From contig NZ_JAGGMQ010000001.1 of assembly GCF_017875465.1 (NCBI RefSeq), positions 2,294,001-2,358,000 of the forward strand: DNA of 64,000 bases. Reading direction: 5' to 3'. The DNA comes from Winslowiella toletana (GTDB lineage: Bacteria > Pseudomonadota > Gammaproteobacteria > Enterobacterales > Enterobacteriaceae). Shown here piece after piece: positions 1 through 64,000 of the stretch. Both the position numbers and the translations under genes were made by a program. The notes under the pieces were generated by a model. It was not told where the DNA came from and did not search any database. It was given only the letters and a program-made list of their open reading frames with translations. Each line of letters starts with the position of its first letter. The stretch's first letter is position 1.

Positions 1-1881
1 AATATGGTAATGCCAAATATCGGGGCGTTTATCGCCTGGGGTATTATTACCGCTCTGTTTATTCCAACTGGCTGGCTGCCAAACGAAACGCTGGCCAAGC
101 TGGTAGGCCCAATGATTACCTACCTGCTGCCACTGCTGATCGGTTATACCGGTGGTCGTCTGGTAGGTGGCGATCGCGGCGGTGTGGTCGGTGCCATTAC
201 CACCATGGGTGTGATTGTCGGCGCCGATATGCCAATGTTCCTTGGCGCGATGATTGCCGGTCCGCTGGGCGGCTGGGCAATCAAACACTTCGACCGCCTG
301 GTCGACGGCAAGATTAAAAGCGGTTTCGAAATGCTGGTTAACAACTTCTCTGCCGGTATTATCGGTATGTTGTTGGCTATCCTGTCATTCCTCGCTATCG
401 GTCCACTGGTTGAAGGCCTGTCGCATATTCTCGCCGCGGGTGTAAACCTGATGGTGCAGAACAACCTGCTGCCACTGACTTCCATCTTTGTCGAACCGGC
501 GAAAATCCTGTTCCTTAATAACGCCATTAACCACGGTATCTTCTCGCCACTGGGTATCCAGCAGGCCAGCGAAGCGGGCAAATCGATCTTCTTCCTGATC
601 GAAGCGAACCCGGGTCCGGGTATGGGCGTATTGATGGCTTATGTGTTCTTTGGTCGTGGTAACGCCAAGCAGTCTGCGGGCGGCGCGGCAATTATCCACT
701 TCCTCGGCGGTATCCACGAAATCTACTTCCCGTATGTGCTGATGAACCCGCGTCTGATTATCGCGGTTATCCTCGGTGGTATGACTGGCGTGTTTACCCT
801 GACACTGCTGAACGGTGGCCTGGTTTCACCCGCATCACCCGGTTCAATCCTCGCGGTGCTGGCAATGACGCCAAAAGGCGCTTACTTCGCCAATATCGTG
901 GCAATTGCCGCCGCCTTTGCCGTCTCCTTCGTGGTTTCCGCTGTGCTGTTGAAAACCAGCAAAGTGAAAGAAGAGGACGATATCGAAGCGGCTGCCCGTC
1001 GTGTGCAGGATATGAAAGCGCAGTCAAAAGGCCAGAGCGGAGCAACTGCGGTTACCGCTGCGGATGGTCTGAACAGCGACCTGAGCCACGTGCGTAAAAT
1101 CATCGTTGCCTGTGATGCCGGTATGGGTTCCAGCGCCATGGGCGCCGGCGTGCTGCGCAAGAAAGTGAACGATGCCGGTCTGACCATTATCACGGTGACC
1201 AATAGCGCCATTAACAGCCTGCCAGGCGACGTCGATCTGGTGATTACTCACCGCGATCTGACTGAACGTGCGATGCGCCAGGCGCCTCATGCCCAGCATA
1301 TTTCGCTGAGCAACTTCCTCGACAGCGGTTTGTATACCGATCTGACCGCGCGTCTGGTAGATGCCAATCGTTCTGCGGGCCATCGTGACAAAGTGATGAC
1401 CACGCTCAATGACAGCTTCGACGCCGGGCAGGATCATCTGTTTAAACTGAGCGAGAGCAATATCTTCCTCGGTCTGCAGGCGAGCGAGAAAGAACAGGCG
1501 ATTCGCTTTGCCGGTGAGCAGCTGGTGAAAGGCGGTTATGTCGAGCCGGAATATGTGCAGGCGATGCTGGATCGCGAGAAATTGACCCCAACCTATCTCG
1601 GTGAGTCGATTGCAGTGCCGCACGGTACGGTTGAAGCGAAAGACCGCGTACTGAAAACCGGTGTGGTGTTCTGCCAGTATCCACAGGGCGTACGTTTTGG
1701 CGAAGAAGAGGACGACATTGCGCGTCTGGTTATTGGTATCGCCGCACGTAATAATGAGCACATCCAGGTAATCACCAGCCTGACCAACGCACTGGACGAT
1801 GACAGCGTGATTGAGAAGCTGGCTTCTACCACCAATGTGCAGGACGTTCTGGATATTCTGTCAGGTAAAAAACCCGCCTGA
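1..1881 (+). CDS. mtlA: PTS mannitol-specific EIICBA transporter, 5' end cut by window
   Basis: Imports mannitol across the inner membrane and phosphorylates it to mannitol-1-phosphate. The reading frame is open from base 1, and comparison with E. coli MtlA indicates that about 17 N-terminal residues lie outside the window; the ATG at 4 is internal. Domain order is EIIC (hydrophobic, with the GGIHEIYFPY active-site loop near 700-740), EIIB with the phosphorylated Cys in VACDAGMGSS (codon 1111-1113), then EIIA with the phosphorylated His in VPHGT (codon 1621-1623). All three modules are intact, so the enzyme should be functional. It is first in the mtlA-mtlD-mtlR order typical of enterobacteria. 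Confidence 0.97.
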   Translation, partial: NMVMPNIGAFIAWGIITALFIPTGWLPNETLAKLVGPMITYLLPLLIGYTGGRLVGGDRGGVVGAITTMGVIVGADMPMFLGAMIAGPLGGWAIKHFDRLVDGKIKSGFEMLVNNFSAGIIGMLLAILSFLAIGPLVEGLSHILAAGVNLMVQNNLLPLTSIFVEPAKILFLNNAINHGIFSPLGIQQASEAGKSIFFLIEANPGPGMGVLMAYVFFGRGNAKQSAGGAAIIHFLGGIHEIYFPYVLMNPRLIIAVILGGMTGVFTLTLLNGGLVSPASPGSILAVLAMTPKGAYFANIVAIAAAFAVSFVVSAVLLKTSKVKEEDDIEAAARRVQDMKAQSKGQSGATAVTAADGLNSDLSHVRKIIVACDAGMGSSAMGAGVLRKKVNDAGLTIITVTNSAINSLPGDVDLVITHRDLTERAMRQAPHAQHISLSNFLDSGLYTDLTARLVDANRSAGHRDKVMTTLNDSFDAGQDHLFKLSESNIFLGLQASEKEQAIRFAGEQLVKGGYVEPEYVQAMLDREKLTPTYLGESIAVPHGTVEAKDRVLKTGVVFCQYPQGVRFGEEEDDIARLVIGIAARNNEHIQVITSLTNALDDDSVIEKLASTTNVQDVLDILSGKKPA

Positions 1882-1910
1882 TTTTGTCGCAGGCGCGAAG
1901 GTATTTCCCA

Positions 1911-1958
1911 GGGGCTGAGCATGCCCAGCCCTTTATTCGGGCCAGGCATGCCTGGCCC
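1911..1958. promoter_or_regulatory. Tandem stem-loops between mtlA and mtlD
   Basis: Two adjacent inverted repeats fill the mtlA-mtlD gap. The first pairs 1912-1917 (GGGCTG) with 1926-1931 (CAGCCC). The second, 1939-1958, is a perfect 20-base palindrome centred on GGCATGCC. Neither is followed by a T run, so a full terminator is unlikely. An mRNA-stabilising or processing element that sets different mtlA and mtlD levels is a reasonable inference. Confidence 0.55.
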
Positions 1959-1983
1959 TTACGTTATTGAGGTGGGTAACAGC

Positions 1984-3132
1984 ATGAAAGCTTTGCATTT
2001 TGGCGCAGGTAATATTGGCCGCGGTTTTATTGGTAAATTGCTGGCGGATGCCGGTATCGAACTGGTTTTCGCCGATGTGAATCAGGCAGTGCTGGATGAA
2101 CTGAACGCACGTCACGAATATCCGGTGCATGTGGTGGGCGAGAATGCCCAGGTTGAGATTGTTAAAGGCGTCAGCGCGGTTAACAGCACCAGTGATGAGA
2201 TTATCGCGCTGATTGCTGAGGTTGATATCGTTACCACGGCGGTTGGTCCACAGATCCTCGAGCGTATCGCCGGTAGCGTCGCCAAAGGGCTGGCCAAACG
2301 CAGTGATAGCGCTAATGTCCGTCCGTTAAACATTATTGCCTGTGAAAATATGGTGCGTGGCACCAGCCAGCTTAAACAGCACGTAATGAAAGCGCTGCCA
2401 GAGCAGTATCACGCCTGGGTCGAGCAACATGTCGGTTTTGTTGATTCCGCCGTCGACCGTATCGTACCGCCATCCGCCGCAGGCAGCACTGATGTGCTGG
2501 AAGTGACGGTAGAGACCTTTAGCGAGTGGATCGTCGATAAAACCCAGTTTAAAGGCCCGCTGCCAGCCATTGCGGGCATGGAACTGACCGACAATCTGAT
2601 GGCGTTTGTCGAACGCAAACTGTTTACCCTCAACACCGGCCATGCCATTACCGCTTACCTCGGCCAGATGGCGGGACACCAGACGATTCGTGAAGCGATT
2701 CTTGATGAGAAAGTGCGTCAGGTGGTTAAAGGGGCGATGCAGGAGAGCGGTGCAGTGCTGATCAAACGTTATGGTTTTGACGCCGCTAAACATGCTGCCT
2801 ATATCGAAAAAATCCTTAGCCGCTTTGAAAACCCGTATCTGAAAGATGACGTTGAGCGCGTAGGCCGTCAGCCGCTGCGTAAACTGAGCGCTGGCGATCG
2901 CCTGATCAAGCCCACCCTCGGCACGCTGGAGTACCAGTTGCCGCATGACAATCTGGTGCTCGGTATCGCCGCCGCGCTGCATTATCGCAGCGATCAGGAT
3001 CCACAAGCGCAGGAGCTGGTTGCACTGCTGGAAAAATCAGGTCCGCAGGCGACCCTGGCGCAGGTGTCAGGTCTTGACGCCAACAGCGATGTGGTTCTCG
3101 CTGCGGTGAAAGCTTACAACGCTAACGCATAA
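1984..3132 (+). CDS. mtlD: Mannitol-1-phosphate 5-dehydrogenase
   Basis: NAD-dependent oxidation of mannitol-1-phosphate to fructose-6-phosphate in the cytoplasm, the second step of mannitol catabolism. The ATG at 1984 gives 382 residues, the same length as the E. coli enzyme and starting [15 protein letters not shown]. The frame stays open further upstream, but that extension runs through the intergenic hairpins and is not conserved. The N-terminal GAGNIGRG motif binds NAD, and the long-chain polyol dehydrogenase catalytic pattern K-x4-N-x2-H is present at K212, N217 and H220. It is co-directional with mtlA and mtlR. Confidence 0.97.
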
Positions 3133-3165
3133 CTGACGTTGCAGACAGCGAACCCCGGAGAGCAT

Positions 3166-3192
3166 CGGGAGCACAGTTTTGCTGTGCTCCCG
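3166..3192 (+). promoter_or_regulatory. Perfect 11-bp hairpin just before the mtlR start
   Basis: Bases 3166-3176 (CGGGAGCACAG) pair perfectly with 3182-3192 around a 5-base loop (TTTTG). No T tract follows. The stem ends six bases before the best-conserved mtlR ATG (3199) and holds the only purine-rich ribosome-binding-like stretch (GGGAG) in the area, so it may limit mtlR translation or act as an mRNA 3'-end stabiliser for mtlAD. The function is inferred. Confidence 0.6.
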
Positions 3193-3198
3193 GGCGCA

Positions 3199-3744
3199 AT
3201 GACAGATATGCAGGCCATAATGGAAGAGAAGCAGGCTTTTGAAAATCGGGTGCTTGAGCGCCTGAATGCCGGTCGTTCGGTGAGAAGCTTTCTGATCGCC
3301 GCGGTGGAGCTATTGGCCGAAGCGGTAAACCTGCTGGTGATGCAAGTATTCCGCAAAGATGATTATGCGGTGAAATACGCCGTCGAGCCGCTGCTGTTGG
3401 GTAATGGCCCGCTGGGAGAGCTGTCGGTGCGCCTGAAGCTGATTTACGGTCTTGGGGTGATTAACCGCAACGAGTATGAAGATTGTGAACTGCTGATGGC
3501 GTTGCGTGAAGAACTGAATGACGACCGCACCGAATACCGCTTTACCGATGATGAAATTCTCGGCCCTTTTGGCGAACTGCATTGCGTTAGCGCTTTGCCG
3601 CCGCCGCCGCAATTTGCCAGCGAAGATGAAGAACTGCGCGCCATGCAGCGTCAGCGCTATCAGCAAGTGGTGCGCTCCACCATGGTGCTGTCACTGACCG
3701 AGCTGATTTCCCGCATCAGCCTCAAACAAGCCTTTAAAAAGTAA
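3199..3744 (+). CDS. mtlR: Mannitol operon repressor MtlR
   Basis: MtlR-family negative regulator of the mannitol operon. The body of the protein (AFENRVLERLNAG, EAVNLLV-QVFRKDDYAVKYAVEPLL, LKLIYGLGVINR, FTDDEILGPFGELHC, ALPPPPQF) is almost the same as in E. coli MtlR. The start is uncertain. ATG 3199 gives 181 residues but has no Shine-Dalgarno sequence. GTG 3184 and TTG 3139 are in-frame alternatives, the last giving 201 residues against about 195 in E. coli. A perfect hairpin (3166-3192) lies over this start region. There is no recognisable helix-turn-helix, as is usual for the family. It is third in the operon. Confidence 0.92.
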   Translation: MTDMQAIMEEKQAFENRVLERLNAGRSVRSFLIAAVELLAEAVNLLVMQVFRKDDYAVKYAVEPLLLGNGPLGELSVRLKLIYGLGVINRNEYEDCELLMALREELNDDRTEYRFTDDEILGPFGELHCVSALPPPPQFASEDEELRAMQRQRYQQVVRSTMVLSLTELISRISLKQAFKK

Positions 3745-3809
3745 CGCCGCGAAAGCGCTATTTTTCGTGTATCCTTTGCCGCATAGCGTCAATTTATCAG
3801 GTATAAATC

Positions 3810-4172
3810 ATGAAAGAACAGGAAAAAGCAGAAATCAAACGTCTGAGCGATCAGCTTGATGCCCTTAATCACAAAGAGCCTGCCCTGCTGGCATCAGGTG
3901 AACCAGAGAAACTCGGCGAATTGCTGCGCGAGAAAGACAAGCTGATTGAAGAGATCGAACGTCTGAAAGGCGTGCGCGTGCAGAAGCTGAGTAAAGAAGC
4001 TGAAAAGCTGCAGCAGTTACCTTTTAGCCGTGCGATTACCAAAAAAGAGCAGGCGGATATGGGTAGCCTGAAAAAAGCCGTGCGTGGCATTGTGGTGGTG
4101 CACCCGATGACTGCACTGGGCCGCGAAATGGGTCTGCAGGAAGTGACCGGTTTTGCTAAGAAAGCGTTTTAA
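3810..4172 (+). CDS. yibL: YibL family ribosome-associated protein
   Basis: Small basic protein of 120 residues, the same length as E. coli YibL (DUF2810). The N-terminal half is highly charged and probably coiled coil (runs of E, K and R to about residue 60). The C-terminal half carries the conserved [34 protein letters not shown] block. Family knowledge places YibL on ribosomal particles, with no defined biochemical role. It follows mtlR by 65 bases, as in E. coli, and is probably transcribed separately. Confidence 0.95.
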
Positions 4173-4179
4173 TTTGCAG

Positions 4180-4207
4180 CAGGGGCGGCGGCATTAAGCC
4201 GTCCCTG
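4180..4207 (+). terminator. Stem-loop after yibL
   Basis: A 10-bp stem, 4180-4189 with 4198-4207 (one G-U pair), and an 8-base loop, starting eight bases after the yibL stop. No clear T tract follows, so intrinsic termination is only possible. Confidence 0.4.
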
Positions 4208-4398
4208 GGCTGTATTGAGTCGGCAAAAACCCGTTATTGTTTCTGGTTTTTCAGCCAGCACCGAAGTCATAAATTGTTTTGATGCACCACCTCTCCCCCC
4301 GCGCTTTCAGCGTTATCTTGTAGTGCCATTCCTCGGCCCTGACTAATCTCATTCTCTGACATTGCTGCGGCCAGCAAACATCATCGGGAGAGGGAAAA

Positions 4399-5469
4399 AT
4401 GCCCGTCATAATCGATTCACCCAACACCTGGTCTCCCTTCAGCCTGCCTGCCGGTCAGGAGGCCAAATACCAAACTCCCGGTGCTCCATTAGATGAAGGA
4501 CTAAAACAACGGGCGCGCAACAATGATAACTTCAGTATCGATTATCTGTTCACGTTAGCCTGTGAAAACAGCCTCCAGTCCCCCGAGGCTGAGTCATTTA
4601 TTTTTGATTTATATACCGGTAAACAGGGTGTTACCGCAGACAACCAGCTGAGTGTTCAGCTGGGCAAGGACGCTTTGAAAATGGTCGAAATAGTGCAGGC
4701 CAGGAACAAACAAAAACCTGCGCATGATCAATGGCAAATTCCGATCAAAATCCTGATGATGGCGGGTTTTGAAACAAACAGTCTCTCCAGCCTGCGCGAG
4801 AATATTGTTGCCGATATCAAGCGGCAGCTACCGCCGCAGCTCACCAATGCGATTAGCGATAACGGTTATCAGATCGATTCTGCGATTTTCGACCCTAACC
4901 GCTATATCACCTCAGCGGAACTGGACTCCGTCTCCGGGTTATTAAACCGCAAGCAGAGCCGCGTCGCATTCCATAATGCCATCGGTATTCCTGAGGCTGA
5001 GCCGCATTGCGGCGCACTCATTACGCAAATGGCGGCAGGCTTGTCGCACAATAATCAGCCCGGCTTCGCGGTCGACTTTAAACCGCTTTTGTTCCGCGAA
5101 CACTGGGTGTTGTTTGGTACTTATACCCGCTCAGACGGGCAAAAACAGTCGATAGTCTTTGATAGTCTCGACTATCTGAACGCCAGTGAAAAAGCCTGGC
5201 TGGATCGCCTTGCCGGGGCCAGTGATACCAGCAGCCCGTTATTTTTGCAGAAAAACCTGCAGGAGAATGCCCCCAACGCTTGCGGTTTATTGGTGGCGAA
5301 AGCGATGCAGGCAATTGCGGATAACCCCAGCGAGCCTGAACAGGCGTTGCAAAAATTTATTCAGGAATTTAGCGCACTGGATAACAGCGAGCAGCAGCTA
5401 TTTAATCTGCGCGGACGCGCGGAGATGTATGGCGCATTAGTGGATAATCTCTCTCAGTCTGGCAGTTAA
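4399..5469 (+). CDS. CE-clan cysteine protease, ElaD/SseL deubiquitinase-like
   Basis: A 356-residue protein whose C-terminal half shows the CE-clan (Ulp1/YopJ/SseL) catalytic layout: H235-W236 in REHWVLFGTY, acidic residue D255 in IVFDSLD, Q288 in LQENAPNACG and nucleophile C295 followed by Gly. From memory, E. coli ElaD has the matching series GGHWILVSL, VIFNSL, then LQ before SCG. The N-terminal stretch near residues 35-75 also resembles the ElaD/SseL region. Related proteins cleave ubiquitin or ubiquitin-like modifiers in host cells after secretion. No Sec signal peptide is seen; translocation by a type III system or another route is inference, and no secretion genes lie nearby. Shine-Dalgarno GGGAGAGGG precedes the ATG. 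It stands alone between yibL and a convergent ABC importer. Confidence 0.72.
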   Translation: MPVIIDSPNTWSPFSLPAGQEAKYQTPGAPLDEGLKQRARNNDNFSIDYLFTLACENSLQSPEAESFIFDLYTGKQGVTADNQLSVQLGKDALKMVEIVQARNKQKPAHDQWQIPIKILMMAGFETNSLSSLRENIVADIKRQLPPQLTNAISDNGYQIDSAIFDPNRYITSAELDSVSGLLNRKQSRVAFHNAIGIPEAEPHCGALITQMAAGLSHNNQPGFAVDFKPLLFREHWVLFGTYTRSDGQKQSIVFDSLDYLNASEKAWLDRLAGASDTSSPLFLQKNLQENAPNACGLLVAKAMQAIADNPSEPEQALQKFIQEFSALDNSEQQLFNLRGRAEMYGALVDNLSQSGS

Positions 5470-5484
5470 CCAGACTGAGAGAGA
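5448..5484. terminator. Perfect 15-bp hairpin between convergent genes
   Basis: Bases 5448-5462 pair perfectly with 5470-5484 around a 7-base loop. The 5' arm encodes the last residues of the protease gene and the loop holds its stop codon. There is no T tract on either side, but the stem lies between two convergent genes and probably acts as a bidirectional 3' end or stabiliser. Confidence 0.55.
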
Positions 5485-5495
5485 CACAGGGGGGA

Positions 5496-6569
5496 TTACT
5501 TCTTACCGTATTTCGCTTCTAAGGTTGCAAACCATGGCGCAATAAAGTCATCGGTCTGGCCCCAGCCCGGAATGATTTTACTCAGGCTGGCGACGTTAAC
5601 CGCACCCTGCTGACTGTTGAGCAAAGCTTGCGGAATAGCAGCCGCTTTAAACTCATAGCTGGCAGGCGTTTTTTCACCGGCAATCTTATTGGCGATCAGA
5701 CGCATATTCACTGCGCCAATCAGTTTGGTGTCCACCGCGACGCTGCTTACCCACGGGCTTTTCGGCTCGCGCATCAGTTGCAGATCCTGATTGGAGATAT
5801 CAATGCTGTAGAGTTTAATCTCAGTACGACCATTCTCCTGCAGCGCTTTATAAGCCCCCTGGCTGAAGGCATCCCAGGTTCCCCAGATGGCATCGATTTT
5901 TCCTTTCGGATACTTAGCCAGAATCGCGCCGACTTTATTGGCGGTATCGCCCTGCACATCAGAAGAGACCGCGCCAATCGACTCCAGCTGATGGATTTCC
6001 GGGTAAGTCTTCTGTAGCTTTTCAAACTCTGCCTGACGACGTTCCATCGCCGGGAAACCGGCAACCCACAGCTTGACGATATTCGCCTTGCCGTTGAAAT
6101 CTTTCGCCAGCTGGCTGATCGAGAGATTCGCCAGCGAGGCGTCATCCTGCTGAGAAACCGTCACGCCCGGCACATCACTGTTTACCGGCGTATCGAATAC
6201 CGTCACTTTAATCCCGGCGTCAGCGATACGTTTTACCAGCGCGGTAGAGTAAGGGTCACGACCGTGGGAGAGGATAATACCGTCATACTTCTGGCTAATC
6301 GCCTGATTAACGAAATCCTGAAAGCGCGCGTCATCACCGTTGCTCAGAAAGGTGCTGACCTTAAAGCCGAGCTTTCTCCCTTCCTGAATCGCGCCCGCGA
6401 CAAACTGGGTGGTATTGTCGTCAGAACCGAGGTTGCGGATCACCGCCACGCGGATCGGACCGTCATGATTAGCGATAGCTGCCGGGACAGGGGTTGGGGT
6501 TTCCGCGGCAAATGCAGGTAACGCGGTCAGCAGGCTCAGCGCCAGCAGCGATGTTGTGAGTTTTTTCAT
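5496..6569 (-). CDS. Periplasmic sugar-binding protein of an ABC importer
   Basis: A 357-residue substrate-binding protein of the ribose/galactose type (Peripla_BP_4-like). It begins with a clear Sec signal peptide (MKKLTTSLLALSLLTALPAFA, cut near residue 21). The mature part has the family's two-lobe pattern: an early IRVAVIRNLG strand, YDGIILSHG, a central GDTANKVGAILAKYP and DAIWGTWDAFSQGAYKAL. Start 6569 was chosen for the signal peptide and the AGAGAA ribosome site before it; the frame stays open further upstream. It is last in an ATPase-permease-binding protein operon. The sugar cannot be named from the sequence, and no catabolic enzyme or regulator is adjacent. Confidence 0.88.
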   Translation of the reverse strand: MKKLTTSLLALSLLTALPAFAAETPTPVPAAIANHDGPIRVAVIRNLGSDDNTTQFVAGAIQEGRKLGFKVSTFLSNGDDARFQDFVNQAISQKYDGIILSHGRDPYSTALVKRIADAGIKVTVFDTPVNSDVPGVTVSQQDDASLANLSISQLAKDFNGKANIVKLWVAGFPAMERRQAEFEKLQKTYPEIHQLESIGAVSSDVQGDTANKVGAILAKYPKGKIDAIWGTWDAFSQGAYKALQENGRTEIKLYSIDISNQDLQLMREPKSPWVSSVAVDTKLIGAVNMRLIANKIAGEKTPASYEFKAAAIPQALLNSQQGAVNVASLSKIIPGWGQTDDFIAPWFATLEAKYGKK

Positions 6570-6597
6570 TATAATTCTCTGTGTTGTGTAAACCGCA

Positions 6598-7596
6598 TTA
6601 GCGGCGCTGGATATAAGTAATCGCCAGCGCAACCGCCAGCACTAACCCTTTAATAATGTCCATCGCGTAGTAAGGCACCGAAAGCATCACCAGCCCGTTG
6701 CCTAATACGCCAAGGATCACTGCGCCCAGCAGCGTACCCAGCGCATTCGGCTTACCGGAACCGGCCAGTGACAGGCCAATCCACGCCGCCGCCACCGCAT
6801 CCATCAGATAGCCACCACCGGCGTTAACCTGTGACGAGCCGATGCGCGAAGCCAGCAGAATGCCGCCGAGTCCCGCCAGCAGTGAAGCGATCACATAGGC
6901 GGCAACGCGATAGCGCGTAGTGCGAATTCCGGAGAGGCGCGCCGCTTCCGGGTTGCCGCCAATCGCATACATCCGGCGGCCATGTTTGGTCAGCGACAGA
7001 CCCAGCTGAGCAATCACCGTCACCGCCAGCATAATAATCACAATGGTCGGCACCTGGCCCAGCAGTGAGAAGCCCGCCGGAATAACGCCTTCCGCCATAT
7101 CGCCGCTCGGCAGCACCATATTTTCGGTAATCGAGCCGCCATAGCTGTAGGTCATCGCCACACCCTGCACCACAAACAGGCTGGCCAGCGTCGCCAGCAT
7201 ATCCGGGATTTTCAGCACCACGATCATAAAGGCGTTAAACAACCCGACCAGCGTACAGAGCAGTAACGTCACCACAATCGCCTGCGTCGAGCCGAAGCCA
7301 TACCAGACGAATAGCGAGATCACCAGCGAGTTCGCCAGCGATGCCGTCGACCCTACCGACAGGTCGAAGCCGCCAATGGTCAGCGAGATCGACACGCCAA
7401 TCGCAATAACCGTCACGATGGCGATGGAACGTAAGATATTGATGATGTTATTCGGGTCAAGGAAGCTATCCGATGCGAGGCCAAAGCCCGCAATCAGCGC
7501 CACTACCGTCAGCAACATCCCCCATTTGTAGAGAAATTCAAATAACTGGTGACGCACAGCTGGCGTCCCCTTCAGGGAAATTTCTTTGCTGCTCAC
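6598..7596 (-). CDS. Sugar ABC transporter permease (RbsC family)
   Basis: A 332-residue inner-membrane permease of the ribose/xylose/galactose family, with about eight to ten hydrophobic segments and the conserved GGFDLSVGSTASLAN and GGYLMDAVAAAWIGLSLAGSGKPN-type regions. It starts with GTG at 7596, overlapping the stop of the upstream ATPase gene by four bases (GTGA), which indicates translational coupling. It should form the channel with the double ATPase encoded at 7593-9098 and receive substrate from the binding protein at 5496-6569. Confidence 0.9.
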   Translation of the reverse strand: MSSKEISLKGTPAVRHQLFEFLYKWGMLLTVVALIAGFGLASDSFLDPNNIINILRSIAIVTVIAIGVSISLTIGGFDLSVGSTASLANSLVISLFVWYGFGSTQAIVVTLLLCTLVGLFNAFMIVVLKIPDMLATLASLFVVQGVAMTYSYGGSITENMVLPSGDMAEGVIPAGFSLLGQVPTIVIIMLAVTVIAQLGLSLTKHGRRMYAIGGNPEAARLSGIRTTRYRVAAYVIASLLAGLGGILLASRIGSSQVNAGGGYLMDAVAAAWIGLSLAGSGKPNALGTLLGAVILGVLGNGLVMLSVPYYAMDIIKGLVLAVALAITYIQRR

Positions 7597-9098
7597 GCAG
7601 GGGTTCCTCCGGTGGAATAAAGTAAAAGCGTTTCTTCGTCAGCGGTTCGCGCATCCATTTCCGCGACAATACGGCCATCCCATAGCACGCAAATGCGATC
7701 GCACAGACCAACCAGCTCGGCGAATTCACCTGAGGCATAGATCACCCCTTTGCCTTCGCGCGCCAGTTGATCAATTAAGACAAACAGGTCAGTTTTGGCT
7801 TTAACATCAACGCCTTTGGTCGGCTCATCAAAAATCAGCACATCGGCGTTATTGCGCAGCCATTTGCCAATCGCCACTTTTTGCTGATTACCGCCCGACA
7901 GGCGGCGCAGCGTCTGCTGCGGACCGGTGGTACGGATCCCCAGCTGCTGAATCACCTGTTCCGCCCAGCGCCATGCCTTGCGGCGGCCAAAAAAGCTGAA
8001 GCGGGAGAAGCTGTTATCGGCGCTGACGCTGAGGTTCATACTGACCGGTTCATCGATAAAAATCCCCTCTTTGCGCCGCTCCTCTGGCACCAGCGCCAGA
8101 CCGCGTTCAACTGAATTATGCGGTGAAGAAGGTTTCCACGCTTTACCGTGCAGCTCACCGGCACGCACCTGACTGCGCGTGGCGCCAAACAGCGCCTTAC
8201 AGAGTTCAGTTTTGCCCGCGCCAGCCAGGCCCGCAATACCGAGGATCTCCCCTTTGCGCAGTGTCAGCGAGATATCGTGCAGCAGCGCAGCATCGTGCAA
8301 CCCTTCAATGCTCAGCAGCGTGGCGCCATTTACCGCCTCACGGCGCGGAGGATAGATATCATCCAGCTGATGACCGAGCATTTTTTCCACAATCTGCTCA
8401 CCGCTCAGGTTCTGCATCGGGCCGCTTTCAATCAGGCGGCCATCACGCAGCACCGTCAGCTGGTCGCAAATCGCTTTCAGTTCATGAATACGGTGGGAAA
8501 TAAACACCACGCCAATGCCGTTCTGTTTCAGGCGGCGCACCACATTAAACAGGCGTTCACTCTCATGCTGATCCAGCGGCGCGGTTGGTTCATCGAGGAT
8601 CAGAAAACGGCAGTGGTGGGATAATGCGCGCGCCAGCAGAATTTGCTGCTTCTCCGCCAGCGTGCACTGCTCGATACGACGCCGTACATCAATCTGTACA
8701 TCAAGCTGCGCCAGCAGTTCACGCGCCTGGCGACGAATCTCTGCCCAGTGATACAGCTGACCCCCTTCGGCCAGCCGATCCAGCATAATGTTCTCGGCCA
8801 CACTTAGCGTAGGCACCAGCGCCACATCCACTTCCTGCTGCACCAGATGAATACCCAGCTGTTTGGCGTCACGCGGCGAACTGATTTTCACCTGCTGGCC
8901 ATCCAGCAGAATCTCGCCCTGATAATGGTTGTGCGCTCCCGACAGCACCGCCATCAGTGTCGATTTTCCTGCACCGTTGGCGCCGGTTAAAGCATGAATC
9001 GAGCCGCCTTGCAGGGTGAAATCCACCTGGGTCAGCGCTGCAAAACCGCCAAAAGCGATGGAAATGTTGTGCATTTCGAGGCGATTTAACGCAGTCAT
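7593..9098 (-). CDS. Sugar ABC transporter ATPase, two nucleotide-binding domains
   Basis: A 501-residue RbsA/XylG-like protein with two ABC domains. Domain 1 has Walker A GANGAGKST (residues 39-47), a degenerate signature (TLAEKQQ) and LILDEPTAPLD. Domain 2 has GLAGAGKTEL, the canonical signature LSGGNQQK and LIFDEPTKGVDV. An atypical Walker A in the second half is normal for this family. It energises uptake through the permease at 6598-7596. It is first in the operon; the 271 bases upstream (9099-9369) must hold the promoter, but no convincing -35/-10 pair or operator was seen. Confidence 0.92.
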   Translation of the reverse strand: MTALNRLEMHNISIAFGGFAALTQVDFTLQGGSIHALTGANGAGKSTLMAVLSGAHNHYQGEILLDGQQVKISSPRDAKQLGIHLVQQEVDVALVPTLSVAENIMLDRLAEGGQLYHWAEIRRQARELLAQLDVQIDVRRRIEQCTLAEKQQILLARALSHHCRFLILDEPTAPLDQHESERLFNVVRRLKQNGIGVVFISHRIHELKAICDQLTVLRDGRLIESGPMQNLSGEQIVEKMLGHQLDDIYPPRREAVNGATLLSIEGLHDAALLHDISLTLRKGEILGIAGLAGAGKTELCKALFGATRSQVRAGELHGKAWKPSSPHNSVERGLALVPEERRKEGIFIDEPVSMNLSVSADNSFSRFSFFGRRKAWRWAEQVIQQLGIRTTGPQQTLRRLSGGNQQKVAIGKWLRNNADVLIFDEPTKGVDVKAKTDLFVLIDQLAREGKGVIYASGEFAELVGLCDRICVLWDGRIVAEMDARTADEETLLLYSTGGTPA

Positions 9099-9369
9099 TG
9101 GGATCGGTGCTCTCGGATTTTAGCTGTGGGTTCGTCGCATTCTTATCGGAATGGTTACCCTCGGCAACGAACGAAAGCGCATAAGCTAACACAAAATGTT
9201 ATTAGCCATCCAGACATCCAGACACAACAGAGAAATCGCGAGGATTAAATCATAATTAGCAGAATGAATCGCGCGGTAAACGGCCAGAAGCCGACAGGAT
9301 ATGCTGGTGTCGGCATTCTGATACATGCAGGGAATAAATGGGATTTCTGAAAAAGAGCGGAAGTTATGT

Positions 9370-9780
9370 TCATTGAGAAACCGGTATCAGCTGTTTCTGG
9401 TTCTTCTCCCCGACTATTTTAAAACGGGTGACAAATCCGCGATTAGAGGGGTAAACGCCCTTATCAATTTTCTGTTGTGAGGCCATATTGATATGCCAGG
9501 TATAGATTTTACCCGCTTCCCAGTTGTAATGCGGTGCTGGCAGGCACTCTTCACTACTGACCTGAAGCTGCGGGACGAACTCTTTTACCGTGCCATGCTG
9601 AACATCATTGCCTTCATAAATGAACAGAGACATGACCTTTTCATCGCCTTCTGGCATCACCTTAACGCAAACATTATCATTAACGATGGCAGCACTGGCC
9701 GGGAGTTCCACAGGGACTGGATCGCCTGACTGGCACGCAGAAAGTAGCGAACAGGATGCAAGCAAAAATATTTTATTCAC
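9370..9780 (-). CDS. Small periplasmic lipoprotein, candidate immunity protein
   Basis: A 136-residue lipoprotein. The GTG at 9780 is preferred because AAAGG lies seven bases before it and it yields a compact lipoprotein signal with lipobox LSAC (Cys16, followed by Gln, which favours outer-membrane sorting). A longer reading from 9822 adds a basic leader. The mature part has Cys pairs and a beta-rich look (VCVKVMPEGDEKVMSLFIYEG, YNWEAGKIYTWHINM). From memory it resembles small lipoproteins annotated as putative type VI immunity proteins. It lies 100 bases downstream of the unknown gene at 9881-10477, same strand and both AT-rich, consistent with toxin then immunity order. That role is inference. 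Confidence 0.65.
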   Translation of the reverse strand: MNKIFLLASCSLLSACQSGDPVPVELPASAAIVNDNVCVKVMPEGDEKVMSLFIYEGNDVQHGTVKEFVPQLQVSSEECLPAPHYNWEAGKIYTWHINMASQQKIDKGVYPSNRGFVTRFKIVGEKNQKQLIPVSQ

Positions 9781-9880
9781 GTTATTACCTTTGTTTGAAG
9801 AACGCCGAAAGCACAGTTTCATACTTACTTTTTATATTGTTACCGGGCAAACAGAGTACATAAGTATAGCGGAAAGTTAA

Positions 9881-10477
9881 TTACTCCTGACGCTTCTTCA
9901 CATCAATATAAAAATCGACTGCACGGTCATCATCCGGATTAACACGGCTTTTTACCTGATTTGCAACCAGTGAATGATCCTCCATAATTCTAAGTACTGT
10001 TTTACCAACGTCAGATTTAAACAACCCTTCAGATAATTCACTCCCAGATTTATCATAAGTTTCACACAATGCACCAGGATTAATAACCTCTCTCAGTTTT
10101 ATAGTTTCTGGCAAAGCACGAAAACCATTTTCTTCAGAAATCTTTTTAACATGATATGCAATCACATCATTGGTGTAATAAGGAACACTCTTTGTTTCAC
10201 GATACATTTCAGTCAATGTCCATTTAATTGGTTTAACTTTTGTTTTAAACCGATTCTCCAAAAGACGGCCTTCAGGTGTATGTAAGTCGCTTGAGCGGAT
10301 TGTGTTACCATTAATTTCGTGTTTAAAATTTTTCGGATCATCAATGTATAATAATGCAGATTTTAATGGGGAATTATATACTTCTTTAATTTTACTAGAT
10401 AACACTGAATCTGCTTTGGTGGGTGGCGAAACCACCTCATTGGAACATGCCATTTGATTTAACCCACTAATATCCAC
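9881..10477 (-). CDS. Unknown 198-residue protein, candidate effector partner
   Basis: No family was recognised. The protein is 198 residues long, hydrophilic and lysine-rich, without signal peptide or membrane segment. It starts with GTG at 10477, with AGAAGG nine bases upstream. Notable stretches are SALLYIDDPKNFKHEINGN, a central WTLTEMYRETKSVPYYTNDV and a C-terminal NPDDDRAVDFYIDVKK. Base composition is clearly AT-richer than its neighbours, which points to horizontal acquisition. It is immediately upstream of the lipoprotein gene at 9370-9780. A secreted antibacterial effector with that lipoprotein as its immunity partner is the working guess. Confidence 0.6.
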   Translation of the reverse strand: MDISGLNQMACSNEVVSPPTKADSVLSSKIKEVYNSPLKSALLYIDDPKNFKHEINGNTIRSSDLHTPEGRLLENRFKTKVKPIKWTLTEMYRETKSVPYYTNDVIAYHVKKISEENGFRALPETIKLREVINPGALCETYDKSGSELSEGLFKSDVGKTVLRIMEDHSLVANQVKSRVNPDDDRAVDFYIDVKKRQE

Positions 10478-10657
10478 AACAGATTACCTTCTGACAATTA
10501 AAAGGATTTTAATTATCGTCACGTTTGCAAAAAAATCTATCAAAAAACGCCCACTTATTATTTATGAGGATAGTTAATATAAGGTTAGAAATTTCTGAAA
10601 GTCTGCATAATACCCTGATAAAACATCATCATGCCAAATTTTCAAAGGTAGTCGAAA

Positions 10658-10735
10658 ATGAGGCGTAAAGCATCTTTAATTTCACTCACAGGCGTTCTCT
10701 GCTTTGGCATAACCGAGGACCTCACGAAAAGATAA
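10658..10735 (+). other. Possible 25-codon reading frame in an AT-rich gap
   Basis: An ATG preceded by AAAGG opens a 25-codon frame that begins with a basic, then hydrophobic, stretch (MRRKASLISLTGVLCFG) like a signal peptide and then stops. It may be the 5' remnant of a lost exported protein or chance. The remainder of the 401-base gap 10478-10878 holds only the chemoreceptor terminator. Confidence 0.2.
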
Positions 10736-10809
10736 AAATGAGGGCAGAAAAGCCATGGATTTACCCTCAGAAAGCGCAAGAAATTGCACAGCGAATTGAT
10801 GATATAAAA

Positions 10810-10844
10810 CCTCTAATCCTGATTAATCTATCGAGGATTAGAGG
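10810..10844 (-). terminator. Rho-independent terminator of the chemoreceptor gene
   Basis: A perfect 11-bp stem (10810-10820 with 10834-10844, CCTCTAATCCT arm) and a 13-base loop. On the minus strand the stem is followed by TTTTAT. It lies 34 bases past the chemoreceptor stop codon. Confidence 0.75.
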
Positions 10845-10878
10845 CTTAGTCTATTTTGAGCGGGGACTATTTCAGCGA

Positions 10879-12819
10879 TTAAAACGTTTCCCAGTTGCTG
10901 TCATCACGCGCGATGCCAGGTAACGGTACGCGTCTGGCGATCGGCAACGCAGCGACAACCGCTGTCTGCGGCAGCGCGCCTGCGCTGGCGGCAAAGCGGA
11001 ATACCGATACCGCCTGCGACAGAACTTTTGCCTGCTCTTCCAGCGAAGAAGCGGCAGCAGCGGATTGCTCGACCAGCGCCGCATTCTGCTGGGTGGTGTT
11101 ATCCATCTCCACCACGGCGGTCGAAATCTGGTTGATACCGCGGCTCTGCTCGTCAGAAGCTGAGGCGATCTCCCCCATAATATCGCGCACATTGGTTACC
11201 GACTGCACAATGTCCTGCATGGTCACACCGGTGTTTTCCACCAGTTTAGCGCCGCTGTTCACTCGCTGTACCGACTCGGCGATCAATCCTTCAATCTCTT
11301 TTGCCGCCTGCGCTGAGCGCTGGGCCAGATTGCGCACCTCACTGGCGACGACCGCAAAACCGCGTCCCTGCTCACCGGCGCGTGCAGCTTCTACCGCCGC
11401 ATTCAGCGCCAGGATATTGGTCTGAAAGGCGATGCTGTTAATTACCGTGGTGATATCACCGATGCGTTTTGAGCTGTCTGAAATCTGCTGCATGGTTTCC
11501 ACTACCGCTTTCACCTGCTTACCGCCGTTCTGCGCGGTGGTCGACGCTTCCGCCGCCAGTTTGCTGGCGTGATGAGCATTGTCAGCATTCTGTTTTACCG
11601 TGGAGCTCAGCTGCTCCATACTGGCCGCCGTTTGCTCCACTGCCGCCGCCTGCTGCTCGGTGCGTGAAGAGAGATCGGTGTTACCGGCGCTGATTTCTGC
11701 TGCCGCATGGCTCACCTGGCCGACGCCGGAACGAATTTCACCAATCATATTGCGCAGATTATCGCTCATCCTGCCAACGGCGCTCATCAGCAGCCCCAGT
11801 TCGTCACGGCGTGTGGTATGCACCACCGCAGAGAGATCGCCCTGCGCAATACGCTCGGTGGCGCCCAGCGTTTCACGCAGCGGACGGGTAATCTGGCGGG
11901 TAATGGCGAAGGCGATAGCGATGCCCACCACCAGCGCGGTCAGGCTGATAATCACTATCATCAGGATGGCGCTGTGAACACTCTCCTGGGTCAGATTCAG
12001 CTCGCGCTGCACCAGCTTTTCCACCATATCGTTCATCTCTTTGGCTTTCGCTACCATCACCGCGGCAGCCTGATGCTGCTGCTGAAATGCCGGAACATAA
12101 GAGAGCACACTGGCTTTGTAGCTAAGCAGGCGTTCACGCAGTGGCTGCAGTGTCTGTTCCTGCGCCGGTGTGACCAGGCTGGCAAAGATATCCAGCGTGG
12201 CAACCGCGCTATCCGCTGAAGCAGAGAGCTGCGCGGCGGTTTTGTCCGAAGGTCCGGCCACCACGCCACGCACTGCGTAATGCACATCCAGCAGCGCCAG
12301 ATCGAGCTTCAGCATCATCACCTGCATCTGTAAATCCGCGGTTGGCCCCAGCTCCTCTTTCAGCGCGAGAAACGCCTGCTCGCTGGCAGAGAGATTCCAG
12401 CTGCCCTTAATATCATTGCGTGTGTTTACCGCATTAACATAGTTAGCCTGTGCCTGCTGATACTCTTTCACCATCCCCGGAAAGGTATTTAGCCAGTCAC
12501 GCGTCGGGCCATTCCAGTAGAGCTGTGTAAACATCTGCTGAAACAACACCAGCGCATCGGCGATCTTCGCCTGGCTGTTGGCGATATCTTTATCGCGGTA
12601 GTTCAGCTGGTAGTTAGTCTGACTGTCGAGCGCTTCATTAATACGGCTACTGATCGCATGGCTGTAATCCACCTTATCAGCGCGATCTTTCACATCGCGA
12701 AACTTATTAATTCCGGTCGCTGCCACCAGCACCGCCAGCGCCAGAACCAGGCCAAAACCCACCGACAACTTTTTCCCAACCCGCAGGTTCTCAATGCCAC
12801 GTGCAAATGCGTTAACCAT
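10879..12819 (-). CDS. Methyl-accepting chemotaxis protein with helical periplasmic sensor
   Basis: A 646-residue chemoreceptor. Layout: short cytoplasmic N terminus, TM1 at about 19-35, a long all-helical periplasmic region to about 280 with the look of a helical bimodular (HBM/McpS-type) sensor, TM2 at about 285-310, a HAMP domain, then the signalling hairpin with the conserved tip [32 protein letters not shown]. It ends in NWETF, the pentapeptide that tethers CheR/CheB, so it is a high-abundance-type receptor able to adapt independently. HBM sensors known elsewhere bind TCA-cycle and other organic acids; the ligand here is not predictable. It is a single-gene unit with a sigma-28 promoter upstream and its own terminator. 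Confidence 0.93.
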
Positions 12820-12919
12820 TTTTATCTTTTATCCTTGTCTCAACTGCATAATGAGGATGGCGAAATGATGCTCTCTGCGTATGTAAATGTGATCGAGTTA
12901 TCACTTTCTGCCTTAATCT

Positions 12920-12947
12920 CTATCGGACATGGGAGGGATTTACTTTA
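12920..12947 (-). promoter_or_regulatory. Sigma-28 (FliA) promoter for the chemoreceptor
   Basis: On the minus strand TAAA is followed after 16 bases by TCCGATAG, close to the flagellar consensus TAAA-N15-GCCGATAA. It lies about 100 bases before the chemoreceptor ATG and fits flagellar-class expression. Confidence 0.65.
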
Positions 12948-13032
12948 GGGCGGTTAACGGATCGACGCTGGGGATGATCTGCTACTTAAGGGAATTTTCA
13001 GAATGAACAGGAACGTTTAATAATTAGCAGGC

Positions 13033-13064
13033 AATAAAAAACCGACGAAGCGCGCTTCGTCGGT
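13033..13064 (-). terminator. Rho-independent terminator of sodA
   Basis: A perfect 24-base palindrome (13041-13064, ACCGACGAAGCG arm) followed on the minus strand by a run of T (complement of 13034-13040). It lies 34 bases beyond the sodA stop codon. Confidence 0.88.
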
Positions 13065-13097
13065 TGGTTGTCACGAATTAACGTGCCGGGAAAAAAC

Positions 13098-13715
13098 TTA
13101 TTTAGCAGACGCGAAACGTGCTGCAGCTTCGTCCCAGTTTACAACTTCCCAGAACGCCTTGATGTAGTCAGGGCGTTTGTTCTGATACTTCAGGTAGTAA
13201 GCGTGTTCCCACACATCCAGACCAACAATCGGGAAGCCAGAAACGCCAGAAATCGCTTCACCCATCAGCGGGCTATCCTGGTTAGCAGTAGACACTACCG
13301 CCAGTTTGTCGCCTTTCTTAACCAGCCACGCCCAGCCAGAACCGAAACGAGTCGCGGCGGCTTTTTCGAATTCGGCTTTGAAAGCATCAACGCTGCCAAA
13401 ATCTTTTTCGATGGCAGCTTTCAGATCGCCCTGCAGGGAAGTGCCGGTTTTCAGGCCTTTCCAGAAGAAGCTGTGGTTTGAGTGGCCACCTGCGTTGTTA
13501 CGCAGTACGGTTTTCTTGTCTGCCGGAACCTGATCCAGTTTGGTGATCAGCTCATCAACAGGCAGACTGGCGAACTCAGTCCCCTCCAGCGCGGCGTTAG
13601 CGTTGTTGACATAGGTCTGGTGGTGTTTGGTGTGATGGATTTCCATCGTCTGCTTGTCGAAATGCGGTTCCAGTGCGTCGTATGCGTAAGGCAGGGATGG
13701 CAGTGAATAGCTCAT
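13098..13715 (-). CDS. sodA: Superoxide dismutase [Mn]
   Basis: Converts superoxide to peroxide and oxygen in the cytoplasm. The protein has 205 residues against 206 in E. coli SodA. Start 13715 ([20 protein letters not shown]) was chosen for family alignment and a GGAG nine bases upstream; an in-frame ATG at 13730 is further away. Metal ligands are in place: His in [13 protein letters not shown], His in NHSFFW, and Asp and His in [18 protein letters not shown]. The Mn-type [13 protein letters not shown] context separates it from FeSOD. It is monocistronic, with a strong terminator behind it. Confidence 0.97.
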
Positions 13716-13782
13716 GTTCATCATCTCCATTAATGTTGGGCGGCGCTCTGAGTTTGTTTAGCACCGCGTAAGCAGTCGGATC

Positions 13783-13788
13783 ATTATA
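13783..13788 (-). promoter_or_regulatory. Likely -10 element of sodA
   Basis: The minus strand carries a perfect TATAAT about 70 bases before the sodA ATG. The -35 is poor. The AT-rich stretch 13806-13822 upstream vaguely resembles half of a Fur box, in keeping with Fur/oxygen control of sodA in relatives, but the match is weak. Confidence 0.4.
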
Positions 13789-13905
13789 GTTAAATAAATG
13801 ATCTTGAAAATGGTTATCAATGCCCCACCCCTCGTAAGGGTATTATTTTAACGGCTTTTTTTATCTTTATCGGGCGCCGTATTCGCCGCCCGCATCAGCC
13901 GCAGC

Positions 13906-15246
13906 TCAGCCCACCAGTGACGCCAGCGATTTATCCAGCGCGCCAACCAGCCAGTCGATATCGCCTTGCTGGAAAGCCAGCGGCGGACGCAGTTTCAGCA
14001 CATTCCCATAAGGACCGGCCACCGAGGTCAGCACATGGTTATCACGCAGCTTTTCAATCACATCCAGCGCCAGCTGCTTATCCGGCGTTTTGCTGGCACG
14101 ATCTTTCACCAGCTCGAAGCCGATAAACAGCCCCGCGCCGCGTACATCGCCGATGCACTCATATTTATCCATCAGCGTTGTCAGTTCAGCCAGCAGCTTG
14201 CCGCCAACAATACGGCTGTGCTCCTGCAAACCTTCCTCTCTAATCACTTTCAGTACCGCCTGCGCGGCAGCCATCGCTACCGGGTTGCCACCGAAGGTGT
14301 TGAAATAAGGAATTTCATCACTGAAAGCGGCGAGCACATCGCTTTTCGCCAGCAGTGCCGATACCGGAATACCGTTGCCCATCGGTTTGCCGGTGGTGAC
14401 GATGTCCGGCACCACATCATGGCGCGCAAAGCCCCAGAAGGCATCGCCGGTACGCGCAAAACCAGGCTGTACTTCATCGGCGATAAAAATACCGCCATTT
14501 TTATGCACGACCTCAATCGCCTGTTGCAGATAGCCTTTTGGCCCCGGCAACACACCGTCAGAGGAGAAGATAGAGTCAGCAAGGAAACCGGCAAATTTAA
14601 TGCCGTGCGCCGCCATATCGTCAATCTGCTGCTGAATTTGCGCCGCAAACCACGCGCCGAGATCTGGCGCATCAACACGATAGCGATCCGGCGGCAGCAC
14701 TAAACGGGTGGTCGCCGCCAGTGACTGGCCGCTGCCCAGCGCCGGGGACACGCCGGAAGTCAGGTCGCAGGTGCCATGGTAGGCTTCCTGACTGACAATA
14801 ATCCCGGTGCCGCCGCTAAATGAGCGCGCAACGCGGATCGCCAGGTCATTGGCTTCCGAGCCGGTACACATATACATAGCACGGTCGATCTCATCCGGCA
14901 GGGTACTTAGCAGATCTTCTGAGTAGTTAAGAATATTTTCATGTAAGTAGCGGGTATGGGTATTCAGCATACCCATCTGCTGATGCACCGCCTCAATCAC
15001 CGCCGGGTGGCAATGACCAATACTGGCCACGTTGTTATAGACATCAAGGTACTTATCACCTGCCGCATCCCACAGATATTGTCCTTTACCGCGCACCAGA
15101 TGCACTGGCTTGCGATAGAACAAACGGTAGGATTCACCCAGCACTTTGCTGCGTTTATCGGTGAGTTTGCGCACCTCGGCGTCTAAGCCGTCGGCGTGCT
15201 CCGCACGAAAACTGTTGGTGTCCATGATGGTCGAACGTGTTGCCAT
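13906..15246 (-). CDS. Class III pyridoxal-phosphate aminotransferase
   Basis: A 446-residue class III aminotransferase (fold type I). Visible motifs: YNNVASIGHCHP near the N terminus, the cofactor-binding CTGSEANDLAIRVAR, IADEVQPGFARTG, and the Schiff-base lysine in TTGKPMGNGIPVSA. The overall pattern is closest to the alanine-glyoxylate aminotransferase 2/ethanolamine-phosphate lyase group, so a beta-alanine, dimethylarginine or other omega-amine substrate is possible but not decidable. ATG 15246 is preceded by GGGAG at five bases. It is divergent from a DeoR-type regulator that probably controls it. A degenerate GC-rich inverted repeat (13872-13891) lies just past its stop codon. Confidence 0.85.
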   Translation of the reverse strand: MATRSTIMDTNSFRAEHADGLDAEVRKLTDKRSKVLGESYRLFYRKPVHLVRGKGQYLWDAAGDKYLDVYNNVASIGHCHPAVIEAVHQQMGMLNTHTRYLHENILNYSEDLLSTLPDEIDRAMYMCTGSEANDLAIRVARSFSGGTGIIVSQEAYHGTCDLTSGVSPALGSGQSLAATTRLVLPPDRYRVDAPDLGAWFAAQIQQQIDDMAAHGIKFAGFLADSIFSSDGVLPGPKGYLQQAIEVVHKNGGIFIADEVQPGFARTGDAFWGFARHDVVPDIVTTGKPMGNGIPVSALLAKSDVLAAFSDEIPYFNTFGGNPVAMAAAQAVLKVIREEGLQEHSRIVGGKLLAELTTLMDKYECIGDVRGAGLFIGFELVKDRASKTPDKQLALDVIEKLRDNHVLTSVAGPYGNVLKLRPPLAFQQGDIDWLVGALDKSLASLVG

Positions 15247-15327
15247 GGTAACTCCCGTTGCGAAATTAAGGTTTGGCCTGACGGCAAAGAAGCGGAAAAT
15301 TTCTGTTTAAGCTGACTTCATCATGGC

Positions 15328-15345
15328 GCATTTTGATAAAAATGC
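15328..15345. promoter_or_regulatory. Imperfect dyad in the aminotransferase/DeoR divergent promoter
   Basis: GCATTT and AAATGC arms in an 18-base imperfect palindrome (15328-15345) lie in the 188-base gap between the divergent genes. It is a candidate operator for the DeoR-type regulator; the evidence is position and symmetry only. Confidence 0.35.
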
Positions 15346-15434
15346 AACCAAATACACAAACGCAATAAAATACATATGCAGAGTGGTATACTGTCGCTTA
15401 AGCTGTCACGGAGTTGCAAAAAAGGAATAAAACC

Positions 15435-16211
15435 ATGCTGCAGGAAACGCGTTTACATCGTATTCGGGCGTTGTTAAGCACGCTGAACCAGGTCAGTACC
15501 GAGCGCATTATTAAAGAGCTGGGCATTTCACGCGAAACAGCGCGGCGCGATATTATCGAGCTGGAAGCGCTCGGCGTGGCGCGCCGGGTACATGGCGGTC
15601 TGGTTGCGCTGGATACCGCGCCCGAACCGCCGCTGACCGTACGCAGCGCCGTGCAGGCAAAAGAGAAGCGCGCCATTGCCCGCGCGGCGGCGCAGCGACT
15701 GCAATCCGGCCAGACGCTGTTTCTCGATGCAGGCAGTACCACCACCATGCTGGCGGACGAACTGCGCTCCATGTCCGGTTTAACCATTATCACCAACAGC
15801 CTGCATGCCGCCCTGAAGCTCAGCGCCGCAGAAGAACATGAGACGTTAAATAACGAAGTGATTTTACTCGGTGGCAGCATGATGGCGGGCGCACAGCAGA
15901 CGCGCGGCGAGTTAACCGTCGGCGAAATTTACCGTTATCGCGCCGATGTGGCGCTGTTGTCGCCGGTCGGCATCGACAGCAAAAGTGGCGCCAGCAGCTT
16001 TTATCCCCATGAAGCCGCGATTGCCCGCGCCATGACGCAACAGGCCACGCAGCTGATTCTGCTGGCCGATCACAGCAAGCTGGGCATCACCAGCCGGATG
16101 GTATACGCCACCAGCAGCGAGGTTAGCCTGCTGGTGACCGACAGCGCCGCGCCAAAACAGCCCGCCTTTGCCGCGTTGCAAAACAAGCTGGCGGAAATTG
16201 TTGTGGCTTAA
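15435..16211 (+). CDS. DeoR/GlpR-family transcriptional regulator
   Basis: A 258-residue regulator. It has an N-terminal winged helix (RLHRIRALLSTLNQVSTERIIKELGISRETARRDIIELEALG-ARRVHGG, the classic DeoR HTH with ARRD) and a C-terminal DeoRC sensor domain (FLDAGSTTTMLADEL, LLSPVGIDSKSGAS, LLADHSKLG). DeoR sensors usually bind a phosphorylated metabolite. ATG 15435 was chosen over upstream TTG 15414 because AAGGA lies eight bases before it. Its probable target is the divergent aminotransferase gene. The stop codon overlaps, tail to tail, the stop codon of the HNH gene (16208-16211). Confidence 0.9.
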   Translation: MLQETRLHRIRALLSTLNQVSTERIIKELGISRETARRDIIELEALGVARRVHGGLVALDTAPEPPLTVRSAVQAKEKRAIARAAAQRLQSGQTLFLDAGSTTTMLADELRSMSGLTIITNSLHAALKLSAAEEHETLNNEVILLGGSMMAGAQQTRGELTVGEIYRYRADVALLSPVGIDSKSGASSFYPHEAAIARAMTQQATQLILLADHSKLGITSRMVYATSSEVSLLVTDSAAPKQPAFAALQNKLAEIVVA

Positions 16212-16792
16212 ACCATTAAGAAATAGCGATAGGGGAACTCATCGATATGCAACTGATCACGCACCGCCAGAAATTTTTGCAACTCGCGACGCCTGGCCAC
16301 CTTGCGTGACGGTAAGTTCAGGCCATACAGCTCCAGGGTTTTTTCCGCCCGCTGCTGGTCATAGAGCGACAGTTCAGGCGACGGATGTAGCGTCCCGTCA
16401 GCAAAGTTACAGATAAAAAAGTGCTCAAAGCGGTAGTTGTGCTCATCCGGCTTGAGCAGCAGCTCGGTGTACTTTTCGCCTTTTGCACTCTGGCAGACAT
16501 CGCAGCACGGAAACAGATTCTCCCAGCTAAACGCCAGCTCCGGAAACGCACTTTTGGGGCGAAAATGCTCAAGGGTTTTGCGTCCTTCGTTACCGATAAA
16601 GCCATCGCAAAACGCACAGTGCTCCTGGGTGATCTTCAGCAGCGCATCACGCGTGGCGCGATAGCAGGTTTGCGAATACCAGCTAAATTTGGCTGCGGGA
16701 TTTTTAAGGCGTGCGGCGATATAGCGCTCGGTCCACTCCTGTCCACGAGCTTCAAGGCAGGCGGGGTATGCACTACGATTCATTTTAATCAT
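16208..16792 (-). CDS. HNH endonuclease, PtuB/TIGR02646-like (Septu-type)
   Basis: A 194-residue HNH nuclease. The zinc-knuckle HNH core is complete: C59-x2-C62, E75-H76 in LEHFRPKS, then SWENLFPCC and C97-x2-C100 followed by KGEKY. This 'EHFRPK...W-NL-C--C---K' pattern is typical of PtuB, the nuclease of Septu defence and of retron-associated HNH proteins. The start at 16792 has GGAG seven bases upstream. The gene follows the ATPase gene at 11 bases, so the two form an operon. No reverse transcriptase or retron RNA is visible. A role in phage-triggered DNA cleavage is inferred from family and pairing. Confidence 0.75.
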   Translation of the reverse strand: MIKMNRSAYPACLEARGQEWTERYIAARLKNPAAKFSWYSQTCYRATRDALLKITQEHCAFCDGFIGNEGRKTLEHFRPKSAFPELAFSWENLFPCCDVCQSAKGEKYTELLLKPDEHNYRFEHFFICNFADGTLHPSPELSLYDQQRAEKTLELYGLNLPSRKVARRRELQKFLAVRDQLHIDEFPYRYFLMV

Positions 16793-16803
16793 CCCTGATC
16801 TCC

Positions 16804-17916
16804 TTATCCTTTGATCCGCCGGTTCAGCTGGCGTAGCTCCATTTCTACGATGGTCTCCAGCTCTTCACCACGCTCACGAATTTTGTTGGCCAGCGCGGTC
16901 AGCTCACTATCGTTGTTCGACCGGCTTTGCAGGCAGTGATTGCGCTGCTGGTAAAACGCCTGCAACAGCGCTTCAGTCTCAACATCAAACTGCTCCTCAA
17001 CCTTAAACACCTCTTCGAGAATCAATTGATAACTTTTGCCCGCCGCCGCCGCCAGCGGAACGATCTCTTCCGGCTCCGCCGTATCACCGCGCGCCGCGCG
17101 CTGCGGATCCGGCAGGCAATAGATCCACGCATCCGCAACCGAGCCGACGACAAACGGCGAATGGGTGGAGATAAAGATTTGCGCGCCGGTCAGCAGTTTC
17201 TGCAACGCCGGCAGCAGGCGTCGTTGCCAGGTGGGATGCAGGTGGATATCGATTTCATCGAGAAACAGCAGCAGCGGCTGCGCAAATATTCCGCTACGGT
17301 AAAACGCCTCCAGTCTGGCGGTGAGATCGGTAATCCAGCCAAGCACCGATTTCAGCCCTTCCGGCAATAGCGTCAGACTGGCCGGTTTGCCATTGATTGT
17401 AAGGTTCAGGTTCAGCGCGCTATCAAGGGAAAATATCAGCTTTAATCCGCTGATCGCGGAGGCAAAATCAGTAATACGCTGCAGGATTTCATCCTGCTGC
17501 TGCTGTTGCTGGGTTTCTCCGGCAACCTGCATCAGCGCCGAGCGGGTGCGATTTTTAGTTATCCACGCGATAAAATCGTGATCACCGCAGGTATCCGCAA
17601 AAGACAAACAGTGGCTAAAAGGCTGTCTCAGCGCGGCGATACAGGCCGCCGGCTCGGTCTGCCTGGCGGTGTAAAAACCAGCGTCACCGGCAAAACGATA
17701 ATCGACGCGTGCATCATCGCCATAGCGCGGGTTATGGTGCGGCTCAGGTGTAAAGATGGCGGCTAAAGCCTGTAACAGCGTGCTTTTACCACAGCCATTT
17801 GGCCCGGTGAGAATATACATCTCAGCATGGTAATGTGCGCTTTCCGCTGCGGGAAAATCGAAGCGTGTATGGGCAAACACGCCAATGTTTTTCAGGGTAA
17901 TACTTTCCAGTCGCAT
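16804..17916 (-). CDS. AAA/SMC-like ATPase, PtuA-like partner of the HNH nuclease
   Basis: A 370-residue ABC/SMC-type ATPase of the AAA_15/AAA_21 kind. It has Walker A GPNGCGKST (38-46), a poly-Gln stretch (136-141), a signature-like LPEGLKS (184-190), Walker B LLLFLDEIDIHLHP (215-228) and an STHS switch (250-253). There is no TOPRIM domain, so it is not a complete OLD nuclease. The C-terminal 100 residues are helical and charged. It is shorter than PtuA proteins I know of. Being first in a two-gene unit with an HNH nuclease, it most likely senses infection or controls that nuclease; a housekeeping role cannot be excluded. Confidence 0.72.
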   Translation of the reverse strand: MRLESITLKNIGVFAHTRFDFPAAESAHYHAEMYILTGPNGCGKSTLLQALAAIFTPEPHHNPRYGDDARVDYRFAGDAGFYTARQTEPAACIAALRQPFSHCLSFADTCGDHDFIAWITKNRTRSALMQVAGETQQQQQQDEILQRITDFASAISGLKLIFSLDSALNLNLTINGKPASLTLLPEGLKSVLGWITDLTARLEAFYRSGIFAQPLLLFLDEIDIHLHPTWQRRLLPALQKLLTGAQIFISTHSPFVVGSVADAWIYCLPDPQRAARGDTAEPEEIVPLAAAAGKSYQLILEEVFKVEEQFDVETEALLQAFYQQRNHCLQSRSNNDSELTALANKIRERGEELETIVEMELRQLNRRIKG

Positions 17917-17952
17917 ATTTTCACTTCCATGTTGTGCAAATATTGCGCGATT

Positions 17953-18777
17953 TTATCTCACTCTTTGTGGATGTGTATAGATGGTTGCCCGCCCTGGTTT
18001 ACTAAATCCGATCAACGTCAAATTACTGCGTTCAGCAACATCGACCGCCAGTTTAGTGGCTGCCGAAACGGCAAACAGAATCTCCACGCCGCACATCGCC
18101 GATTTCTGCACCATCTCATAGCTGGCGCGGCTGGAGACCAGCACAGCCCCCTGCGTCCACTGCTGCTGGCTGCGATAACCGAGCAACTTATCCAGTGCCA
18201 CGTGGCGGCCAACATCTTCACAGCCGCCGCTCAGCTGCCCGTCAGGCTGCACCCATGCTGCGGCGTGGGTACAACCGGTGTAATCGCCAAGCGGCTGATA
18301 CTGACGCAGCTGAGCGAGAGCCTGATCGAGATGGCTCAGGTCAAACGTCTGGGTAAACGGCAGTGGCTGTAGCGGCTTGCCGATCTCCGCCAGTTGCTCG
18401 ACGCCGCAGACGCCACAGCCGGTGCGGCCAGCCATCGCCCGTCGTTGCGATTTCAGCGCCATAAAGCGACGGCTGGACAGCTCAACCTGCACTTCGATAC
18501 CGTTGCAGCCCGTGACGATATCGATGCCAAAAATATCCTGCGACGCGGCAATAATTCCTTCCGACAGCGAAAACCCAATGGCAAAAGCCTCCAGATCTTT
18601 CGGTGAGGCCATCATCACCACATGAGAAATGCCGTTATACACCAGCGCCACCGGCACCTCTTCGGCCAGCCAGTCAGACTGCGACTGCTGTAGATCCTCT
18701 TTTTGCCAGACCTGAACCGCACGCATACCCGCAGGGTACGGTGAATTACCGGCCGGTTCCGGCGTTCTGTTTTTCAC
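17953..18777 (-). CDS. fdhD: Formate dehydrogenase accessory sulfurtransferase FdhD
   Basis: Transfers sulfur from IscS to the molybdenum cofactor of formate dehydrogenases. The GTG at 18777 is taken as start (274 residues; E. coli 277) because AGGTGG lies seven bases upstream; the frame is open for another 83 codons, but those are not conserved. The sulfur-relay motif GRTGCGVCG with both cysteines is intact, as are [32 protein letters not shown] and [19 protein letters not shown]. It is divergent from fdhE. The structural fdo genes that lie between the two in E. coli are absent here. Confidence 0.96.
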
Positions 18778-18999
18778 GTTAAAGCCACCTGTATTGCTAT
18801 CGTCGCAAGATGCGTTAATTCTGAACCTGTCGCCGCGCAGGCGCAAAGCCTGATCGCCAAAAGATCGTCCGGCCACTGGCTGACAGGCTGCTTTTAGCGA
18901 TGTAAAATCGCGCATTGCTATAATTTTGAGCAGAAGTGTCCCGCCCGGGCTGCTATCATCAGCGCAAGAGCCGCCCAAAATAACAGGAAAAAGTCCCTG

Positions 19000-19917
19000 A
19001 TGAGCATTCGCATAATCCCGCAGCAACCGCTGGAAGCAAGCGATACACCCGCGACGGAACGCATTCCTCCCCTGCTTTTTCCCCGACTGAAGAAGCTGTA
19101 TCAGCGCCGCGCCGCGCGACTGCGCGATTTAGCGGCGAAAAATCCTTTGGGCGACTATTTACGCTTTGCCGCGGTGATTGCCGAAGCGCAGGAGATTGTG
19201 CTGTACGATCATCCGCTGCAAATGGACCTGCATGCCCGGCTGATGGCGACCGCCGCCAGCGGTAAACCACCGCTCGATATCCAGACCCTGCCACGCGACG
19301 CCCACTGGCAACGGTTATTGCACTCCCTGATTGCCGAAATGAAGCCGGAAATGAGCGGTCAGGCGCTGGCGGTACTGGAAAATCTGGAAAAAGCCTCCTC
19401 GCAGGAACTGGAAGCGATGGCCAGTGCGATGTTCAACAACGACTTTGCGCAGGTCAGCAGCGATAAGTCGCCCTTTATCTGGGCGGCGCTGTCGCTCTAC
19501 TGGGCGCAGATGGCCGAGTTAATCCCCGGTAAAGCGCGGGTTGAAGCGGGCAATCAGCGCCAGTTTTGCCCGGTGTGCGGCAGCGTTCCGGTCAGTAGCG
19601 TGGTGCATATGGGTAGCGAAGATGACGAACTGCGCTATCTTCACTGTAATCTGTGTGAAAGTGAGTGGCATGTGGCCGCGACCACCTGCAGCAACTGCGA
19701 GCAGACCCGCGAGCTGCATTACTGGTCACTGGATAGCATCGTCAAAGCGGAAAGTTGCGGTGATTGCGGCACCTATCTGAAGCTGCTGTATCAGGAAAAA
19801 GATCCGGCGCTGGAGCCGGTGGCGGACGATCTCGCCACCCTGGTGCTGGATGCGCGCATGGAGCAGGAAGGCTTTGCCCGCAGCAGTCTTAATCCCTTTC
19901 TTTTCCCGGGTGAATAA
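19000..19917 (+). CDS. fdhE: Formate dehydrogenase accessory protein FdhE
   Basis: A 305-residue cytoplasmic maturation factor for respiratory formate dehydrogenases. The C-terminal half holds the rubredoxin-like cysteine pairs typical of FdhE: FCPVCG, LHCNLCE, CSNCEQ and CGDCGTYLK. The N-terminal half matches the family helix region ([17 protein letters not shown]). The start is supported by length and an AGGA upstream, though the spacing is long. Its retention next to fdhD implies that a formate dehydrogenase is encoded elsewhere in the genome. Confidence 0.95.
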
Positions 19918-19956
19918 ACTGCGCCGTTTATCAAGCTAAGCAATGGAGAGAGCGTA

Positions 19957-20568
19957 ATGAAACTGATCGGCAATTACACCAGCCCCTATGTGCGTAAAAT
20001 CTCGGTCATCATGCTGGAAAAAGGCATTACGTTCGAATTTGTCAATGAATCGCCGTGGCATGAAGAGAGTCATGTACCGCAATATAACCCGCTGGGTAAA
20101 GTTCCGGCGCTGGTGGTTAAGCCAGATGAGATCTGGTACGACTCGGCGATTATTGCTGAATACCTCGAACAGCTCAATGTTGCTCCGGCGCTGATCCCGC
20201 GTGAGCCGCTGGCCTCGCTGAAAGTGCGTCAGACTGAAGTGCTGGCGGATGGAGTGTGCGATGCGGCGCTGGTGATTGTGCGTCATCAGATGCTGCCAGC
20301 GGAACAGCAGTCAGAAAGCGAACTGCTGCGTCAGCGCACCAAAATTCAGCGCGGACTGGATGCGCTGGAAAAACTGGCGGCAAACGGCGAATGGCTAAAT
20401 GGTGAACAGCTGACGCTGGCGGATATCGCTACCGCCTGTACCATTGGTTATCTTAATTTCCGGCGTGTGGCGCCGAACTGGTGTGTCGAACGACCGGCGC
20501 TGGTCAGGCTGGCGGAGAAGATGTTCCAGCGCGAGAGCTTTGCGCGTACAGTGCCACCTACTGCCTGA
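19957..20568 (+). CDS. yibF: Glutathione S-transferase-like protein YibF
   Basis: A 203-residue GST-fold protein. The N-terminal thioredoxin-like domain starts [17 protein letters not shown] with the SPY-type active-site region, followed by the cis-Pro motif GKVPALVV and [10 protein letters not shown]. The helical C-terminal domain carries [19 protein letters not shown]. Length and sequence follow E. coli YibF (202 residues). The substrate is unknown. It lies 39 bases after fdhE on the same strand, and a GAGAG ribosome site precedes the ATG. Confidence 0.95.
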
Positions 20569-20575
20569 TAAAGAT

Positions 20576-20637
20576 GGGCGGCGAAAACGCCACCCCTACG
20601 GAAAATTTTGATGTAGGGGCGGCGTTCTCGCCGCCCG
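20576..20637. repeat. Inverted pair of GTAG-tagged REP palindromes (BIME-like)
   Basis: Two copies of the window's GC-rich REP element lie face to face: 20576-20599 (ending CTAC, slightly degenerate) and 20613-20637 (starting GTAG, then GGGCGGCG-TTCT-CGCCGCCC). They fill the gap between the convergent ends of yibF and glyS and could work as a bidirectional transcription barrier. Confidence 0.85.
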
Positions 20638-20643
20638 CTGCCA

Positions 20644-22713
20644 TCACTGCAACAGCGAAATATCCGCAACTTGCAGGAACAACTCACGCAGTTTCGTCAG
20701 CAGCGTCAGACGGTTAACCCGCACCGCCTGGTCATCAGCGTTAACCATCACCTTATCGAAGAAGTTGTCCACCGACTCGCGCAACTGCGCCAGCTCGATT
20801 AACGCATCCTGATAACGGCCTTCGGCAAAGAACGGCTGCAGTTTACTGCTAAGCGCGGTGACAAAGGTCGCCAGCTGAATCTCTTCGTTTTCCTTCAGCA
20901 GCGAGGCCTGTACGCTGTCATTCAGGGTTTCGGTCGATTTGGCGAGGATATTGGATACGCGTTTATTGGCCGCAGCCAGCGCTGCCGCTTCCGGCAAGCT
21001 ACGGAAGTGCGAAACCGCCTTCATACGGGCATCAAAGTCCGCCGGACGGGTTGGACGACGCGCCAGCACCGCCTGCAACGTATCAATGCTGTGACCCTCT
21101 TCCTGATACCAGCTGCGGAAGCGACCAAGCATAAAGTCGATAACCTCATCGACCACTTTAGCGTTGGTCAGCTTGCTGCCATACAGGCGCACCGCTTCTT
21201 CGGTCAGGGTTTGCAGATCGAGCGCCAGATTTTTCTCGACGATAATACGCAAGACGCCCAGCGCCGCACGACGCAGTGCAAACGGGTCTTTATCGCCTTT
21301 CGGATGCTGGCCAATGCCAAAAATACCGGCCAGCGTATCCATCTTATCGGCAATCGCCAGCGCACAAGCCACCGGGTTGGACGGCAGGTCATCACCGGCA
21401 TAGCGTGGCTGATACTGCTCGTTCAGCGCCACCGCCACATCTTCCGCTTCACCATCATGGCGCGCGTAGTGCATGCCCATCACACCCTGGGTGTCGGTAA
21501 ACTCAAACACCATATTGGTCATCAGGTCGCACTTCGACAGCAGGCCAGCACGGGTGGCATGATTCACATCAGCGCCGATCTGCGCCGCAATCCAGCCAGA
21601 CAGCGCCTGGATACGGTCGGTTTTGTCGCGCAGGGTACCCAGCTGTTTCTGGAACAGCACGGTTTCCAGACGTGGCAGATGCTCTTCGAGGCGTTTTTTA
21701 CGGTCCGAGTTAAAGAAGAACTCCGCATCGGCGAGGCGTGGACGCACCACTTTCTCATTACCGGAAATAATCTGCTGCGGATCTTTCGACTCAATATTAG
21801 TGACGAAAATAAAGTGCGGCAGCAGTTTGCCGTTATCGTCGTACACCGGGAAGTACTTCTGGTCGCCCTTCATGGTGTACACCAGCGCTTCTGCCGGCAC
21901 CGCGAGGAATTTCTCTTCGAAGGTCGCGGTCAGCACCACCGGCCACTCCACCAGCGAAGTCACTTCTTCCAGCAGACTTTCGCTCAGATCGGCTTTACCG
22001 CCAATCTTACGCGCTGCAGCTTCCGCATCGGCTTTGATCAGCGTTTTACGCGTTTCGTAGTCAGCGACCACTTTACCGCGCTCCAGCAGAATTTGCGGAT
22101 ACTGGTCAGCATTGTCGATAGTGAACTCTGGCTCGCCCATAAAGCGATGGCCACGAATAATGCGCGCAGAATCAACGCCGAGAATGGTGGCCGGGATCGA
22201 CTCATCGCCCAGCAGCAGGGTCACGGTATGCACCGGACGCACAAACTGCGTCTCTTTATCGCCCCAACGCATCAGCTTAGGGATCGGCAGTTTCGTCAGC
22301 GCAGTCGCCACCATCGCCGGCAGCAGCGTCTGCGCGCTTTCGCCTTTGCTCAGAGCGCGATACAGCAGCCATTCGCCTTTGTCGGTGCTCAGACGCTCAG
22401 CCTGATCAACGGTAATCCCGCAACCGCGTGCCCAGCCTTCGGCGGCTTTGGTCGCGACGCCACTGGCATCAAAGGCGGCGGCAATCGCCGGGCCACGTTT
22501 TTCAACTTCACGATCCGGCTGTGAGGCGCTCAGATTAGCGACTTTCAGCGCCAGACGACGCGGCGCGGCAAACCAGCTGACTTCACCGTGCGCCAGGTCG
22601 GCAGCATCCAGTTCAGCCGTAAAGTGGGCGGCAAACGATTCCGCCAGGCTACGCAGCGCCTTTGGTGGCAGCTCTTCGGTGCCGATCTCCACCAGAAATG
22701 TTTTTTCAGTCAT
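20644..22713 (-). CDS. glyS: Glycine--tRNA ligase beta subunit
   Basis: Beta subunit of the bacterial alpha2-beta2 glycyl-tRNA synthetase, involved in tRNA recognition. It has 689 residues, the same as E. coli GlyS. It starts [28 protein letters not shown] and contains the conserved [32 protein letters not shown] and HD-like [28 protein letters not shown] regions; the C-terminal anticodon-binding part is complete. It is translated from the same message as glyQ, nine bases downstream of it. Confidence 0.98.
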
Positions 22714-22722
22714 GGCGGCCTC

Positions 22723-23634
22723 TTATTTTTTTCTGTTCAACATCGGGAAGCCCAGCGCCTCACGCGACGCATAATAAGCTTCCGCCACGGCTTTGGTCAG
22801 GGTACGAATACGCAGAATATAGCGCTGACGCTCGGTCACCGAGATCGCCTTGCGCGCGTCCAGCAGGTTGAAAGTATGGCCCGCCTTCAGAATGCGTTCG
22901 TAAGCCGGCAGCGGCAGGGGTTTCTCCAGCGCCAGCAGGCTTTGCGCCTCTTTCTCGTACTGCTCGAAGCAGGTAAACAGGAAGTCGACATCCGCATATT
23001 CAAAGTTATAGGTGGATTGCTCCACTTCATTCTGATGGAACACATCACCGTAAGTGGTGGTGCCCAGCGGACCGTCGCTCCAGACCAGATCGTAAACGCT
23101 GTCCACGCCCTGGATATACATCGCCAGACGCTCCAGACCGTAGGTGATCTCACCGGTTACCGGCTTACACTCCAGTCCGCCAACCTGCTGGAAGTAGGTA
23201 AACTGCGTCACTTCCATGCCGTTCAGCCACACTTCCCAGCCGAGGCCCCAGGCACCCAGCGTCGGGTTCTCCCAGTTATCTTCGACAAAGCGAATATCGT
23301 GGATGGTGGGATCCATACCCAGCTCTTTCAGTGAACCCAGATACAGCTCCTGAATATTGTCCGGCGAAGGTTTGATGATCACCTGGAACTGGTAGTAGTG
23401 CTGTAAGCGGTTCGGGTTTTCGCCATAACGACCATCGGTAGGACGACGTGACGGCTGCACATAGGCAGCAGCGATTGGCTCCGGCCCTAAAGCACGCAGG
23501 CAAGTCATAGGATGTGAGGTGCCGGCGCCCACTTCCATGTCCAGTGGTTGAACAATGGTGCAGCCCTGGCGCGCCCAGTAATCCTGCAAGGTCAGGATCA
23601 GGCCCTGAAAGGTCTTAGTATCAAACTTTTGCAT
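22723..23634 (-). CDS. glyQ: Glycine--tRNA ligase alpha subunit
   Basis: Catalytic alpha subunit of glycyl-tRNA synthetase, charging tRNA-Gly with glycine. At 303 residues it matches E. coli GlyQ in length and almost throughout in sequence: [39 protein letters not shown], the class II motif 2 region [26 protein letters not shown], and [19 protein letters not shown]. It is first in the glyQS operon. The 225 bases to the divergent amidohydrolase gene must hold both promoters. Confidence 0.98.
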
Positions 23635-23859
23635 GATGAATTCGCACGCGATACGGTGGATGAAAAAAGTGTGCGCCAGTATACCCTTTGACCGGGTTGA
23701 TTACCAAAAGGGTAATAGTCAGCCGACACTTTCTTCTGCTTTGTCCTGCTGCGCAGTGAAATCAGTATTACACCGGATGCCCGGCGCGCTGAGCGAATGA
23801 TAGATCTCGCTCAAGGCTAACCAATACGGGTTATGCCAGCTGGCACAGGAGAAGAAGTG

Positions 23860-25236
23860 ATGAACACATTGATTGTAAACGGTTTAGTCGTTACTCCTGG
23901 CGGTGACATTGACGCCGGGTTACTGATTGAGCACGGTAAAATCGCCGCTATTCTGGCGCACGGTAGCCCGTTGCCGCAGGCTGATGAGATTATCGACGCC
24001 AGTGGACTGGTGGTGATGCCCGGCACCATTGATGTCCATACCCATTTCACCGCTGCCCATGATTTCCCGGAGCAGGAGCTGCGCGAAGGCACCCGGGGCG
24101 CCGCCGCCCATGGTGTCACCACCATTATCGAGATGCCGCACTCGCTGCCACCGGCTACTACCCTCGACAGTTTTATCGCCAAACGCGAGATACTGGCGCG
24201 CAGCTGCGTGGTGGATTACGCGCTCTGGGCGGGCCTCGACGGCAAAAACCTGCCACAGCTGGCGAAAATACAACAGGCAGGCGCCATCGCCTTTAAAGCG
24301 TTTTTGTGCAGCGATTCACCGGATGGCGCGGCCGGTGATGAAAAGGGGCTGCCAAGGTTAAATGATGACAATCTGCTGCGCGCCATGCGTGAGCTGGCCA
24401 GTTTTAATGGCCTGATCGGCGTGCATGCCGAGAACCATGACATTCTGACCGGCGCCGCCAGCGAACTGCGCGCCGCCCGGCGCAACCACAACCGTGCTTG
24501 CGCGCTGGCCAGTCCGGAGATTGCCGAGACCGAAGCCGTCGGCCGCGTACTACACTTCGCCAGACAGACCGGCGTGCGGACGCATATTGTCCATGTCAGT
24601 TCAGCGCAGGCGGTGCGGATGATTACGGCGGCAAAATCAGCCGTACGGGTCAGCTGCGAAACCTGTCCGCACTATCTGCTGCTCGACGAAGACGATCTGG
24701 TGCGCATCGGCGCCAATGCCCGCTGTAGCCCGCCGATCCGCCCGCGCCCGGTGGTCAACGCGTTGTGGCAGCTGGTGCACAGTGGTGAAATTGATCTGCT
24801 GGCCTCCGACCACTATCCCTGTACGCCAGAGCAAAAACAGCTGGGGCAAAATGGCATCTGGGATGCGGTCAAAGGGCTGACGGGGGTGGAAACCCTCGGG
24901 CCGCTATTTTTTAGTGAAGGCCATATCAGGCGCGCCCTGTCACTGCGCGAGGTGGCGCGAATGACCGCCAGCGGTCCGGCGCAAGTCTTTCATCTCTGGC
25001 CGCGCAAAGGGGCCATCGCTCTGGGGGCTGATGCCGATTTGGCGCTGTACGACCCGCATGAAATCTGGACGGTCAGCGGAGAAAAATTTCACGGGCTGGG
25101 TAAGTGGAGTGCTTTTGACGGCATGAAATGCCGCGGAAAAGTGGTGCGCACCCTGATCCGCGGCATTAGCGTATTTCGTGACGGCGCAATACAGGTTGCG
25201 CCGGGATTTGGTCAGTTCCTGACGCGCACCTTTTAA
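23860..25236 (+). CDS. Allantoinase/hydantoinase-family amidohydrolase, copy 1
   Basis: A 458-residue cyclic amidohydrolase that opens ureide or imide rings. All expected metal ligands are visible: HTHF (H-x-H), the carbamylated Lys in AFKAFLCS, His in GVHAENHD, His in THIVHVSSAQ, and Asp in LLASDHYPCTPEQK. The order and spacing follow allantoinase (AllB). ATG 23860 was chosen (GGAG eight bases upstream; MNTLIVNGLVV aligns with copy 2). It is nearly the same as the protein encoded at 31380-32756, with the same length. It precedes the main operon by 250 bases and is probably its own unit with shared control. Allantoin itself is only one possible substrate. Confidence 0.85.
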   Translation: MNTLIVNGLVVTPGGDIDAGLLIEHGKIAAILAHGSPLPQADEIIDASGLVVMPGTIDVHTHFTAAHDFPEQELREGTRGAAAHGVTTIIEMPHSLPPATTLDSFIAKREILARSCVVDYALWAGLDGKNLPQLAKIQQAGAIAFKAFLCSDSPDGAAGDEKGLPRLNDDNLLRAMRELASFNGLIGVHAENHDILTGAASELRAARRNHNRACALASPEIAETEAVGRVLHFARQTGVRTHIVHVSSAQAVRMITAAKSAVRVSCETCPHYLLLDEDDLVRIGANARCSPPIRPRPVVNALWQLVHSGEIDLLASDHYPCTPEQKQLGQNGIWDAVKGLTGVETLGPLFFSEGHIRRALSLREVARMTASGPAQVFHLWPRKGAIALGADADLALYDPHEIWTVSGEKFHGLGKWSAFDGMKCRGKVVRTLIRGISVFRDGAIQVAPGFGQFLTRTF

Positions 25237-25426
25237 GCGGTGAAGCGTTATCATTAGAAAATCGTATAGATATTGATCAGTCAGCCATTTACACCATCTG
25301 ACCCACCGGGGAATACCACTTATCCTTCTGAATTTATTAATTAAACTCTCAACCCCTGGCAGAGCCTGACCCGCTACTCTCTCCGCTCTCAGGCACAAAA
25401 CTGACCATCTGGTGAAAACGCGCTCG

Positions 25427-25455
25427 TTGACTTTCGTCTAATCGTATACGAATTT
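25427..25455 (+). promoter_or_regulatory. Candidate promoter with palindromic operator for the ureide-type operon
   Basis: A -35-like TTGACT (25427-25432) is followed by the perfect palindrome TCGTATACGA (25442-25451), overlapping the expected -10 position. Such short dyads are typical FadR/GntR operators, and a FadR-type regulator lies in the operon. A partial copy (TCGTATAGA) is at 25262-25270. The remainder of the 250-base gap shows nothing else. Confidence 0.4.
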
Positions 25456-25486
25456 ACGATCATCAACTGCTCAACGAGACGCCACC

Positions 25487-25879
25487 ATGAAACAGGCCAT
25501 TACCTACCCCGGAATGCACGCAGAAGACCGCCCGATGGGGCCAGCGCCGCTCTCATCGGCGATTCTGAGTGAGCCGATGCTGTTTATCTCCGGTCAGGTA
25601 GCCATCGATCCGTACAGCGGCGCAATTGTCGGCAACGATATTCAGGCGCAGACCCACCAGGTGCTGAAAAACGTCGGCGACCTGCTGGGCGAAGCCGGTA
25701 TGACCTTCGATAACGTGGTGCGCGTAACGATTTTCCTTACCGATCTTTCGCTGTTCGCTGAGCTGAATGCGGTATACGCCGACTATTTTGCTTTTCCGTA
25801 CCCGGCTCGCGCCACCGTCGGCATCCAGCTCAACCACCCGGATTTACTGGTTGAGATGGAAGTGACGGCGATGCGCTAA
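25487..25879 (+). CDS. RidA-family imine/enamine deaminase
   Basis: A 130-residue Rid (YjgF/YER057c) protein. The family hydrolyses reactive enamine/imine intermediates to ketones, or acts in ring-opening pathways. Seen here: FISGQVAIDPYSG, QTHQVLKNVGDLLGEAGMTFDNVVRVTIFLTDL, the substrate-binding Arg in FPYPARATVGI and the terminal VEMEVTAMR. The conserved Arg marks the active RidA-type subgroup rather than the inert ones. It is first in an operon with a dehydrogenase and an importer, so it probably deaminates a pathway intermediate rather than serving general PLP-enzyme damage control. Confidence 0.9.
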   Translation: MKQAITYPGMHAEDRPMGPAPLSSAILSEPMLFISGQVAIDPYSGAIVGNDIQAQTHQVLKNVGDLLGEAGMTFDNVVRVTIFLTDLSLFAELNAVYADYFAFPYPARATVGIQLNHPDLLVEMEVTAMR

Positions 25880-25895
25880 GCGGGAGAATCATCAG

Positions 25896-26867
25896 ATGCA
25901 TATTCATATCGAAAACGACGCCAGCGCGCCGCAGGCACTGCAACTGCCAGTGGAGCTGCTGCAACAGCGAATTGACGCCAATCCGCTGCTGCGCGGCAAA
26001 TTTACCCTGTCGGAAAACAGCGATGCCGAACGCGTAGCGGCGTTTTTACCTGCCGCAGAGATTCTGTGGGCCGGACGTAAGCTGCCGCTGTATCACTATC
26101 CGACGCCACAACTGAAGTGGGTGCAGGTGATGTCCGCAGGCGTGGAGAGCTGGCTGGAAAAATGGCCAGCGGCCATTCAGCTGGTGAATGCCTCCGGCGT
26201 CCACGGCGATAAAGGGGCCGAATTTATTCTGATGGCTGCGCTGATGTTCAATTACGGCATTCCGGGCTTTCTGCAGGACCAGGCCAGCCAGCAGTGGCGG
26301 CCGACCTTTGGCGGCTGTGCGCGCGGCAAAAAAGTGCTGCTGCTGGGCGTGGGCGGCATTGGCGCGGCGGCGGCGGCGATGCTGACGCGCCAGGGTTACG
26401 AAGTCTGTGGCGTGACGCGCAGCGGCTATAGCGAAGCCGAACTGGCGCGCTGCATCGCGATGGCGGATATCGATGCCGAACTGGCGGACACCGATGTGCT
26501 GGTCTCCACACTGCCGCTGACGGCGGAAACCGAGGGTCTGTTCAATGCCCGCCGTCTGGCGCAGCTGCCAGCGCGTGCGGGGGTGATTATCGTCGGGCGC
26601 GCCAGGGTGTTTGATTATCACGCGCTGCGCGAGATGTTAAGCCAGCAGCAGCTGGCGGGCGCGGTGCTGGATGTTTTCCCGCAGGAGCCACTGCCTGCCG
26701 GCGATCCGCTGTGGCACTGCCCGGGGCTGATTATCACGCCACATTGCAGCCTTGACGATCATGGCGCCTATCTCGAAGGCTGCCTGTCGCGCTTTATCCA
26801 GAATCTTGAACGGTATCAGGCCGGAGAGCCGCTAATAAACCGGGTTAACCCAGAAACAGGTTATTAA
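25896..26867 (+). CDS. D-2-hydroxyacid dehydrogenase (GhrA-like)
   Basis: A 323-residue NAD(P)-dependent reductase of 2-keto acids or oxidase of D-2-hydroxy acids. It has the Rossmann motif GVGGIGAAAA, catalytic Arg in IIVGRARVFD (the family normally has N-x-G/A-R-G, here slightly altered), Glu in DVFPQEPLP and His in ITPHCS. The N-terminal substrate domain starts MHIHIENDASAPQAL. It follows the RidA gene by 16 bases. It likely handles the keto or hydroxy acid made after ring opening and deamination; direction and substrate are inferred. Confidence 0.85.
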   Translation: MHIHIENDASAPQALQLPVELLQQRIDANPLLRGKFTLSENSDAERVAAFLPAAEILWAGRKLPLYHYPTPQLKWVQVMSAGVESWLEKWPAAIQLVNASGVHGDKGAEFILMAALMFNYGIPGFLQDQASQQWRPTFGGCARGKKVLLLGVGGIGAAAAAMLTRQGYEVCGVTRSGYSEAELARCIAMADIDAELADTDVLVSTLPLTAETEGLFNARRLAQLPARAGVIIVGRARVFDYHALREMLSQQQLAGAVLDVFPQEPLPAGDPLWHCPGLIITPHCSLDDHGAYLEGCLSRFIQNLERYQAGEPLINRVNPETGY

Positions 26868-26933
26868 GCCCTGTACCAACCCACAACAATCGCAGTTCAT
26901 CAATTAACTATTCACCTGCCCAGGGAAAAGATT

Positions 26934-27821
26934 ATGAAATTTGCACGCATCGCTCTGCTGGTATCCGGTCTGACCGGCTCCATGTTGTCTCTCTCCGCGC
27001 ACGCTGCCGACCCGGTAAAACCCACTGCCGCCGACTTCGCCGCGATGGCGCAGTGTAAAACCCTGCAAACCAAATATCCGTCGCTGGTCGGCAAAGATGT
27101 GGTGGTGGGTTTAGGCGGTTACACCAAAGGTTTTGAAGCACCATCCGCCGCCGATCCGACGGTGATTGAAGGACTGGATCCGTCACTGTTTGATCGCCTT
27201 GGCGGCTGTCTCGGCTTTAAACACACTTACCAGAACGGCTCATTTAACGTGCTGCTGACCTCGATCTCCAGTGGTCGCGCCGATATCGGCCCGATGCTGT
27301 ACGTCACCCCGGAACGTCTGAAACAGATTGCATTTGTTGCCTCGGTGCAGGTGCAGGACGGCTCGGTAATCGCCAAAGGCAACCCGAAGAAAATCAATAC
27401 CATTGACGATCTCTGCGGCAAGACCGTTGCCGCCGCGGCCGGCACTTACGAAGCCAGCAAACTGGTGCCGGAGCAGAGCGCCAGATGCGTAGCCGCCGGT
27501 AAGCCGGAAGTGAATATGCTGATGGTGCAGAACACCGATAACAGCATTCAGGCGATCAAAAGTGGTCGTGCCGATATCTATCTGACCGAAGCCGGTTCAG
27601 CGCGTGAAATCGCTAAAGCCGATCCCGCTTCTTACGCCACCGCCTTTACGGTCGATCTGCCCATTATGGTCGGCTTCCCGATTGCTAAAGATAACGCGGT
27701 GATGCGCAGTGCGGTGCTTGACGCGATGCTGGTGATTCAGCAGAGCGGCGCGCAGCAGAAACTGCTGGATTACTGGGGCCAGGGCGCCAGCGCACAGCGT
27801 ACTGCGACCGACAAAGGTTAA
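26934..27821 (+). CDS. Periplasmic solute-binding protein, family 3 (polar amino acid type)
   Basis: A 295-residue substrate-binding protein with a Sec signal peptide (about residues 1-25, ending LSAHA). Motifs of the family 3 fold are visible: DPSLFDRLGGCLGFKHTYQNGSFNVLLTSISSGRADIGP, the hinge region LCGKTVAAAAGTYEASKL, and IQAIKSGRADIYLTEAGSA. Family members bind amino acids, opines and similar polar solutes. It lies between the dehydrogenase gene and the fused permease/ATPase gene and is surely that transporter's binding protein. Confidence 0.88.
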   Translation: MKFARIALLVSGLTGSMLSLSAHAADPVKPTAADFAAMAQCKTLQTKYPSLVGKDVVVGLGGYTKGFEAPSAADPTVIEGLDPSLFDRLGGCLGFKHTYQNGSFNVLLTSISSGRADIGPMLYVTPERLKQIAFVASVQVQDGSVIAKGNPKKINTIDDLCGKTVAAAAGTYEASKLVPEQSARCVAAGKPEVNMLMVQNTDNSIQAIKSGRADIYLTEAGSAREIAKADPASYATAFTVDLPIMVGFPIAKDNAVMRSAVLDAMLVIQQSGAQQKLLDYWGQGASAQRTATDKG

Positions 27822-27855
27822 GTGTTAATAAGTCCGACATGCCGGAGAGGTTCGC

Positions 27856-29379
27856 GTGGATGATTTTCTGAAGTATTTAACCCTGCCCTATTTGTGGCAG
27901 GGTGCGGTAATCGCTGTGCAACTGCTTGTCGGCGCACTGGCTGGTGGGGTGATTATTGGTTTCTTTCTGGCGCTGGCCAGCACCTCACGCCATTTTATTA
28001 TTCGTTTTCCGGTGCAGGTGTATATCTACATTCTGCGCGGCACGCCGGTTCTGCTACAGCTGATCCTGCTGTACAACGTGCTGCCGCAGTTTGGCCTGCG
28101 CTTTAGTCCGTTTGTCAGCGCCTTACTGGCGCTGATGATCAACGAAACCGCATTCTGCGCCGAGATTATTCGCGGCGGCATTATGGCCACCGATCGCAAT
28201 CAGCGCGTCGCCGCCCAGGCCTTTGGTTACTCGCGTACCAAAGAGATGATTTATGTGGTGATCCCGCAGGCGCTGCGCGCCATTCTGCCAACCATGGGCA
28301 ATGAGACCGTTGGCCTGCTGAAGTCCACCTCGCTGGCTTCGGTAGTCGGCGTTAACGAACTGACGATGCGCGGTCAGACCATTGTTTCGCAAAACTTTAT
28401 GTTTATTCCGGTGCTGGTGGCGTCGGGCGGCATCTATATGATCCTCTCGTCGCTGCTGGCCGCCGGTCAGTGGTGGATGGAGCGCCATTACAATCTGGAA
28501 GATCGCGCCCGCCGCGCCCGCGCCCGGCAGGACAAACTGCCGCCAGCAGCGGAGGTGGAAGCGCTGATGCTGCCGAAACAGCGCTGGGATACCAGCAAAG
28601 CGGCGCCGGTACTGGAGATCGATAACCTCTGTGTCGAATATGGCAATAAACCGGTGCTGAAAGATCTGTCGCTGCATATTCGTCGTGGTGAAGTGGTGGT
28701 GCTGCTGGGCCGCTCCGGTTCCGGCAAAAGCACCCTGCTGAAATCGATTCTCGCCCTGACGCCGCGTTCCGGCGGACGCATCGCCACTGAAGGCCATGTA
28801 ATGGGTTACAACGATCAGGGGAAACCGCTGCCGGACCGCCATCTGCCCGCCAACCGCGCGCGTTCCGGCATTGGCATTGTTTTCCAGCACTTCGCCCTGT
28901 TTGACCATCTGACCGCGCTGGAAAATGCGATGAGCATTCCGCTGCGCGTGCAGGGTGAACAGCCGGAGATTGCCCGCGCCAAAGCGATGCGCGCACTGCG
29001 GGTGGTAGGCCTTGGCGACTTTGCGGCGGCGCTGCCGCACGAGTTATCCGGTGGCCAGCAGCAGCGTGTCGGCATCGCCCGCGCGCTGGCTGCGGAACCG
29101 CGCATTCTGCTGTTTGATGAGCCAACCTCGGCGCTGGACCCGGAGCTGGTGCGTGAGGTCAACCAGACCATTCGCTCGCTGGCGCAAACCGGTATCACCA
29201 TGATTATCAGCACCCATGATATTGCTTTCGCCGCCAGCGTGGCGGACCGCGTGGTATTCCTGCAAGGCGGCCAGCTGATTGAGCAAGGGCCACCGGCAAT
29301 TCTGCAACAGCCGCAGACTGAAGCTTTCGCCCAGTTCCTGCAACACGAACAACAACATCAGGAGATCGCACATGCATAA
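27856..29379 (+). CDS. Fused ABC permease/ATPase, polar amino acid type
   Basis: A 507-residue single chain. Residues 1 to about 225 form a HisM/GlnP-type permease (five hydrophobic segments; EAA-like loop NQRVAAQAFGYSRTKEMIYVVIPQALRAILPTMGNE). Residues from about 250 onward form a GlnQ-type ATPase with Walker A GRSGSGKST, signature LSGGQQQRVGIARAL, Walker B ILLFDEPTSALD and H-loop STHD. In most relatives these are two genes; the fusion occurs in some importers but is uncommon. It starts with GTG at 27856, with GGAGAGG upstream. No second permease is present, so the channel is presumably a homodimer. Confidence 0.9.
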   Translation: MDDFLKYLTLPYLWQGAVIAVQLLVGALAGGVIIGFFLALASTSRHFIIRFPVQVYIYILRGTPVLLQLILLYNVLPQFGLRFSPFVSALLALMINETAFCAEIIRGGIMATDRNQRVAAQAFGYSRTKEMIYVVIPQALRAILPTMGNETVGLLKSTSLASVVGVNELTMRGQTIVSQNFMFIPVLVASGGIYMILSSLLAAGQWWMERHYNLEDRARRARARQDKLPPAAEVEALMLPKQRWDTSKAAPVLEIDNLCVEYGNKPVLKDLSLHIRRGEVVVLLGRSGSGKSTLLKSILALTPRSGGRIATEGHVMGYNDQGKPLPDRHLPANRARSGIGIVFQHFALFDHLTALENAMSIPLRVQGEQPEIARAKAMRALRVVGLGDFAAALPHELSGGQQQRVGIARALAAEPRILLFDEPTSALDPELVREVNQTIRSLAQTGITMIISTHDIAFAASVADRVVFLQGGQLIEQGPPAILQQPQTEAFAQFLQHEQQHQEIAHA

Positions 29380-30433
29380 CTATGCCGGCATGCTGCCGTT
29401 TCAACTGGAAACCCGCCAGCGGCTGGGCGATGCCCTCTACCGCTATATGGTCGGGCAACCGGCGGACGCCCAGCTGGCGGCGGCGGACGCCAACAGTCAG
29501 GATTTACAGCGCTATCGTCTGCTGCCGCGCGTGATGCGCGCCACCAAGGGTATCGATACCCGGGTGATGCTCGGCGGACAACGCTGGGCGGCGCCGCTTG
29601 GCGTCGGCGCGTTTGCCGGTGATGTGATTTTTCATCCGGAAGGGCTGCTGCCGATTGCCCGCGCCTGTAAACGTCTGCAACTGCCGCTGGCCATCTCCGA
29701 AGAGACGGTGACACCGCTGGCGGAGATTTGCGATGCGTATCAGGGCTGCTGGCTGCAACTGCGGGCGGCGGGCGATTTGCCACGTATTGAACGCCTGATT
29801 CGCCATGCGGCTGACTGCCAGGCGGCAGGGATTATTCTGACGGTGCTGGCGCCGGTGCATCCGGTGGCGGGCTTACAGCCTGGCGGCTATTCAATCGGCG
29901 AGGCGCTGCAACAACAGGGACTGCGCACCATTGGCGCCAGCGCGCCGGGCGTCGAGACGCTGCCCGCTTTTCCTGGCTGGGGCTGGAATGAGATTCGCCA
30001 TATCAGCGCCTTTGCCGCGCAGTTAAAGATGCCGCTGATGCTGAAAGGCATCCTGCACCCGGAAGATGCCCGCCAGGTGCCGGAAAGTGGCGTCGACGCC
30101 ATTATTGCCTCCAATATCGGTCTGCGGCAGAGCGCACGCTGGGCAACGCCTGCCCAACAGATGCCGCAGCTGCGTCAGCACTACCCGGGCGATATTGTGA
30201 TGGATGGCGGTATCCGCAGCGGTACCGACGTGGTAGTGGCCGCCTGTCTTGGCGCAACCCTGTCGCTGACGGTGCGTCCGGTGATCAGCGCGCTGGTGGC
30301 CGGTGGTGAAGAGGCAGTATTTAATCTGCTGGCGGGCTGGGTCAATGAAATCACCGCCATCAGTCACTGGTGTGGCGTCAGCGCCATCAGTGAACTGAAT
30401 CCCTCTTTCCTTGCCGCGGAGCCGCTATCATGA
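29372..30433 (+). CDS. FMN-dependent alpha-hydroxyacid oxidase relative lacking the catalytic His
   Basis: A 353-residue TIM-barrel protein of the glycolate/lactate oxidase family. The family N-terminal region (RVMRATKGIDTRVMLGGQRWAAPLGVGAFAGDVIFHPEG), the Lys of MPLMLKGI and the FMN-phosphate motif MDGGIRSGTDVV are present. The active-site signature, normally S-N-H-G-x-R-Q, reads SNIGLRQ: the catalytic base His is Ile249 (codon 30116-30118), while Arg252 is kept. The usual LTVDTP is LTVLAP. It is therefore either a different FMN enzyme or a non-oxidase. ATG 29372 overlaps the transporter gene by eight bases, with CAGGAGA upstream. Confidence 0.8.
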   Translation: MHNYAGMLPFQLETRQRLGDALYRYMVGQPADAQLAAADANSQDLQRYRLLPRVMRATKGIDTRVMLGGQRWAAPLGVGAFAGDVIFHPEGLLPIARACKRLQLPLAISEETVTPLAEICDAYQGCWLQLRAAGDLPRIERLIRHAADCQAAGIILTVLAPVHPVAGLQPGGYSIGEALQQQGLRTIGASAPGVETLPAFPGWGWNEIRHISAFAAQLKMPLMLKGILHPEDARQVPESGVDAIIASNIGLRQSARWATPAQQMPQLRQHYPGDIVMDGGIRSGTDVVVAACLGATLSLTVRPVISALVAGGEEAVFNLLAGWVNEITAISHWCGVSAISELNPSFLAAEPLS

Positions 30434-31377
30434 CCAGCCGTTTAATTCTCAACCAGGGCGACCGCAGCGAATCGCGCATCTACTACTGCGCGCTATATCT
30501 GGCGGAAAGCCTTGGCCTGTTTGCGAAATATGACGTGGACATCCAGTTCACCACCGCTGAGTCCGGCGGCCACACTATCCAGGGCGGCCAGGTACCGGCG
30601 GTCATTACCGGAGAAGCCGACCTGACTATCGGTGGGCCAATGGTGATGATGAAGAATTACCAGCAGCAGGGGCCGCAAATGATGTGTTTTTGTGCCGCCG
30701 TAGCCGCTAACCCGTGGTTTTTAGCCGCCGCCAACAGCGAACCCGGCTTTGTCCCTGATGCGCTGCGCGGCAAGCGGGTGATTGATGTCGGTAATGTCGG
30801 CACCGCCACATTAAGTTTTAACTGGCTGTTAAATCAGCATCAGCTTAGCGATCAGGTCACTCTGATCCCCGGCAGTGGCGATCAGCAGGCGGATTTCGCC
30901 GCCGTCGCCAGTGGTGATTACGACTATGCGCTGCACTCAATGCACGCGCTGGCGCCGGCTGTCGCCAGCGGCAAACTGCATTGCGTCGCCAGCCTTGCGC
31001 CGTTATGCGGTGATATGCCGTGGAGCGCGTATATCGCCCGCCGCGATGTGCTGCAACAGAAACGCCCGGCGTTTATCGCGTTTACCCGCGCGATCGCCGA
31101 AGCCCAGCAGTGGCTGCTGAGCCACGACGCCGCCGCGCTGGCGCAGCAGGTGCAACCCTGGTATGCGGATTATCCCGCCGCGGCGCTGGTCGCCGGTCTG
31201 GATGCGTATCTGCACAGCGGTGTGTTTGCCAGCGGACCCGACATTGCCCGCCAGGATTTTGAGCATTTCGCCACCTTGCTGACCGAAACCGGCTGGCTCA
31301 GTGCGCAGATCCCGGTTCCTTATGCCGCGCTGGTGGATATGTCACTGGTCGGCGCCATCTGGCAGCAGGAGAAATAA
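30430..31377 (+). CDS. NMT1/THI5-like binding-fold protein without signal peptide
   Basis: A 315-residue protein with the periplasmic-binding fold of the NMT1/THI5/SsuA group (YLAESLGLFAKYDVDIQFTTAESGG, AVITGEADLTIGGP, LRGKRVIDVGNVGTATLSFNWLL, DYDYALHSMHALAP). Transport-related members carry a signal peptide, but here the chain starts MTSRLILNQGDRSESRIYYC, is hydrophilic, and no upstream in-frame start adds one. It should stay in the cytoplasm. Like yeast THI5, it might be an enzyme or an intracellular sensor/carrier. Its ATG overlaps the previous stop (ATGA), and the next gene follows after two bases, so it is embedded in the operon. Confidence 0.72.
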   Translation: MTSRLILNQGDRSESRIYYCALYLAESLGLFAKYDVDIQFTTAESGGHTIQGGQVPAVITGEADLTIGGPMVMMKNYQQQGPQMMCFCAAVAANPWFLAAANSEPGFVPDALRGKRVIDVGNVGTATLSFNWLLNQHQLSDQVTLIPGSGDQQADFAAVASGDYDYALHSMHALAPAVASGKLHCVASLAPLCGDMPWSAYIARRDVLQQKRPAFIAFTRAIAEAQQWLLSHDAAALAQQVQPWYADYPAAALVAGLDAYLHSGVFASGPDIARQDFEHFATLLTETGWLSAQIPVPYAALVDMSLVGAIWQQEK

Positions 31378-31379
31378 GC

Positions 31380-32756
31380 ATGAGAACATTGATCGTCAAC
31401 GGATTAGTGGTCACGCCCGACGGAGAGATCGCCGCCGGGTTGCTGATTGAGCAGGGAAAAATTGCCGGTATTCTGGCGCACGGCGCCCAGCTGCCGGCAG
31501 TGGATGAGGTGATCGACGCCAGCGGGCTGGTGGTGATGCCCGGCGCGATTGATGTCCATACCCACTTTACCGGCTCCCATGATTTCCCCGAACAGGAGCT
31601 GCGCGAAGGCACGCAGGGCGCCGCCGCCCATGGCGTAACCACGATTGTGGAGATGCCCCACTCCTTGCCGCCCGCCACCACCACTGGCAACTTTATCGCC
31701 AAGCGCGAAATGCTGGCGCGCAGCTGTACAACTGACTTTGCCATGTGGGCCGGTCTGGATGGCAACAATCTGGCGCAGCTGGCGGAGATGCACGAGGCGG
31801 GCGCGATTGCCTTTAAGGCGTTTCTCTGTAGCGGTGCGCCCGATGGCGGCGCGACCGATGAAAAAGGGCTGCCGCGTCTGAATGATGATGCCCTGCTGCG
31901 CGCGATGCGCGAGCTGGCGACCTTTGACGGGCTGATCGGCGTACATGCCGAGAATCATGACATTCTGCTTGGCGCTGGCGGTGAACTGCGCGCCGCCGGA
32001 CGCAAAGATACCCGCGCCCATGCGCTGGCCGGTCCGGAGATTGCTGAAATCGAAGCGGTGGGGCGCGTGCTGCAAATCGCCCGCGAGACTGGCGCACGCG
32101 CGCATATTGTTCATGTCAGCTCCGCGCAAGCGGCGCAGCTGATTGCGGCAGCGCGACCGGCGGTGCGGGTCACCTTTGAAACCTGCCCGCACTATCTGAT
32201 GCTCGATGAAGACGATCTGGTGCGCATCGGACCAAATGCCCGTTGCGGGCCGCCAATCCGGCCGCGTGCGGTGGTCGATGCGCTGTGGCAGGTGCTGGAG
32301 AGCGGCGAAATTGACATACTGGCCTCCGACCACTGCCCCTATACGCCAGAACAGAAACTGGCCGGACTGGAAAGTATCTGGGATGCCGGAATGGGACTGA
32401 CCGGGGTAGAAACCCTCGGCCCGATGTTCTTTAGTGAAGGTCACGTAAAACGCGGACTGCCACTAAAAGAGCTGGCGCGCATGACCGCCAGCGGTCCGGC
32501 GCAGGCTTTTCATCTCTGGCCGCAGAAAGGCGCCATTGCGCTGGGCGCCGATGCGGATCTGGCCTTTTATGATCCTGAAGCCAGCTGGACGGTAACGGGT
32601 GAAAATTTCCACGGTCTGGGTAAGTGGAGCGCCTTTGAAGGGATGCACTGCCAGGGCAAGGTGGTCCGCACCCTGATTCGCGGCATTACCGTGTTCCGTG
32701 ACGGCGAGATGCAGGTCGCCCCGGGATTTGGTCAGTTCCTGACGCGTTCCCATTAA
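31380..32756 (+). CDS. Allantoinase/hydantoinase-family amidohydrolase, copy 2
   Basis: A 458-residue cyclic amidohydrolase. Metal ligands: HTHF, carbamylated Lys in AFKAFLCS, GVHAENHD, HIVHVSSAQ and ASDHCPYTPEQK. It aligns without gaps with the protein at 23860-25236; I judge roughly three quarters of the residues identical by eye. Differences cluster at a few places that could set specificity: HFTGSHD against HFTAAHD, DHCPYT against DHYPCT, FETCPHYLM against SCETCPHYLL. It starts two bases after the NMT1-like gene and belongs to the operon. Together the pair suggests a duplicated ring-opening step for two related substrates or two successive rings. Confidence 0.86.
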   Translation: MRTLIVNGLVVTPDGEIAAGLLIEQGKIAGILAHGAQLPAVDEVIDASGLVVMPGAIDVHTHFTGSHDFPEQELREGTQGAAAHGVTTIVEMPHSLPPATTTGNFIAKREMLARSCTTDFAMWAGLDGNNLAQLAEMHEAGAIAFKAFLCSGAPDGGATDEKGLPRLNDDALLRAMRELATFDGLIGVHAENHDILLGAGGELRAAGRKDTRAHALAGPEIAEIEAVGRVLQIARETGARAHIVHVSSAQAAQLIAAARPAVRVTFETCPHYLMLDEDDLVRIGPNARCGPPIRPRAVVDALWQVLESGEIDILASDHCPYTPEQKLAGLESIWDAGMGLTGVETLGPMFFSEGHVKRGLPLKELARMTASGPAQAFHLWPQKGAIALGADADLAFYDPEASWTVTGENFHGLGKWSAFEGMHCQGKVVRTLIRGITVFRDGEMQVAPGFGQFLTRSH

Positions 32757-32782
32757 TTCAGGCCATTATGCAGGACATCACT

Positions 32783-33556
32783 ATGGCAGAAAAATCCGCG
32801 CCGCCCGCGCGTAAAACCGGGAGACAGACCAGCGCACCGCTGATGCAGGAAGATAATCTGGATGCCAGCTGGGCCGCCGCCAGGCCGCGTACGCTGGTCG
32901 ATCATGCGGTCGATGCGATTTTATCCGCCGCCTCGCGCGGTTTGATTTTGCCAGGCGATCGCGTCTCTGAACCGGATTTAGTCACGCGCCTTGGTATGAG
33001 CCGTGTACCGATCCGCGAGGCGCTGCGCATTCTGGAAAGTCAGGGGATAGTTTCCAGCGAACCTTATAAAGGCATCCGCCTGATGGAGATCTCCCATCAG
33101 CGGCTGGAGCAGATTATCGATGTGCGTATTCCGCTGGAAACCCTCGCCTGTCAGCGGGCGATTGAGGCCGGACGCAATGGCCCGCGCGAACTCAAACTGC
33201 TGAATCAGAGCGTCGACGAGCTGGTGCTGATGCAGCAACGCGAAGATGTCTACGGCTTCGCCTCCGCAGATACCGATTTTCACCGCGTGTTGTGCAGCCT
33301 GGCGCTGAATCCGGTACTCAGCAATCTGTGGGAATCCATCGCCCGCCAGCTGACGGTGATCTTTGGTCTTTCCACCATCGGCAAGTCAATGGAGTCGATT
33401 ATTGAAGAGCATCAGCGCCTGGTGGAAGTGTTTGCCGAAGGCGATATCGACAAGATGGCACAGGAAATTGAACAACATATCCGCGTGCAGGCGCTGGATG
33501 TCGATTACGAAAAAATTATCGCGGAACGCCGCAAATTGCTGGCCGCAGCGGAATAG
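32783..33556 (+). CDS. GntR-family regulator, FadR subgroup
   Basis: A 257-residue regulator. It has an N-terminal winged helix (AILSAASRGLILPGDRVSEPDLVTRLGMSRVPIREALRILESQGIV) and a C-terminal all-helical FCD effector domain with the metal/ligand His residues in DTDFHRVLC and EEHQRLVEVF and in EIEQHIRV. Start 32783 was preferred to ATG 32768 because AGGA lies upstream at good spacing. FadR-type regulators sense carboxylic acids such as 2-keto or hydroxy acids, fitting the surrounding pathway. It probably acts on the palindrome TCGTATACGA upstream of the operon. Confidence 0.88.
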   Translation: MAEKSAPPARKTGRQTSAPLMQEDNLDASWAAARPRTLVDHAVDAILSAASRGLILPGDRVSEPDLVTRLGMSRVPIREALRILESQGIVSSEPYKGIRLMEISHQRLEQIIDVRIPLETLACQRAIEAGRNGPRELKLLNQSVDELVLMQQREDVYGFASADTDFHRVLCSLALNPVLSNLWESIARQLTVIFGLSTIGKSMESIIEEHQRLVEVFAEGDIDKMAQEIEQHIRVQALDVDYEKIIAERRKLLAAAE

Positions 33557-33601
33557 CCGCCGCATTAGCCTGACGACTTTTGCCACCAGGAAACAGAATT
33601 G

Positions 33602-34717
33602 ATGAAAATTACCAATGTTGAAGCTTTCTATCTGCGGTTGCCGAATATTGAAAAACGCACCGACAGTTCGCAGGATGCGTTGCTAATCAAAATTTCTACC
33701 GATGCCGGTTTTGTTGGCTGGGGCGAAGTGGATGGCAGTCCGTATGTCACCAAAGCAATTATCGATGCCCCTTACTCCCATACCATGGTAACCGGCCTGA
33801 AATCGCTGCTGATTGGCGAAAATCCGCTGGATACCAAAAGGTTATGGAGCAAGATGCACCGTGCGACTATCTATTACGGTCGTAATGGCGCGGTGATTCA
33901 GGCGATGGCCGGGATTGATATTGCGCTGTGGGACATTAAAGGCAAAGCGCTCGATCGGCCGATTGTCGATCTGCTCGGCGGCGCGATGCGCGACAAAATG
34001 CGCGTCTACTCCTCCAATATGTTCCAGTACAGCATTGATGACACCGTGGCGCGCGCCCGTCATGCGGTGGATACCGGCCATACTGGCGTTAAATTTGGCT
34101 GGGAACCCTTTGGTGAAGATGAAGCCACCGATATGCGCTATCTCGACGCCATTCGCCACGCAATTGGCGACGATATCGACCTGATGCTCGATGTCGGCCA
34201 TGCCTGGGATGCGAAAACCACCATCCGCCGTGCCGAACGTTTCGATGCTTTCAATCTTTTCTGGATTGAAGAGCCGCTGCATCCGGATAATTTCGCCGGT
34301 TACGGGCAGGTATCGCAAGCCTGCAACCAGCATATCGCCGCCGGTGAGCAGGAGTGCTCGGTGGTCGGCTTCGAGCGCTTAATCGATGAAGGCGGCATTG
34401 ATATTGTGCAGATCGACCTGACGCGCACCGGCTTTACCCAGGCGATTGAGATTGCCAGCTATGCCCACAGTCGCGGGCGTAAAGTCTGTAACCATAACTT
34501 CACCACCGATATTAATACTGCCGCTTCACTGCATTTCCTCTGCGCCATTGAGAATGCGCTGGTGATGGAGTATTGCGTTGAACCGGGTGAAATCAGCCGC
34601 TCGCTGGCGAAAAATCCGGTGCGTATCGCCGACGGATTTGCCTGGCTGCCGGATGAGCCAGGTCTCGGTGTGGAGCCGCGGATGGATATTATTGAGAAGT
34701 TTTTAGTAAAAGAGTAA
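33602..34717 (+). CDS. Enolase-superfamily enzyme, mandelate racemase/muconate lactonizing type
   Basis: A 371-residue enzyme that abstracts the alpha-proton of a carboxylate, acting as a dehydratase, racemase or cycloisomerase. Three metal ligands are visible in order: Asp in LMLDVGHAWD, Glu in FWIEEPLHP and Glu in AAGEQE. The base candidates are Lys in TGVKFGWEPFG and His in KVCNHNFTTDI, the His pointing to the mandelate racemase/acid-sugar dehydratase subgroup. ATG 33602 or TTG 33599 may be the start (AGGA upstream). It is last in the operon, before a hairpin at 34737-34761. Family members often act on aldonic or hydroxy acids. Confidence 0.85.
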   Translation: MKITNVEAFYLRLPNIEKRTDSSQDALLIKISTDAGFVGWGEVDGSPYVTKAIIDAPYSHTMVTGLKSLLIGENPLDTKRLWSKMHRATIYYGRNGAVIQAMAGIDIALWDIKGKALDRPIVDLLGGAMRDKMRVYSSNMFQYSIDDTVARARHAVDTGHTGVKFGWEPFGEDEATDMRYLDAIRHAIGDDIDLMLDVGHAWDAKTTIRRAERFDAFNLFWIEEPLHPDNFAGYGQVSQACNQHIAAGEQECSVVGFERLIDEGGIDIVQIDLTRTGFTQAIEIASYAHSRGRKVCNHNFTTDINTAASLHFLCAIENALVMEYCVEPGEISRSLAKNPVRIADGFAWLPDEPGLGVEPRMDIIEKFLVKE

Positions 34718-34736
34718 TTCTGTTGTTTCTTTCCAG

Positions 34737-34761
34737 CCCCCTCCCGCTTTACGGGAGGGGG
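34737..34761. terminator. Perfect 10-bp GC-rich hairpin at the operon end
   Basis: CCCCCTCCCG (34737-34746) pairs with 34752-34761 around the loop CTTTA, 20 bases after the stop codon of the enolase-superfamily gene. No T tract follows, so it may be a stabiliser or a Rho-assisted terminator. Confidence 0.5.
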
Positions 34762-34901
34762 CCAGCGCAGCGCCCATTTTGCCCCCCCCTTCATAGAATC
34801 TTGTTCAGCTCAGTCCGATTTTTAACAACAAGTATTGTTGAAGCCTCCTGTTCCATCTACCCTCATGTCAGCATTGAAGCGACGGCAAATAAGAGGAACA
34901 G

Positions 34902-35897
34902 ATGACGCAAAAGATTGGCTGGATAGATAATTTACGTGCCGTGGCCTGTTTAATGGTGATTATGATCCATACCACCACCTGGTACATCACCAATAGCCCG
35001 CAAGTGGCCGAACACCACTGGGATATCGCCAATCTGCTGAATTCTGCCTCACGCGTTTGTGTGCCGATCTTTTTTATGATTTCAGGTTATCTGTTCTTTG
35101 GTGAACGAAGCGCGCAGAATCGCCATTTCCTGCGTATCGTGCTCTGCCTGCTGTTCTACAGCGCGGTGGCGCTGGCGTATATCACCCTGCTGACCCCCAT
35201 CAGCGAAATGATATCCATCAAACACTTACTGCAAAAACCGGTGTTCTACCACCTGTGGTTTTTCTTCGCAATTATGGTGATTTACCTGCTGTCACCGCTG
35301 ATTCAGGTGAAACAGGTGCGCGCGCGCTATGTTGCGGTGCTGGTTCTGGTGCTGGCGGTGGTCGCCAACCCGAATACCGTCGATCAGTCGGTGGGGCCAT
35401 TTCACTGGCTGCCGGTCAATCTGTATATCGGCGGCGACACCTTTTACTACGTGCTGTATGCCTTGCTGGGTCGCGCTATTGGCATGATGGCGACGGAGAA
35501 GCCGGGTATCAGCTGGCTGGCGGGAGTGTTATTTGCCGCCTGCGTGGTGGGAATTTCAATTGGCACCAAAAAAGAGCTGCATATTAATGGCGCCTTCTCC
35601 GATACCTGGTATCTCTACTGCGGCCCGCTGGTATTTATCGCTGCCGTCAGCCTGCTGGTGCTGTTTAAAAACTGCCTGAACCAGCGCGTATTGCCCGGTT
35701 TAGCGCTGATTTCGCGCAACTCATTGCCGATTTATGGTTTCCATGCGCTGTTTATTCACTATATGCGCACCCATCATCTCGACCATACCGGCCAGCCGCT
35801 ACTGGATATTCCGCTGATTTTTGCCGTAACCCTTGCGGGCAGCCTGCTGCTGGCGCTGGGATTGCGCCGTATCGATAAATATCATCTGGTGAGTTAG
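34902..35897 (+). CDS. wecH: O-acetyltransferase WecH
   Basis: A 331-residue integral membrane acyltransferase (Acyl_transf_3), the same length as E. coli WecH (YiaH), which O-acetylates enterobacterial common antigen. It starts [28 protein letters not shown], holding the family's catalytic-His region (MIHTTTW), followed by [30 protein letters not shown] and [16 protein letters not shown], with about ten hydrophobic segments. In E. coli the gene sits next to glyQ; here the ureide-type cluster separates them. An AGAGGA ribosome site precedes the ATG. Confidence 0.95.
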
Positions 35898-36010
35898 TGA
35901 AAAAAGCAGGTAAACAGCAGACTAAAATCCGGTGTTTACTTTTTCGCCAGCTTCCACCTATTATTTGTGCCTGAGGATGAGTATGGAAAATCACACAAGG
36001 AGTGTGTCTT

Positions 36011-36856
36011 ATGTCAGCATTACCCTTTCCCTGTACCCTGTTCAAAAGCCAAAAGCGGATGGATCATTACACAGCCAATGATATGCGATGCGGGGATTTG
36101 AGCGAAACCGAGTTGAAAAGGCATTTTAATCTGACAGACGTGTCTGCAAAAGTTGATCCCTATACGCTGACGGAAATTACGCCATTCAGGCAGCCACAAT
36201 CAATGTTTTACGGTTCTCGCGACGCCGGGAAGAAGCTTAGCAGAGAGCAATGTGCGAGGCTCCTGTTTGATGAGTTTCGTCAACTCTCCCGTCCATTTGC
36301 CATTTACGGCCCATACAGGCATCTTATTGAGAAAATGATTACTCATATGCAGAACTGCAATGGGATGCCGTTTCGTGACATTTATCTGAATGCTGCTCTG
36401 AAAAAGCGCATACTTAATGACAGGACAAAAGATAGTTCGTTAAGTAAAATAAAAATAGCGCTGACAAAATTTGTTGACTGGGAAAATGGTTATTATCCTG
36501 TTAATAAAAAAGATGAATTTGATACCTTAATCAGATCTTCATATTTGCCAAAATTCGCCAAATTTCAGGATAGCTTCAACGGAATGGGGATCACTGTTCA
36601 CGACACATATGCAACCCACATTACAATAAAATCTCTGCAGATTGAAAAAGATGGCTATCGCGCTATAATTCATTACCAGGTACAGGACCACTTTGGACTG
36701 GACAACGAAGATATTTTGAAATTCAAATTCTACCAGTTTCGTTTCTTTCGTATCTGGTTTGTGCTTCAAAGATACCATCAACTAGCCTTTAAACCATTTA
36801 TGACTAATATGGAAGCAACACTGGAAATAGTCGGAAATAGAAATGAAAAAATATAG
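36011..36856 (+). CDS. DUF3289 family protein, candidate secreted toxin
   Basis: A 281-residue protein that I recognise as DUF3289 from its N terminus (MSALPFPCTLFKSQ-RMD-Y-A-DMRCGDLSETEL), QCARLLFDEFRQLSR, YGPYRHLIEKMITHMQ, INGMGITVHDTYATHITIKSLQI-like region and the ending QFRFFRIWFVLQRYHQLAFKPFMTNMEATLEI. The family has no proven biochemical function; it is often found near VgrG/Rhs loci and followed by DUF943 genes, suggesting antibacterial effectors. The ATG at 36011 has AAGGAG eight bases upstream. It overlaps the DUF943 gene by 14 bases. Base composition is AT-rich, especially the 3' half, which indicates horizontal origin. Confidence 0.82.
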   Translation: MSALPFPCTLFKSQKRMDHYTANDMRCGDLSETELKRHFNLTDVSAKVDPYTLTEITPFRQPQSMFYGSRDAGKKLSREQCARLLFDEFRQLSRPFAIYGPYRHLIEKMITHMQNCNGMPFRDIYLNAALKKRILNDRTKDSSLSKIKIALTKFVDWENGYYPVNKKDEFDTLIRSSYLPKFAKFQDSFNGMGITVHDTYATHITIKSLQIEKDGYRAIIHYQVQDHFGLDNEDILKFKFYQFRFFRIWFVLQRYHQLAFKPFMTNMEATLEIVGNRNEKI

Positions 36857-37289
36857 AAAATTAACGATATTATTGATTATAATTTTGTGTGCTATCTACA
36901 TAGCATACGAATTATTAAAACCAGTGAAAATCATCGCTATTTATCAGTATCGCAACTCTACTGATGTACTTATTGAAAACCCACCACTAACAGATGCAGG
37001 GAAAATAAGATGGTGGGAAAACAACATTAATAAACTAAAAGAAGAGGAAAAACTCTCCCCTCCCAGCCCGGATGGAACATTTTACATTAACATTTGGGAT
37101 TTTGGGGAGGGTTATAAGATAGCAGGGAATGACGACAAACTTTGTTTTGACGCCATTAAATCAGATAAAAAGTGCATCGATAAGAATAAATACATGACGG
37201 TATATAGATTTAAACATGAAATACCCATATTTACTATTGGAGATAAAAGCTATATAAGTTTAAAAAATGGTGAGATAGTCCGACAATAA
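36843..37289 (+). CDS. DUF943 family membrane protein, candidate immunity protein
   Basis: A 148-residue protein with one N-terminal membrane anchor (residues 8-24, LTILLIIILCAIYIAYE), then the DUF943 hallmarks KPVKIIAIYQYRNSTDVLIENPPLTDAGKIRWWENN, DGTFYINIWDFGEGYK and DKLCFDAI. The bulk of the chain should face the periplasm. It is translationally coupled to the DUF3289 gene (14-base overlap) and equally AT-rich. An immunity function against the DUF3289 protein is inference from gene order and from how these families co-occur. Confidence 0.8.
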   Translation: MKKYRKLTILLIIILCAIYIAYELLKPVKIIAIYQYRNSTDVLIENPPLTDAGKIRWWENNINKLKEEEKLSPPSPDGTFYINIWDFGEGYKIAGNDDKLCFDAIKSDKKCIDKNKYMTVYRFKHEIPIFTIGDKSYISLKNGEIVRQ

Positions 37290-37387
37290 ATAAAAGCATC
37301 AAGACTTTCTCTACATTGAAACACCTTAAATAGGTCCTTTCGGTGTAGATAACCCACCGCATACAAGATAATACCGACAGCAAAAGT

Positions 37388-38308
37388 CTAATCCTGCCAG
37401 CGCAATTCCGCACGCCGTAGCTGGCGTGCTGAGGAGAATCCGGCGGCCAGCGCGGCGCGCTCTGCCCCTTCGCCCTGATTTACCCGCTGACGCGCCACCG
37501 CCAGCCGTAGCTGCTCGTGGTAGTCGCGCACGCTGATACCAAGATGCTGACGGAACAGACGTGTCAGATGGCGCGAACTGACATGCGCGCGCGCCGCAAT
37601 CTCCTCCAGTTGCCAGCTTTTTTCCGGCTGATGGATCAATAAATCCTGGGCGCGATGAATTGCCGGATTAAGATGATTTCGGTGACATAACCATGGAGAT
37701 AGCTGCGGATCGTCACCCGATCGGCGAAAATAAACCACCATTTCCCGCGCCACATCCAGCGCGACCTGCGGACCGCACAGCTGATGAATCAGATGCAAAG
37801 CCAGATCGATGCCAGCGGTAATGCCCGCGCTGGTCCAGATACCGCGATCTTCGACAAAAATACGGTTCTCTTTCACCAGTGCCCCCGGCGCTGCGGCGCG
37901 CAAACGCGCCAGCACCTCATGATGCGTGGTGCACTGCACGCCATGCATTAATCCGGCACGTGCCGCCAGCACCGTGCCGGAACAGACACAGACCAGCGTA
38001 ATGTTGCCTGCATGGATAGCCGGTTGCAGGCGCGTCAGCCAGTGCTGAGCCATCCGCGCTTGCGGAGTATCGAAACAGACTGCCGAATTATATGACCCTG
38101 GCACCACCAGCAAGCTGCCATCCGGTAAGCTCTCCGGCAGCGGCGCAATATTACCGATCGTCATATCGGTTGAAGAGATAACCGTTTGCTGTGGGCCGAT
38201 GTAGTGCAGGGAAAATGCCCCTGCCGCCAGCTTCAGCGTTTCCGCCGGGCCAGTCAGATCCAGCGCCATCACCCCTGGCAAAGTCAAAAACCACACCGGT
38301 ATCGGCAT
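37388..38308 (-). CDS. GlxA-type regulator: DJ-1/PfpI domain plus AraC helix-turn-helix
   Basis: A 306-residue regulator. Residues 1 to about 190 form a glutamine-amidotransferase-like (DJ-1/PfpI) domain with the nucleophile-elbow Cys in VCVCSGTVLAARAGL and TSAGITAGIDLALHL. The C-terminal 100 residues are an AraC HTH (QLEEIAARAHVSSRHLTRLFRQHLGISVRDYHEQLRLAVARQRV). Such proteins sense small nitrogenous or betaine-type metabolites. Start 38308 (MPIPVWFLTLPGV) has CAGGAG upstream. It follows the isochorismatase-like gene by one base, so the two are one operon. Confidence 0.87.
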   Translation of the reverse strand: MPIPVWFLTLPGVMALDLTGPAETLKLAAGAFSLHYIGPQQTVISSTDMTIGNIAPLPESLPDGSLLVVPGSYNSAVCFDTPQARMAQHWLTRLQPAIHAGNITLVCVCSGTVLAARAGLMHGVQCTTHHEVLARLRAAAPGALVKENRIFVEDRGIWTSAGITAGIDLALHLIHQLCGPQVALDVAREMVVYFRRSGDDPQLSPWLCHRNHLNPAIHRAQDLLIHQPEKSWQLEEIAARAHVSSRHLTRLFRQHLGISVRDYHEQLRLAVARQRVNQGEGAERAALAAGFSSARQLRRAELRWQD

Positions 38309-38309
38309 A

Positions 38310-38852
38310 TCAGACAAGCTCCTGCAGGCAGCTCTCCACGGTATGAATCGCCGCAAATCGGTTAATCAAAACGCTCTCAGTACGGTGGCGTAAATCAGCC
38401 ACGCTGAGCGTGATGCCATTATGGGTAAGCGGCGAAGTCAGCGTCGCTTCGGTGACAAAGGTGACGTTATAGCCCAGATCGGAGGCCACACGCGCGGTGG
38501 TTTCACAGCACTGTTCGGTGCGGATGCCGCAAATTATCAGATCGCTGACCTGCTGCTGGCGTAACCACTCGTCGAGGCCAGAACCAATTAGCGCATTATG
38601 CACGTTTTTATAAAAAGTTTTATCCGCCTGATGATGCAAAAATGGCATGCGCCCGACTAAGCCTGAAGCACGGGAAAATGGCCCTTCCGCTTCAACATGG
38701 AATACATCTACCAGCAGCATCCCTTTACGCTGACAACCTTCAATCAGCTGGCTGACCTTTAACTCAAAAGCCGGGGTTTCCGCTGTCTCCTGATAGCCAC
38801 GTTGATAAAACGATTGCTGGATATCGATCAGCAGTAGTGCAGTTTCAGACAT
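38310..38852 (-). CDS. Isochorismatase-family cysteine hydrolase
   Basis: A 180-residue hydrolase with the triad context of the family: Asp10 in LLLIDIQQSFY and the nucleophile Cys in ICGIRTEQCCETTARVASDLGYNVTFV, with ALIGSGLDEWLRQQQVSDLI before it. Members include nicotinamidase, N-carbamoylsarcosine amidase and isochorismatase; which activity applies is not decidable. Start 38852 (MSETALLLIDIQ) was chosen for alignment; the frame opens 11 codons further upstream. The partner GlxA-type regulator downstream probably controls this operon. Confidence 0.87.
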   Translation of the reverse strand: MSETALLLIDIQQSFYQRGYQETAETPAFELKVSQLIEGCQRKGMLLVDVFHVEAEGPFSRASGLVGRMPFLHHQADKTFYKNVHNALIGSGLDEWLRQQQVSDLIICGIRTEQCCETTARVASDLGYNVTFVTEATLTSPLTHNGITLSVADLRHRTESVLINRFAAIHTVESCLQELV

Positions 38853-38969
38853 TTCAGGACACCTTATCAGTGAGAGTAAGGTCAATAATGACGGGTAACC
38901 AGCGGGGAGAGAAGACCAAAAACGGACATAACAACCAGATCAACGGACAAACCGCATTGGCACGGGCAC

Positions 38970-39020
38970 GGACGGCGATAACGCCGCCCCTACATCCATC
39001 ATCTGTAGGGGCCGCCTGCG
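38970..39020. repeat. REP pair, partly degenerate, next to xylB
   Basis: A unit ending in CTAC (38970-38993, stem GACGGCG/CGCCGCC) faces a degenerate GTAGGGGCCGCC unit (39005-39020), two bases before the xylB stop codon. It belongs to the same family as the pair at 20576-20637. Confidence 0.7.
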
Positions 39021-39022
39021 AC

Positions 39023-40480
39023 TTATGCCGACATTAACGGTTCCAGCTGCTGATACAGACGGGCGAAAATCTCGCGCTGCTGCTGATAGCGCTGATAACG
39101 GCTGAGATCGGGCTGATGACGCTGCTCAGGCGGTAAAGCAGGCAGTAATTCGGCCAGCGGTTGTTGCGGATGCAGGGCAATCAGCGCCAGCCGCGCCGCG
39201 CCAAGCGCCGGACCAACGTCGCCGCCGGTGCAGTAATCCAGCGTCTGACCACTGATATCAGCCAGCATCTGGCGCCAGTACGGACTGCGCGCGCCGCCGC
39301 CAATCAGCATAATCGCCTGCGGTTTAACCCCGGTGGCATGCAGCACATCCATCCCCTGCGCCAGCGCAAATCCCACCCCCTCCAGCACCGCGCGCGCCAG
39401 CTCAGGACGGCCATGCTGATGAGTAAAGCCAAAAAACACCCCTTTCGCTTCAGGATTATTGTGCGGCGTGCGCTCACCAGAGAGATAGGGCAGAAACCAG
39501 ACGGGCGGCACATCGCTTTGCGCCCTCTCCGCTTCGGCCAGCAGCTGCGGTACATCCTGACAGCCCGTCAGCTGCGTGGCCCAGTCCAGGCAGGAGGCGG
39601 CACTCAGCATCACCGACATCAGATGCCAGCGATCCGGCAGCGCATGGCAGAAACTGTGTACCGCACGCTGCGGGTTGCTACGGAAACCGTCGCTCACCAC
39701 AAAATAGACGCCTGAGGTGCCCAGCGACAACATCGCCTGACCAGGTTGATACATCCCCACACCCAGCGCCCCGGCGGCATTATCGCCACCGCCAGCGATC
39801 ACCGGCACCGTTGCCATCCCCCAGCGCTGCGCCAGCTGCGCACTCAGCTGGCCAGTAATCTGGTTGCCTTCAAACAGCGTCGGCATCTGATCGCGCTGCA
39901 ATCCACAGGCCGCCAGCAGAGTGTCGTCCCAGTCACGCGCCGCCATATCCAGCCACAGGGTGCCAGCGGCATCCGACATATCACTGGCGAACTCGCCGGT
40001 AAGGCGAAAACGCAGATAATCTTTTGGCAGCAATACTTTCGCCACCTGCGCAAAGATCGCCGGCTCATGCTGTTTCACCCACAACAGTTTGGGTGCGGTA
40101 AAGCCGGGCATCATCAGATTGCCGGTAATCTGACGTGAGTGAGGCACTAATTGTTCCAGTTCACGGCACTGGGCGGCGCTGCGGCCGTCATTCCACAATA
40201 TCGCCGGACGCAGCACCCGATTTTGCGCATCCAGCAGCGTCGCACCATGCATCTGACCACTCAGCCCAATCGCCTGCACCTGGCTGAGATCCTGCTCCGC
40301 CGCCAGCGCCTGTAGCGCTTTGTCGGTCGCCAGCCACCATCTTTCAGGGTCCTGCTCACTCCACAGCGGTTTTGGCCGCGTCACGCTCAGCTTCTCCGTT
40401 TTACTGGCCAGCACCTGCCCCTGCGCATCCAGCAGTACTATTTTGACGCCCGAGGTGCCTAAATCGATGCCGATTACCAT
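39023..40480 (-). CDS. xylB: Xylulokinase
   Basis: Phosphorylates D-xylulose to xylulose-5-phosphate with ATP. It has 485 residues (E. coli 484), FGGY kinase fold: MVIGIDLGTSGVKIVLLD at the N terminus, GLSGQMHGATLLD, ILWNDGRS, the catalytic Asp region in IAGGGDNAAGALG, and the C-terminal GGGARSPYWRQMLADI ATP-binding part. It lies 20 bases downstream of xylA in the same operon, reading away from the xylF promoter region, as in E. coli. Confidence 0.97.
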   Translation of the reverse strand: MVIGIDLGTSGVKIVLLDAQGQVLASKTEKLSVTRPKPLWSEQDPERWWLATDKALQALAAEQDLSQVQAIGLSGQMHGATLLDAQNRVLRPAILWNDGRSAAQCRELEQLVPHSRQITGNLMMPGFTAPKLLWVKQHEPAIFAQVAKVLLPKDYLRFRLTGEFASDMSDAAGTLWLDMAARDWDDTLLAACGLQRDQMPTLFEGNQITGQLSAQLAQRWGMATVPVIAGGGDNAAGALGVGMYQPGQAMLSLGTSGVYFVVSDGFRSNPQRAVHSFCHALPDRWHLMSVMLSAASCLDWATQLTGCQDVPQLLAEAERAQSDVPPVWFLPYLSGERTPHNNPEAKGVFFGFTHQHGRPELARAVLEGVGFALAQGMDVLHATGVKPQAIMLIGGGARSPYWRQMLADISGQTLDYCTGGDVGPALGAARLALIALHPQQPLAELLPALPPEQRHQPDLSRYQRYQQQREIFARLYQQLEPLMSA

Positions 40481-40500
40481 GATGCCTGCCTCTCTCTGGG

Positions 40501-41823
40501 TTAGTTGTCGAACAGATAGTGATTCACCAGATTCTCCAGCTGCTCCTGACGTCCGCTCTGATGCTGCGGATTGAGCTTTTGCTGCTGGGCATGCTGCGCC
40601 AGCGCCGCCAGCGAGAATTCACCGGTCAGGATCTGCTGGCCAAACTCACCGTTCCAGCCGCTGTAGCGCTGCGCCACACGTTTATCCAGTTCACCGGCGA
40701 CAATCATCCGCGCCGCCACTTTCAGCGCCAGCGCCATGGTATCCATCGCGCCAATATGGCCGTAGAACAGGTCATATTTATCGGTGCTTTGACGACGTAC
40801 TTTGGCATCAAAGTTTAAACCGCCGGTGGTAAATCCGCCTGCTTTGATAATTTCATACATCACCAGCGCATTCTCTTCCACGCTGTTGGGAAACTGATCG
40901 GTATCCCAGCCCGACTGCGGATCGCCGCGGTTAGCATCAACTGAGCCAAAAATGCCCAGTGCAATGGCGGTGGCAATTTCATGGTGGAACGAGTGCCCGG
41001 CGAGGGTGGCGTGGTTAGCCTCGACATTCACTTTAATCTCTTTTTCCAGCCCAAACTGTTTCAGAAAGCCATAAACCGTCGCCACATCGTAATCATACTG
41101 ATGCTTGGTCGGCTCCTGCGGTTTCGGCTCGATCAGCAGGGTGCCCTGGAAGCCGATCTTATGTTTATGCTCCACCACCATCTGCATAAAACGGCCAATC
41201 TGCTGGCGTTCCTGGCGCAGGTCGGTATTCAGCAGGGTTTCATAGCCTTCACGTCCGCCCCACAGCACATAGTTTTCACCGCCCAGCAGATGAGTGGCAT
41301 TCATCGCACTGTTAACCTGAGTGGCGGCCCAGGCGAAGACGTCAGGATCGGGACTGGTGGCGGCGCCAGCACCATAACGCGGATGGGTAAAGCAGTTTGC
41401 CGTGCCCCATAACAGTTTCACGCCACTTTGCTGCTGCTTCTCCTGCAACACCTCGGTCATCACGGCAAAATTATGCAGATAGCTTTGCAGCGAATCTCCC
41501 TCCGGCGACACATCGACATCATGGAAACAGTAGTAGGGCACATTCAGTTTCTGGAAAAATTCAAACGCGACATCGGCTTTACGCTTCGCCAGTTCCAGCG
41601 CATCACCGGCCTTTTGCCACGGACGGTCAAACGAACCGGCGCCAAACATATCGGCGCCATTCCAGCAGAAGCTGTGCCAGTAACAGGCGGCGAAACGCAG
41701 ATGATCGGCCATGCGTTTCCCCAGAATCATCTCATCGGGGTTATAGTGACGAAACGCCAGCGGATTACTGCTTTGTGATCCTTCGTAACGAACACCCTCT
41801 AGCTGATCAAAATAAGCGTGCAT
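40501..41823 (-). CDS. xylA: Xylose isomerase
   Basis: Isomerises D-xylose to D-xylulose in the cytoplasm. It is a class II enzyme of 440 residues, the same as E. coli, starting [18 protein letters not shown] 41823 has AAGGAG eight bases upstream. Metal and catalytic residues are in [46 protein letters not shown] and [19 protein letters not shown]. It is first in xylAB, divergent from xylF, with XylR-type control expected from the shared region. Confidence 0.98.
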
Positions 41824-42140
41824 GTCAGGCTCCTTAAGGTTGCCATTGAATAAAATAACCACGTTAACTTGCGCTGATTGTGGTAGCGCAATGATTTCCG
41901 CTCAATTACGTTATTTCACTCCGGCGTTAAGATAATTATCAACTGTGCGCCAGCTCGCAAAATAATCCCAACAGCGGTTTAAGCGGTGAAAATCAGATCG
42001 CCGTCATACTTCCGTAAATAAACCAAAAAACATAACGGCAGGAGGAAAATCTGTAATTGCCGTTACCTCTGGCTGTGATAACAATTCATCCGCCTGACAG
42101 TGCGAATGTCAAAAGCAGCCAACCCTACAAGGTGACGACG
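41824..42140. promoter_or_regulatory. Divergent xylA/xylF control region
   Basis: This 317-base gap must hold the promoters of xylAB and xylFGH(R). In E. coli the same gap holds two XylR sites and a CRP site. Here TGTGA at 42074-42078 is a possible CRP half-site, but the second arm is poor. Two A-rich elements (CGCAAAATAATCC near 41958 and CGTAAATAAACC near 42014) may be XylR half-sites. A perfect AGGAGG at 42040-42045 lies far upstream of the xylF ATG and 11 bases before an in-frame TTG (42057). Confidence 0.6.
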
Positions 42141-43133
42141 ATGAAGATAAAACACGCTTTACTGGCGGTATGCGCCGCGCTGGCTCTGGTCAGCCACGCA
42201 GGTTTCGCCAAAGAGGTTAAAATCGGCATGGCGATAGATGACCTGCGTCTTGAACGCTGGCAAAAGGATCGCGATATATTTGTCAGCAAAGCTAAATCGC
42301 TGGGCGCTGAAGTATTTGTCCAGTCGGCAAATGGCAATGAAGAAACCCAGATGTCGCAAATAGAAAATATGATTAACCGCGGCGTCGATGTACTGGTCAT
42401 TATTCCTTATAACGGTCAGGTATTAAGTAATGTGATTGCCGAAGCCAGACGCGAAGGCATTAAAGTACTGGCTTATGACCGGATGATTAATAATGCAGAT
42501 ATCGATTTTTATATTTCGTTCGATAATGAAAAAGTTGGCGAAATGCAGGCCAGCAGTATTGTGAAACGGGTGCCGCAGGGCAATTATTTTCTGATGGGCG
42601 GCTCGCCAGTGGATAATAACGCACGCCTGTTCCGTGACGGCCAGATGAAGGTGCTGAAACCGTTGATAGACGCCGGAAAAATCAAGGTAGTGGGCGATCA
42701 GTGGGTCGATGCCTGGTTACCGGAAAATGCGCTGAAAATTATGGAAAATGCGCTGACCGCTAACGGCAATAAAATTGATGCGGTGGTGGCTTCCAATGAC
42801 GCTACCGCTGGCGGGGCGATTCAGGCGCTCAGTGCGCAGGGTCTGGCGGGCAAGGTGGCGATTTCCGGTCAGGATGCCGATCTGGCGGCCATCAAGCGGA
42901 TTAACAACGGCACCCAGACCATGACGGTGTATAAACCGATCAGCAAGCTGGCCGATGAAGCCGCTAAAATCGCGGTGGAGCTGGGTAATGACCAGCAGCC
43001 GAAGTCCAACGCTAAACTGAATAACGGCCTGAAAGAGGTTCCCTCCTGGTTGCTGGAGCCGATTGCCGTCGATAAATCCAATATCGACAGCACCGTTATC
43101 GCCGACGGTTTCCACAAGAAAAGCGATCTCTGA
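42141..43133 (+). CDS. xylF: D-xylose periplasmic binding protein
   Basis: Delivers xylose to the XylGH importer. It has 330 residues as in E. coli. ATG 42141 was chosen (AAGGTG upstream) because it gives a clean signal peptide, MKIKHALLAVCAALALVSHAGFA, with mature protein KEVKIGMAIDDLRLERWQKDRD. The body carries VQSANGNEETQMSQIENMINRGVDVLVIIPYNGQ and VVASNDATAGGAIQALSAQGL, matching the family sugar-binding loops. A TTG at 42057 in the same frame would add 28 residues and hide the signal. First gene of xylFGH. Confidence 0.97.
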   Translation: MKIKHALLAVCAALALVSHAGFAKEVKIGMAIDDLRLERWQKDRDIFVSKAKSLGAEVFVQSANGNEETQMSQIENMINRGVDVLVIIPYNGQVLSNVIAEARREGIKVLAYDRMINNADIDFYISFDNEKVGEMQASSIVKRVPQGNYFLMGGSPVDNNARLFRDGQMKVLKPLIDAGKIKVVGDQWVDAWLPENALKIMENALTANGNKIDAVVASNDATAGGAIQALSAQGLAGKVAISGQDADLAAIKRINNGTQTMTVYKPISKLADEAAKIAVELGNDQQPKSNAKLNNGLKEVPSWLLEPIAVDKSNIDSTVIADGFHKKSDL

Positions 43134-43201
43134 TCTCTCCCCCGTAGCCGCCAGCCTGACGCTGGCGGTTCTCTTGTGCTATGCGCTCTCCGGAGGTAAC
43201 A

Positions 43202-44728
43202 GTGACAACGCTGCTGGAAATGAAAAACATCACCAAGATGTTTGGCGCGGTTAAGGCGGTCGATGATGTCAGTCTCACCCTGCAGGCTGGTGAGGTGCTC
43301 TCACTGTGTGGCGAAAACGGCTCGGGTAAATCGACGCTGATGAAAGTGCTGTGCGGTCTTTATCCCGCCGGTGACTACCAGGGCACTATTCTGTTTGCCG
43401 GTGACGAGATTCAGGCCAGCGGCATTCGCGATACCGAACGCAAAGGGATTGTGATTATTCATCAGGAGCTGGCGCTGGTGCGCCAGCTGACGGTGCTGGA
43501 AAATATCTTTCTTGGCGCCGAGCTGACGCGCTTTGGCATGGTCGATTATGAAACCATGACCCTGCGCTGTCAGCAGCTGCTGGCGCAGGTCAGACTGGAT
43601 GTGTCGCCGGATGCACGCGTGGGTGAGCTGGGCCTCGGCCAGCAACAGTTAGTCGAGATTGCCCGCGCGCTGAATAAACAGGTGCGACTGCTGATCCTTG
43701 ATGAACCCAGCGCCTCGCTTACCGAACAAGAGACCGAAGTGCTGCTGGCGATCGTCAATAATCTGCGTGACCACGGCATCGCCTGCGTCTATATCTCGCA
43801 CAAACTCAACGAAGTGAAAGCCATCTCCGACACCATCTGCGTAATCCGCGACGGTAAGCATATCGGCACCCGCCCGGCCAGCGGAATAAGCGAAGACGAG
43901 ATTATCACTATGATGGTCGGTCGCGAGCTGACCTCACTTTATCCCAGTGAAGCGCATCAGATCGGCAGTGAAATTTTGCGGGTGGAAAATCTTACCGCCT
44001 GGCATCCGGTGAATCGCCATATCCGGCGGGTTAACGATGTCAGTTTTAGCCTGCATCGCGGCGAAATTCTCGGTATTGCCGGGCTGGTCGGCGCCGGACG
44101 AAGCGAAACCGTGCAGTGTCTGTCTGGCGTCTGGCCCGGCCGCTGGCAGGGAAAAATCCTGATTGATGGCCAGCCGGTCATCATAAATGATTGCCAGCAG
44201 GCGCTGGCGCAGGGCATTGCGATGGTGCCGGAAGATCGCAAAAAAGATGGCATTGTGCCGGTGATGGCGGTCGGTAAAAACATCACGCTGGCGGCGCTCG
44301 ACCAGTTTAGCGGCACGCTCTCCACCCTTGATGATGCGCGCGAACAGCAGGCGATTCAGCAGGCGATCAGCCGCCTGAAGGTCAAAACCTCCTCGCCGGA
44401 ACTGGCGATTGGCCGCCTCAGTGGCGGCAATCAGCAAAAAGCGGTGCTGGCGAAATGTCTGCTGCTTAATCCGCGCATTCTGATCCTCGATGAGCCGACA
44501 CGCGGCATTGATATTGGCGCGAAAGTCGAAATCTACAAATTGATCAATCAGCTGGTGCAGCAGGGCATCGCCATTATCGTCATCTCCTCCGAACTGCCGG
44601 AGGTGCTGGGATTAAGCGACCGCGTGCTGGTGATGCATCAGGGACAAATTAAAGCCGACTTAATTAACCAGAATCTGACCCAGCAACAGGTGATGGAAGC
44701 GGCACTTCGGAGCGAACATTATGCTTAA
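43202..44728 (+). CDS. xylG: D-xylose ABC transporter ATPase
   Basis: Double-domain ATPase of the xylose importer, 508 residues. Domain 1: Walker [10 protein letters not shown], degenerate signature [26 protein letters not shown]. Domain 2: [40 protein letters not shown]. The GTG at 43202 is taken as start (GGAGG six bases upstream), giving [15 protein letters not shown], close to the E. coli N terminus. It is 68 bases after xylF and overlaps xylH by eight bases. Confidence 0.97.
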
Positions 44729-45905
44729 GACTGATTCGACTCAGCGCAGCCTGCTATCACCGGCAGCAAGCGCTTCAACCGGTAAATTCCGTCTGCTTAA
44801 CTTCCAGGTGCTGGTGATGCTGGCAGCTATCCTGCTGATTATGTTGTTTTTCACCTGGATGACCGACGGCGCTTATCTCAGCGCGCGCAATATCTCCAAC
44901 CTGCTGCGTCAGACGGCGATCACCGGCATTCTGGCGGTGGGCATGGTGTTTGTGATTATTTCCGCCGAGATCGATCTGTCGGTCGGTTCGATGATGGGGT
45001 TACTCGGCGGCGTGGCGGCCATTTTTGACGTCTGGCTGGGCTGGCCGCTGCCGCTGACCATTGTGGTCACGCTGATGCTGGGCCTGCTGCTTGGCGCGTG
45101 GAATGGCTGGTGGGTGGCCTACCGCAAGGTGCCGTCGTTTATCGTCACGCTCGCCGGGATGCTGGCGTTTCGCGGCATTCTGGTCGGCATTACAAACGGC
45201 ACCACGGTGGCGCCCACCAGTCCGGCGATGTCGCAAATTGGTCAGAGCTACCTGCCGGATGGGATCGGCTTCGCGTTTGGCGTGCTTGGGCTGATGGTGT
45301 TTATCTTCTGGCAGTGGCGTTTACGTCTGCGTCGCCAGAGTATGGGGCTGCCGCAAAGCTCCGCCAGCGGTTCGGTGACCCGTCAGTCGCTGACCGCCAT
45401 TCTGGTGCTGGGCGCGATCTGGATGCTGAATGACTATCGCGGCGTGCCCACGCCGGTGCTGCTGCTGGCGTTGTTGCTGCTGGCCGGTATGTTTATGGCG
45501 ACCCGCACCGCCTTTGGCCGGCGTATTTACGCGATTGGCGGCAACCTCGACGCCGCACGCCTGTCGGGGATTAATGTGGCGCGCAGTAAAATGGCGGTAT
45601 TTGCCATTAACGGCCTGATGGTGGCGATTGCCGGTTTAATCCTTAGCTCACGCCTGGGGGCGGGATCGCCTTCTGCAGGGAATATCGCCGAACTGGATGC
45701 GATTGCCGCCTGCGTGATTGGCGGCGCCAGCCTGGCGGGCGGCATCGGTACGGTAGCCGGTGCGGTGATGGGCGCTTTTATTATGGCTTCGCTGGATAAC
45801 GGCATGAGCATGATGGATGTACCGACGTTCTGGCAGTACATCGTGAAAGGGGCGATCCTGCTGCTGGCGGTATGGATGGATTCGGCCACCAAACGCCGCG
45901 TCTGA
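44721..45905 (+). CDS. xylH: D-xylose ABC transporter permease
   Basis: Inner-membrane channel of the xylose importer, 394 residues (E. coli 393), with about ten hydrophobic segments and the family motifs [36 protein letters not shown] and [21 protein letters not shown]. It lacks a signal peptide and begins with a short cytoplasmic tail rich in Ser. Its ATG lies inside the end of xylG (eight-base overlap), which indicates coupling. Confidence 0.97.
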
Positions 45906-45997
45906 TATATCGATCACATGGCTCACTGTTTTTTTTCTGCCCGATCTCGCGGCGTGTTATTGAAATGGCATGCCTGATTTTGTGGGGAGGAAGCGCC

Positions 45998-47176
45998 ATG
46001 AGCGACAAACGTTTTCGCATCACCCTGTTGTTTAATGCCAATAAAGTCTATGACCGCCAGGTGGTTGAAGGGGTGGGAGAATATTTACAGGCGTCGCAGA
46101 CCGACTGGGATATTTTTATCGAAGAGGATTTTCGCTGCCGCATTGAAAATATTCGCGAATGGCTCGGCGACGGGGTGATTGCCGACTATGACGACCAGCA
46201 GATCGAAACCCTGCTGCAACCGGTCAGTGTGCCGATTGTCGGCGTTGGCGGCTCCTATCACCGTGCGCAGGATTATCCGCCGGTCCACTATATCGCCACC
46301 GACAACGCCGCGCTGGTGGAGAGCGCCTTTATGCATCTGAAAGAGAAAGGGGTGCACCGCTTCGCCTTTTACGGTTTACCGCTGTCGAGCGGCAAGCGCT
46401 GGGCGCAGGAGCGGGAGTATGCCTTTCGTCAGCTGGTGGCGCAGGAGCGCTATCAGGGTGTGGTTTATCAGGGCATGGAGACCGCACCGGAAAACTGGCA
46501 GCATGCGCAGAACCGTCTGGCGGACTGGGTGCAAACCCTGCCGCCGCAAACCGGCATTATTGCGGTTACCGATGCACGCGCCCGCCATCTGCTACAGGTG
46601 TGTGAACATCTGAAAATTCCGGTGCCGGAAAAGCTGTGTGTGATTGGTATCGATAATGAAGAGCTGACGCGCTATCTGTCGCGGGTCGCGCTCTCTTCGG
46701 TGGCGCAAGGCTCACGACAAATGGGCTACCAGGCAGCAAAACTGCTGCATCGTCTGCTGGATAAGCAGGCATTGCCGCTCCAGCGTATTCTGGTGCCACC
46801 GGTAAAAGTGATTGAGCGCCGCTCTACCGACTATCGTTCGCTGCATGATCCGGCGGTGATTCAGGCGATGCACTATATCCGCTTTAATGCCTGTAAAGGC
46901 ATCAAGGTCGAACAGGTGCTGGATGCGGTCGGTATGTCGCGCTCCAATCTGGAAAAACGCTTTAAAGATGAGACCGGGGAGACCATTCACGCGCTGATTC
47001 ACAGTGAAAAGCTGGAGAAGGCGCGCACCCTGTTAATCACCTCATCGATGTCGATTAATGAGATTTCGCAGATGTGCGGCTATCCGTCGCTACAGTATTT
47101 CTACTCCGTGTTTAAGAAGAGCTATGCCAGCACCCCGGGCGAGTACCGTGAGCGCTTTGGCGAAGTCACGCTGTAG
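45998..47176 (+). CDS. xylR: Xylose operon activator XylR
   Basis: Xylose-responsive activator of xylAB and xylFGH. It has 392 residues as in E. coli: an N-terminal LacI-like sugar-binding domain (ITLLFNANKVYDRQVVEGVGEYLQAS, DWDIFIEEDFR, CVIGIDNEELTRYLSRVALSSVAQG) and a C-terminal AraC-type HTH (GIKVEQVLDAVGMSRSNLEKRFKDETGETIHALIH, SINEISQMCGYPSLQYFYSVFKKSY). ATG 45998 was chosen (GGGGAGGA eight bases upstream). It lies 92 bases after xylH on the same strand and may have its own weak promoter. Confidence 0.97.
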   Translation: MSDKRFRITLLFNANKVYDRQVVEGVGEYLQASQTDWDIFIEEDFRCRIENIREWLGDGVIADYDDQQIETLLQPVSVPIVGVGGSYHRAQDYPPVHYIATDNAALVESAFMHLKEKGVHRFAFYGLPLSSGKRWAQEREYAFRQLVAQERYQGVVYQGMETAPENWQHAQNRLADWVQTLPPQTGIIAVTDARARHLLQVCEHLKIPVPEKLCVIGIDNEELTRYLSRVALSSVAQGSRQMGYQAAKLLHRLLDKQALPLQRILVPPVKVIERRSTDYRSLHDPAVIQAMHYIRFNACKGIKVEQVLDAVGMSRSNLEKRFKDETGETIHALIHSEKLEKARTLLITSSMSINEISQMCGYPSLQYFYSVFKKSYASTPGEYRERFGEVTL

Positions 47177-47211
47177 CCATCGGACTGATAAAAATCGCCG
47201 TTGTTTACGAT

Positions 47212-48429
47212 ATGATTAGTGCCAGTGATAACAGAAATGACTACTATGCTGAATATTCTCTGTTAACCCATCTGGATAATCTGCCGTTGAAATCACCTGT
47301 CTCTTTTTTGCTGGCGCTAATGGTTATCGCACTACCCATGCGCAGTATGGCAAACAGTTCGCCCGATCCGCTGCTGGCTTCACAGATTGTTGATCGTTAT
47401 GCAGAACATATTTTTTATGGCACCGCCGCTACCGGCATGGCGCTGGTTGCCATTGATGGTAATCAGCGCGTGTTCACCAGCTTTGGCGACACCCGTCCTG
47501 GCAATAATGTCCGGCCGCAAAAAGACTCGCTGATCCGCATTGCTTCCCTAAGTAAGTTGCTGACCAGTGAAGTGATGGTAAAACTGGCCGAAGAAGGGCG
47601 TCTGCGTCTTGACGATCCGCTGAGTAAATATGCGCCGCCCGGCAGCCGGGTGCCCGCCTTTGGCGGTCAGCCGATTACGCTGATCAACCTGGCGACCCAC
47701 ACCAGTGGCCTGCCGCGTGAACAACCCGGCGGCAAAGCGCAACGCCCGGTATTTGTCTGGCCAACCCGTGACCAGCGCTGGAACTGGCTGCAAACCGCTC
47801 AGCTGACTACGCCACCAGGCGCTCGCGCCTCTTATTCAAATCTGGCCTACGATCTGCTGGGCGATGCGCTGGCGCGCGCCGCAGGCACCCCTTATCCGAC
47901 GCTGCTGAACAATAAAATCACCCGCCCGCTGGGGATGAAAGACACCACCTTTACCCCGTCGCCTGAACAGTGCGCGCGCCTGATGGTGCCGGAGAAAGGC
48001 GCCAGCCCGTGCAACAATACGCTGGCCGCCATCGGCAGCGGCGGCATCTACTCGACGCCAGACGATATTGGCCGCTGGATGCAGCAGTTCCTCTCCTCCG
48101 ATGTACACCAGCGCAGTCCGCAGGCCGACCGCCTGCAGACGCTGATCTATCGTCGTAGCCAGCTCACCAAAGTAGATGGCATGGATGTACCGGGCAAAGC
48201 CGATGCGTTGGGGATGGGTTGGGTATATATGGAGCCGAAGAACGGACTGCCGGGCATTATTCAGAAAACCGGCGGTGGCGGCGGCTTTATCACTTATATG
48301 GCGATGGTGCCGCAGCATAACGTTGGCGTCTTTGTGGTGGTCACCCGTTCGCCGTTAAGCCGTTTTACGCCGATGAGCGATGCGGTAAATAATCTGCTGG
48401 CGGAACTGGTGCGTAATACGGCGGGTTAA
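47212..48429 (+). CDS. ampH: Beta-lactamase-fold D-alanyl-D-alanine carboxypeptidase/endopeptidase AmpH
   Basis: Class C beta-lactamase-like peptidoglycan hydrolase, active on cross-links and pentapeptides. The serine motif is IASLSKLLTSE (S-x-x-K), then YSNLAYDLL (Y-x-N) and TGGGGGF in place of KTG. Long blocks equal E. coli AmpH: VDRYAEHIFYG-ATGMALV-IDGNQRVF, ATHTSGLPREQPGGKA, GMKDTTFTPSPEQC-RLMV. ATG 47212 gives 405 residues but an odd acidic leader and no ribosome site. TTG 47287 would give a normal signal peptide (MKSPVSFLLALMVIALPMRSMA) and 380 residues, close to the 385 in E. coli, and may be the true start. Confidence 0.92.
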   Translation: MISASDNRNDYYAEYSLLTHLDNLPLKSPVSFLLALMVIALPMRSMANSSPDPLLASQIVDRYAEHIFYGTAATGMALVAIDGNQRVFTSFGDTRPGNNVRPQKDSLIRIASLSKLLTSEVMVKLAEEGRLRLDDPLSKYAPPGSRVPAFGGQPITLINLATHTSGLPREQPGGKAQRPVFVWPTRDQRWNWLQTAQLTTPPGARASYSNLAYDLLGDALARAAGTPYPTLLNNKITRPLGMKDTTFTPSPEQCARLMVPEKGASPCNNTLAAIGSGGIYSTPDDIGRWMQQFLSSDVHQRSPQADRLQTLIYRRSQLTKVDGMDVPGKADALGMGWVYMEPKNGLPGIIQKTGGGGGFITYMAMVPQHNVGVFVVVTRSPLSRFTPMSDAVNNLLAELVRNTAG

Positions 48430-48499
48430 GATCTGACACATGTAAGGGAGCCGTTATTGGCTCCCGTATGGCAGCGGGTACGGTGCCAGTCATCAACAC

Positions 48500-48523
48500 G
48501 GGCGGCGAGAACGCCGCCCCTAC
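48500..48523 (-). repeat. Single GTAG-tagged REP palindrome
   Basis: One full unit (stem GGGCGGCG/CGCCGCCC, loop AGAA on this strand, ending CTAC) lies between the convergent ends of ampH and dnaC. Confidence 0.8.
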
Positions 48524-48542
48524 AAATCCTGTATGTTATATG

Positions 48543-49283
48543 TTAATACTCTTCGCCAGTCACCCGGCTACGATAGCTGTCCCAGGTAAAACGTACCCAC
48601 AGGCTTTTACCGAGACGCATACGATCCATGACGCGTTCGCCAAGCAGGTTGTTCATCCCGGCGATATCGAGATTCGACAGCATACCGGTCGGACGTTTGG
48701 ATGAGGAGCGGCGGTCAACAATCTGATTGATAATCACCTTCTCGTAGCGCGATTCGGTCTGCATCCCGATCTCATCAATCACCAGCAGATCGACGGTGCT
48801 CAGCTCATGGATCAGGCTCTCTTCGGTCACGCCGTTGCCGCCGCTGAATGTGCCTTTCATATTTGACATCAGATCGGCAACCGTCACCACCAGCACACTT
48901 TTACCACGTAAAATCAGAAAGTTACCAATCGCGGCCGCCAGATGGTTCTTGCCGGTGCCAGGCTTGCCGGAAAAGACAAAACTGGCGATGCTGCCGTCAA
49001 ACTCTTCCGCATACTGACGCGCGCGATCCAGCGCCAGCTGCTGCCCTTCACTCTCGACACGGTAGTTATCAAATGAGCAGTTGATATGCAGTTCACGAAT
49101 GCCGGAGCGTCCAAGAATCCGCTGCATTTTCATTGCACGATTTTCACGGGCAATATCCTGCGAACGGATACGCCCCTGTTCCTGATTCCAGGCAAGCAGC
49201 TCGGCGCTGTCCTTAAACTTGGGCTTAATATGCGCAGGCACTAAGCGCTGGATCCGTTTAAACAAGTCGGCACTGTTTTTCAT
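48543..49283 (-). CDS. dnaC: DNA replication protein DnaC (helicase loader)
   Basis: AAA+ protein that loads DnaB helicase onto DNA. It has 246 residues (E. coli 245). Walker A SGKPGTGKNHLAAAIGN, Walker B DLLVIDEIGMQTES, sensor/arginine-finger region QIVDRRSSSKRPTGMLSN and the C-terminal GERVMDRMRLGKSLWVRFTWDSYRSRVTGEEY are all E. coli-like. The N-terminal DnaB-binding segment (MKNSADLFKRIQRLVPAHIKPKF) is complete. It follows dnaT by two bases, as in E. coli. Confidence 0.97.
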   Translation of the reverse strand: MKNSADLFKRIQRLVPAHIKPKFKDSAELLAWNQEQGRIRSQDIARENRAMKMQRILGRSGIRELHINCSFDNYRVESEGQQLALDRARQYAEEFDGSIASFVFSGKPGTGKNHLAAAIGNFLILRGKSVLVVTVADLMSNMKGTFSGGNGVTEESLIHELSTVDLLVIDEIGMQTESRYEKVIINQIVDRRSSSKRPTGMLSNLDIAGMNNLLGERVMDRMRLGKSLWVRFTWDSYRSRVTGEEY

Positions 49284-49285
49284 CG

Positions 49286-49831
49286 CTAACCTCGAAAGCC
49301 ATCAGGAATGGATTGGTCAGGTTCAGGAAGATGGTTAAGGTCCCGTTTCTGCTGGCCGCCATTGGCGGCGCGACTTAACTGGATGCTGCGCGCCAGTTTT
49401 TGCTGCCACTGCACATGGTGGAACATGCGTCCTTCCGCCTGCCAGTAGCTGACAAATGAGGCCAGTTCCGCTGGCGTCACCGCCGACGTTAGCGCCACGC
49501 CCCAGACTGCCGCCAGACGAACAAAATCAGCATCCGGCTGCCAGCCCTGATAGAGCGCGAATTTACCGCCCGGCACCGGAATGGCCTCAGGATGGGCCAG
49601 ATGGTCATCAAACAGGCTATCCTCAAGCGCCACATCGGAACGCGCCTGAGAAGAGGCCGCTTCAATCGCCAGCAGCTGAGCCAGCCGATCCGGCGTCACC
49701 GCATACATCACCGGCGCGTTGTTATCAAACACGGCGACCGCGCCCTGCTCAGCAGAAGCCAGCGCAGCAAGCGGGTGTTGGCGAAACGCATCGAGGCCAA
49801 TGATCGTGGAGGTTAAGATTTTGACAGACAT
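49286..49831 (-). CDS. dnaT: Primosomal protein DnaT
   Basis: Component of the PriA-PriB-DnaT restart primosome, needed to reload DnaB-DnaC at stalled forks. It has 181 residues (E. coli 179): an N-terminal oligomerisation domain ([54 protein letters not shown]), a C-terminal ssDNA-binding part ([26 protein letters not shown]) and the tail IPDGFRG. First of the dnaT-dnaC operon. Confidence 0.96.
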
Positions 49832-49964
49832 GGCTCAGTCTCTGGTTGAGGTTAATTCTCAGCTACGGGAGGGGAGAAAGCGCTCCGCTCCCATCTGATT
49901 CTAACAATTTTACCGAGAGAGATCGCATAAATCAGCCGCAGAAGGGCGTAAACGCGACAATAAA

Positions 49965-50612
49965 TCAGTTTTGCTGCTGGAACTCAAACAGTGACTTTTT
50001 TTCCGGCACCGTTTTCATGGCCCACAGATAGCGTACGCTGGCAAACAGGCAAAAACTGTAGCCGAGCAGTTCGCTGCCCTCTTCCGCCATATTCTTCACC
50101 GTGCGGTGATAACCATCCAGCATCAGATGCTGCCAGAGCGCATTAACGCCAAACAGGCGCGAAAAAACCAGAATCGTCAACAAACCGGCAGCCATCATAT
50201 TCCACGCCGGATGCTGCAAAAGATGCACCAGGCCGCGCAGACATTTTTGCAGATGCAACAGTGCGTAAGTCAGGCAAATCGCCGTCACTGCCAGCGCAAA
50301 CCAGACCCAGGCGCCGTGGCGTATCTCATCAAACAGGAAATCCATCTCACGGATCAGCATGCAGGCATAAAACCCACCAATCAGCTGCAAACCGGCACGA
50401 TACTCAGCATGGCGGATGGCGGCGATAAAAAATGACGCAGCGATTATCGCCAGGATCAGCTCCTGGGCGCCTTCGGTAAAAGACGTCTCATGCAGGGCAT
50501 TATTCATCCAGTTTACATCGATATACACCAGCCCCATCATCAGGCAGAGAAAAACGGCGCAGGCTACAAAAGCCAAAAGTTTATTGCGAAGCACTACAAG
50601 CTCGGACTGCAT
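49965..50612 (-). CDS. Inner-membrane protein of unknown function
   Basis: A 215-residue integral membrane protein that I do not recognise. About six hydrophobic segments are visible: near residues 12-30, 48-65, 72-88, 100-120, 135-155 and 183-197. Charged and acidic motifs lie between them, notably LIREMDFLFDEIRHG and KNMAEEGSELLGYSFCLFASVRYL. The repeated pattern of acidic residues around membrane helices could be a metal site or a proton path, but nothing proves it. It is alone between dnaT and the esterase gene, on the same strand as both. Confidence 0.75.
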   Translation of the reverse strand: MQSELVVLRNKLLAFVACAVFLCLMMGLVYIDVNWMNNALHETSFTEGAQELILAIIAASFFIAAIRHAEYRAGLQLIGGFYACMLIREMDFLFDEIRHGAWVWFALAVTAICLTYALLHLQKCLRGLVHLLQHPAWNMMAAGLLTILVFSRLFGVNALWQHLMLDGYHRTVKNMAEEGSELLGYSFCLFASVRYLWAMKTVPEKKSLFEFQQQN

Positions 50613-50727
50613 AAAATTTCCACGATAATGATTATCCGTGAAATTATATTTATCCGTGATATTTTTGCTTCGCTAATGATGCCATCACCACCAGCGAAGC
50701 GGCATGGCGCCTGACGTTAAGCTAAAT

Positions 50728-52719
50728 TCAGAAGCGGGCGCTGACGCCAAGGTTATACATAAATTGTTCGCCAGAGCTAAGACCCTCGGTCTGTGAAACT
50801 GAGGCAAAGGCCGCCAGGTTTTCCCCCAGTGGCACATGCGCCCCAACTCTGACATCTACCCAGTTACTGTCCTGCGGCGCGCTGTCACGCGTAAACGAAG
50901 TCTGCGTCGATTTCAGCCCACCACCGGCACGCCAGACATCATCACCTAACTGATGGTTGTAACTCACTTCCGCCCAGGGATTAACCCAGCCAAGTTGCGA
51001 GTCGAGACGCCAGCCAACCGCACCGATTTGTGAATGATAAGTCTGATCGTTAAACCGCATCGAGGTGCTGAGATTATCCTGCTCGCTGTAGCCCGCCACC
51101 CGGCTGTAATCGACGGCATACTGCAACGTCGGACCGGTAGTCAGCCAGCTGGTCACCGGGAAATCCCAGCCGCCGGAAACGCGCGCGCCCAGCTGCCTGC
51201 CATCGGTAGCGCCCTGCTCCCTGCGCGTCGCCGGGCCTAAGGTGATACGTCGCTCAATATCATCGTAATCCGCGACGGCAAAGTGCAGATCGGCATTTAC
51301 CCAACCGCCAGCAAGCCATGCCAGTTCACTGTAAGCTGACACCAGCCAGCCGCGCATTTTATAGTCATAATCGGGCGTCGGGTGCTGCTTATCGTCCGAT
51401 GCGGAAACCAGCGCCCCGACCAGCCAGCTATCAGTCAGTTTATAATCGACACCGAGGGTCAGGTTATGCGTGGTGGCATTGCCGTCTCCCGGCGGCTGAT
51501 TAACGTCATTATGCTGACCGGCATAGCCACCGTACACACTTAGCGACCCCTGCGGATTGTCGCTATGGCGCTGCTGTTGCAGGCGGCTGTCGAGGGTATT
51601 GCGCATATCACGCGCCATCGCCTGGGTGGCCTGATTGAGCGCCATCACCTGCACCGGCGCATCGAGTACCGACTGCATATAGTCGCCGATAAGCAGATGG
51701 ACATCCGGACTGGGATGCAGCGGATCGGCAAATAAATACGCCTGCTCCCTGGCGAAACCCGGCGTCGAAACGCTGCATAGCGCCGCAGAAACGCCCGGCG
51801 GACAGGCCATTCCGGCGGTATTGCTTAGCCCGTAACGCGCCGGATCCGCCAGCACCTCGTTAAACAGGCCATTAACGTCAACGCGCACGATATTGCCGTT
51901 AAATGTGGCTAAGTAGCGATCTTCCTGCTGGTTGTAGCTATCGGTTAACGTCTCCAGCTGGCTGCTAAGCTGCTGCCAGCTGGCAAAGAGTTGATCGGCT
52001 ATCGCCTGTTGCAGCGCCGGCACCGTGGTGAGCGCCCCCGCTGCGGCATACATCGCATCCTGAATCGCCTGCTGACGCGCGCCGCGGTTTAAGGTGCTCT
52101 GACTGTTTAGCGACTGAAAAGCCAGCGCCACCGCACTGTCCGCTACCGGCAGTAAGCCCACGCTGATAACCTGTTGCAGCAGGGCGGGCGTCGCGCCGAC
52201 ATTCGGCACCGTCGGCACCACCACCGTACTGGCGCCAGCCGCAAGTAGCGTCTGCACCTGACTGGCGGCGGCAAACGCACTGCTGCTGACGATCGCCGGC
52301 GCCGACCCCGGATTCAGCGCCGCTGTGGCGAGATCGTTACCGCCAATCCAGTGAATATAGAGTCCATTGCCATCGGCGCGACCGCCACTGGCGGACAGAT
52401 AAGCATTGACCTGCTGTCGGGTATTATCGATCGGGTTAAGCGCCGGTACCGCCACCGCACCGCCGGCGGCATAGTTGGTGCCGCCGTCGTCGGAAGGACG
52501 CAGCGTCTGGTTAATCTTTTGCGCCAGAATATCGTCATACAGCGGATGCGCAGCGCCATCCCAGGTATAGCGGCCGTTATTGCCGCTATCGCTCAGGCTG
52601 TCGCCAAACACATACAGCTGATCCCAGGCATGCGCCTGAATGGTAAAGATTAAAAGCCCGGCCGCTAACAGCCCCCCAAAGGCTAAACGGCGACCACTCC
52701 TCTCTCTTTTCTGCAGCAT
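50728..52719 (-). CDS. GDSL-type autotransporter esterase (EstA/ApeE-like)
   Basis: A 663-residue outer-membrane esterase/lipase. Signal peptide to about residue 31 (ending AHA). The passenger is a GDSL hydrolase: nucleophile Ser41 in VFGDSLSDSG, the oxyanion region in GGTNYAAGGA and WIGGNDLA, and the Asp/His pair in LFADPLHPSPDVHLLIGDY. The last about 270 residues form the autotransporter barrel (SLSVYGGYAGQHND onward) ending in ...LGVSARF, the terminal Phe needed for BAM recognition. It releases fatty acids from short esters at the cell surface; the natural substrate is unknown. No secretion partner is required. Confidence 0.93.
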   Translation of the reverse strand: MLQKRERSGRRLAFGGLLAAGLLIFTIQAHAWDQLYVFGDSLSDSGNNGRYTWDGAAHPLYDDILAQKINQTLRPSDDGGTNYAAGGAVAVPALNPIDNTRQQVNAYLSASGGRADGNGLYIHWIGGNDLATAALNPGSAPAIVSSSAFAAASQVQTLLAAGASTVVVPTVPNVGATPALLQQVISVGLLPVADSAVALAFQSLNSQSTLNRGARQQAIQDAMYAAAGALTTVPALQQAIADQLFASWQQLSSQLETLTDSYNQQEDRYLATFNGNIVRVDVNGLFNEVLADPARYGLSNTAGMACPPGVSAALCSVSTPGFAREQAYLFADPLHPSPDVHLLIGDYMQSVLDAPVQVMALNQATQAMARDMRNTLDSRLQQQRHSDNPQGSLSVYGGYAGQHNDVNQPPGDGNATTHNLTLGVDYKLTDSWLVGALVSASDDKQHPTPDYDYKMRGWLVSAYSELAWLAGGWVNADLHFAVADYDDIERRITLGPATRREQGATDGRQLGARVSGGWDFPVTSWLTTGPTLQYAVDYSRVAGYSEQDNLSTSMRFNDQTYHSQIGAVGWRLDSQLGWVNPWAEVSYNHQLGDDVWRAGGGLKSTQTSFTRDSAPQDSNWVDVRVGAHVPLGENLAAFASVSQTEGLSSGEQFMYNLGVSARF

Positions 52720-52871
52720 TATCCGACTCCAAAAAAAGAGCCAAACTGGCGAGTTGTTAGTATTATTTATCGGTCATCACTTTATTCCACTGGTTAACTA
52801 TTGACCGATTGCATGCCACGTCAAGGATAAAACCAACAAATTTTGCGCCTTTACCAATAAGGGATTTAAAA

Positions 52872-53435
52872 ATGCAACGATGCGGCTGGGTAACACAGGA
52901 TCCTCTCTACCTTACCTATCACGACAGTGAATGGGGTATTCCGCAAACGAAAGGCAAAGCGCTGTATGAAATGATCTGCCTTGAGGGTCAGCAGGCGGGG
53001 CTGTCATGGATTACCGTGCTAAAGAAGCGCGAGAACTATCGCCGCGCCTTTAAAGGGTTCGATCCCGCAGCGGTGGCGCTGATGGGTGAAGAGGAACTTG
53101 ATACGTTAATGCAGGACAGCGGGCTGATTCGCCATCGCGGCAAGCTTACGGCGATTATCGTGAATGCCCGTGCGTATCTGGCGATGGAAGCCGGTGGCGA
53201 GGATTTCGCCGATTTTATCTGGAGTTTTGTCGACCACCAGCCGCAGATCAATCATCTGACCAGCCTCGCCGGGGCGCCGGGTAAAACCGCAGTTTCCGAT
53301 GCGCTGTCAAAAGCGTTAAAAAAGCGCGGTTTTAAATTTGTCGGATCGACTACCTGTTACGCATTTATGCAGGCCTGCGGGCTGGTTAACGATCATGTGA
53401 TCGACTGCTTTTGCCATCCTGATAATCTTTCGTAG
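52872..53435 (+). CDS. tag: DNA-3-methyladenine glycosylase I
   Basis: Base-excision repair enzyme removing 3-methyladenine. It has 187 residues as in E. coli. ATG 52872 (MQRCGWVTQDPLYLTYHDSEWG) has AAGGG eight bases upstream; the frame extends 21 codons further without family support. The zinc-snap residues are seen: Cys4 in QRCGWV, His17 in TYHDSEWG, and the C-terminal His and Cys in NDHVIDCFCH. The active-site Glu lies in MICLEGQQAGLSWITVLKKRENYR. Confidence 0.97.
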   Translation: MQRCGWVTQDPLYLTYHDSEWGIPQTKGKALYEMICLEGQQAGLSWITVLKKRENYRRAFKGFDPAAVALMGEEELDTLMQDSGLIRHRGKLTAIIVNARAYLAMEAGGEDFADFIWSFVDHQPQINHLTSLAGAPGKTAVSDALSKALKKRGFKFVGSTTCYAFMQACGLVNDHVIDCFCHPDNLS

Positions 53436-53482
53436 CTCAGATTTACATTTTAAGACCTAATCTTAGAGTTTTCCCTCACATT

Positions 53483-53506
53483 TAAGCGGCATAATTGTGC
53501 CGCTTA
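53483..53506. terminator. 9-bp hairpin between tag and yiaD
   Basis: TAAGCGGCA (53483-53491) pairs with 53498-53506 around TAATTG, 47 bases after the tag stop codon. There is no strong T run. It is probably a 3' end for tag, or part of the yiaD leader. Confidence 0.45.
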
Positions 53507-53550
53507 TAGATGTAATTACATCTTCCAGAGAGACGTTTGAGGGAACATCC

Positions 53551-54210
53551 ATGAAAAAAAGTATTATCTCCATCTCCTTGCTACTGAGCGGCGCGCTGGC
53601 GCTTTCCGGCTGTACCACTAACCCCTATACCGGTGAATCCCAGGCTGGCAAAGCCGGTATCGGTGCCGGACTGGGTGCGGCCTTAGGCGCGGGTGTCGGC
53701 GTACTTTCTTCTTCGAAGAAAGATCGCGGTAAAGGCGCGCTGATTGGCGCCGCTGCGGGCGCAGCGCTGGGCGGCGGGGCGGGTTATTATATGGACGTGC
53801 AGGAAGCGAAGCTGCGCGAGAAGATGAAAGGCACCGGCGTCAGCGTGACGCGCAACGGTGACAATATCATTCTTAATATGCCAAATAATGTCACTTTCGA
53901 TTCCAGCAGCAGCACGCTGAAACCGGCGGGCGCTAATACCCTGACCGGCGTGGCGATGGTGCTGAAAGAGTATCCGAAAACTGCGGTGACGATTATCGGC
54001 CATACCGACAGCACCGGCACCCGGGCGCTGAATATGAAGCTGTCACAGCAGCGCGCTGACAGTGTTGGCAGTTCGCTGATTACCCAGGGCGTGGCGGCAA
54101 ACCGCATCCGTACCCAGGGGCTGGGACCGGATCACCCGATTGCCAGCAACAGTAGCGAAGAGGGTAAAGCACAAAACCGTCGTGTGGAAATTACCCTTAG
54201 CCCGCTGTAA
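53551..54210 (+). CDS. yiaD: OmpA-family outer-membrane lipoprotein YiaD
   Basis: A 219-residue lipoprotein, the same length as E. coli YiaD. Signal peptide with lipobox LSGC (Cys20), then a glycine-zipper segment (GIGAGLGAALGAGVGVLSSSKKDRGKGALIGAAAGAALGGGAGYYMDVQEAKLR) that can insert into membranes, and a C-terminal OmpA/Pal domain binding peptidoglycan (FDSSSSTLKPAGANTLTGVAMVLKEYP, IGHTDSTGTRALNMKLSQQRADSV, GLGPDHPIASNSSEEGKAQNRRVEI). It starts with GAGGGA seven bases upstream. In E. coli the gene is next to ghrB, which here lies about 4.5 kb further on, behind the kgu genes. Confidence 0.96.
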   Translation: MKKSIISISLLLSGALALSGCTTNPYTGESQAGKAGIGAGLGAALGAGVGVLSSSKKDRGKGALIGAAAGAALGGGAGYYMDVQEAKLREKMKGTGVSVTRNGDNIILNMPNNVTFDSSSSTLKPAGANTLTGVAMVLKEYPKTAVTIIGHTDSTGTRALNMKLSQQRADSVGSSLITQGVAANRIRTQGLGPDHPIASNSSEEGKAQNRRVEITLSPL

Positions 54211-54223
54211 TTCCCTCCGGCCG

Positions 54224-54247
54224 ACAGGGGCGGCACCCTGCCCCTGT
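54224..54247 (+). terminator. Stem-loop after yiaD
   Basis: ACAGGGGC (54224-54231) pairs with 54240-54247 around GGCACCCT, 13 bases after the yiaD stop. No T tract follows. Confidence 0.45.
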
Positions 54248-54316
54248 TATCTCCGCTATTAACGTCGGCTAAAAAGCTGTGCTAGTCTCTGGCCCAATCG
54301 AATGCAGAGGATAGCC

Positions 54317-55339
54317 ATGAAGCGCAAGGCCGCACGAGCCACCATCAGCGATGTCGCAAAAGCGGCAAGCACCGGCAAAACCAGTGTTTCGCGTTATCTT
54401 AACGGCGAGCATCATGCGCTTTCCGCCGCACTGAAGCAGCGTATCGAACAGGCGATCGCCGCCCTCGATTATCGTCCCAGCCAGATGGCGCGCGGGCTGA
54501 AACGTGGTCGTACCCGTCTGATCGGCCTGATAATCGCCGATATCACCAATCCCTATTCCGTTGATGTGCTGTCCGGCATCGAAGCCGCCTGCCGCGCGCA
54601 GGGTTTTACTCTGCTGGTGTGTAACACCAATAACGAAGTGGATCAGGAGCGCCATTATCTGCAACTGCTAAGCAGTTATCAGGTGGAAGGGATTGTGGTC
54701 AATGCGGTCGGCATGCGCGAAGAGGCGCTAAGCATGCTGCAACAGTCGCTGCTGCCGATGGTGCTGATTGACCGTAAAATCCCGGATTTCGCCTGTGATG
54801 TGGTCGGCCTGAATAACGCCGAAGCCGCCAGCGTCGCCACCGAACATCTGCTGGCTAACGGTTATCAGGCGATTCTGTTTCTCAGCGAACCGCTGGGGCT
54901 GGTCAACACCCGCCGCGAACGTTTGCAGGCGTTTAAAGCCGCCGCGCAACGCCATCAGCTGGCCAGCGCCGAACAGGCGGAAGCCGCGCTGAATGAAGAA
55001 GCGAAACTCGACAGCATTCTGCGCGACTTTTACCAGCGCCATCAGCAGCATCGCTGCGCGGTGATGGTGGCCAATGGTTCATTAACCCTGCAAGTAGCGC
55101 GTTCACTGCGACGCCTTGGACTGCGCTGGGGGCCGGATATCGGCCTGCTGGGCTTTGATGAGCTGGAGTGGGCTGAACTGGCGGGCGTGGGCATCACTAC
55201 CTTAAAACAACCGACCTGGCAGATCGGCTATGCCGCGCTGGAACAGGTGATTCGCCGGATTGACGGCAACGAACAGCCGCTGGCTGAACAGATGTTTTCC
55301 GGCGAGCTGGTGATCCGCGGTTCCACCTCTCCGCAGTAA
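54317..55339 (+). CDS. LacI-family regulator of the 2-ketogluconate operon (PtxS-like)
   Basis: A 340-residue LacI-type repressor. HTH near residues 7-30 (ARATISDVAKAASTGKTSVSRYLNGEHH) with hinge YRPSQMARGLKRGRTRLIGLI, then a periplasmic-binding-like effector domain (IIADITNPYSVDVLSGIEAACRAQGF, GLLGFDELEWAELAGVGITTLKQP). ATG 54317 (AGAGGA upstream) was preferred to ATG 54302. It precedes kguE-kguK-kguT-ghrB on the same strand, with a LacI-type palindrome (55506-55519) between. In Pseudomonas, PtxS represses the kgu genes and responds to 2-ketogluconate; the same role here is inferred. Confidence 0.87.
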   Translation: MKRKAARATISDVAKAASTGKTSVSRYLNGEHHALSAALKQRIEQAIAALDYRPSQMARGLKRGRTRLIGLIIADITNPYSVDVLSGIEAACRAQGFTLLVCNTNNEVDQERHYLQLLSSYQVEGIVVNAVGMREEALSMLQQSLLPMVLIDRKIPDFACDVVGLNNAEAASVATEHLLANGYQAILFLSEPLGLVNTRRERLQAFKAAAQRHQLASAEQAEAALNEEAKLDSILRDFYQRHQQHRCAVMVANGSLTLQVARSLRRLGLRWGPDIGLLGFDELEWAELAGVGITTLKQPTWQIGYAALEQVIRRIDGNEQPLAEQMFSGELVIRGSTSPQ

Positions 55340-55349
55340 CTAATCCTGC

Positions 55350-55420
55350 GGGCGGCGAGAACGCCGCCCGTGCCAATGATTTATACGAACCATCATGACG
55401 GCGTTCTCGCCGCCTGTGCC
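55350..55420. repeat. Two variant REP palindromes after the LacI-type gene
   Basis: Units at 55350-55373 and 55397-55420 share the GGCGGCG/CGCCGCC stems but lack the GTAG tag and end in GTGCC. They lie between the regulator gene and the kgu promoter, so they may insulate the two transcripts. Confidence 0.65.
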
Positions 55421-55455
55421 AATACCTGCTTTTCTGCATCGAATTTTCCTGAATT

Positions 55456-55519
55456 TTGCTCACATCGTGAGCGCGATCATAATTTCGCACTCTGCTCCTT
55501 TGCTTTGGAACCGGTTCCA
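55456..55519 (+). promoter_or_regulatory. Promoter and PtxS-type operator of the kgu operon
   Basis: TTGCTC (55456-55461) and CATAAT (55478-55483) at 16-base spacing make a plausible promoter. About 20 bases downstream is a perfect palindrome, TGGAACCGGTTCCA (55506-55519). This differs by one base per arm from the PtxS operator I recall from Pseudomonas (TGAAACCGGTTTCA). Its position just after the start site fits repression. GCTCAC-ATC-GTGAGC overlaps the promoter and is a second small dyad. Confidence 0.65.
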
Positions 55520-55564
55520 TTTAACGTTTTTATAACGTCGAGGCATCCCGTGCCGGAGGAAAGA

Positions 55565-56314
55565 ATGAAAAGAGAAGTGATTGTGGTGATCGCTGCTTAT
55601 GGTCAGCAGCAGGTTAAAGCCGCAGGCGGTCAGCAGGCTTTACTGCCGGTTATTGCCGAAGCGGGCGCCGATGGCGTCGAAATTCGCCGTGAACTGCTGA
55701 GCGCAGAAGAGCTTCAGCGCCTGTCTGAACTGGGCCGCGCGATTAAGCAGCATCAGCTGATCGCCTTTTATTCGGCGCCCGAAGCGCTGTTTATGGACGA
55801 CGGTACGCTGAATCCGCAGCTCGATCAGCGGGTTGATGAAGCCAGCCAGCTTAATGCGCAACTGCTGAAATTCTCACTGGGCAACTATGCGCGCGGTTTT
55901 GATTGTCAGGCGCTGCAACAGCGGCTGGCGGCTTATCCGCTGCATGTGGTGGTGGAAAACGACCAGACCGAATTTGGTCAGCGTCAGCCACTGGAAGATT
56001 TCTTTGCTGATTGCGCCGCGGTGCGGATGCCCAACAGCATGACCTTTGATATGGCCAACTGGCTGTGGGTGGGCGATGACCCGTGCGTGGCGGCCGAAAA
56101 CCTCGGACGCTTTGTCAGCTATGTACATGTGAAAGCTGCCGCCCCCCATCACGACGGCTGGCGCGCTGTGGCGCTCGATGACAGCGACGGATCATGGCGC
56201 GAGCTGCTGAAATTGCTGCCCGCGGATGTGCCACGCGGCATTGAATTTCCACTGGAAGGCGACGACCTGACTGCCGTCACCCGTTACTACGTAAACCTGC
56301 TGCGCGAGGAGTGA
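55565..56314 (+). CDS. kguE: KguE-like sugar phosphate isomerase/epimerase
   Basis: A 249-residue TIM-barrel protein of the xylose isomerase-like (AP endonuclease 2) superfamily, the type called KguE in 2-ketogluconate operons. Features: GADGVEIRREL, the metal-ligand context VVVENDQTEFGQRQPLEDFF, MTFDMANWLWVGDDPC and YVHVKAA. Its exact reaction in ketogluconate use is not established. The ATG has GGAGGAAAG upstream. First of kguE-K-T-D; kguK follows after four bases. Confidence 0.85.
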   Translation: MKREVIVVIAAYGQQQVKAAGGQQALLPVIAEAGADGVEIRRELLSAEELQRLSELGRAIKQHQLIAFYSAPEALFMDDGTLNPQLDQRVDEASQLNAQLLKFSLGNYARGFDCQALQQRLAAYPLHVVVENDQTEFGQRQPLEDFFADCAAVRMPNSMTFDMANWLWVGDDPCVAAENLGRFVSYVHVKAAAPHHDGWRAVALDDSDGSWRELLKLLPADVPRGIEFPLEGDDLTAVTRYYVNLLREE

Positions 56315-56318
56315 TCGC

Positions 56319-57272
56319 ATGACAACCCATACTAACGGCACGCTGGATGCGGTCACCATTGGCGAAGCGATGGCGATGTTTGTCGCGCGCGAAACCGGCG
56401 ATTTGGCGGCGGCAGAGAGTTTTATCAAACGCATTGCTGGCGCGGAGCTGAATGTGGCGATTGGGCTGGCGCGCCTCGGCCTCAACGTAGGCTGGGTCAG
56501 CCGTGTCGGCGATGACTCCTTTGGCCGCTTTACCTGCCAGCAGCTGGATAAAGAGCGGGTCGATCGGCGTCAGGTCACCACAGATAAGCGCTATGCCACC
56601 GGCTTTCAGCTGAAGTCGAAAGTTGATGATGGCTCCGATCCGCTGGTGGAGTACTTCCGCAAAGGCTCCGCCGCCAGCCATCTCTCGGTTGACGATTTTA
56701 ATCGCGACTACTTTGGCGCGGCGCGCCATCTGCATCTGAGTGGCGTTGCCGCCGCGCTTTCCGACAGTTCGCTGGAACTGGCTAAATATGCCGCCAAAGA
56801 GATGCGATCGCTGGGAAAAACGATCTCCTTCGACCCCAATCTGCGCCCGGTGCTGTGGTCCAGCGAACGCGAAATGGTGCAACAGCTTAACCTGCTGGCA
56901 GAGTATGCCGACTGGGTATTACCGGGTGAAAAAGAGGGCAAAATCCTCACCGGCTATAGCCAGCCGGAAGCGATGGCTGACTTCTGGCTCGATAAGGGCG
57001 TGAAGGCGGTGATTATTAAAACCGGCAGTGACGGCGCCTGGTATAAAACTGCGCAAGGCGAGAAAGGCCAGGTCGCCGCCGTCAGAGTGGAAAACGTAGT
57101 GGATACCGTTGGCGCAGGCGATGGCTTTGCGGTTGGCGTTATCAGCGCGTTACTGGAAGGGAAAACGTTACCGCAGGCGATTAAGCGCGGCAACAAAATC
57201 GGTTCACTGGCGATTCAGGTGATCGGCGACAGCGAAGGGCTGCCGACGCGCGCTGAGCTTGGCGACGATTAA
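56319..57272 (+). CDS. kguK: 2-ketogluconate kinase (PfkB family)
   Basis: A 317-residue PfkB-family sugar kinase that should phosphorylate 2-keto-D-gluconate to its 6-phosphate. Signatures: GAELNVAIGLARLGLNVGWVSRVGDDSFGRF near the N terminus, FDPNLRPVLW, and the ATP/anion-hole motif VVDTVGAGDGFAVGVISALLEG with catalytic Asp. The related KdgK (2-keto-3-deoxygluconate kinase) has a similar sequence; operon context favours KguK. Part of the four-gene kgu operon. Confidence 0.85.
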   Translation: MTTHTNGTLDAVTIGEAMAMFVARETGDLAAAESFIKRIAGAELNVAIGLARLGLNVGWVSRVGDDSFGRFTCQQLDKERVDRRQVTTDKRYATGFQLKSKVDDGSDPLVEYFRKGSAASHLSVDDFNRDYFGAARHLHLSGVAAALSDSSLELAKYAAKEMRSLGKTISFDPNLRPVLWSSEREMVQQLNLLAEYADWVLPGEKEGKILTGYSQPEAMADFWLDKGVKAVIIKTGSDGAWYKTAQGEKGQVAAVRVENVVDTVGAGDGFAVGVISALLEGKTLPQAIKRGNKIGSLAIQVIGDSEGLPTRAELGDD

Positions 57273-57363
57273 CGTCACCGTGAATTGTCGTGCCCTGCAA
57301 ATAACGAAATCGCATCGATCTCCCTGAGAGCAGAATGCGGCCACCTCAACAGAGGATAACATT

Positions 57364-58647
57364 ATGAAGAAACACACGATCGCGCCTAAACGCTGGTGGT
57401 ACATCATGCCCATCGTGTTTATCACCTACAGCCTGGCGTATCTCGACCGCGCGAACTTCAGCTTCGCCTCCGCGGCAGGCATCAATGACGATTTAGGCAT
57501 TACCAAGGGCATGTCATCGCTGCTGGGCGCCCTGTTCTTCCTCGGCTATTTCTTTTTCCAGATCCCCGGCGCAATTTATGCTGAACGCCGTAGTGTGAAA
57601 AAGCTGATTTTCTGGTGTTTGATTCTGTGGGGTGGCTGCGCGTCCCTGACCGGGGTGGTCAGCAATATTCCGATGCTGGCCGCTATCCGCTTTGTGCTTG
57701 GCGTGGTGGAAGCCGCAGTCATGCCGGCGATGCTGATTTATATCAGTAACTGGTTTACTAAATCGGAGCGCTCGCGCGCCAATACCTTCCTGATCCTCGG
57801 TAATCCGGTGACAGTGCTGTGGATGTCGGTGGTTTCCGGTTATCTGATTGAATCCTTCGGCTGGCGCGAAATGTTTATCTTTGAAGGCATTCCGGCAGTG
57901 GTCTGGGCGGTCGCCTGGTGGTTTATGGTGCAGGATAAGCCGGCACAGGCCAAATGGCTGAGTGATGAAGAGAAAGCGGCGCTACAGGCGGAGCTGAAAA
58001 GAGAGCAGGAGAGCATCAAAGCGGTGCCGAACTATCGCGCCGCGTTTAAATCGCGCAATGTGATCCTGCTGTGTATGCAGTATTTCGCCTGGAGCATCGG
58101 GGTTTATGGTTTCGTGCTGTGGTTGCCATCAATACTGCGTAACGGCACACAAATGGGTATGGTAGAAGCAGGCTGGCTCTCAGCGGTGCCTTATCTGGCG
58201 GCAACCATTGCGATGATCGTTGTCTCCTGGGCGTCGGATAAGTTACAGAACCGCAAACTGTTTGTCTGGCCGTTACTGTTAATTGGCGCACTGGCGTTTT
58301 TAGGTTCTTATCTGGTCGGGCCGGGTCATTTCTGGATCTCCTATGCCCTGCTGGTGATTGCCGGCGCCGCGATGTACGCCCCGTATGGCCCGTTCTTCGC
58401 CATTATTCCGGAGATGTTGCCACGCAATGTATCCGGGGGCGCGATGGCGCTGATTAACAGCATGGGAGCACTGGGTTCCTTTACCGGCTCATGGTTTGTT
58501 GGCTATCTTAATGGCGCCACCGGCAGCCCGTCAGCCTCCTACATCTTTATGGGCGCTGCGCTGCTGGTTGCGGTCTGGCTTACGCTTATTGTTAAACCCG
58601 CCGGTGATCAACAGCCAGCGGTCGGCCCGGGCGCAAAACACGCCTGA
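57364..58647 (+). CDS. kguT: 2-ketogluconate transporter, MFS anion:cation symporter type
   Basis: A 427-residue major facilitator of the ACS family (GudP/ExuT/KguT-like) with 12 hydrophobic segments. Family motifs: [66 protein letters not shown] and [23 protein letters not shown]. The cytosolic loop between TM6 and TM7 is long and charged. It imports a sugar acid, most likely 2-ketogluconate given the flanking kinase and reductase. AGAGGA precedes the ATG. Confidence 0.87.
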
Positions 58648-58720
58648 AAGCGGCCCCGTGGTTAACATTATCCAGGGCGGCAAACTTGCCGCCCAACATG
58701 CTTTTAACAGGGAGACACGC

Positions 58721-59695
58721 ATGAAACCTTCAGTGGTGCTGTATAAGTCCTTACCTGACGATTTACGCCAGCGTCTTGACCAACACTTTTCCGTCACCGA
58801 AATCAGCGGTCTGACGCCAGAAAATATCGCGAAATATGCCGATGTGCTGCAATCAGCGGAAGGCATTCTCGGTTCCGGCGGCAAAGTGGACGGCGAGTTT
58901 CTGGCGAAAGCGCCAAAACTGCGCGCGGCGTCGACCGTTTCAGTGGGCTATGACAATTTTGACGTTGATGCGCTGAATCAGCGCGGTGTGGTGCTGATGC
59001 ATACGCCAACCGTGCTGACCGAAACCGTGGCGGACACCATGATGGCGCTGGTGCTGGCATCCGCCCGCCGCGTGGTGGACGTTGCGGAGCGGGTGAAAGC
59101 TGGCGAATGGCAGAGCAGCGTCGGGCCGGACTGGTTCGGCATCGATGTGCATCATAAAAAACTGGGGATTCTGGGGATGGGTCGTATCGGCCTGGCGCTG
59201 GCGCAGCGCGCCCACTTCGGTTTTAGCATGCCGATTCTGTATAACGCGCGTAAGCATCATGAAGAAGCGGAACAGCGCTTTGACGCCCAGTACTGCGATC
59301 TTGATACGCTGCTGAAAGAGTCCGATTTCCTCTGTATCAGCCTGCCGCTGACCGAGCAGACTCATCATCTGATTGGCCGTGAGCAGCTGGCGAAAATGAA
59401 ACCGAGCGCGATTCTGATTAATGCCGGACGTGGCCCGGTGGTTGATGAGCAGGCGCTGATCGCCGCGCTGAAAGATGGCACTATCTATGCCGCTGGTCTT
59501 GACGTCTTTGAACAGGAACCGCTGCCGGCCAGCTCTCCGCTGCTGAAGCTGCCAAATGTGGTGGCGCTGCCGCATATCGGCTCCGCTACCCATGAGACAC
59601 GTTATGGTATGGCGAAAGATGCGGTAGATAACCTGATCGCCGCGCTGACCGGTAAAGTTGAGAAGAACTGCGTTAACCCTCAGCTGTTGAAATAA
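58721..59695 (+). CDS. ghrB: 2-ketogluconate-6-phosphate/hydroxypyruvate reductase (GhrB/KguD)
   Basis: A 324-residue D-2-hydroxyacid dehydrogenase, the same length as E. coli GhrB and near-identical over long blocks ([54 protein letters not shown]). Catalytic Arg in [10 protein letters not shown], Glu in DVFEQEPLP and His in PHIGSAT. As last gene of the kgu operon it should reduce 2-keto-6-phosphogluconate to 6-phosphogluconate, feeding the pentose phosphate pathway; the E. coli enzyme also reduces glyoxylate and hydroxypyruvate. ATG 58721 has AGGGAGA upstream; the frame extends back into kguT without support. Confidence 0.92.
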
Positions 59696-59704
59696 TGCTG
59701 TCAG

Positions 59705-59858
59705 CGGGCGGCGAGAACGCTGCCATTACGTGCGGTGCAAATCCGTATCACGGGCGGCGAGAACGCCGCCCCTACATTAATTAAGCGTAGGGGCGGCGTT
59801 CTCGCCGCCCGTCCCGATAATTTCCACGATATGTCATAACGGCGTTTTCTCGGCCCGC
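59705..59858. repeat. Cluster of three to four REP palindromes (BIME)
   Basis: Units at 59705-59728 (degenerate, ends ATTAC), 59752-59775 (ends CTAC) and 59787-59811 (starts GTAG), plus a worn copy near 59837-59858. The middle two face each other around an AT-rich spacer. The cluster follows ghrB and precedes avtA; it is the densest REP array in the window. Confidence 0.85.
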
Positions 59859-59962
59859 GCCCATCCGCGAAGTTCACATCCCGCCACACGATAGCCATTG
59901 CACCCCTTTTAGCGCGGCGTTATGGTGATTGACCCTTTGCGATAACAAATGATTTACACGTT

Positions 59963-61216
59963 ATGACCTTTTCGGCTTTTGGTGACAAATTTACACGCCA
60001 TTCAGGCATTGCCCGCCTGATGGAAGATATGGGCGAAGGTTTACGCACGCCTGGTGCGGTAATGCTGGGCGGCGGTAATCCGGCGCAAATTCCGGCAATG
60101 AATGACTACTTTCAGCAGTTACTGCAACAGATGCATGATGAAGGCAAACTGACCGACGCGCTGTGCAACTATGATGGTCCACGCGGCAAAGCGGTGCTGC
60201 TGGATGCGCTGGCGGAGATGCTGCGCGAAGAGCTGGGCTGGCAGATTTCGCCGCAAAATATCGCCCTGACCAACGGCAGCCAGAGCGCGTTTTTCTATCT
60301 GTTTAACCTGTATGCCGGTCGCCGTGCCGACGGCAGTAAAAAGCGCGTGCTGTTTCCGCTGGCGCCAGAATATCTCGGCTATGCCGATGCTGGCCTCGAT
60401 GAAGATCTGTTTGTTTCGGCAAAGCCCAATATCGAACTGCTGCCGGAAGGACAGTTTAAATACCACGTCGATTTCGAGCATTTGCAGATCACCGACGATA
60501 CCGGCTTAATCTGCGTCTCACGCCCGACCAATCCCACCGGTAATGTGATTACCGACGAAGAGTTGATGAAACTCGATGTGCTGGCGCAACAGCACGATAT
60601 TCCGCTGCTGATCGATAACGCTTACGGCGTGCCGTTCCCGGGGATTATTTTTAGCGAAGTACGCCCGCTGTGGAATCCGAATATTATCCTGTACATGAGC
60701 CTGTCGAAACTGGGCCTGCCGGGCTCACGCTGCGGCATTATTATTGCCGATGAGAAAGTGATCTCCGCGATCAGCAATATGAATGGCATTATCAGCCTCG
60801 CGCCGGGCAGTATCGGACCGGCTATCGCCACCGAGATGATTAAGCGTGGCGATCTGTTACGCCTGTCTGAACAGGTGATTAAACCTTTTTATCAGCAGCG
60901 CGTTAAACAGACGATTGCAGTTATTCGTCGCTATCTACCCGAAAATCGCTGCCTGATTCATAAACCGGAAGGGGCGATTTTTCTCTGGTTGTGGTTTCAG
61001 GATCTGCCGATTAGCACCGAACTGCTCTATCAGCGCCTGAAGCAGCGTGGCGTACTGATGGTGCCCGGCCACTTCTTCTTCCCCGGACTGGAACATGAAT
61101 GGCCGCACACCCACCAGTGCATGCGCATGAACTATGTGCCGGACAGCGAGACGATTGAGAAAGGCATCCGTATTCTGGCGGAAGAGATTGAGCGCGCACA
61201 CGCGGAAACAGTATAA
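59963..61216 (+). CDS. avtA: Valine--pyruvate aminotransferase
   Basis: PLP enzyme exchanging amino groups between valine (or alanine) and 2-ketoisovalerate/pyruvate. It has 417 residues as in E. coli AvtA. Motifs: MLGGGNPAQIPAMNDYF, YDGPRGKAVLLDALAEML, SRPTNPTGNVITDEEL, DNAYGVPFPGIIF and the Schiff-base Lys in YMSLSKLGLPGSRCGIII. The start has only a poor ribosome site. It is convergent with the MocR-type gene, and a REP element fills the 31-base gap. Confidence 0.95.
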   Translation: MTFSAFGDKFTRHSGIARLMEDMGEGLRTPGAVMLGGGNPAQIPAMNDYFQQLLQQMHDEGKLTDALCNYDGPRGKAVLLDALAEMLREELGWQISPQNIALTNGSQSAFFYLFNLYAGRRADGSKKRVLFPLAPEYLGYADAGLDEDLFVSAKPNIELLPEGQFKYHVDFEHLQITDDTGLICVSRPTNPTGNVITDEELMKLDVLAQQHDIPLLIDNAYGVPFPGIIFSEVRPLWNPNIILYMSLSKLGLPGSRCGIIIADEKVISAISNMNGIISLAPGSIGPAIATEMIKRGDLLRLSEQVIKPFYQQRVKQTIAVIRRYLPENRCLIHKPEGAIFLWLWFQDLPISTELLYQRLKQRGVLMVPGHFFFPGLEHEWPHTHQCMRMNYVPDSETIEKGIRILAEEIERAHAETV

Positions 61217-61227
61217 ATTGCCAGCAC

Positions 61228-61251
61228 GGGCGGCGAGAACGCCGCCCCTAC
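61228..61251 (-). repeat. REP palindrome overlapping the MocR-type stop codon
   Basis: A full-length unit (stem GGGCGGCG/CGCCGCCC) whose terminal tag reads GTAG on the minus strand at 61248-61251. Bases TAG of that tag are the stop codon of the regulator gene. Confidence 0.85.
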
Positions 61252-62693
61252 ATTTCAACCAATGACTGCGAACACCACTGCGCCAGCTGTTTAATCGCCT
61301 GCTCTACTTCTTCATTCCAGCCAAAACCGGCATTCAGCCGGAAACAGTGGTCATAGCGATGATCGGTGGCAAAAATATGGCCTGGCGCAATGCCAATCCC
61401 GGCATTACGCGCCTTGATAAACAGCGCCCGCACATTCAACGCCTGCGGCGGCATTTCGACCCATAACACATAGCCACCTTCCGGATCCGAAACCCGGGTG
61501 CCTGCCGGGAAATAGCGCAGCACCGCGCGGCGCATATGGCTAATCTGATTCGCCAGTTCACGGCGTAATTTGCGCAGATGGGCATCGTAGCCGCCATTAC
61601 GCAGCAGCTCGGCGATAGCCGCCTGCGACAGCACCGAAGTGCCCATCGTCGAGGTATATTTTAGCGAAGCGATTTTGCGCATATAGTTGCTGCTGCATAC
61701 CCAGCCAATACGGATCCCCGGCGCGACGGTTTTCGAGAATCCGCTGCACAGAATCGCATTCGGGCTAAAGGCGCGCATCGGAAAAGGACGGCGTTCACCA
61801 AAAGCGGTATCACCAAAAATATCATCCTCAATAATAATCACGTCATTTTCATCCGCCTGACGGGCAATATAGGCTTTCTGTTCGTTGGGAATACTTTTTC
61901 CCAGCGGGTTATTAATATTCGCCAGCGTGACAAATGCTTTTACCGCTTTGCGTTTAAATAATGCGGTTAATTTCTCCACGTGAATATAACCTTCCGGTCC
62001 GGCCTCCACTTCAATCACGCGTAAATCTAAATTATGCAGCATTTGCAGCAGCACAAAATAGCAGGGAGATTCCACCGCCACCACATCGCCGGGCTTTACC
62101 GTGGCGCGTAAAGAGAGCGAGAGGGCTTCAATACAGCCATTGGTAATCAGAATATCGTCAGGATTAATATTGCAGCCATAATCAATGGCGCGCCGGGCAA
62201 TTTCAGCTTTAAGCGGCGAATAGCCGGTGCCTTTCACCGTATTTCCCAGCAGGAAGGGTTTGGTATAACCCATCTGGCGCATCAGCAGACCAATCTTTTT
62301 GATCGGATAGAGTGAGCTGGCGCCGTTCGCCAGATCGAGCCGGATACGACAGTCGGTGCCCACCATCGCCAGATGCAGTTCAGTCTGCTCATCCAGTGGC
62401 GCAATCTCGCGCGACTGCTCCGGCAGCGCCAGTTTATCGCGCTGCGGCCGGGTTAATGGCGCGACAAAGAATCCCGATTTGGGTCTGGCCACCGCGTAAT
62501 GCTCATCCTCCAGCGAACGCAGCGTTTTTAGCGCCGTCGTCAGGCTGACACTGTACTGGGTTGCCAGTGTGCGCACAGAAGGCAAACGGGTATCGGGCGG
62601 CAGCGTACCATCGTGGATTGCCTGTTTAATCTGCTCGGCAATCTGGCGGTAACGGCTTCCCTGACTCTCCTGATCTGTTCCAGCAATGGACAT
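61248..62693 (-). CDS. MocR-type regulator: GntR winged helix fused to an aminotransferase domain
   Basis: A 481-residue regulator. Residues about 10-75 form a GntR-type winged helix (YRQIAEQIKQAIHDGTLPPDTRLPSVRTLATQYSVSLTTALKTLRSLEDE). The remainder is a fold type I aminotransferase-like domain with the PLP lysine in CSGFSKTVAPGIRIGW and the Asp/Asn contacts in ITNGCIEALSLSLRA and IIIEDDIFGD. MocR proteins bind PLP or PLP-amino-acid adducts and usually control neighbouring genes. Start 62693 was chosen (GGGGTGG upstream); ATGs at 62726 and 62732 are alternatives. It is divergent from the PP-loop gene with a perfect dyad between. Its TAG stop lies in a REP element. Confidence 0.88.
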   Translation of the reverse strand: MSIAGTDQESQGSRYRQIAEQIKQAIHDGTLPPDTRLPSVRTLATQYSVSLTTALKTLRSLEDEHYAVARPKSGFFVAPLTRPQRDKLALPEQSREIAPLDEQTELHLAMVGTDCRIRLDLANGASSLYPIKKIGLLMRQMGYTKPFLLGNTVKGTGYSPLKAEIARRAIDYGCNINPDDILITNGCIEALSLSLRATVKPGDVVAVESPCYFVLLQMLHNLDLRVIEVEAGPEGYIHVEKLTALFKRKAVKAFVTLANINNPLGKSIPNEQKAYIARQADENDVIIIEDDIFGDTAFGERRPFPMRAFSPNAILCSGFSKTVAPGIRIGWVCSSNYMRKIASLKYTSTMGTSVLSQAAIAELLRNGGYDAHLRKLRRELANQISHMRRAVLRYFPAGTRVSDPEGGYVLWVEMPPQALNVRALFIKARNAGIGIAPGHIFATDHRYDHCFRLNAGFGWNEEVEQAIKQLAQWCSQSLVEM

Positions 62694-62741
62694 CTGTTCC
62701 ACCCCATATCGATCTGATCTGTACATATTCATGAGATTACT

Positions 62742-62763
62742 TTGATAGTAGTTTAACTATCAA
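62742..62763. promoter_or_regulatory. Perfect dyad, candidate MocR operator
   Basis: TTGATAGT (62742-62749) and ACTATCAA (62756-62763) form a perfect inverted repeat with six bases between, in the 201-base gap between the divergent MocR-type and PP-loop genes. Size and position fit an operator controlling both. Confidence 0.6.
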
Positions 62764-62894
62764 GCGCTTAACAATAATGAATTTGAATCACAGGTTTTCG
62801 GGTAACTTTGCGGTTTTTTTGGACGAGGACGCACTTAATTGCATCCCCCCATTCGGGGCAACCCTGTATTTATTTTCCAAAGGAAAAAGGCAAA

Positions 62895-64000
62895 ATGAAT
62901 AACCTTTCTGTGATGATGAAAGATATAGAAACATATCTTTCTGAAGCAATTATTATGTCAGCCAGGCAGTGTGCAAAACGTTTAATCCTTTCCCTTCCCG
63001 ATCAAGTTAACATCAGCAATAACAAAGTATTACTTGCTTATGGCGGCGGCAAAGACAGCAGCTATATGGTGGCATGGGTACGCTATATTCAGGGTTTACT
63101 CTGGCAGGAAAAAGGCGAAACCTTTCGTTTACGCATCAGCACCAACCGCCATGCCGGTATGAATGACCAGGTCATGGCAAATATTGACCGCGTCTATCAG
63201 GCATTAAATATTTATGATGATGATTACGTCGAATGTTTACTGACCGATGGTTTATTAATTCGCCGCTTCGCGCGCGATTTACCGATGCCCGATTCCGTGC
63301 GCCGTCAGAATCGCACCGATGTGCTGATGAATGGCCACCGTTTTCAGGCCGATGCCCGCTCCACCTTCTGTAACGCCTGCAACCTTAGCATGGTCAACTC
63401 GTTTGGCCTCGCCGCTCACTATGATGGCGGCGTGGATATTATTATTACCGGCGACTCCCCGGAAGAGCAGACCGCCTATCTCGCCTGGGCGCGCCACCTC
63501 TCACGCCTGTTTGACGCGCCGGAAGTGGCCAGAGGGCGCGGTTTCTCCGGCTTTCTGCAGACGCTGGATGGCGTGGCGGAGCGCTACTTCAGCCATATTT
63601 ATGGCGCGGACAATATCACCCCGGCCCATCGTATTACCCACCAGCTGCCGCGCGACCCGCTGTTTTTTAATATCTATCAGGACACCGCCTATGAGGCGGG
63701 GGAACACTGGGCATTGCTTAGCGAGTTTATGCAGTTCCGTTTTGACGAACTGATGTTCAGTTTTTCCGAATCCGACTGCGGTAACCCGACGCTGATGGCG
63801 CATATTCGCGGTCTGCGCGCAGAAACCCTGCTGCAACGCAGCTATGGTGAAGGCATTCGCGAATATGTGCGCTTTGCGCTCGGGCTGATGCAGCAGAAGG
63901 ATTTTCCGCCGCATCTGATCGCTGAAATGGCGGCGCGTTATCAGGATGATGACGCCATCGCCGCGCAGCGACAACGTGCGGCACAGTTTGCCCTTGATGC
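62895..64000 (+). CDS. PP-loop ATPase-family protein, runs off the window
   Basis: An open frame of 368 codons from ATG 62895 (AAGGC upstream) that has not ended at base 64000. It carries an N-type ATP pyrophosphatase loop, YGGGKDSS (residues 49-56), and a zinc-knuckle-like pair C159-x2-C162 (STFCNACN), then IIITGDSPEEQTAYLAWARHLSRLF and a later Cys in SESDCGNPT. PP-loop enzymes adenylate a carboxylate or carbonyl oxygen before amide, thio or ring formation. I do not recognise the subfamily. The first 100 codons are AT-richer than the rest. With a dedicated MocR regulator, it may open a biosynthetic or modification cluster lying beyond the window. Confidence 0.8.
   Translation, partial: MNNLSVMMKDIETYLSEAIIMSARQCAKRLILSLPDQVNISNNKVLLAYGGGKDSSYMVAWVRYIQGLLWQEKGETFRLRISTNRHAGMNDQVMANIDRVYQALNIYDDDYVECLLTDGLLIRRFARDLPMPDSVRRQNRTDVLMNGHRFQADARSTFCNACNLSMVNSFGLAAHYDGGVDIIITGDSPEEQTAYLAWARHLSRLFDAPEVARGRGFSGFLQTLDGVAERYFSHIYGADNITPAHRITHQLPRDPLFFNIYQDTAYEAGEHWALLSEFMQFRFDELMFSFSESDCGNPTLMAHIRGLRAETLLQRSYGEGIREYVRFALGLMQQKDFPPHLIAEMAARYQDDDAIAAQRQRAAQFALD

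Follow-up and report, generated by a model that had tools for sequence, protein, structure and literature searches.

A conserved nine-gene module of Winslowiella toletana and other Proteobacteria, probably for the import and degradation of a carboxylated N-heterocycle

Introduction

Between glyQ and a wecH-like gene of Winslowiella toletana lies a run of genes for amidohydrolases, an importer, a regulator and several enzymes of broad families, and the locus raises the question of whether these genes form one pathway and, if so, for what kind of compound. Our main reading, to which we give a probability of roughly 0.6, is that they form a single substrate-induced import and degradation module, controlled by an FCD-type regulator, for a small carboxylated N-heterocycle with a cyclic amide, imide or ureide bond.

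Results

Gene content of the locus

The window is the whole 64,000-nucleotide stretch of W. toletana DNA that was analysed. Every gene listed in an earlier note on this DNA was recovered in its place and with its family (Table 1), and the overlaps described there were borne out, at 8 nt between the ABC and FMN genes and 4 nt between the FMN and NMT genes. Ten plus-strand genes, their start codons rechecked, lie between glyQ and the wecH-like gene, an interval that is itself a variable spot. The proposed insertion between glyQ and wecH holds on the glyQ/glyS side, while the name wecH fits the other flank only loosely, this being an Acyl_transf_3 protein with no NCBIfam model match at 1e-10. Tight packing, likewise, applies to the nine genes from ridA onwards and not to the first amidohydrolase, AH1: because a gap of 250 bp (25237-25486), which holds the operators, parts AH1 from the remaining genes, AH1 stands outside the tight operon. 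Two search queries had ends off by one codon (AH1 23863-25236, short; FMN enzyme 29369-30433, long), which leaves the conclusions unaffected.

Table 1. Features of the locus, with positions in the window
Feature	Position	Strand	Remarks
AH1, second amidohydrolase	23860..25236	+	lineage-specific AH2 paralogue, 78% identical
Second operator-like site, AATCGTATAGAT	25260..25271	.	imperfect in the window; ~223 bp before ridA
Main operator palindrome, ATCGTATACGAA	25441..25452	.	~43 bp before ridA
RidA-type imine/enamine hydrolase	25487..25879	+	TIGR00004 above cut-off
D-2-hydroxyacid dehydrogenase, GhrA-like	25896..26867	+	Arg/Glu/His triad retained
Periplasmic solute-binding protein, family 3 (SBP_bac_3)	26934..27821	+	N-terminal signal-like stretch, by eye
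Fused amino-acid-type ABC permease-ATPase	27856..29379	+	family match
FMN_dh-family enzyme, 353 aa	29372..30433	+	catalytic His/Tyr/Asp positions are Ile/Arg/Leu
NMT1/THI5-fold protein, without signal peptide	30430..31377	+	probably a soluble enzyme
AH2, the module's cyclic amidohydrolase	31380..32756	+	allantoinase/L-hydantoinase neighbourhood; metal ligands retained
GntR-type regulator, FCD ligand domain	32768..33556	+	candidate operator reader
Enolase-superfamily (MR/MLE) enzyme	33599 (TTG) or 33602 (ATG)..34717	+	likely start ATG 33602

Conservation and distribution of the module

The earlier note had proposed that these genes belong together, a proposal at odds with a set that is never conserved elsewhere. 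A gene-neighbourhood comparison, with loci located by a profile of the NMT1-like protein, found the set conserved together and under one common operator: 17 of the 21 named loci hold the complete nine genes (RidA, dehydrogenase, solute-binding protein, permease-ATPase, FMN enzyme, NMT1-like protein, AH2, FCD regulator and enolase-superfamily enzyme), and in the remaining four the locus is cut short, interrupted or minus one gene. Counted among the 17 are two loci with genes matched as two pieces, perhaps through frameshifts (dehydrogenase and ABC genes in L006, ABC gene in L017); the NMT1 gene of L021 was matched in the same way. Hosts range from Pantoea to Rhizobium, Microvirga, Aureimonas and Mangrovicoccus, with Rhizobium halophytocola DSM 21600 (L016) among those that carry the set, and three more genomes of the window's genus (L029-L031) also have the nine genes. 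Ectorhizobium (L018) and Mangrovicoccus (L020) retain the set rearranged into sub-operons. The locus of Serratia M24T3 (L014) is missing the dehydrogenase gene, so that this step may be optional.

Compared only among themselves and without naming, the flanking ORFs of the loci include no common gene beside the module outside Pantoea and the window's genus. One flanking ORF family, c22, occurs both in L004 and at the distal end of L015.

Because the set is conserved in differing orders and places across two classes, the association of the nine genes is, judged from these genome comparisons, far above chance. We conclude that the nine genes (25487-34717) are a conserved module, of which AH1 is not a member.

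The module is rare and patchy: of 394 genomes sampled from the order, 2 gave an NMT1 match, and 4 of 37 genomes of the window's genus carry the module itself. Such a distribution would suit the detoxification or scavenging of a toxic heterocyclic amino-acid analogue from plants or microbes, in which the genes protect the cell rather than feed it; RidA, which quenches reactive enamines, would suit it as well. A dedicated importer, however, is expected for catabolism and not for protection, and we hold this explanation to be very unlikely.

Several further matches were set aside. The NMT1 match in genome G748 (3e-18) was rejected as a module, its 6.6-kb contig being matched by no query protein at 1e-8, and a Paenibacillus NMT1 match was rejected for its unrelated gene context. 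No module copy turned up on plasmids when the FMN, NMT1, enolase, AH2 and ABC proteins served as queries; the best AH2 match there, in Rhizobium sp. SL42, covers residues 218-453 only (60%), adjoins sugar-transport and ribokinase genes, and is apparently a stray fragment. For the NMT1 match in genome G238, two in-frame TGA codons were reported.

The amidohydrolases and the known ureide pathways

The best solved relative of AH2 is the L-hydantoinase 1gkr (293 bits). Like allantoinase and L-hydantoinase, AH2 keeps the HxH motif, a lysine, two histidines and an aspartate, the metal ligands of the family, in 7 of the 7 rows shown. Unlike allantoinase, hydantoinase and ErtD proper, it stays below all their curated cut-offs, by little only in the case of the AllB model TIGR03178, where AH2 scores 357.1 and AH1 356.9 against 357.85, a marginal miss of under one bit. 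The AllB-type models PRK06189 (361-362 against 631) and PRK08044 (276-282 against 688) were missed widely by both amidohydrolases, as was the D-hydantoinase model (292-294 against 393); AH2 reached 333 of 650 and 305 of 600 bits with the ErtD models (ergothioneine/hydantoin-5-propionate), and RidA 67.9 of 169.1 bits with the RutC equivalog. Among the ten genes there are no allantoate or ureidoglycolate enzymes and no N-carbamoylase, ureidase or aldolase. Assignments to the allantoin, hydantoin, Rut and ergothioneine pathways were rejected since the curated cut-offs were missed, in line with the earlier claim that the locus fits none of the first three.

The near miss at AllB and the L-hydantoinase relationship of AH2 argue for one of the known ureide pathways, those for allantoin, hydantoin, dihydropyrimidine or hydantoin-propionate, in a version that has diverged and whose later steps are encoded elsewhere in the genome. 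We consider this unlikely given the wide misses with the other models, and no pathway of this kind is known to employ FMN_dh, NMT1, D-2-hydroxyacid dehydrogenase and enolase-superfamily proteins together. As for the module as we read it, assignment of its substrate to the cyclic ureides or imides rests mainly on the allantoinase/L-hydantoinase neighbourhood of AH2, with no linked carbamoylase, and is tentative.

AH1 presents a different picture. In the closest relative (G741, locus L057) it occurs alone, without the module, and a second amidohydrolase was found neither in three other module loci of the genus nor in any of the 18 named loci in which the ridA side is present (L010, L019 and L021 not being among these). 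Its dN/dS is 0.10, and conserved residues are changed relative to AH2; both AH1 copies read CSPP where AH2 reads CGPP. The start was set at 23860 rather than at the in-frame upstream ATG 23833, for which the G741 copy offers no equivalent. In the amidohydrolase tree one row (L042) repeats the window's AH1 and another (L053) repeats the outgroup, mislabelled AH1; these two repeats inflate the label-change counts, and a long-branch warning applies to the alphaproteobacterial rows. By these comparisons AH1 is a lineage-specific copy of AH2 that lies outside the module. The earlier idea of two amidohydrolases in one pathway is therefore not supported: because AH1 is a lineage-specific extra and not a conserved step, the two enzymes do not stand for separate reactions of a single conserved pathway.

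An FMN enzyme with an altered active site

The FMN enzyme matches PF01070 at 194.4 bits (cut-off 24.9) and, like lactate oxidase, 4-hydroxymandelate oxidase and LldD, retains the family's Lys and Arg (120 of the 120 best proteins listed) and the N-terminal Tyr (118, with two gaps). Unlike the 2-hydroxyacid oxidases, it has replaced the His of the SNHG motif, the catalytic histidine of this FMN-dependent family, together with a Tyr and an Asp. Among the same 120 best proteins listed, the His position is Ile, Val or Leu in all, the window's own (Ile) included, the Tyr has become Arg in 119 with one gap, and the Asp is Leu, Met or Phe in all. The LldD-like protein of the window's own genome retains SNHGGRQ. 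Because the catalytic histidine of the family is gone, oxidation of a hydroxy acid is not to be assumed, and given this loss the enzyme could be non-redox or reductive; the source annotation as alpha-hydroxy acid oxidase or 4-hydroxymandelate oxidase is unsupported here. If our reading of the site is right, the subfamily formed by these 120 best-listed proteins has an active site incompatible with the textbook 2-hydroxyacid mechanism.

In flavin amine oxidases, no base in the active site is required for oxidising a C-N bond to an imine, provided that the amine is neutral. The pre-mycofactocin synthase MftD matches the FMN enzyme through its NCBIfam model, but the score of 91 bits stays far below the cut-off of 471, and its gene context differs from that of the module. 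According to PMC7491314, MftD, an LldD homologue, carries out the oxidative deamination of a 3-aminopyrrolidinone. It thus provides a precedent, an LldD homologue whose substrate is an amine beside a lactam.

The NMT1-fold protein

Transport binding proteins account for many of the NMT1 protein's best fold matches, and source annotation names it an ABC transporter substrate-binding protein, a name unsupported here. Judged by eye, none of 32 aligned relatives has a signal peptide. The marks of a NitT/TauT binding protein, an export signal and a cognate permease, were not found; the sole transporter of the module is the amino-acid-type pair, with no second permease. The lack of a signal peptide and a set of invariant residues of its own, including His169 and His172, distinguish the protein from binding proteins, Thi5, DszB, MqnA/MqnD and 4,5-dihydroxyphthalate decarboxylase, and it is probably a soluble enzyme. 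A DszB-like desulfinase role was considered and dropped because the nearby cysteine is not conserved in the alignment. Searches of open-licence PMC found no literature on soluble enzymes with the NMT1 fold.

Other enzymes and the importer

RidA scores 116.3 with TIGR00004 (cut-off 106.25) and has the conserved Arg of the P-x-R-x-T stretch in 7 of 7 rows shown. The dehydrogenase (PF02826, 130.8 against 25.1) has its triad in 6 of 6 rows shown. In the binding protein, the Arg of a VTxxR stretch, typical of carboxylate binding, is invariant (16/16), and there is a weak resemblance to a deoxyfructosyl-amino-acid binding protein (34 bits). An acetamidase cluster of Neorhizobium NCHU2750 resembles the module in having a binding protein, a distantly related fused ABC protein (44% identity) and an L-PSP (RidA-superfamily) gene; it differs in its acetamidase and AraC-type regulator, and no AH2, FCD, FMN, NMT1 or enolase gene is annotated in it.

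In most loci, no other module gene is conserved as strongly as that of the enolase-superfamily enzyme. The protein carries PF13378 (MR_MLE_C, 196 bits) and PF02746 (MR_MLE_N, 63 bits), and the metal-ligand positions Asp/Glu/Glu are conserved in the seven rows shown. Its closest solved sequence relatives, 3sjn and 2hzg, are structure entries with generic mandelate racemase/muconate lactonizing names, and 2hzg shares with it the VKFGW and NHxFT stretches. The source annotation as L-rhamnonate dehydratase or epimerase-like enolase is unsupported here. Relatives in Psychrobacter and Pseudomonas (36-38%) have a BCCT transporter and another enolase-family gene as neighbours and gave no substrate clue.

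This enzyme also matches gluconate/galactonate and talarate/galactarate dehydratase models, which, with the deoxyfructosyl-amino-acid resemblance of the binding protein and the plant-associated life of several host genera, would point to an opine- or sugar-acid-type pathway. The enzyme would then be an acid-sugar dehydratase, and AH2 would cleave the lactam of an amino-sugar or keto-acid conjugate. However, the dehydratase cut-offs were missed (gluconate/galactonate 187 against 750, talarate/galactarate 185 against 500, galactonate 182 against 311) and the conserved set holds no aldolase, kinase or semialdehyde dehydrogenase, which leaves such a pathway improbable.

Predicted operator and its regulator

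A TCGTATACGA-like palindrome stands upstream of ridA in 23 of 23 upstream regions tested, a count that omits L001, L010, L019, L021 and L023-L028 (L010, L019 and L021 gave no ridA match) and includes L033, whose contig, of equal length (276345), is very probably that of L013. Across L002-L022 and L029-L031, the operator octamer occurs only before ridA, the binding-protein gene (L017) or the enolase gene (L016, L022). The main palindrome of the window contains the genome's only exact ATCGTATACGA, and the second site, imperfect in the window, reads AATCGTATACGAT in the Pantoea loci. Genome-wide matches with at most one mismatch are not enriched (13, to which the promoter site contributes once per strand, against 38 for a reversed control pattern), and the motif within the window alone is not significant, as 18 of 100 shuffles reach an equal number of matches. 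The co-occurrence of gene and site makes the FCD protein the candidate reader of this predicted operator; it would bind the palindrome and release it on binding the substrate or a product.

Discussion

Taken mechanistically, the binding protein and the fused ABC protein would import the compound and AH2 would open its ring. The FMN enzyme would oxidise a C-N bond to an imine, RidA would convert the imine into a 2-keto acid and ammonia or urea, and the D-2-hydroxyacid dehydrogenase would interconvert keto acid and hydroxy acid. The enolase-superfamily enzyme would act on a carboxylate, eliminating water or a nitrogen group as the beta leaving group and yielding a 2-keto acid or an enamine for central metabolism, and the NMT1-fold protein may act as a soluble lyase or isomerase alongside AH2. 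The order of these steps is rather doubtful. Somewhat better placed, though still tentative, is the suggestion of an undescribed pathway for N-heterocyclic acids not known as a bacterial nutrient, in which the base-less flavoenzyme would be a C-N (amine or ureido) oxidase, a dedicated RidA would take the imine, the NMT1 protein would be a new lyase and AH1 a freshly specialised copy for a second substrate.

Literature searches in open-licence PMC, whose terms included no gene name for the module, found no description of it, and the main text of a comparative genomics study of the Rid family (PMC4433059) does not mention hydantoin, allantoin, amidohydrolase, mandelate, hydroxyacid or FMN. The operator offers a direct route to the inducer by means of a reporter.

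The host names indicate a plant- or soil-associated lifestyle. If our reading is right, the locus would equip plant- and soil-associated bacteria for a nutrient that has gone unrecognised, as a full, portable set of genes that carries its own operator.

Gene content and conservation of the module

The earlier note had described ten clustered genes between glyQ and wecH as a utilisation pathway for ureides or cyclic imides. The cluster is present as described, with glyQ and glyS before it and an Acyl_transf_3 gene (that note's wecH, here the wecH-like gene) after it, in a host genome of 5.3 Mb on two contigs. The genes from the binding protein through the regulator overlap or are almost contiguous. 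As a single set, the ten genes held up in part: nine of them, from ridA to the enolase-superfamily gene, form a real module, and AH1, the upstream amidohydrolase, lies outside it.

Coordinates of the features discussed, in the window unless a compared locus (L-number) is given
Feature	Coordinates	Strand
glyQ to wecH-like interval	23634–34902	
Ten-gene set	23860–34717	+
Upstream amidohydrolase (AH1)	23860–25236	+
Nine-gene module	25487–34717	+
RidA		+
GhrA-like D-2-hydroxyacid dehydrogenase		+
Family-3 binding protein		+
Fused amino-acid-type permease-ATPase		+
FMN_dh protein (FMN protein)		+
NMT1-like protein		+
Module amidohydrolase (AH2)	31380–32756	+
GntR/FCD regulator		+
Enolase-superfamily protein		+
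DUF3289 (YPO3983 family) gene, then DUF943 gene, just past the wecH-like gene	36002–37289	
DNA matched in genome G741, besides the AH1/AH2 cross-match	22701–25387; 34793–36000	
AH1 of G741	L057:1285–2661	
Enolase-gene fragment of G762	L060:2989–3273	
NMT1 gene and truncated amidohydrolase of Mangrovicoccus ximenensis	L019:9960–11200	
Psychrobacter and Pseudomonas plasmid genes	L050:6666–10646; L051:7379–11260	
Neorhizobium plasmid cluster	L052:8012–14674	
Rhizobium sp. SL42 plasmid AH2 relative	L068:9028–9726	

A profile built from 32 relatives of the NMT1-like protein retrieved 21 loci in named genomes. All nine genes occur together in 17 of these (L002–L009, L011–L013, L015–L018, L020 and L022, counting as complete L006 and L017, where the match to one or two genes is split in two), so the possibility raised in the same note, that the set is never conserved together, does not hold. 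The dehydrogenase is missing from the Serratia sp. M24T3 locus (L014), contig ends truncate L010 and L021, and in Mangrovicoccus ximenensis (L019) the NMT1 gene is followed by an amidohydrolase that ends prematurely and then by unrelated sequence, possibly an insertion or an assembly break. Three more genomes of the genus (L029–L031) carry all nine genes.

Within the window's genus and at most Pantoea loci, the module lies next to glyQ, to the wecH-like gene or to both of them. The copies of Pantoea latae, Serratia and the alphaproteobacteria occupy other sites and have no neighbour in common; Ectorhizobium (L018) and Mangrovicoccus (L020) have the genes rearranged into sub-operons. The enolase-superfamily gene is the best conserved in most loci (75–87% to the window copy, L002–L022). 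Divergence is faster in the NMT1 gene (40–65%) and in the FMN gene (46–66%, not counting the 75% of an end fragment in L021).

Few genomes carry the module. Of 394 genomes sampled from the order, 2 gave an NMT1 match, and the same pair were the 2 matches among 398 sampled from the phylum; the enolase gene gave the same outcome. In the genus, 4 of 37 genomes have the module, one unrelated weak match having been discarded. Genome G238, with a Pantoea-type locus, belongs to the same family as the window's genome and to a different genus. In the AH2 tree, the copies from L010 and L013, recorded as Enterobacter cancerogenus and E. ludwigii, nest within the Pantoea copies, a position suggesting that these records may be misnamed.

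On Psychrobacter and Pseudomonas plasmids, two enolase-superfamily genes adjoin a BCCT transporter, and one of each pair is 36–38% identical to the module enzyme. The Neorhizobium plasmid cluster, possibly a related amide pathway, comprises a binding protein, a fused ABC protein, an acetamidase, an AraC-type regulator and an L-PSP-family gene. On the SL42 plasmid, the C-terminal half of an AH2 relative (60% over residues 218–453) adjoins sugar-transport and ribokinase genes and is apparently a stray fragment.

A variable insertion spot and a solitary amidohydrolase

Across the genus, the stretch between glyQ and the wecH-like gene varies in its cargo. Both genes are present in 34 genomes, and in 20 they lie 163–272 bp apart (between match ends); gaps in the other 14, the four module carriers among them, run from 333 bp to 32 kb. 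Among the cargo, named by eye, G762 and G748 have a sugar-kinase/ADP-ribosylglycohydrolase-like set, G771 has a TonB-receptor-like gene and G737 has a chemoreceptor-like gene. G762 also holds, between the wecH-like gene and glyQ and in module orientation, an enolase-gene fragment (residues 246–340), the relic of a lost module.

AH1 shares 78% identity with AH2 and is sister to the window's AH2 in the tree (fork 100/98). The 18 named loci holding the ridA side and the three same-genus loci yielded no second amidohydrolase. Of the genus members, G741 resembles the window most at glyQ and the wecH-like gene. It has an intact AH1, whereas the nine module genes are gone and its genome gives no NMT1 match at 1e-15; AH1 is thus a ring hydrolase on its own there, its pathway absent. 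Between the two genomes AH1 is under purifying selection (dN/dS 0.10, NG86).

An alignment of 24 AH2 proteins has 140 invariant columns, and nine of these are altered in both AH1 copies. Eight changes are identical (G207R, D210H, G218S, G290S, C319Y, Y321C, G337V and M338K) and in the ninth H214 becomes Cys or Tyr; one more is specific to the window copy and three to that of G741. When single AH2 rows were left out, six close rows showed 0 such changes each, L021 showed 1 and L015 showed 4. The metal-ligand motifs are retained in the alignment. Because the later changes flank, by homology, the metal-binding Asp and a substrate loop, the AH1 substrate has likely changed.

A candidate operator upstream of ridA

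The octamer GTATACGA or its complement lies upstream of ridA in 23 of 23 regions, mostly about 43 bp from the start, although these are not 23 independent events, several being close Pantoea relatives and L033 probably repeating L013. Pantoea and genus loci have an additional full or near copy near −200. Across L002–L022 and L029–L031, octamers occur solely before ridA, the binding-protein gene (L017) or the enolase gene (L016, L022); L010, L019 and L021 have none, and none precedes AH1. Exact ATCGTATACGA occurs once in the genome, at the module's ridA promoter. Allowing up to one mismatch gives 13 genome-wide hits (the promoter site counted on both strands) versus 38 for the reversed pattern, that is, no enrichment, and within the window alone the motif is not significant (18 of 100 shuffles). 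The case for this putative operator rests on conservation, and we infer that the FCD protein may be its reader.

Proposed chemistry

For the FMN protein we compared the best 120 of 491 proteins with E up to 1e-10, the window's own included, at positions placed by an alignment to lactate oxidase, where they have the catalytic and active-site roles named here. Among these 120, the catalytic His position is Ile, Val or Leu in all, the active-site Tyr position is Arg in 119 (one gap) and the Asp position is Leu, Met or Phe in all; Lys and Arg are retained in all and the N-terminal Tyr in 118 (two gaps). The genome's own LldD-like protein, in contrast, retains SNHGGRQ. Given these replacements and retentions, the subfamily has lost the hydroxy-acid base and kept its contacts to flavin and carboxylate. 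No such base is required to oxidise a neutral amine. For this reason, and because a dedicated RidA adjoins and MftD offers a precedent, C–N oxidation is our preferred reading of what the FMN protein would carry out. MftD, a homologue of LldD, is reported to deaminate an aminolactam (PMC7491314).

The NMT1-like protein has a confident predicted model (pLDDT 94.4), whose fold matches both transport proteins and soluble enzymes (Thi5, DszB, MqnA/MqnD and 4,5-dihydroxyphthalate decarboxylase). Across its 32 aligned relatives many polar residues, His169 and His172 among them, are invariant, and by eye none of these proteins has a signal peptide; the module has no second permease. A role as a soluble enzyme fits best. 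Since the NMT1 and amidohydrolase genes stay adjacent even in the reordered loci L018 and L020, their products may catalyse linked steps.

Literature searches in an incomplete library found no published account of this gene set. The pathway would combine, in one order or another, ring opening, C–N oxidation, imine hydrolysis, keto/hydroxy exchange and beta-elimination, and the ureide or cyclic-imide class proposed in the earlier note is plausible. Because carbamoylase, aldolase and kinase genes are all absent from the conserved set, the product of the AH2, FMN, RidA, dehydrogenase, enolase-superfamily and NMT1 proteins probably enters central metabolism directly.
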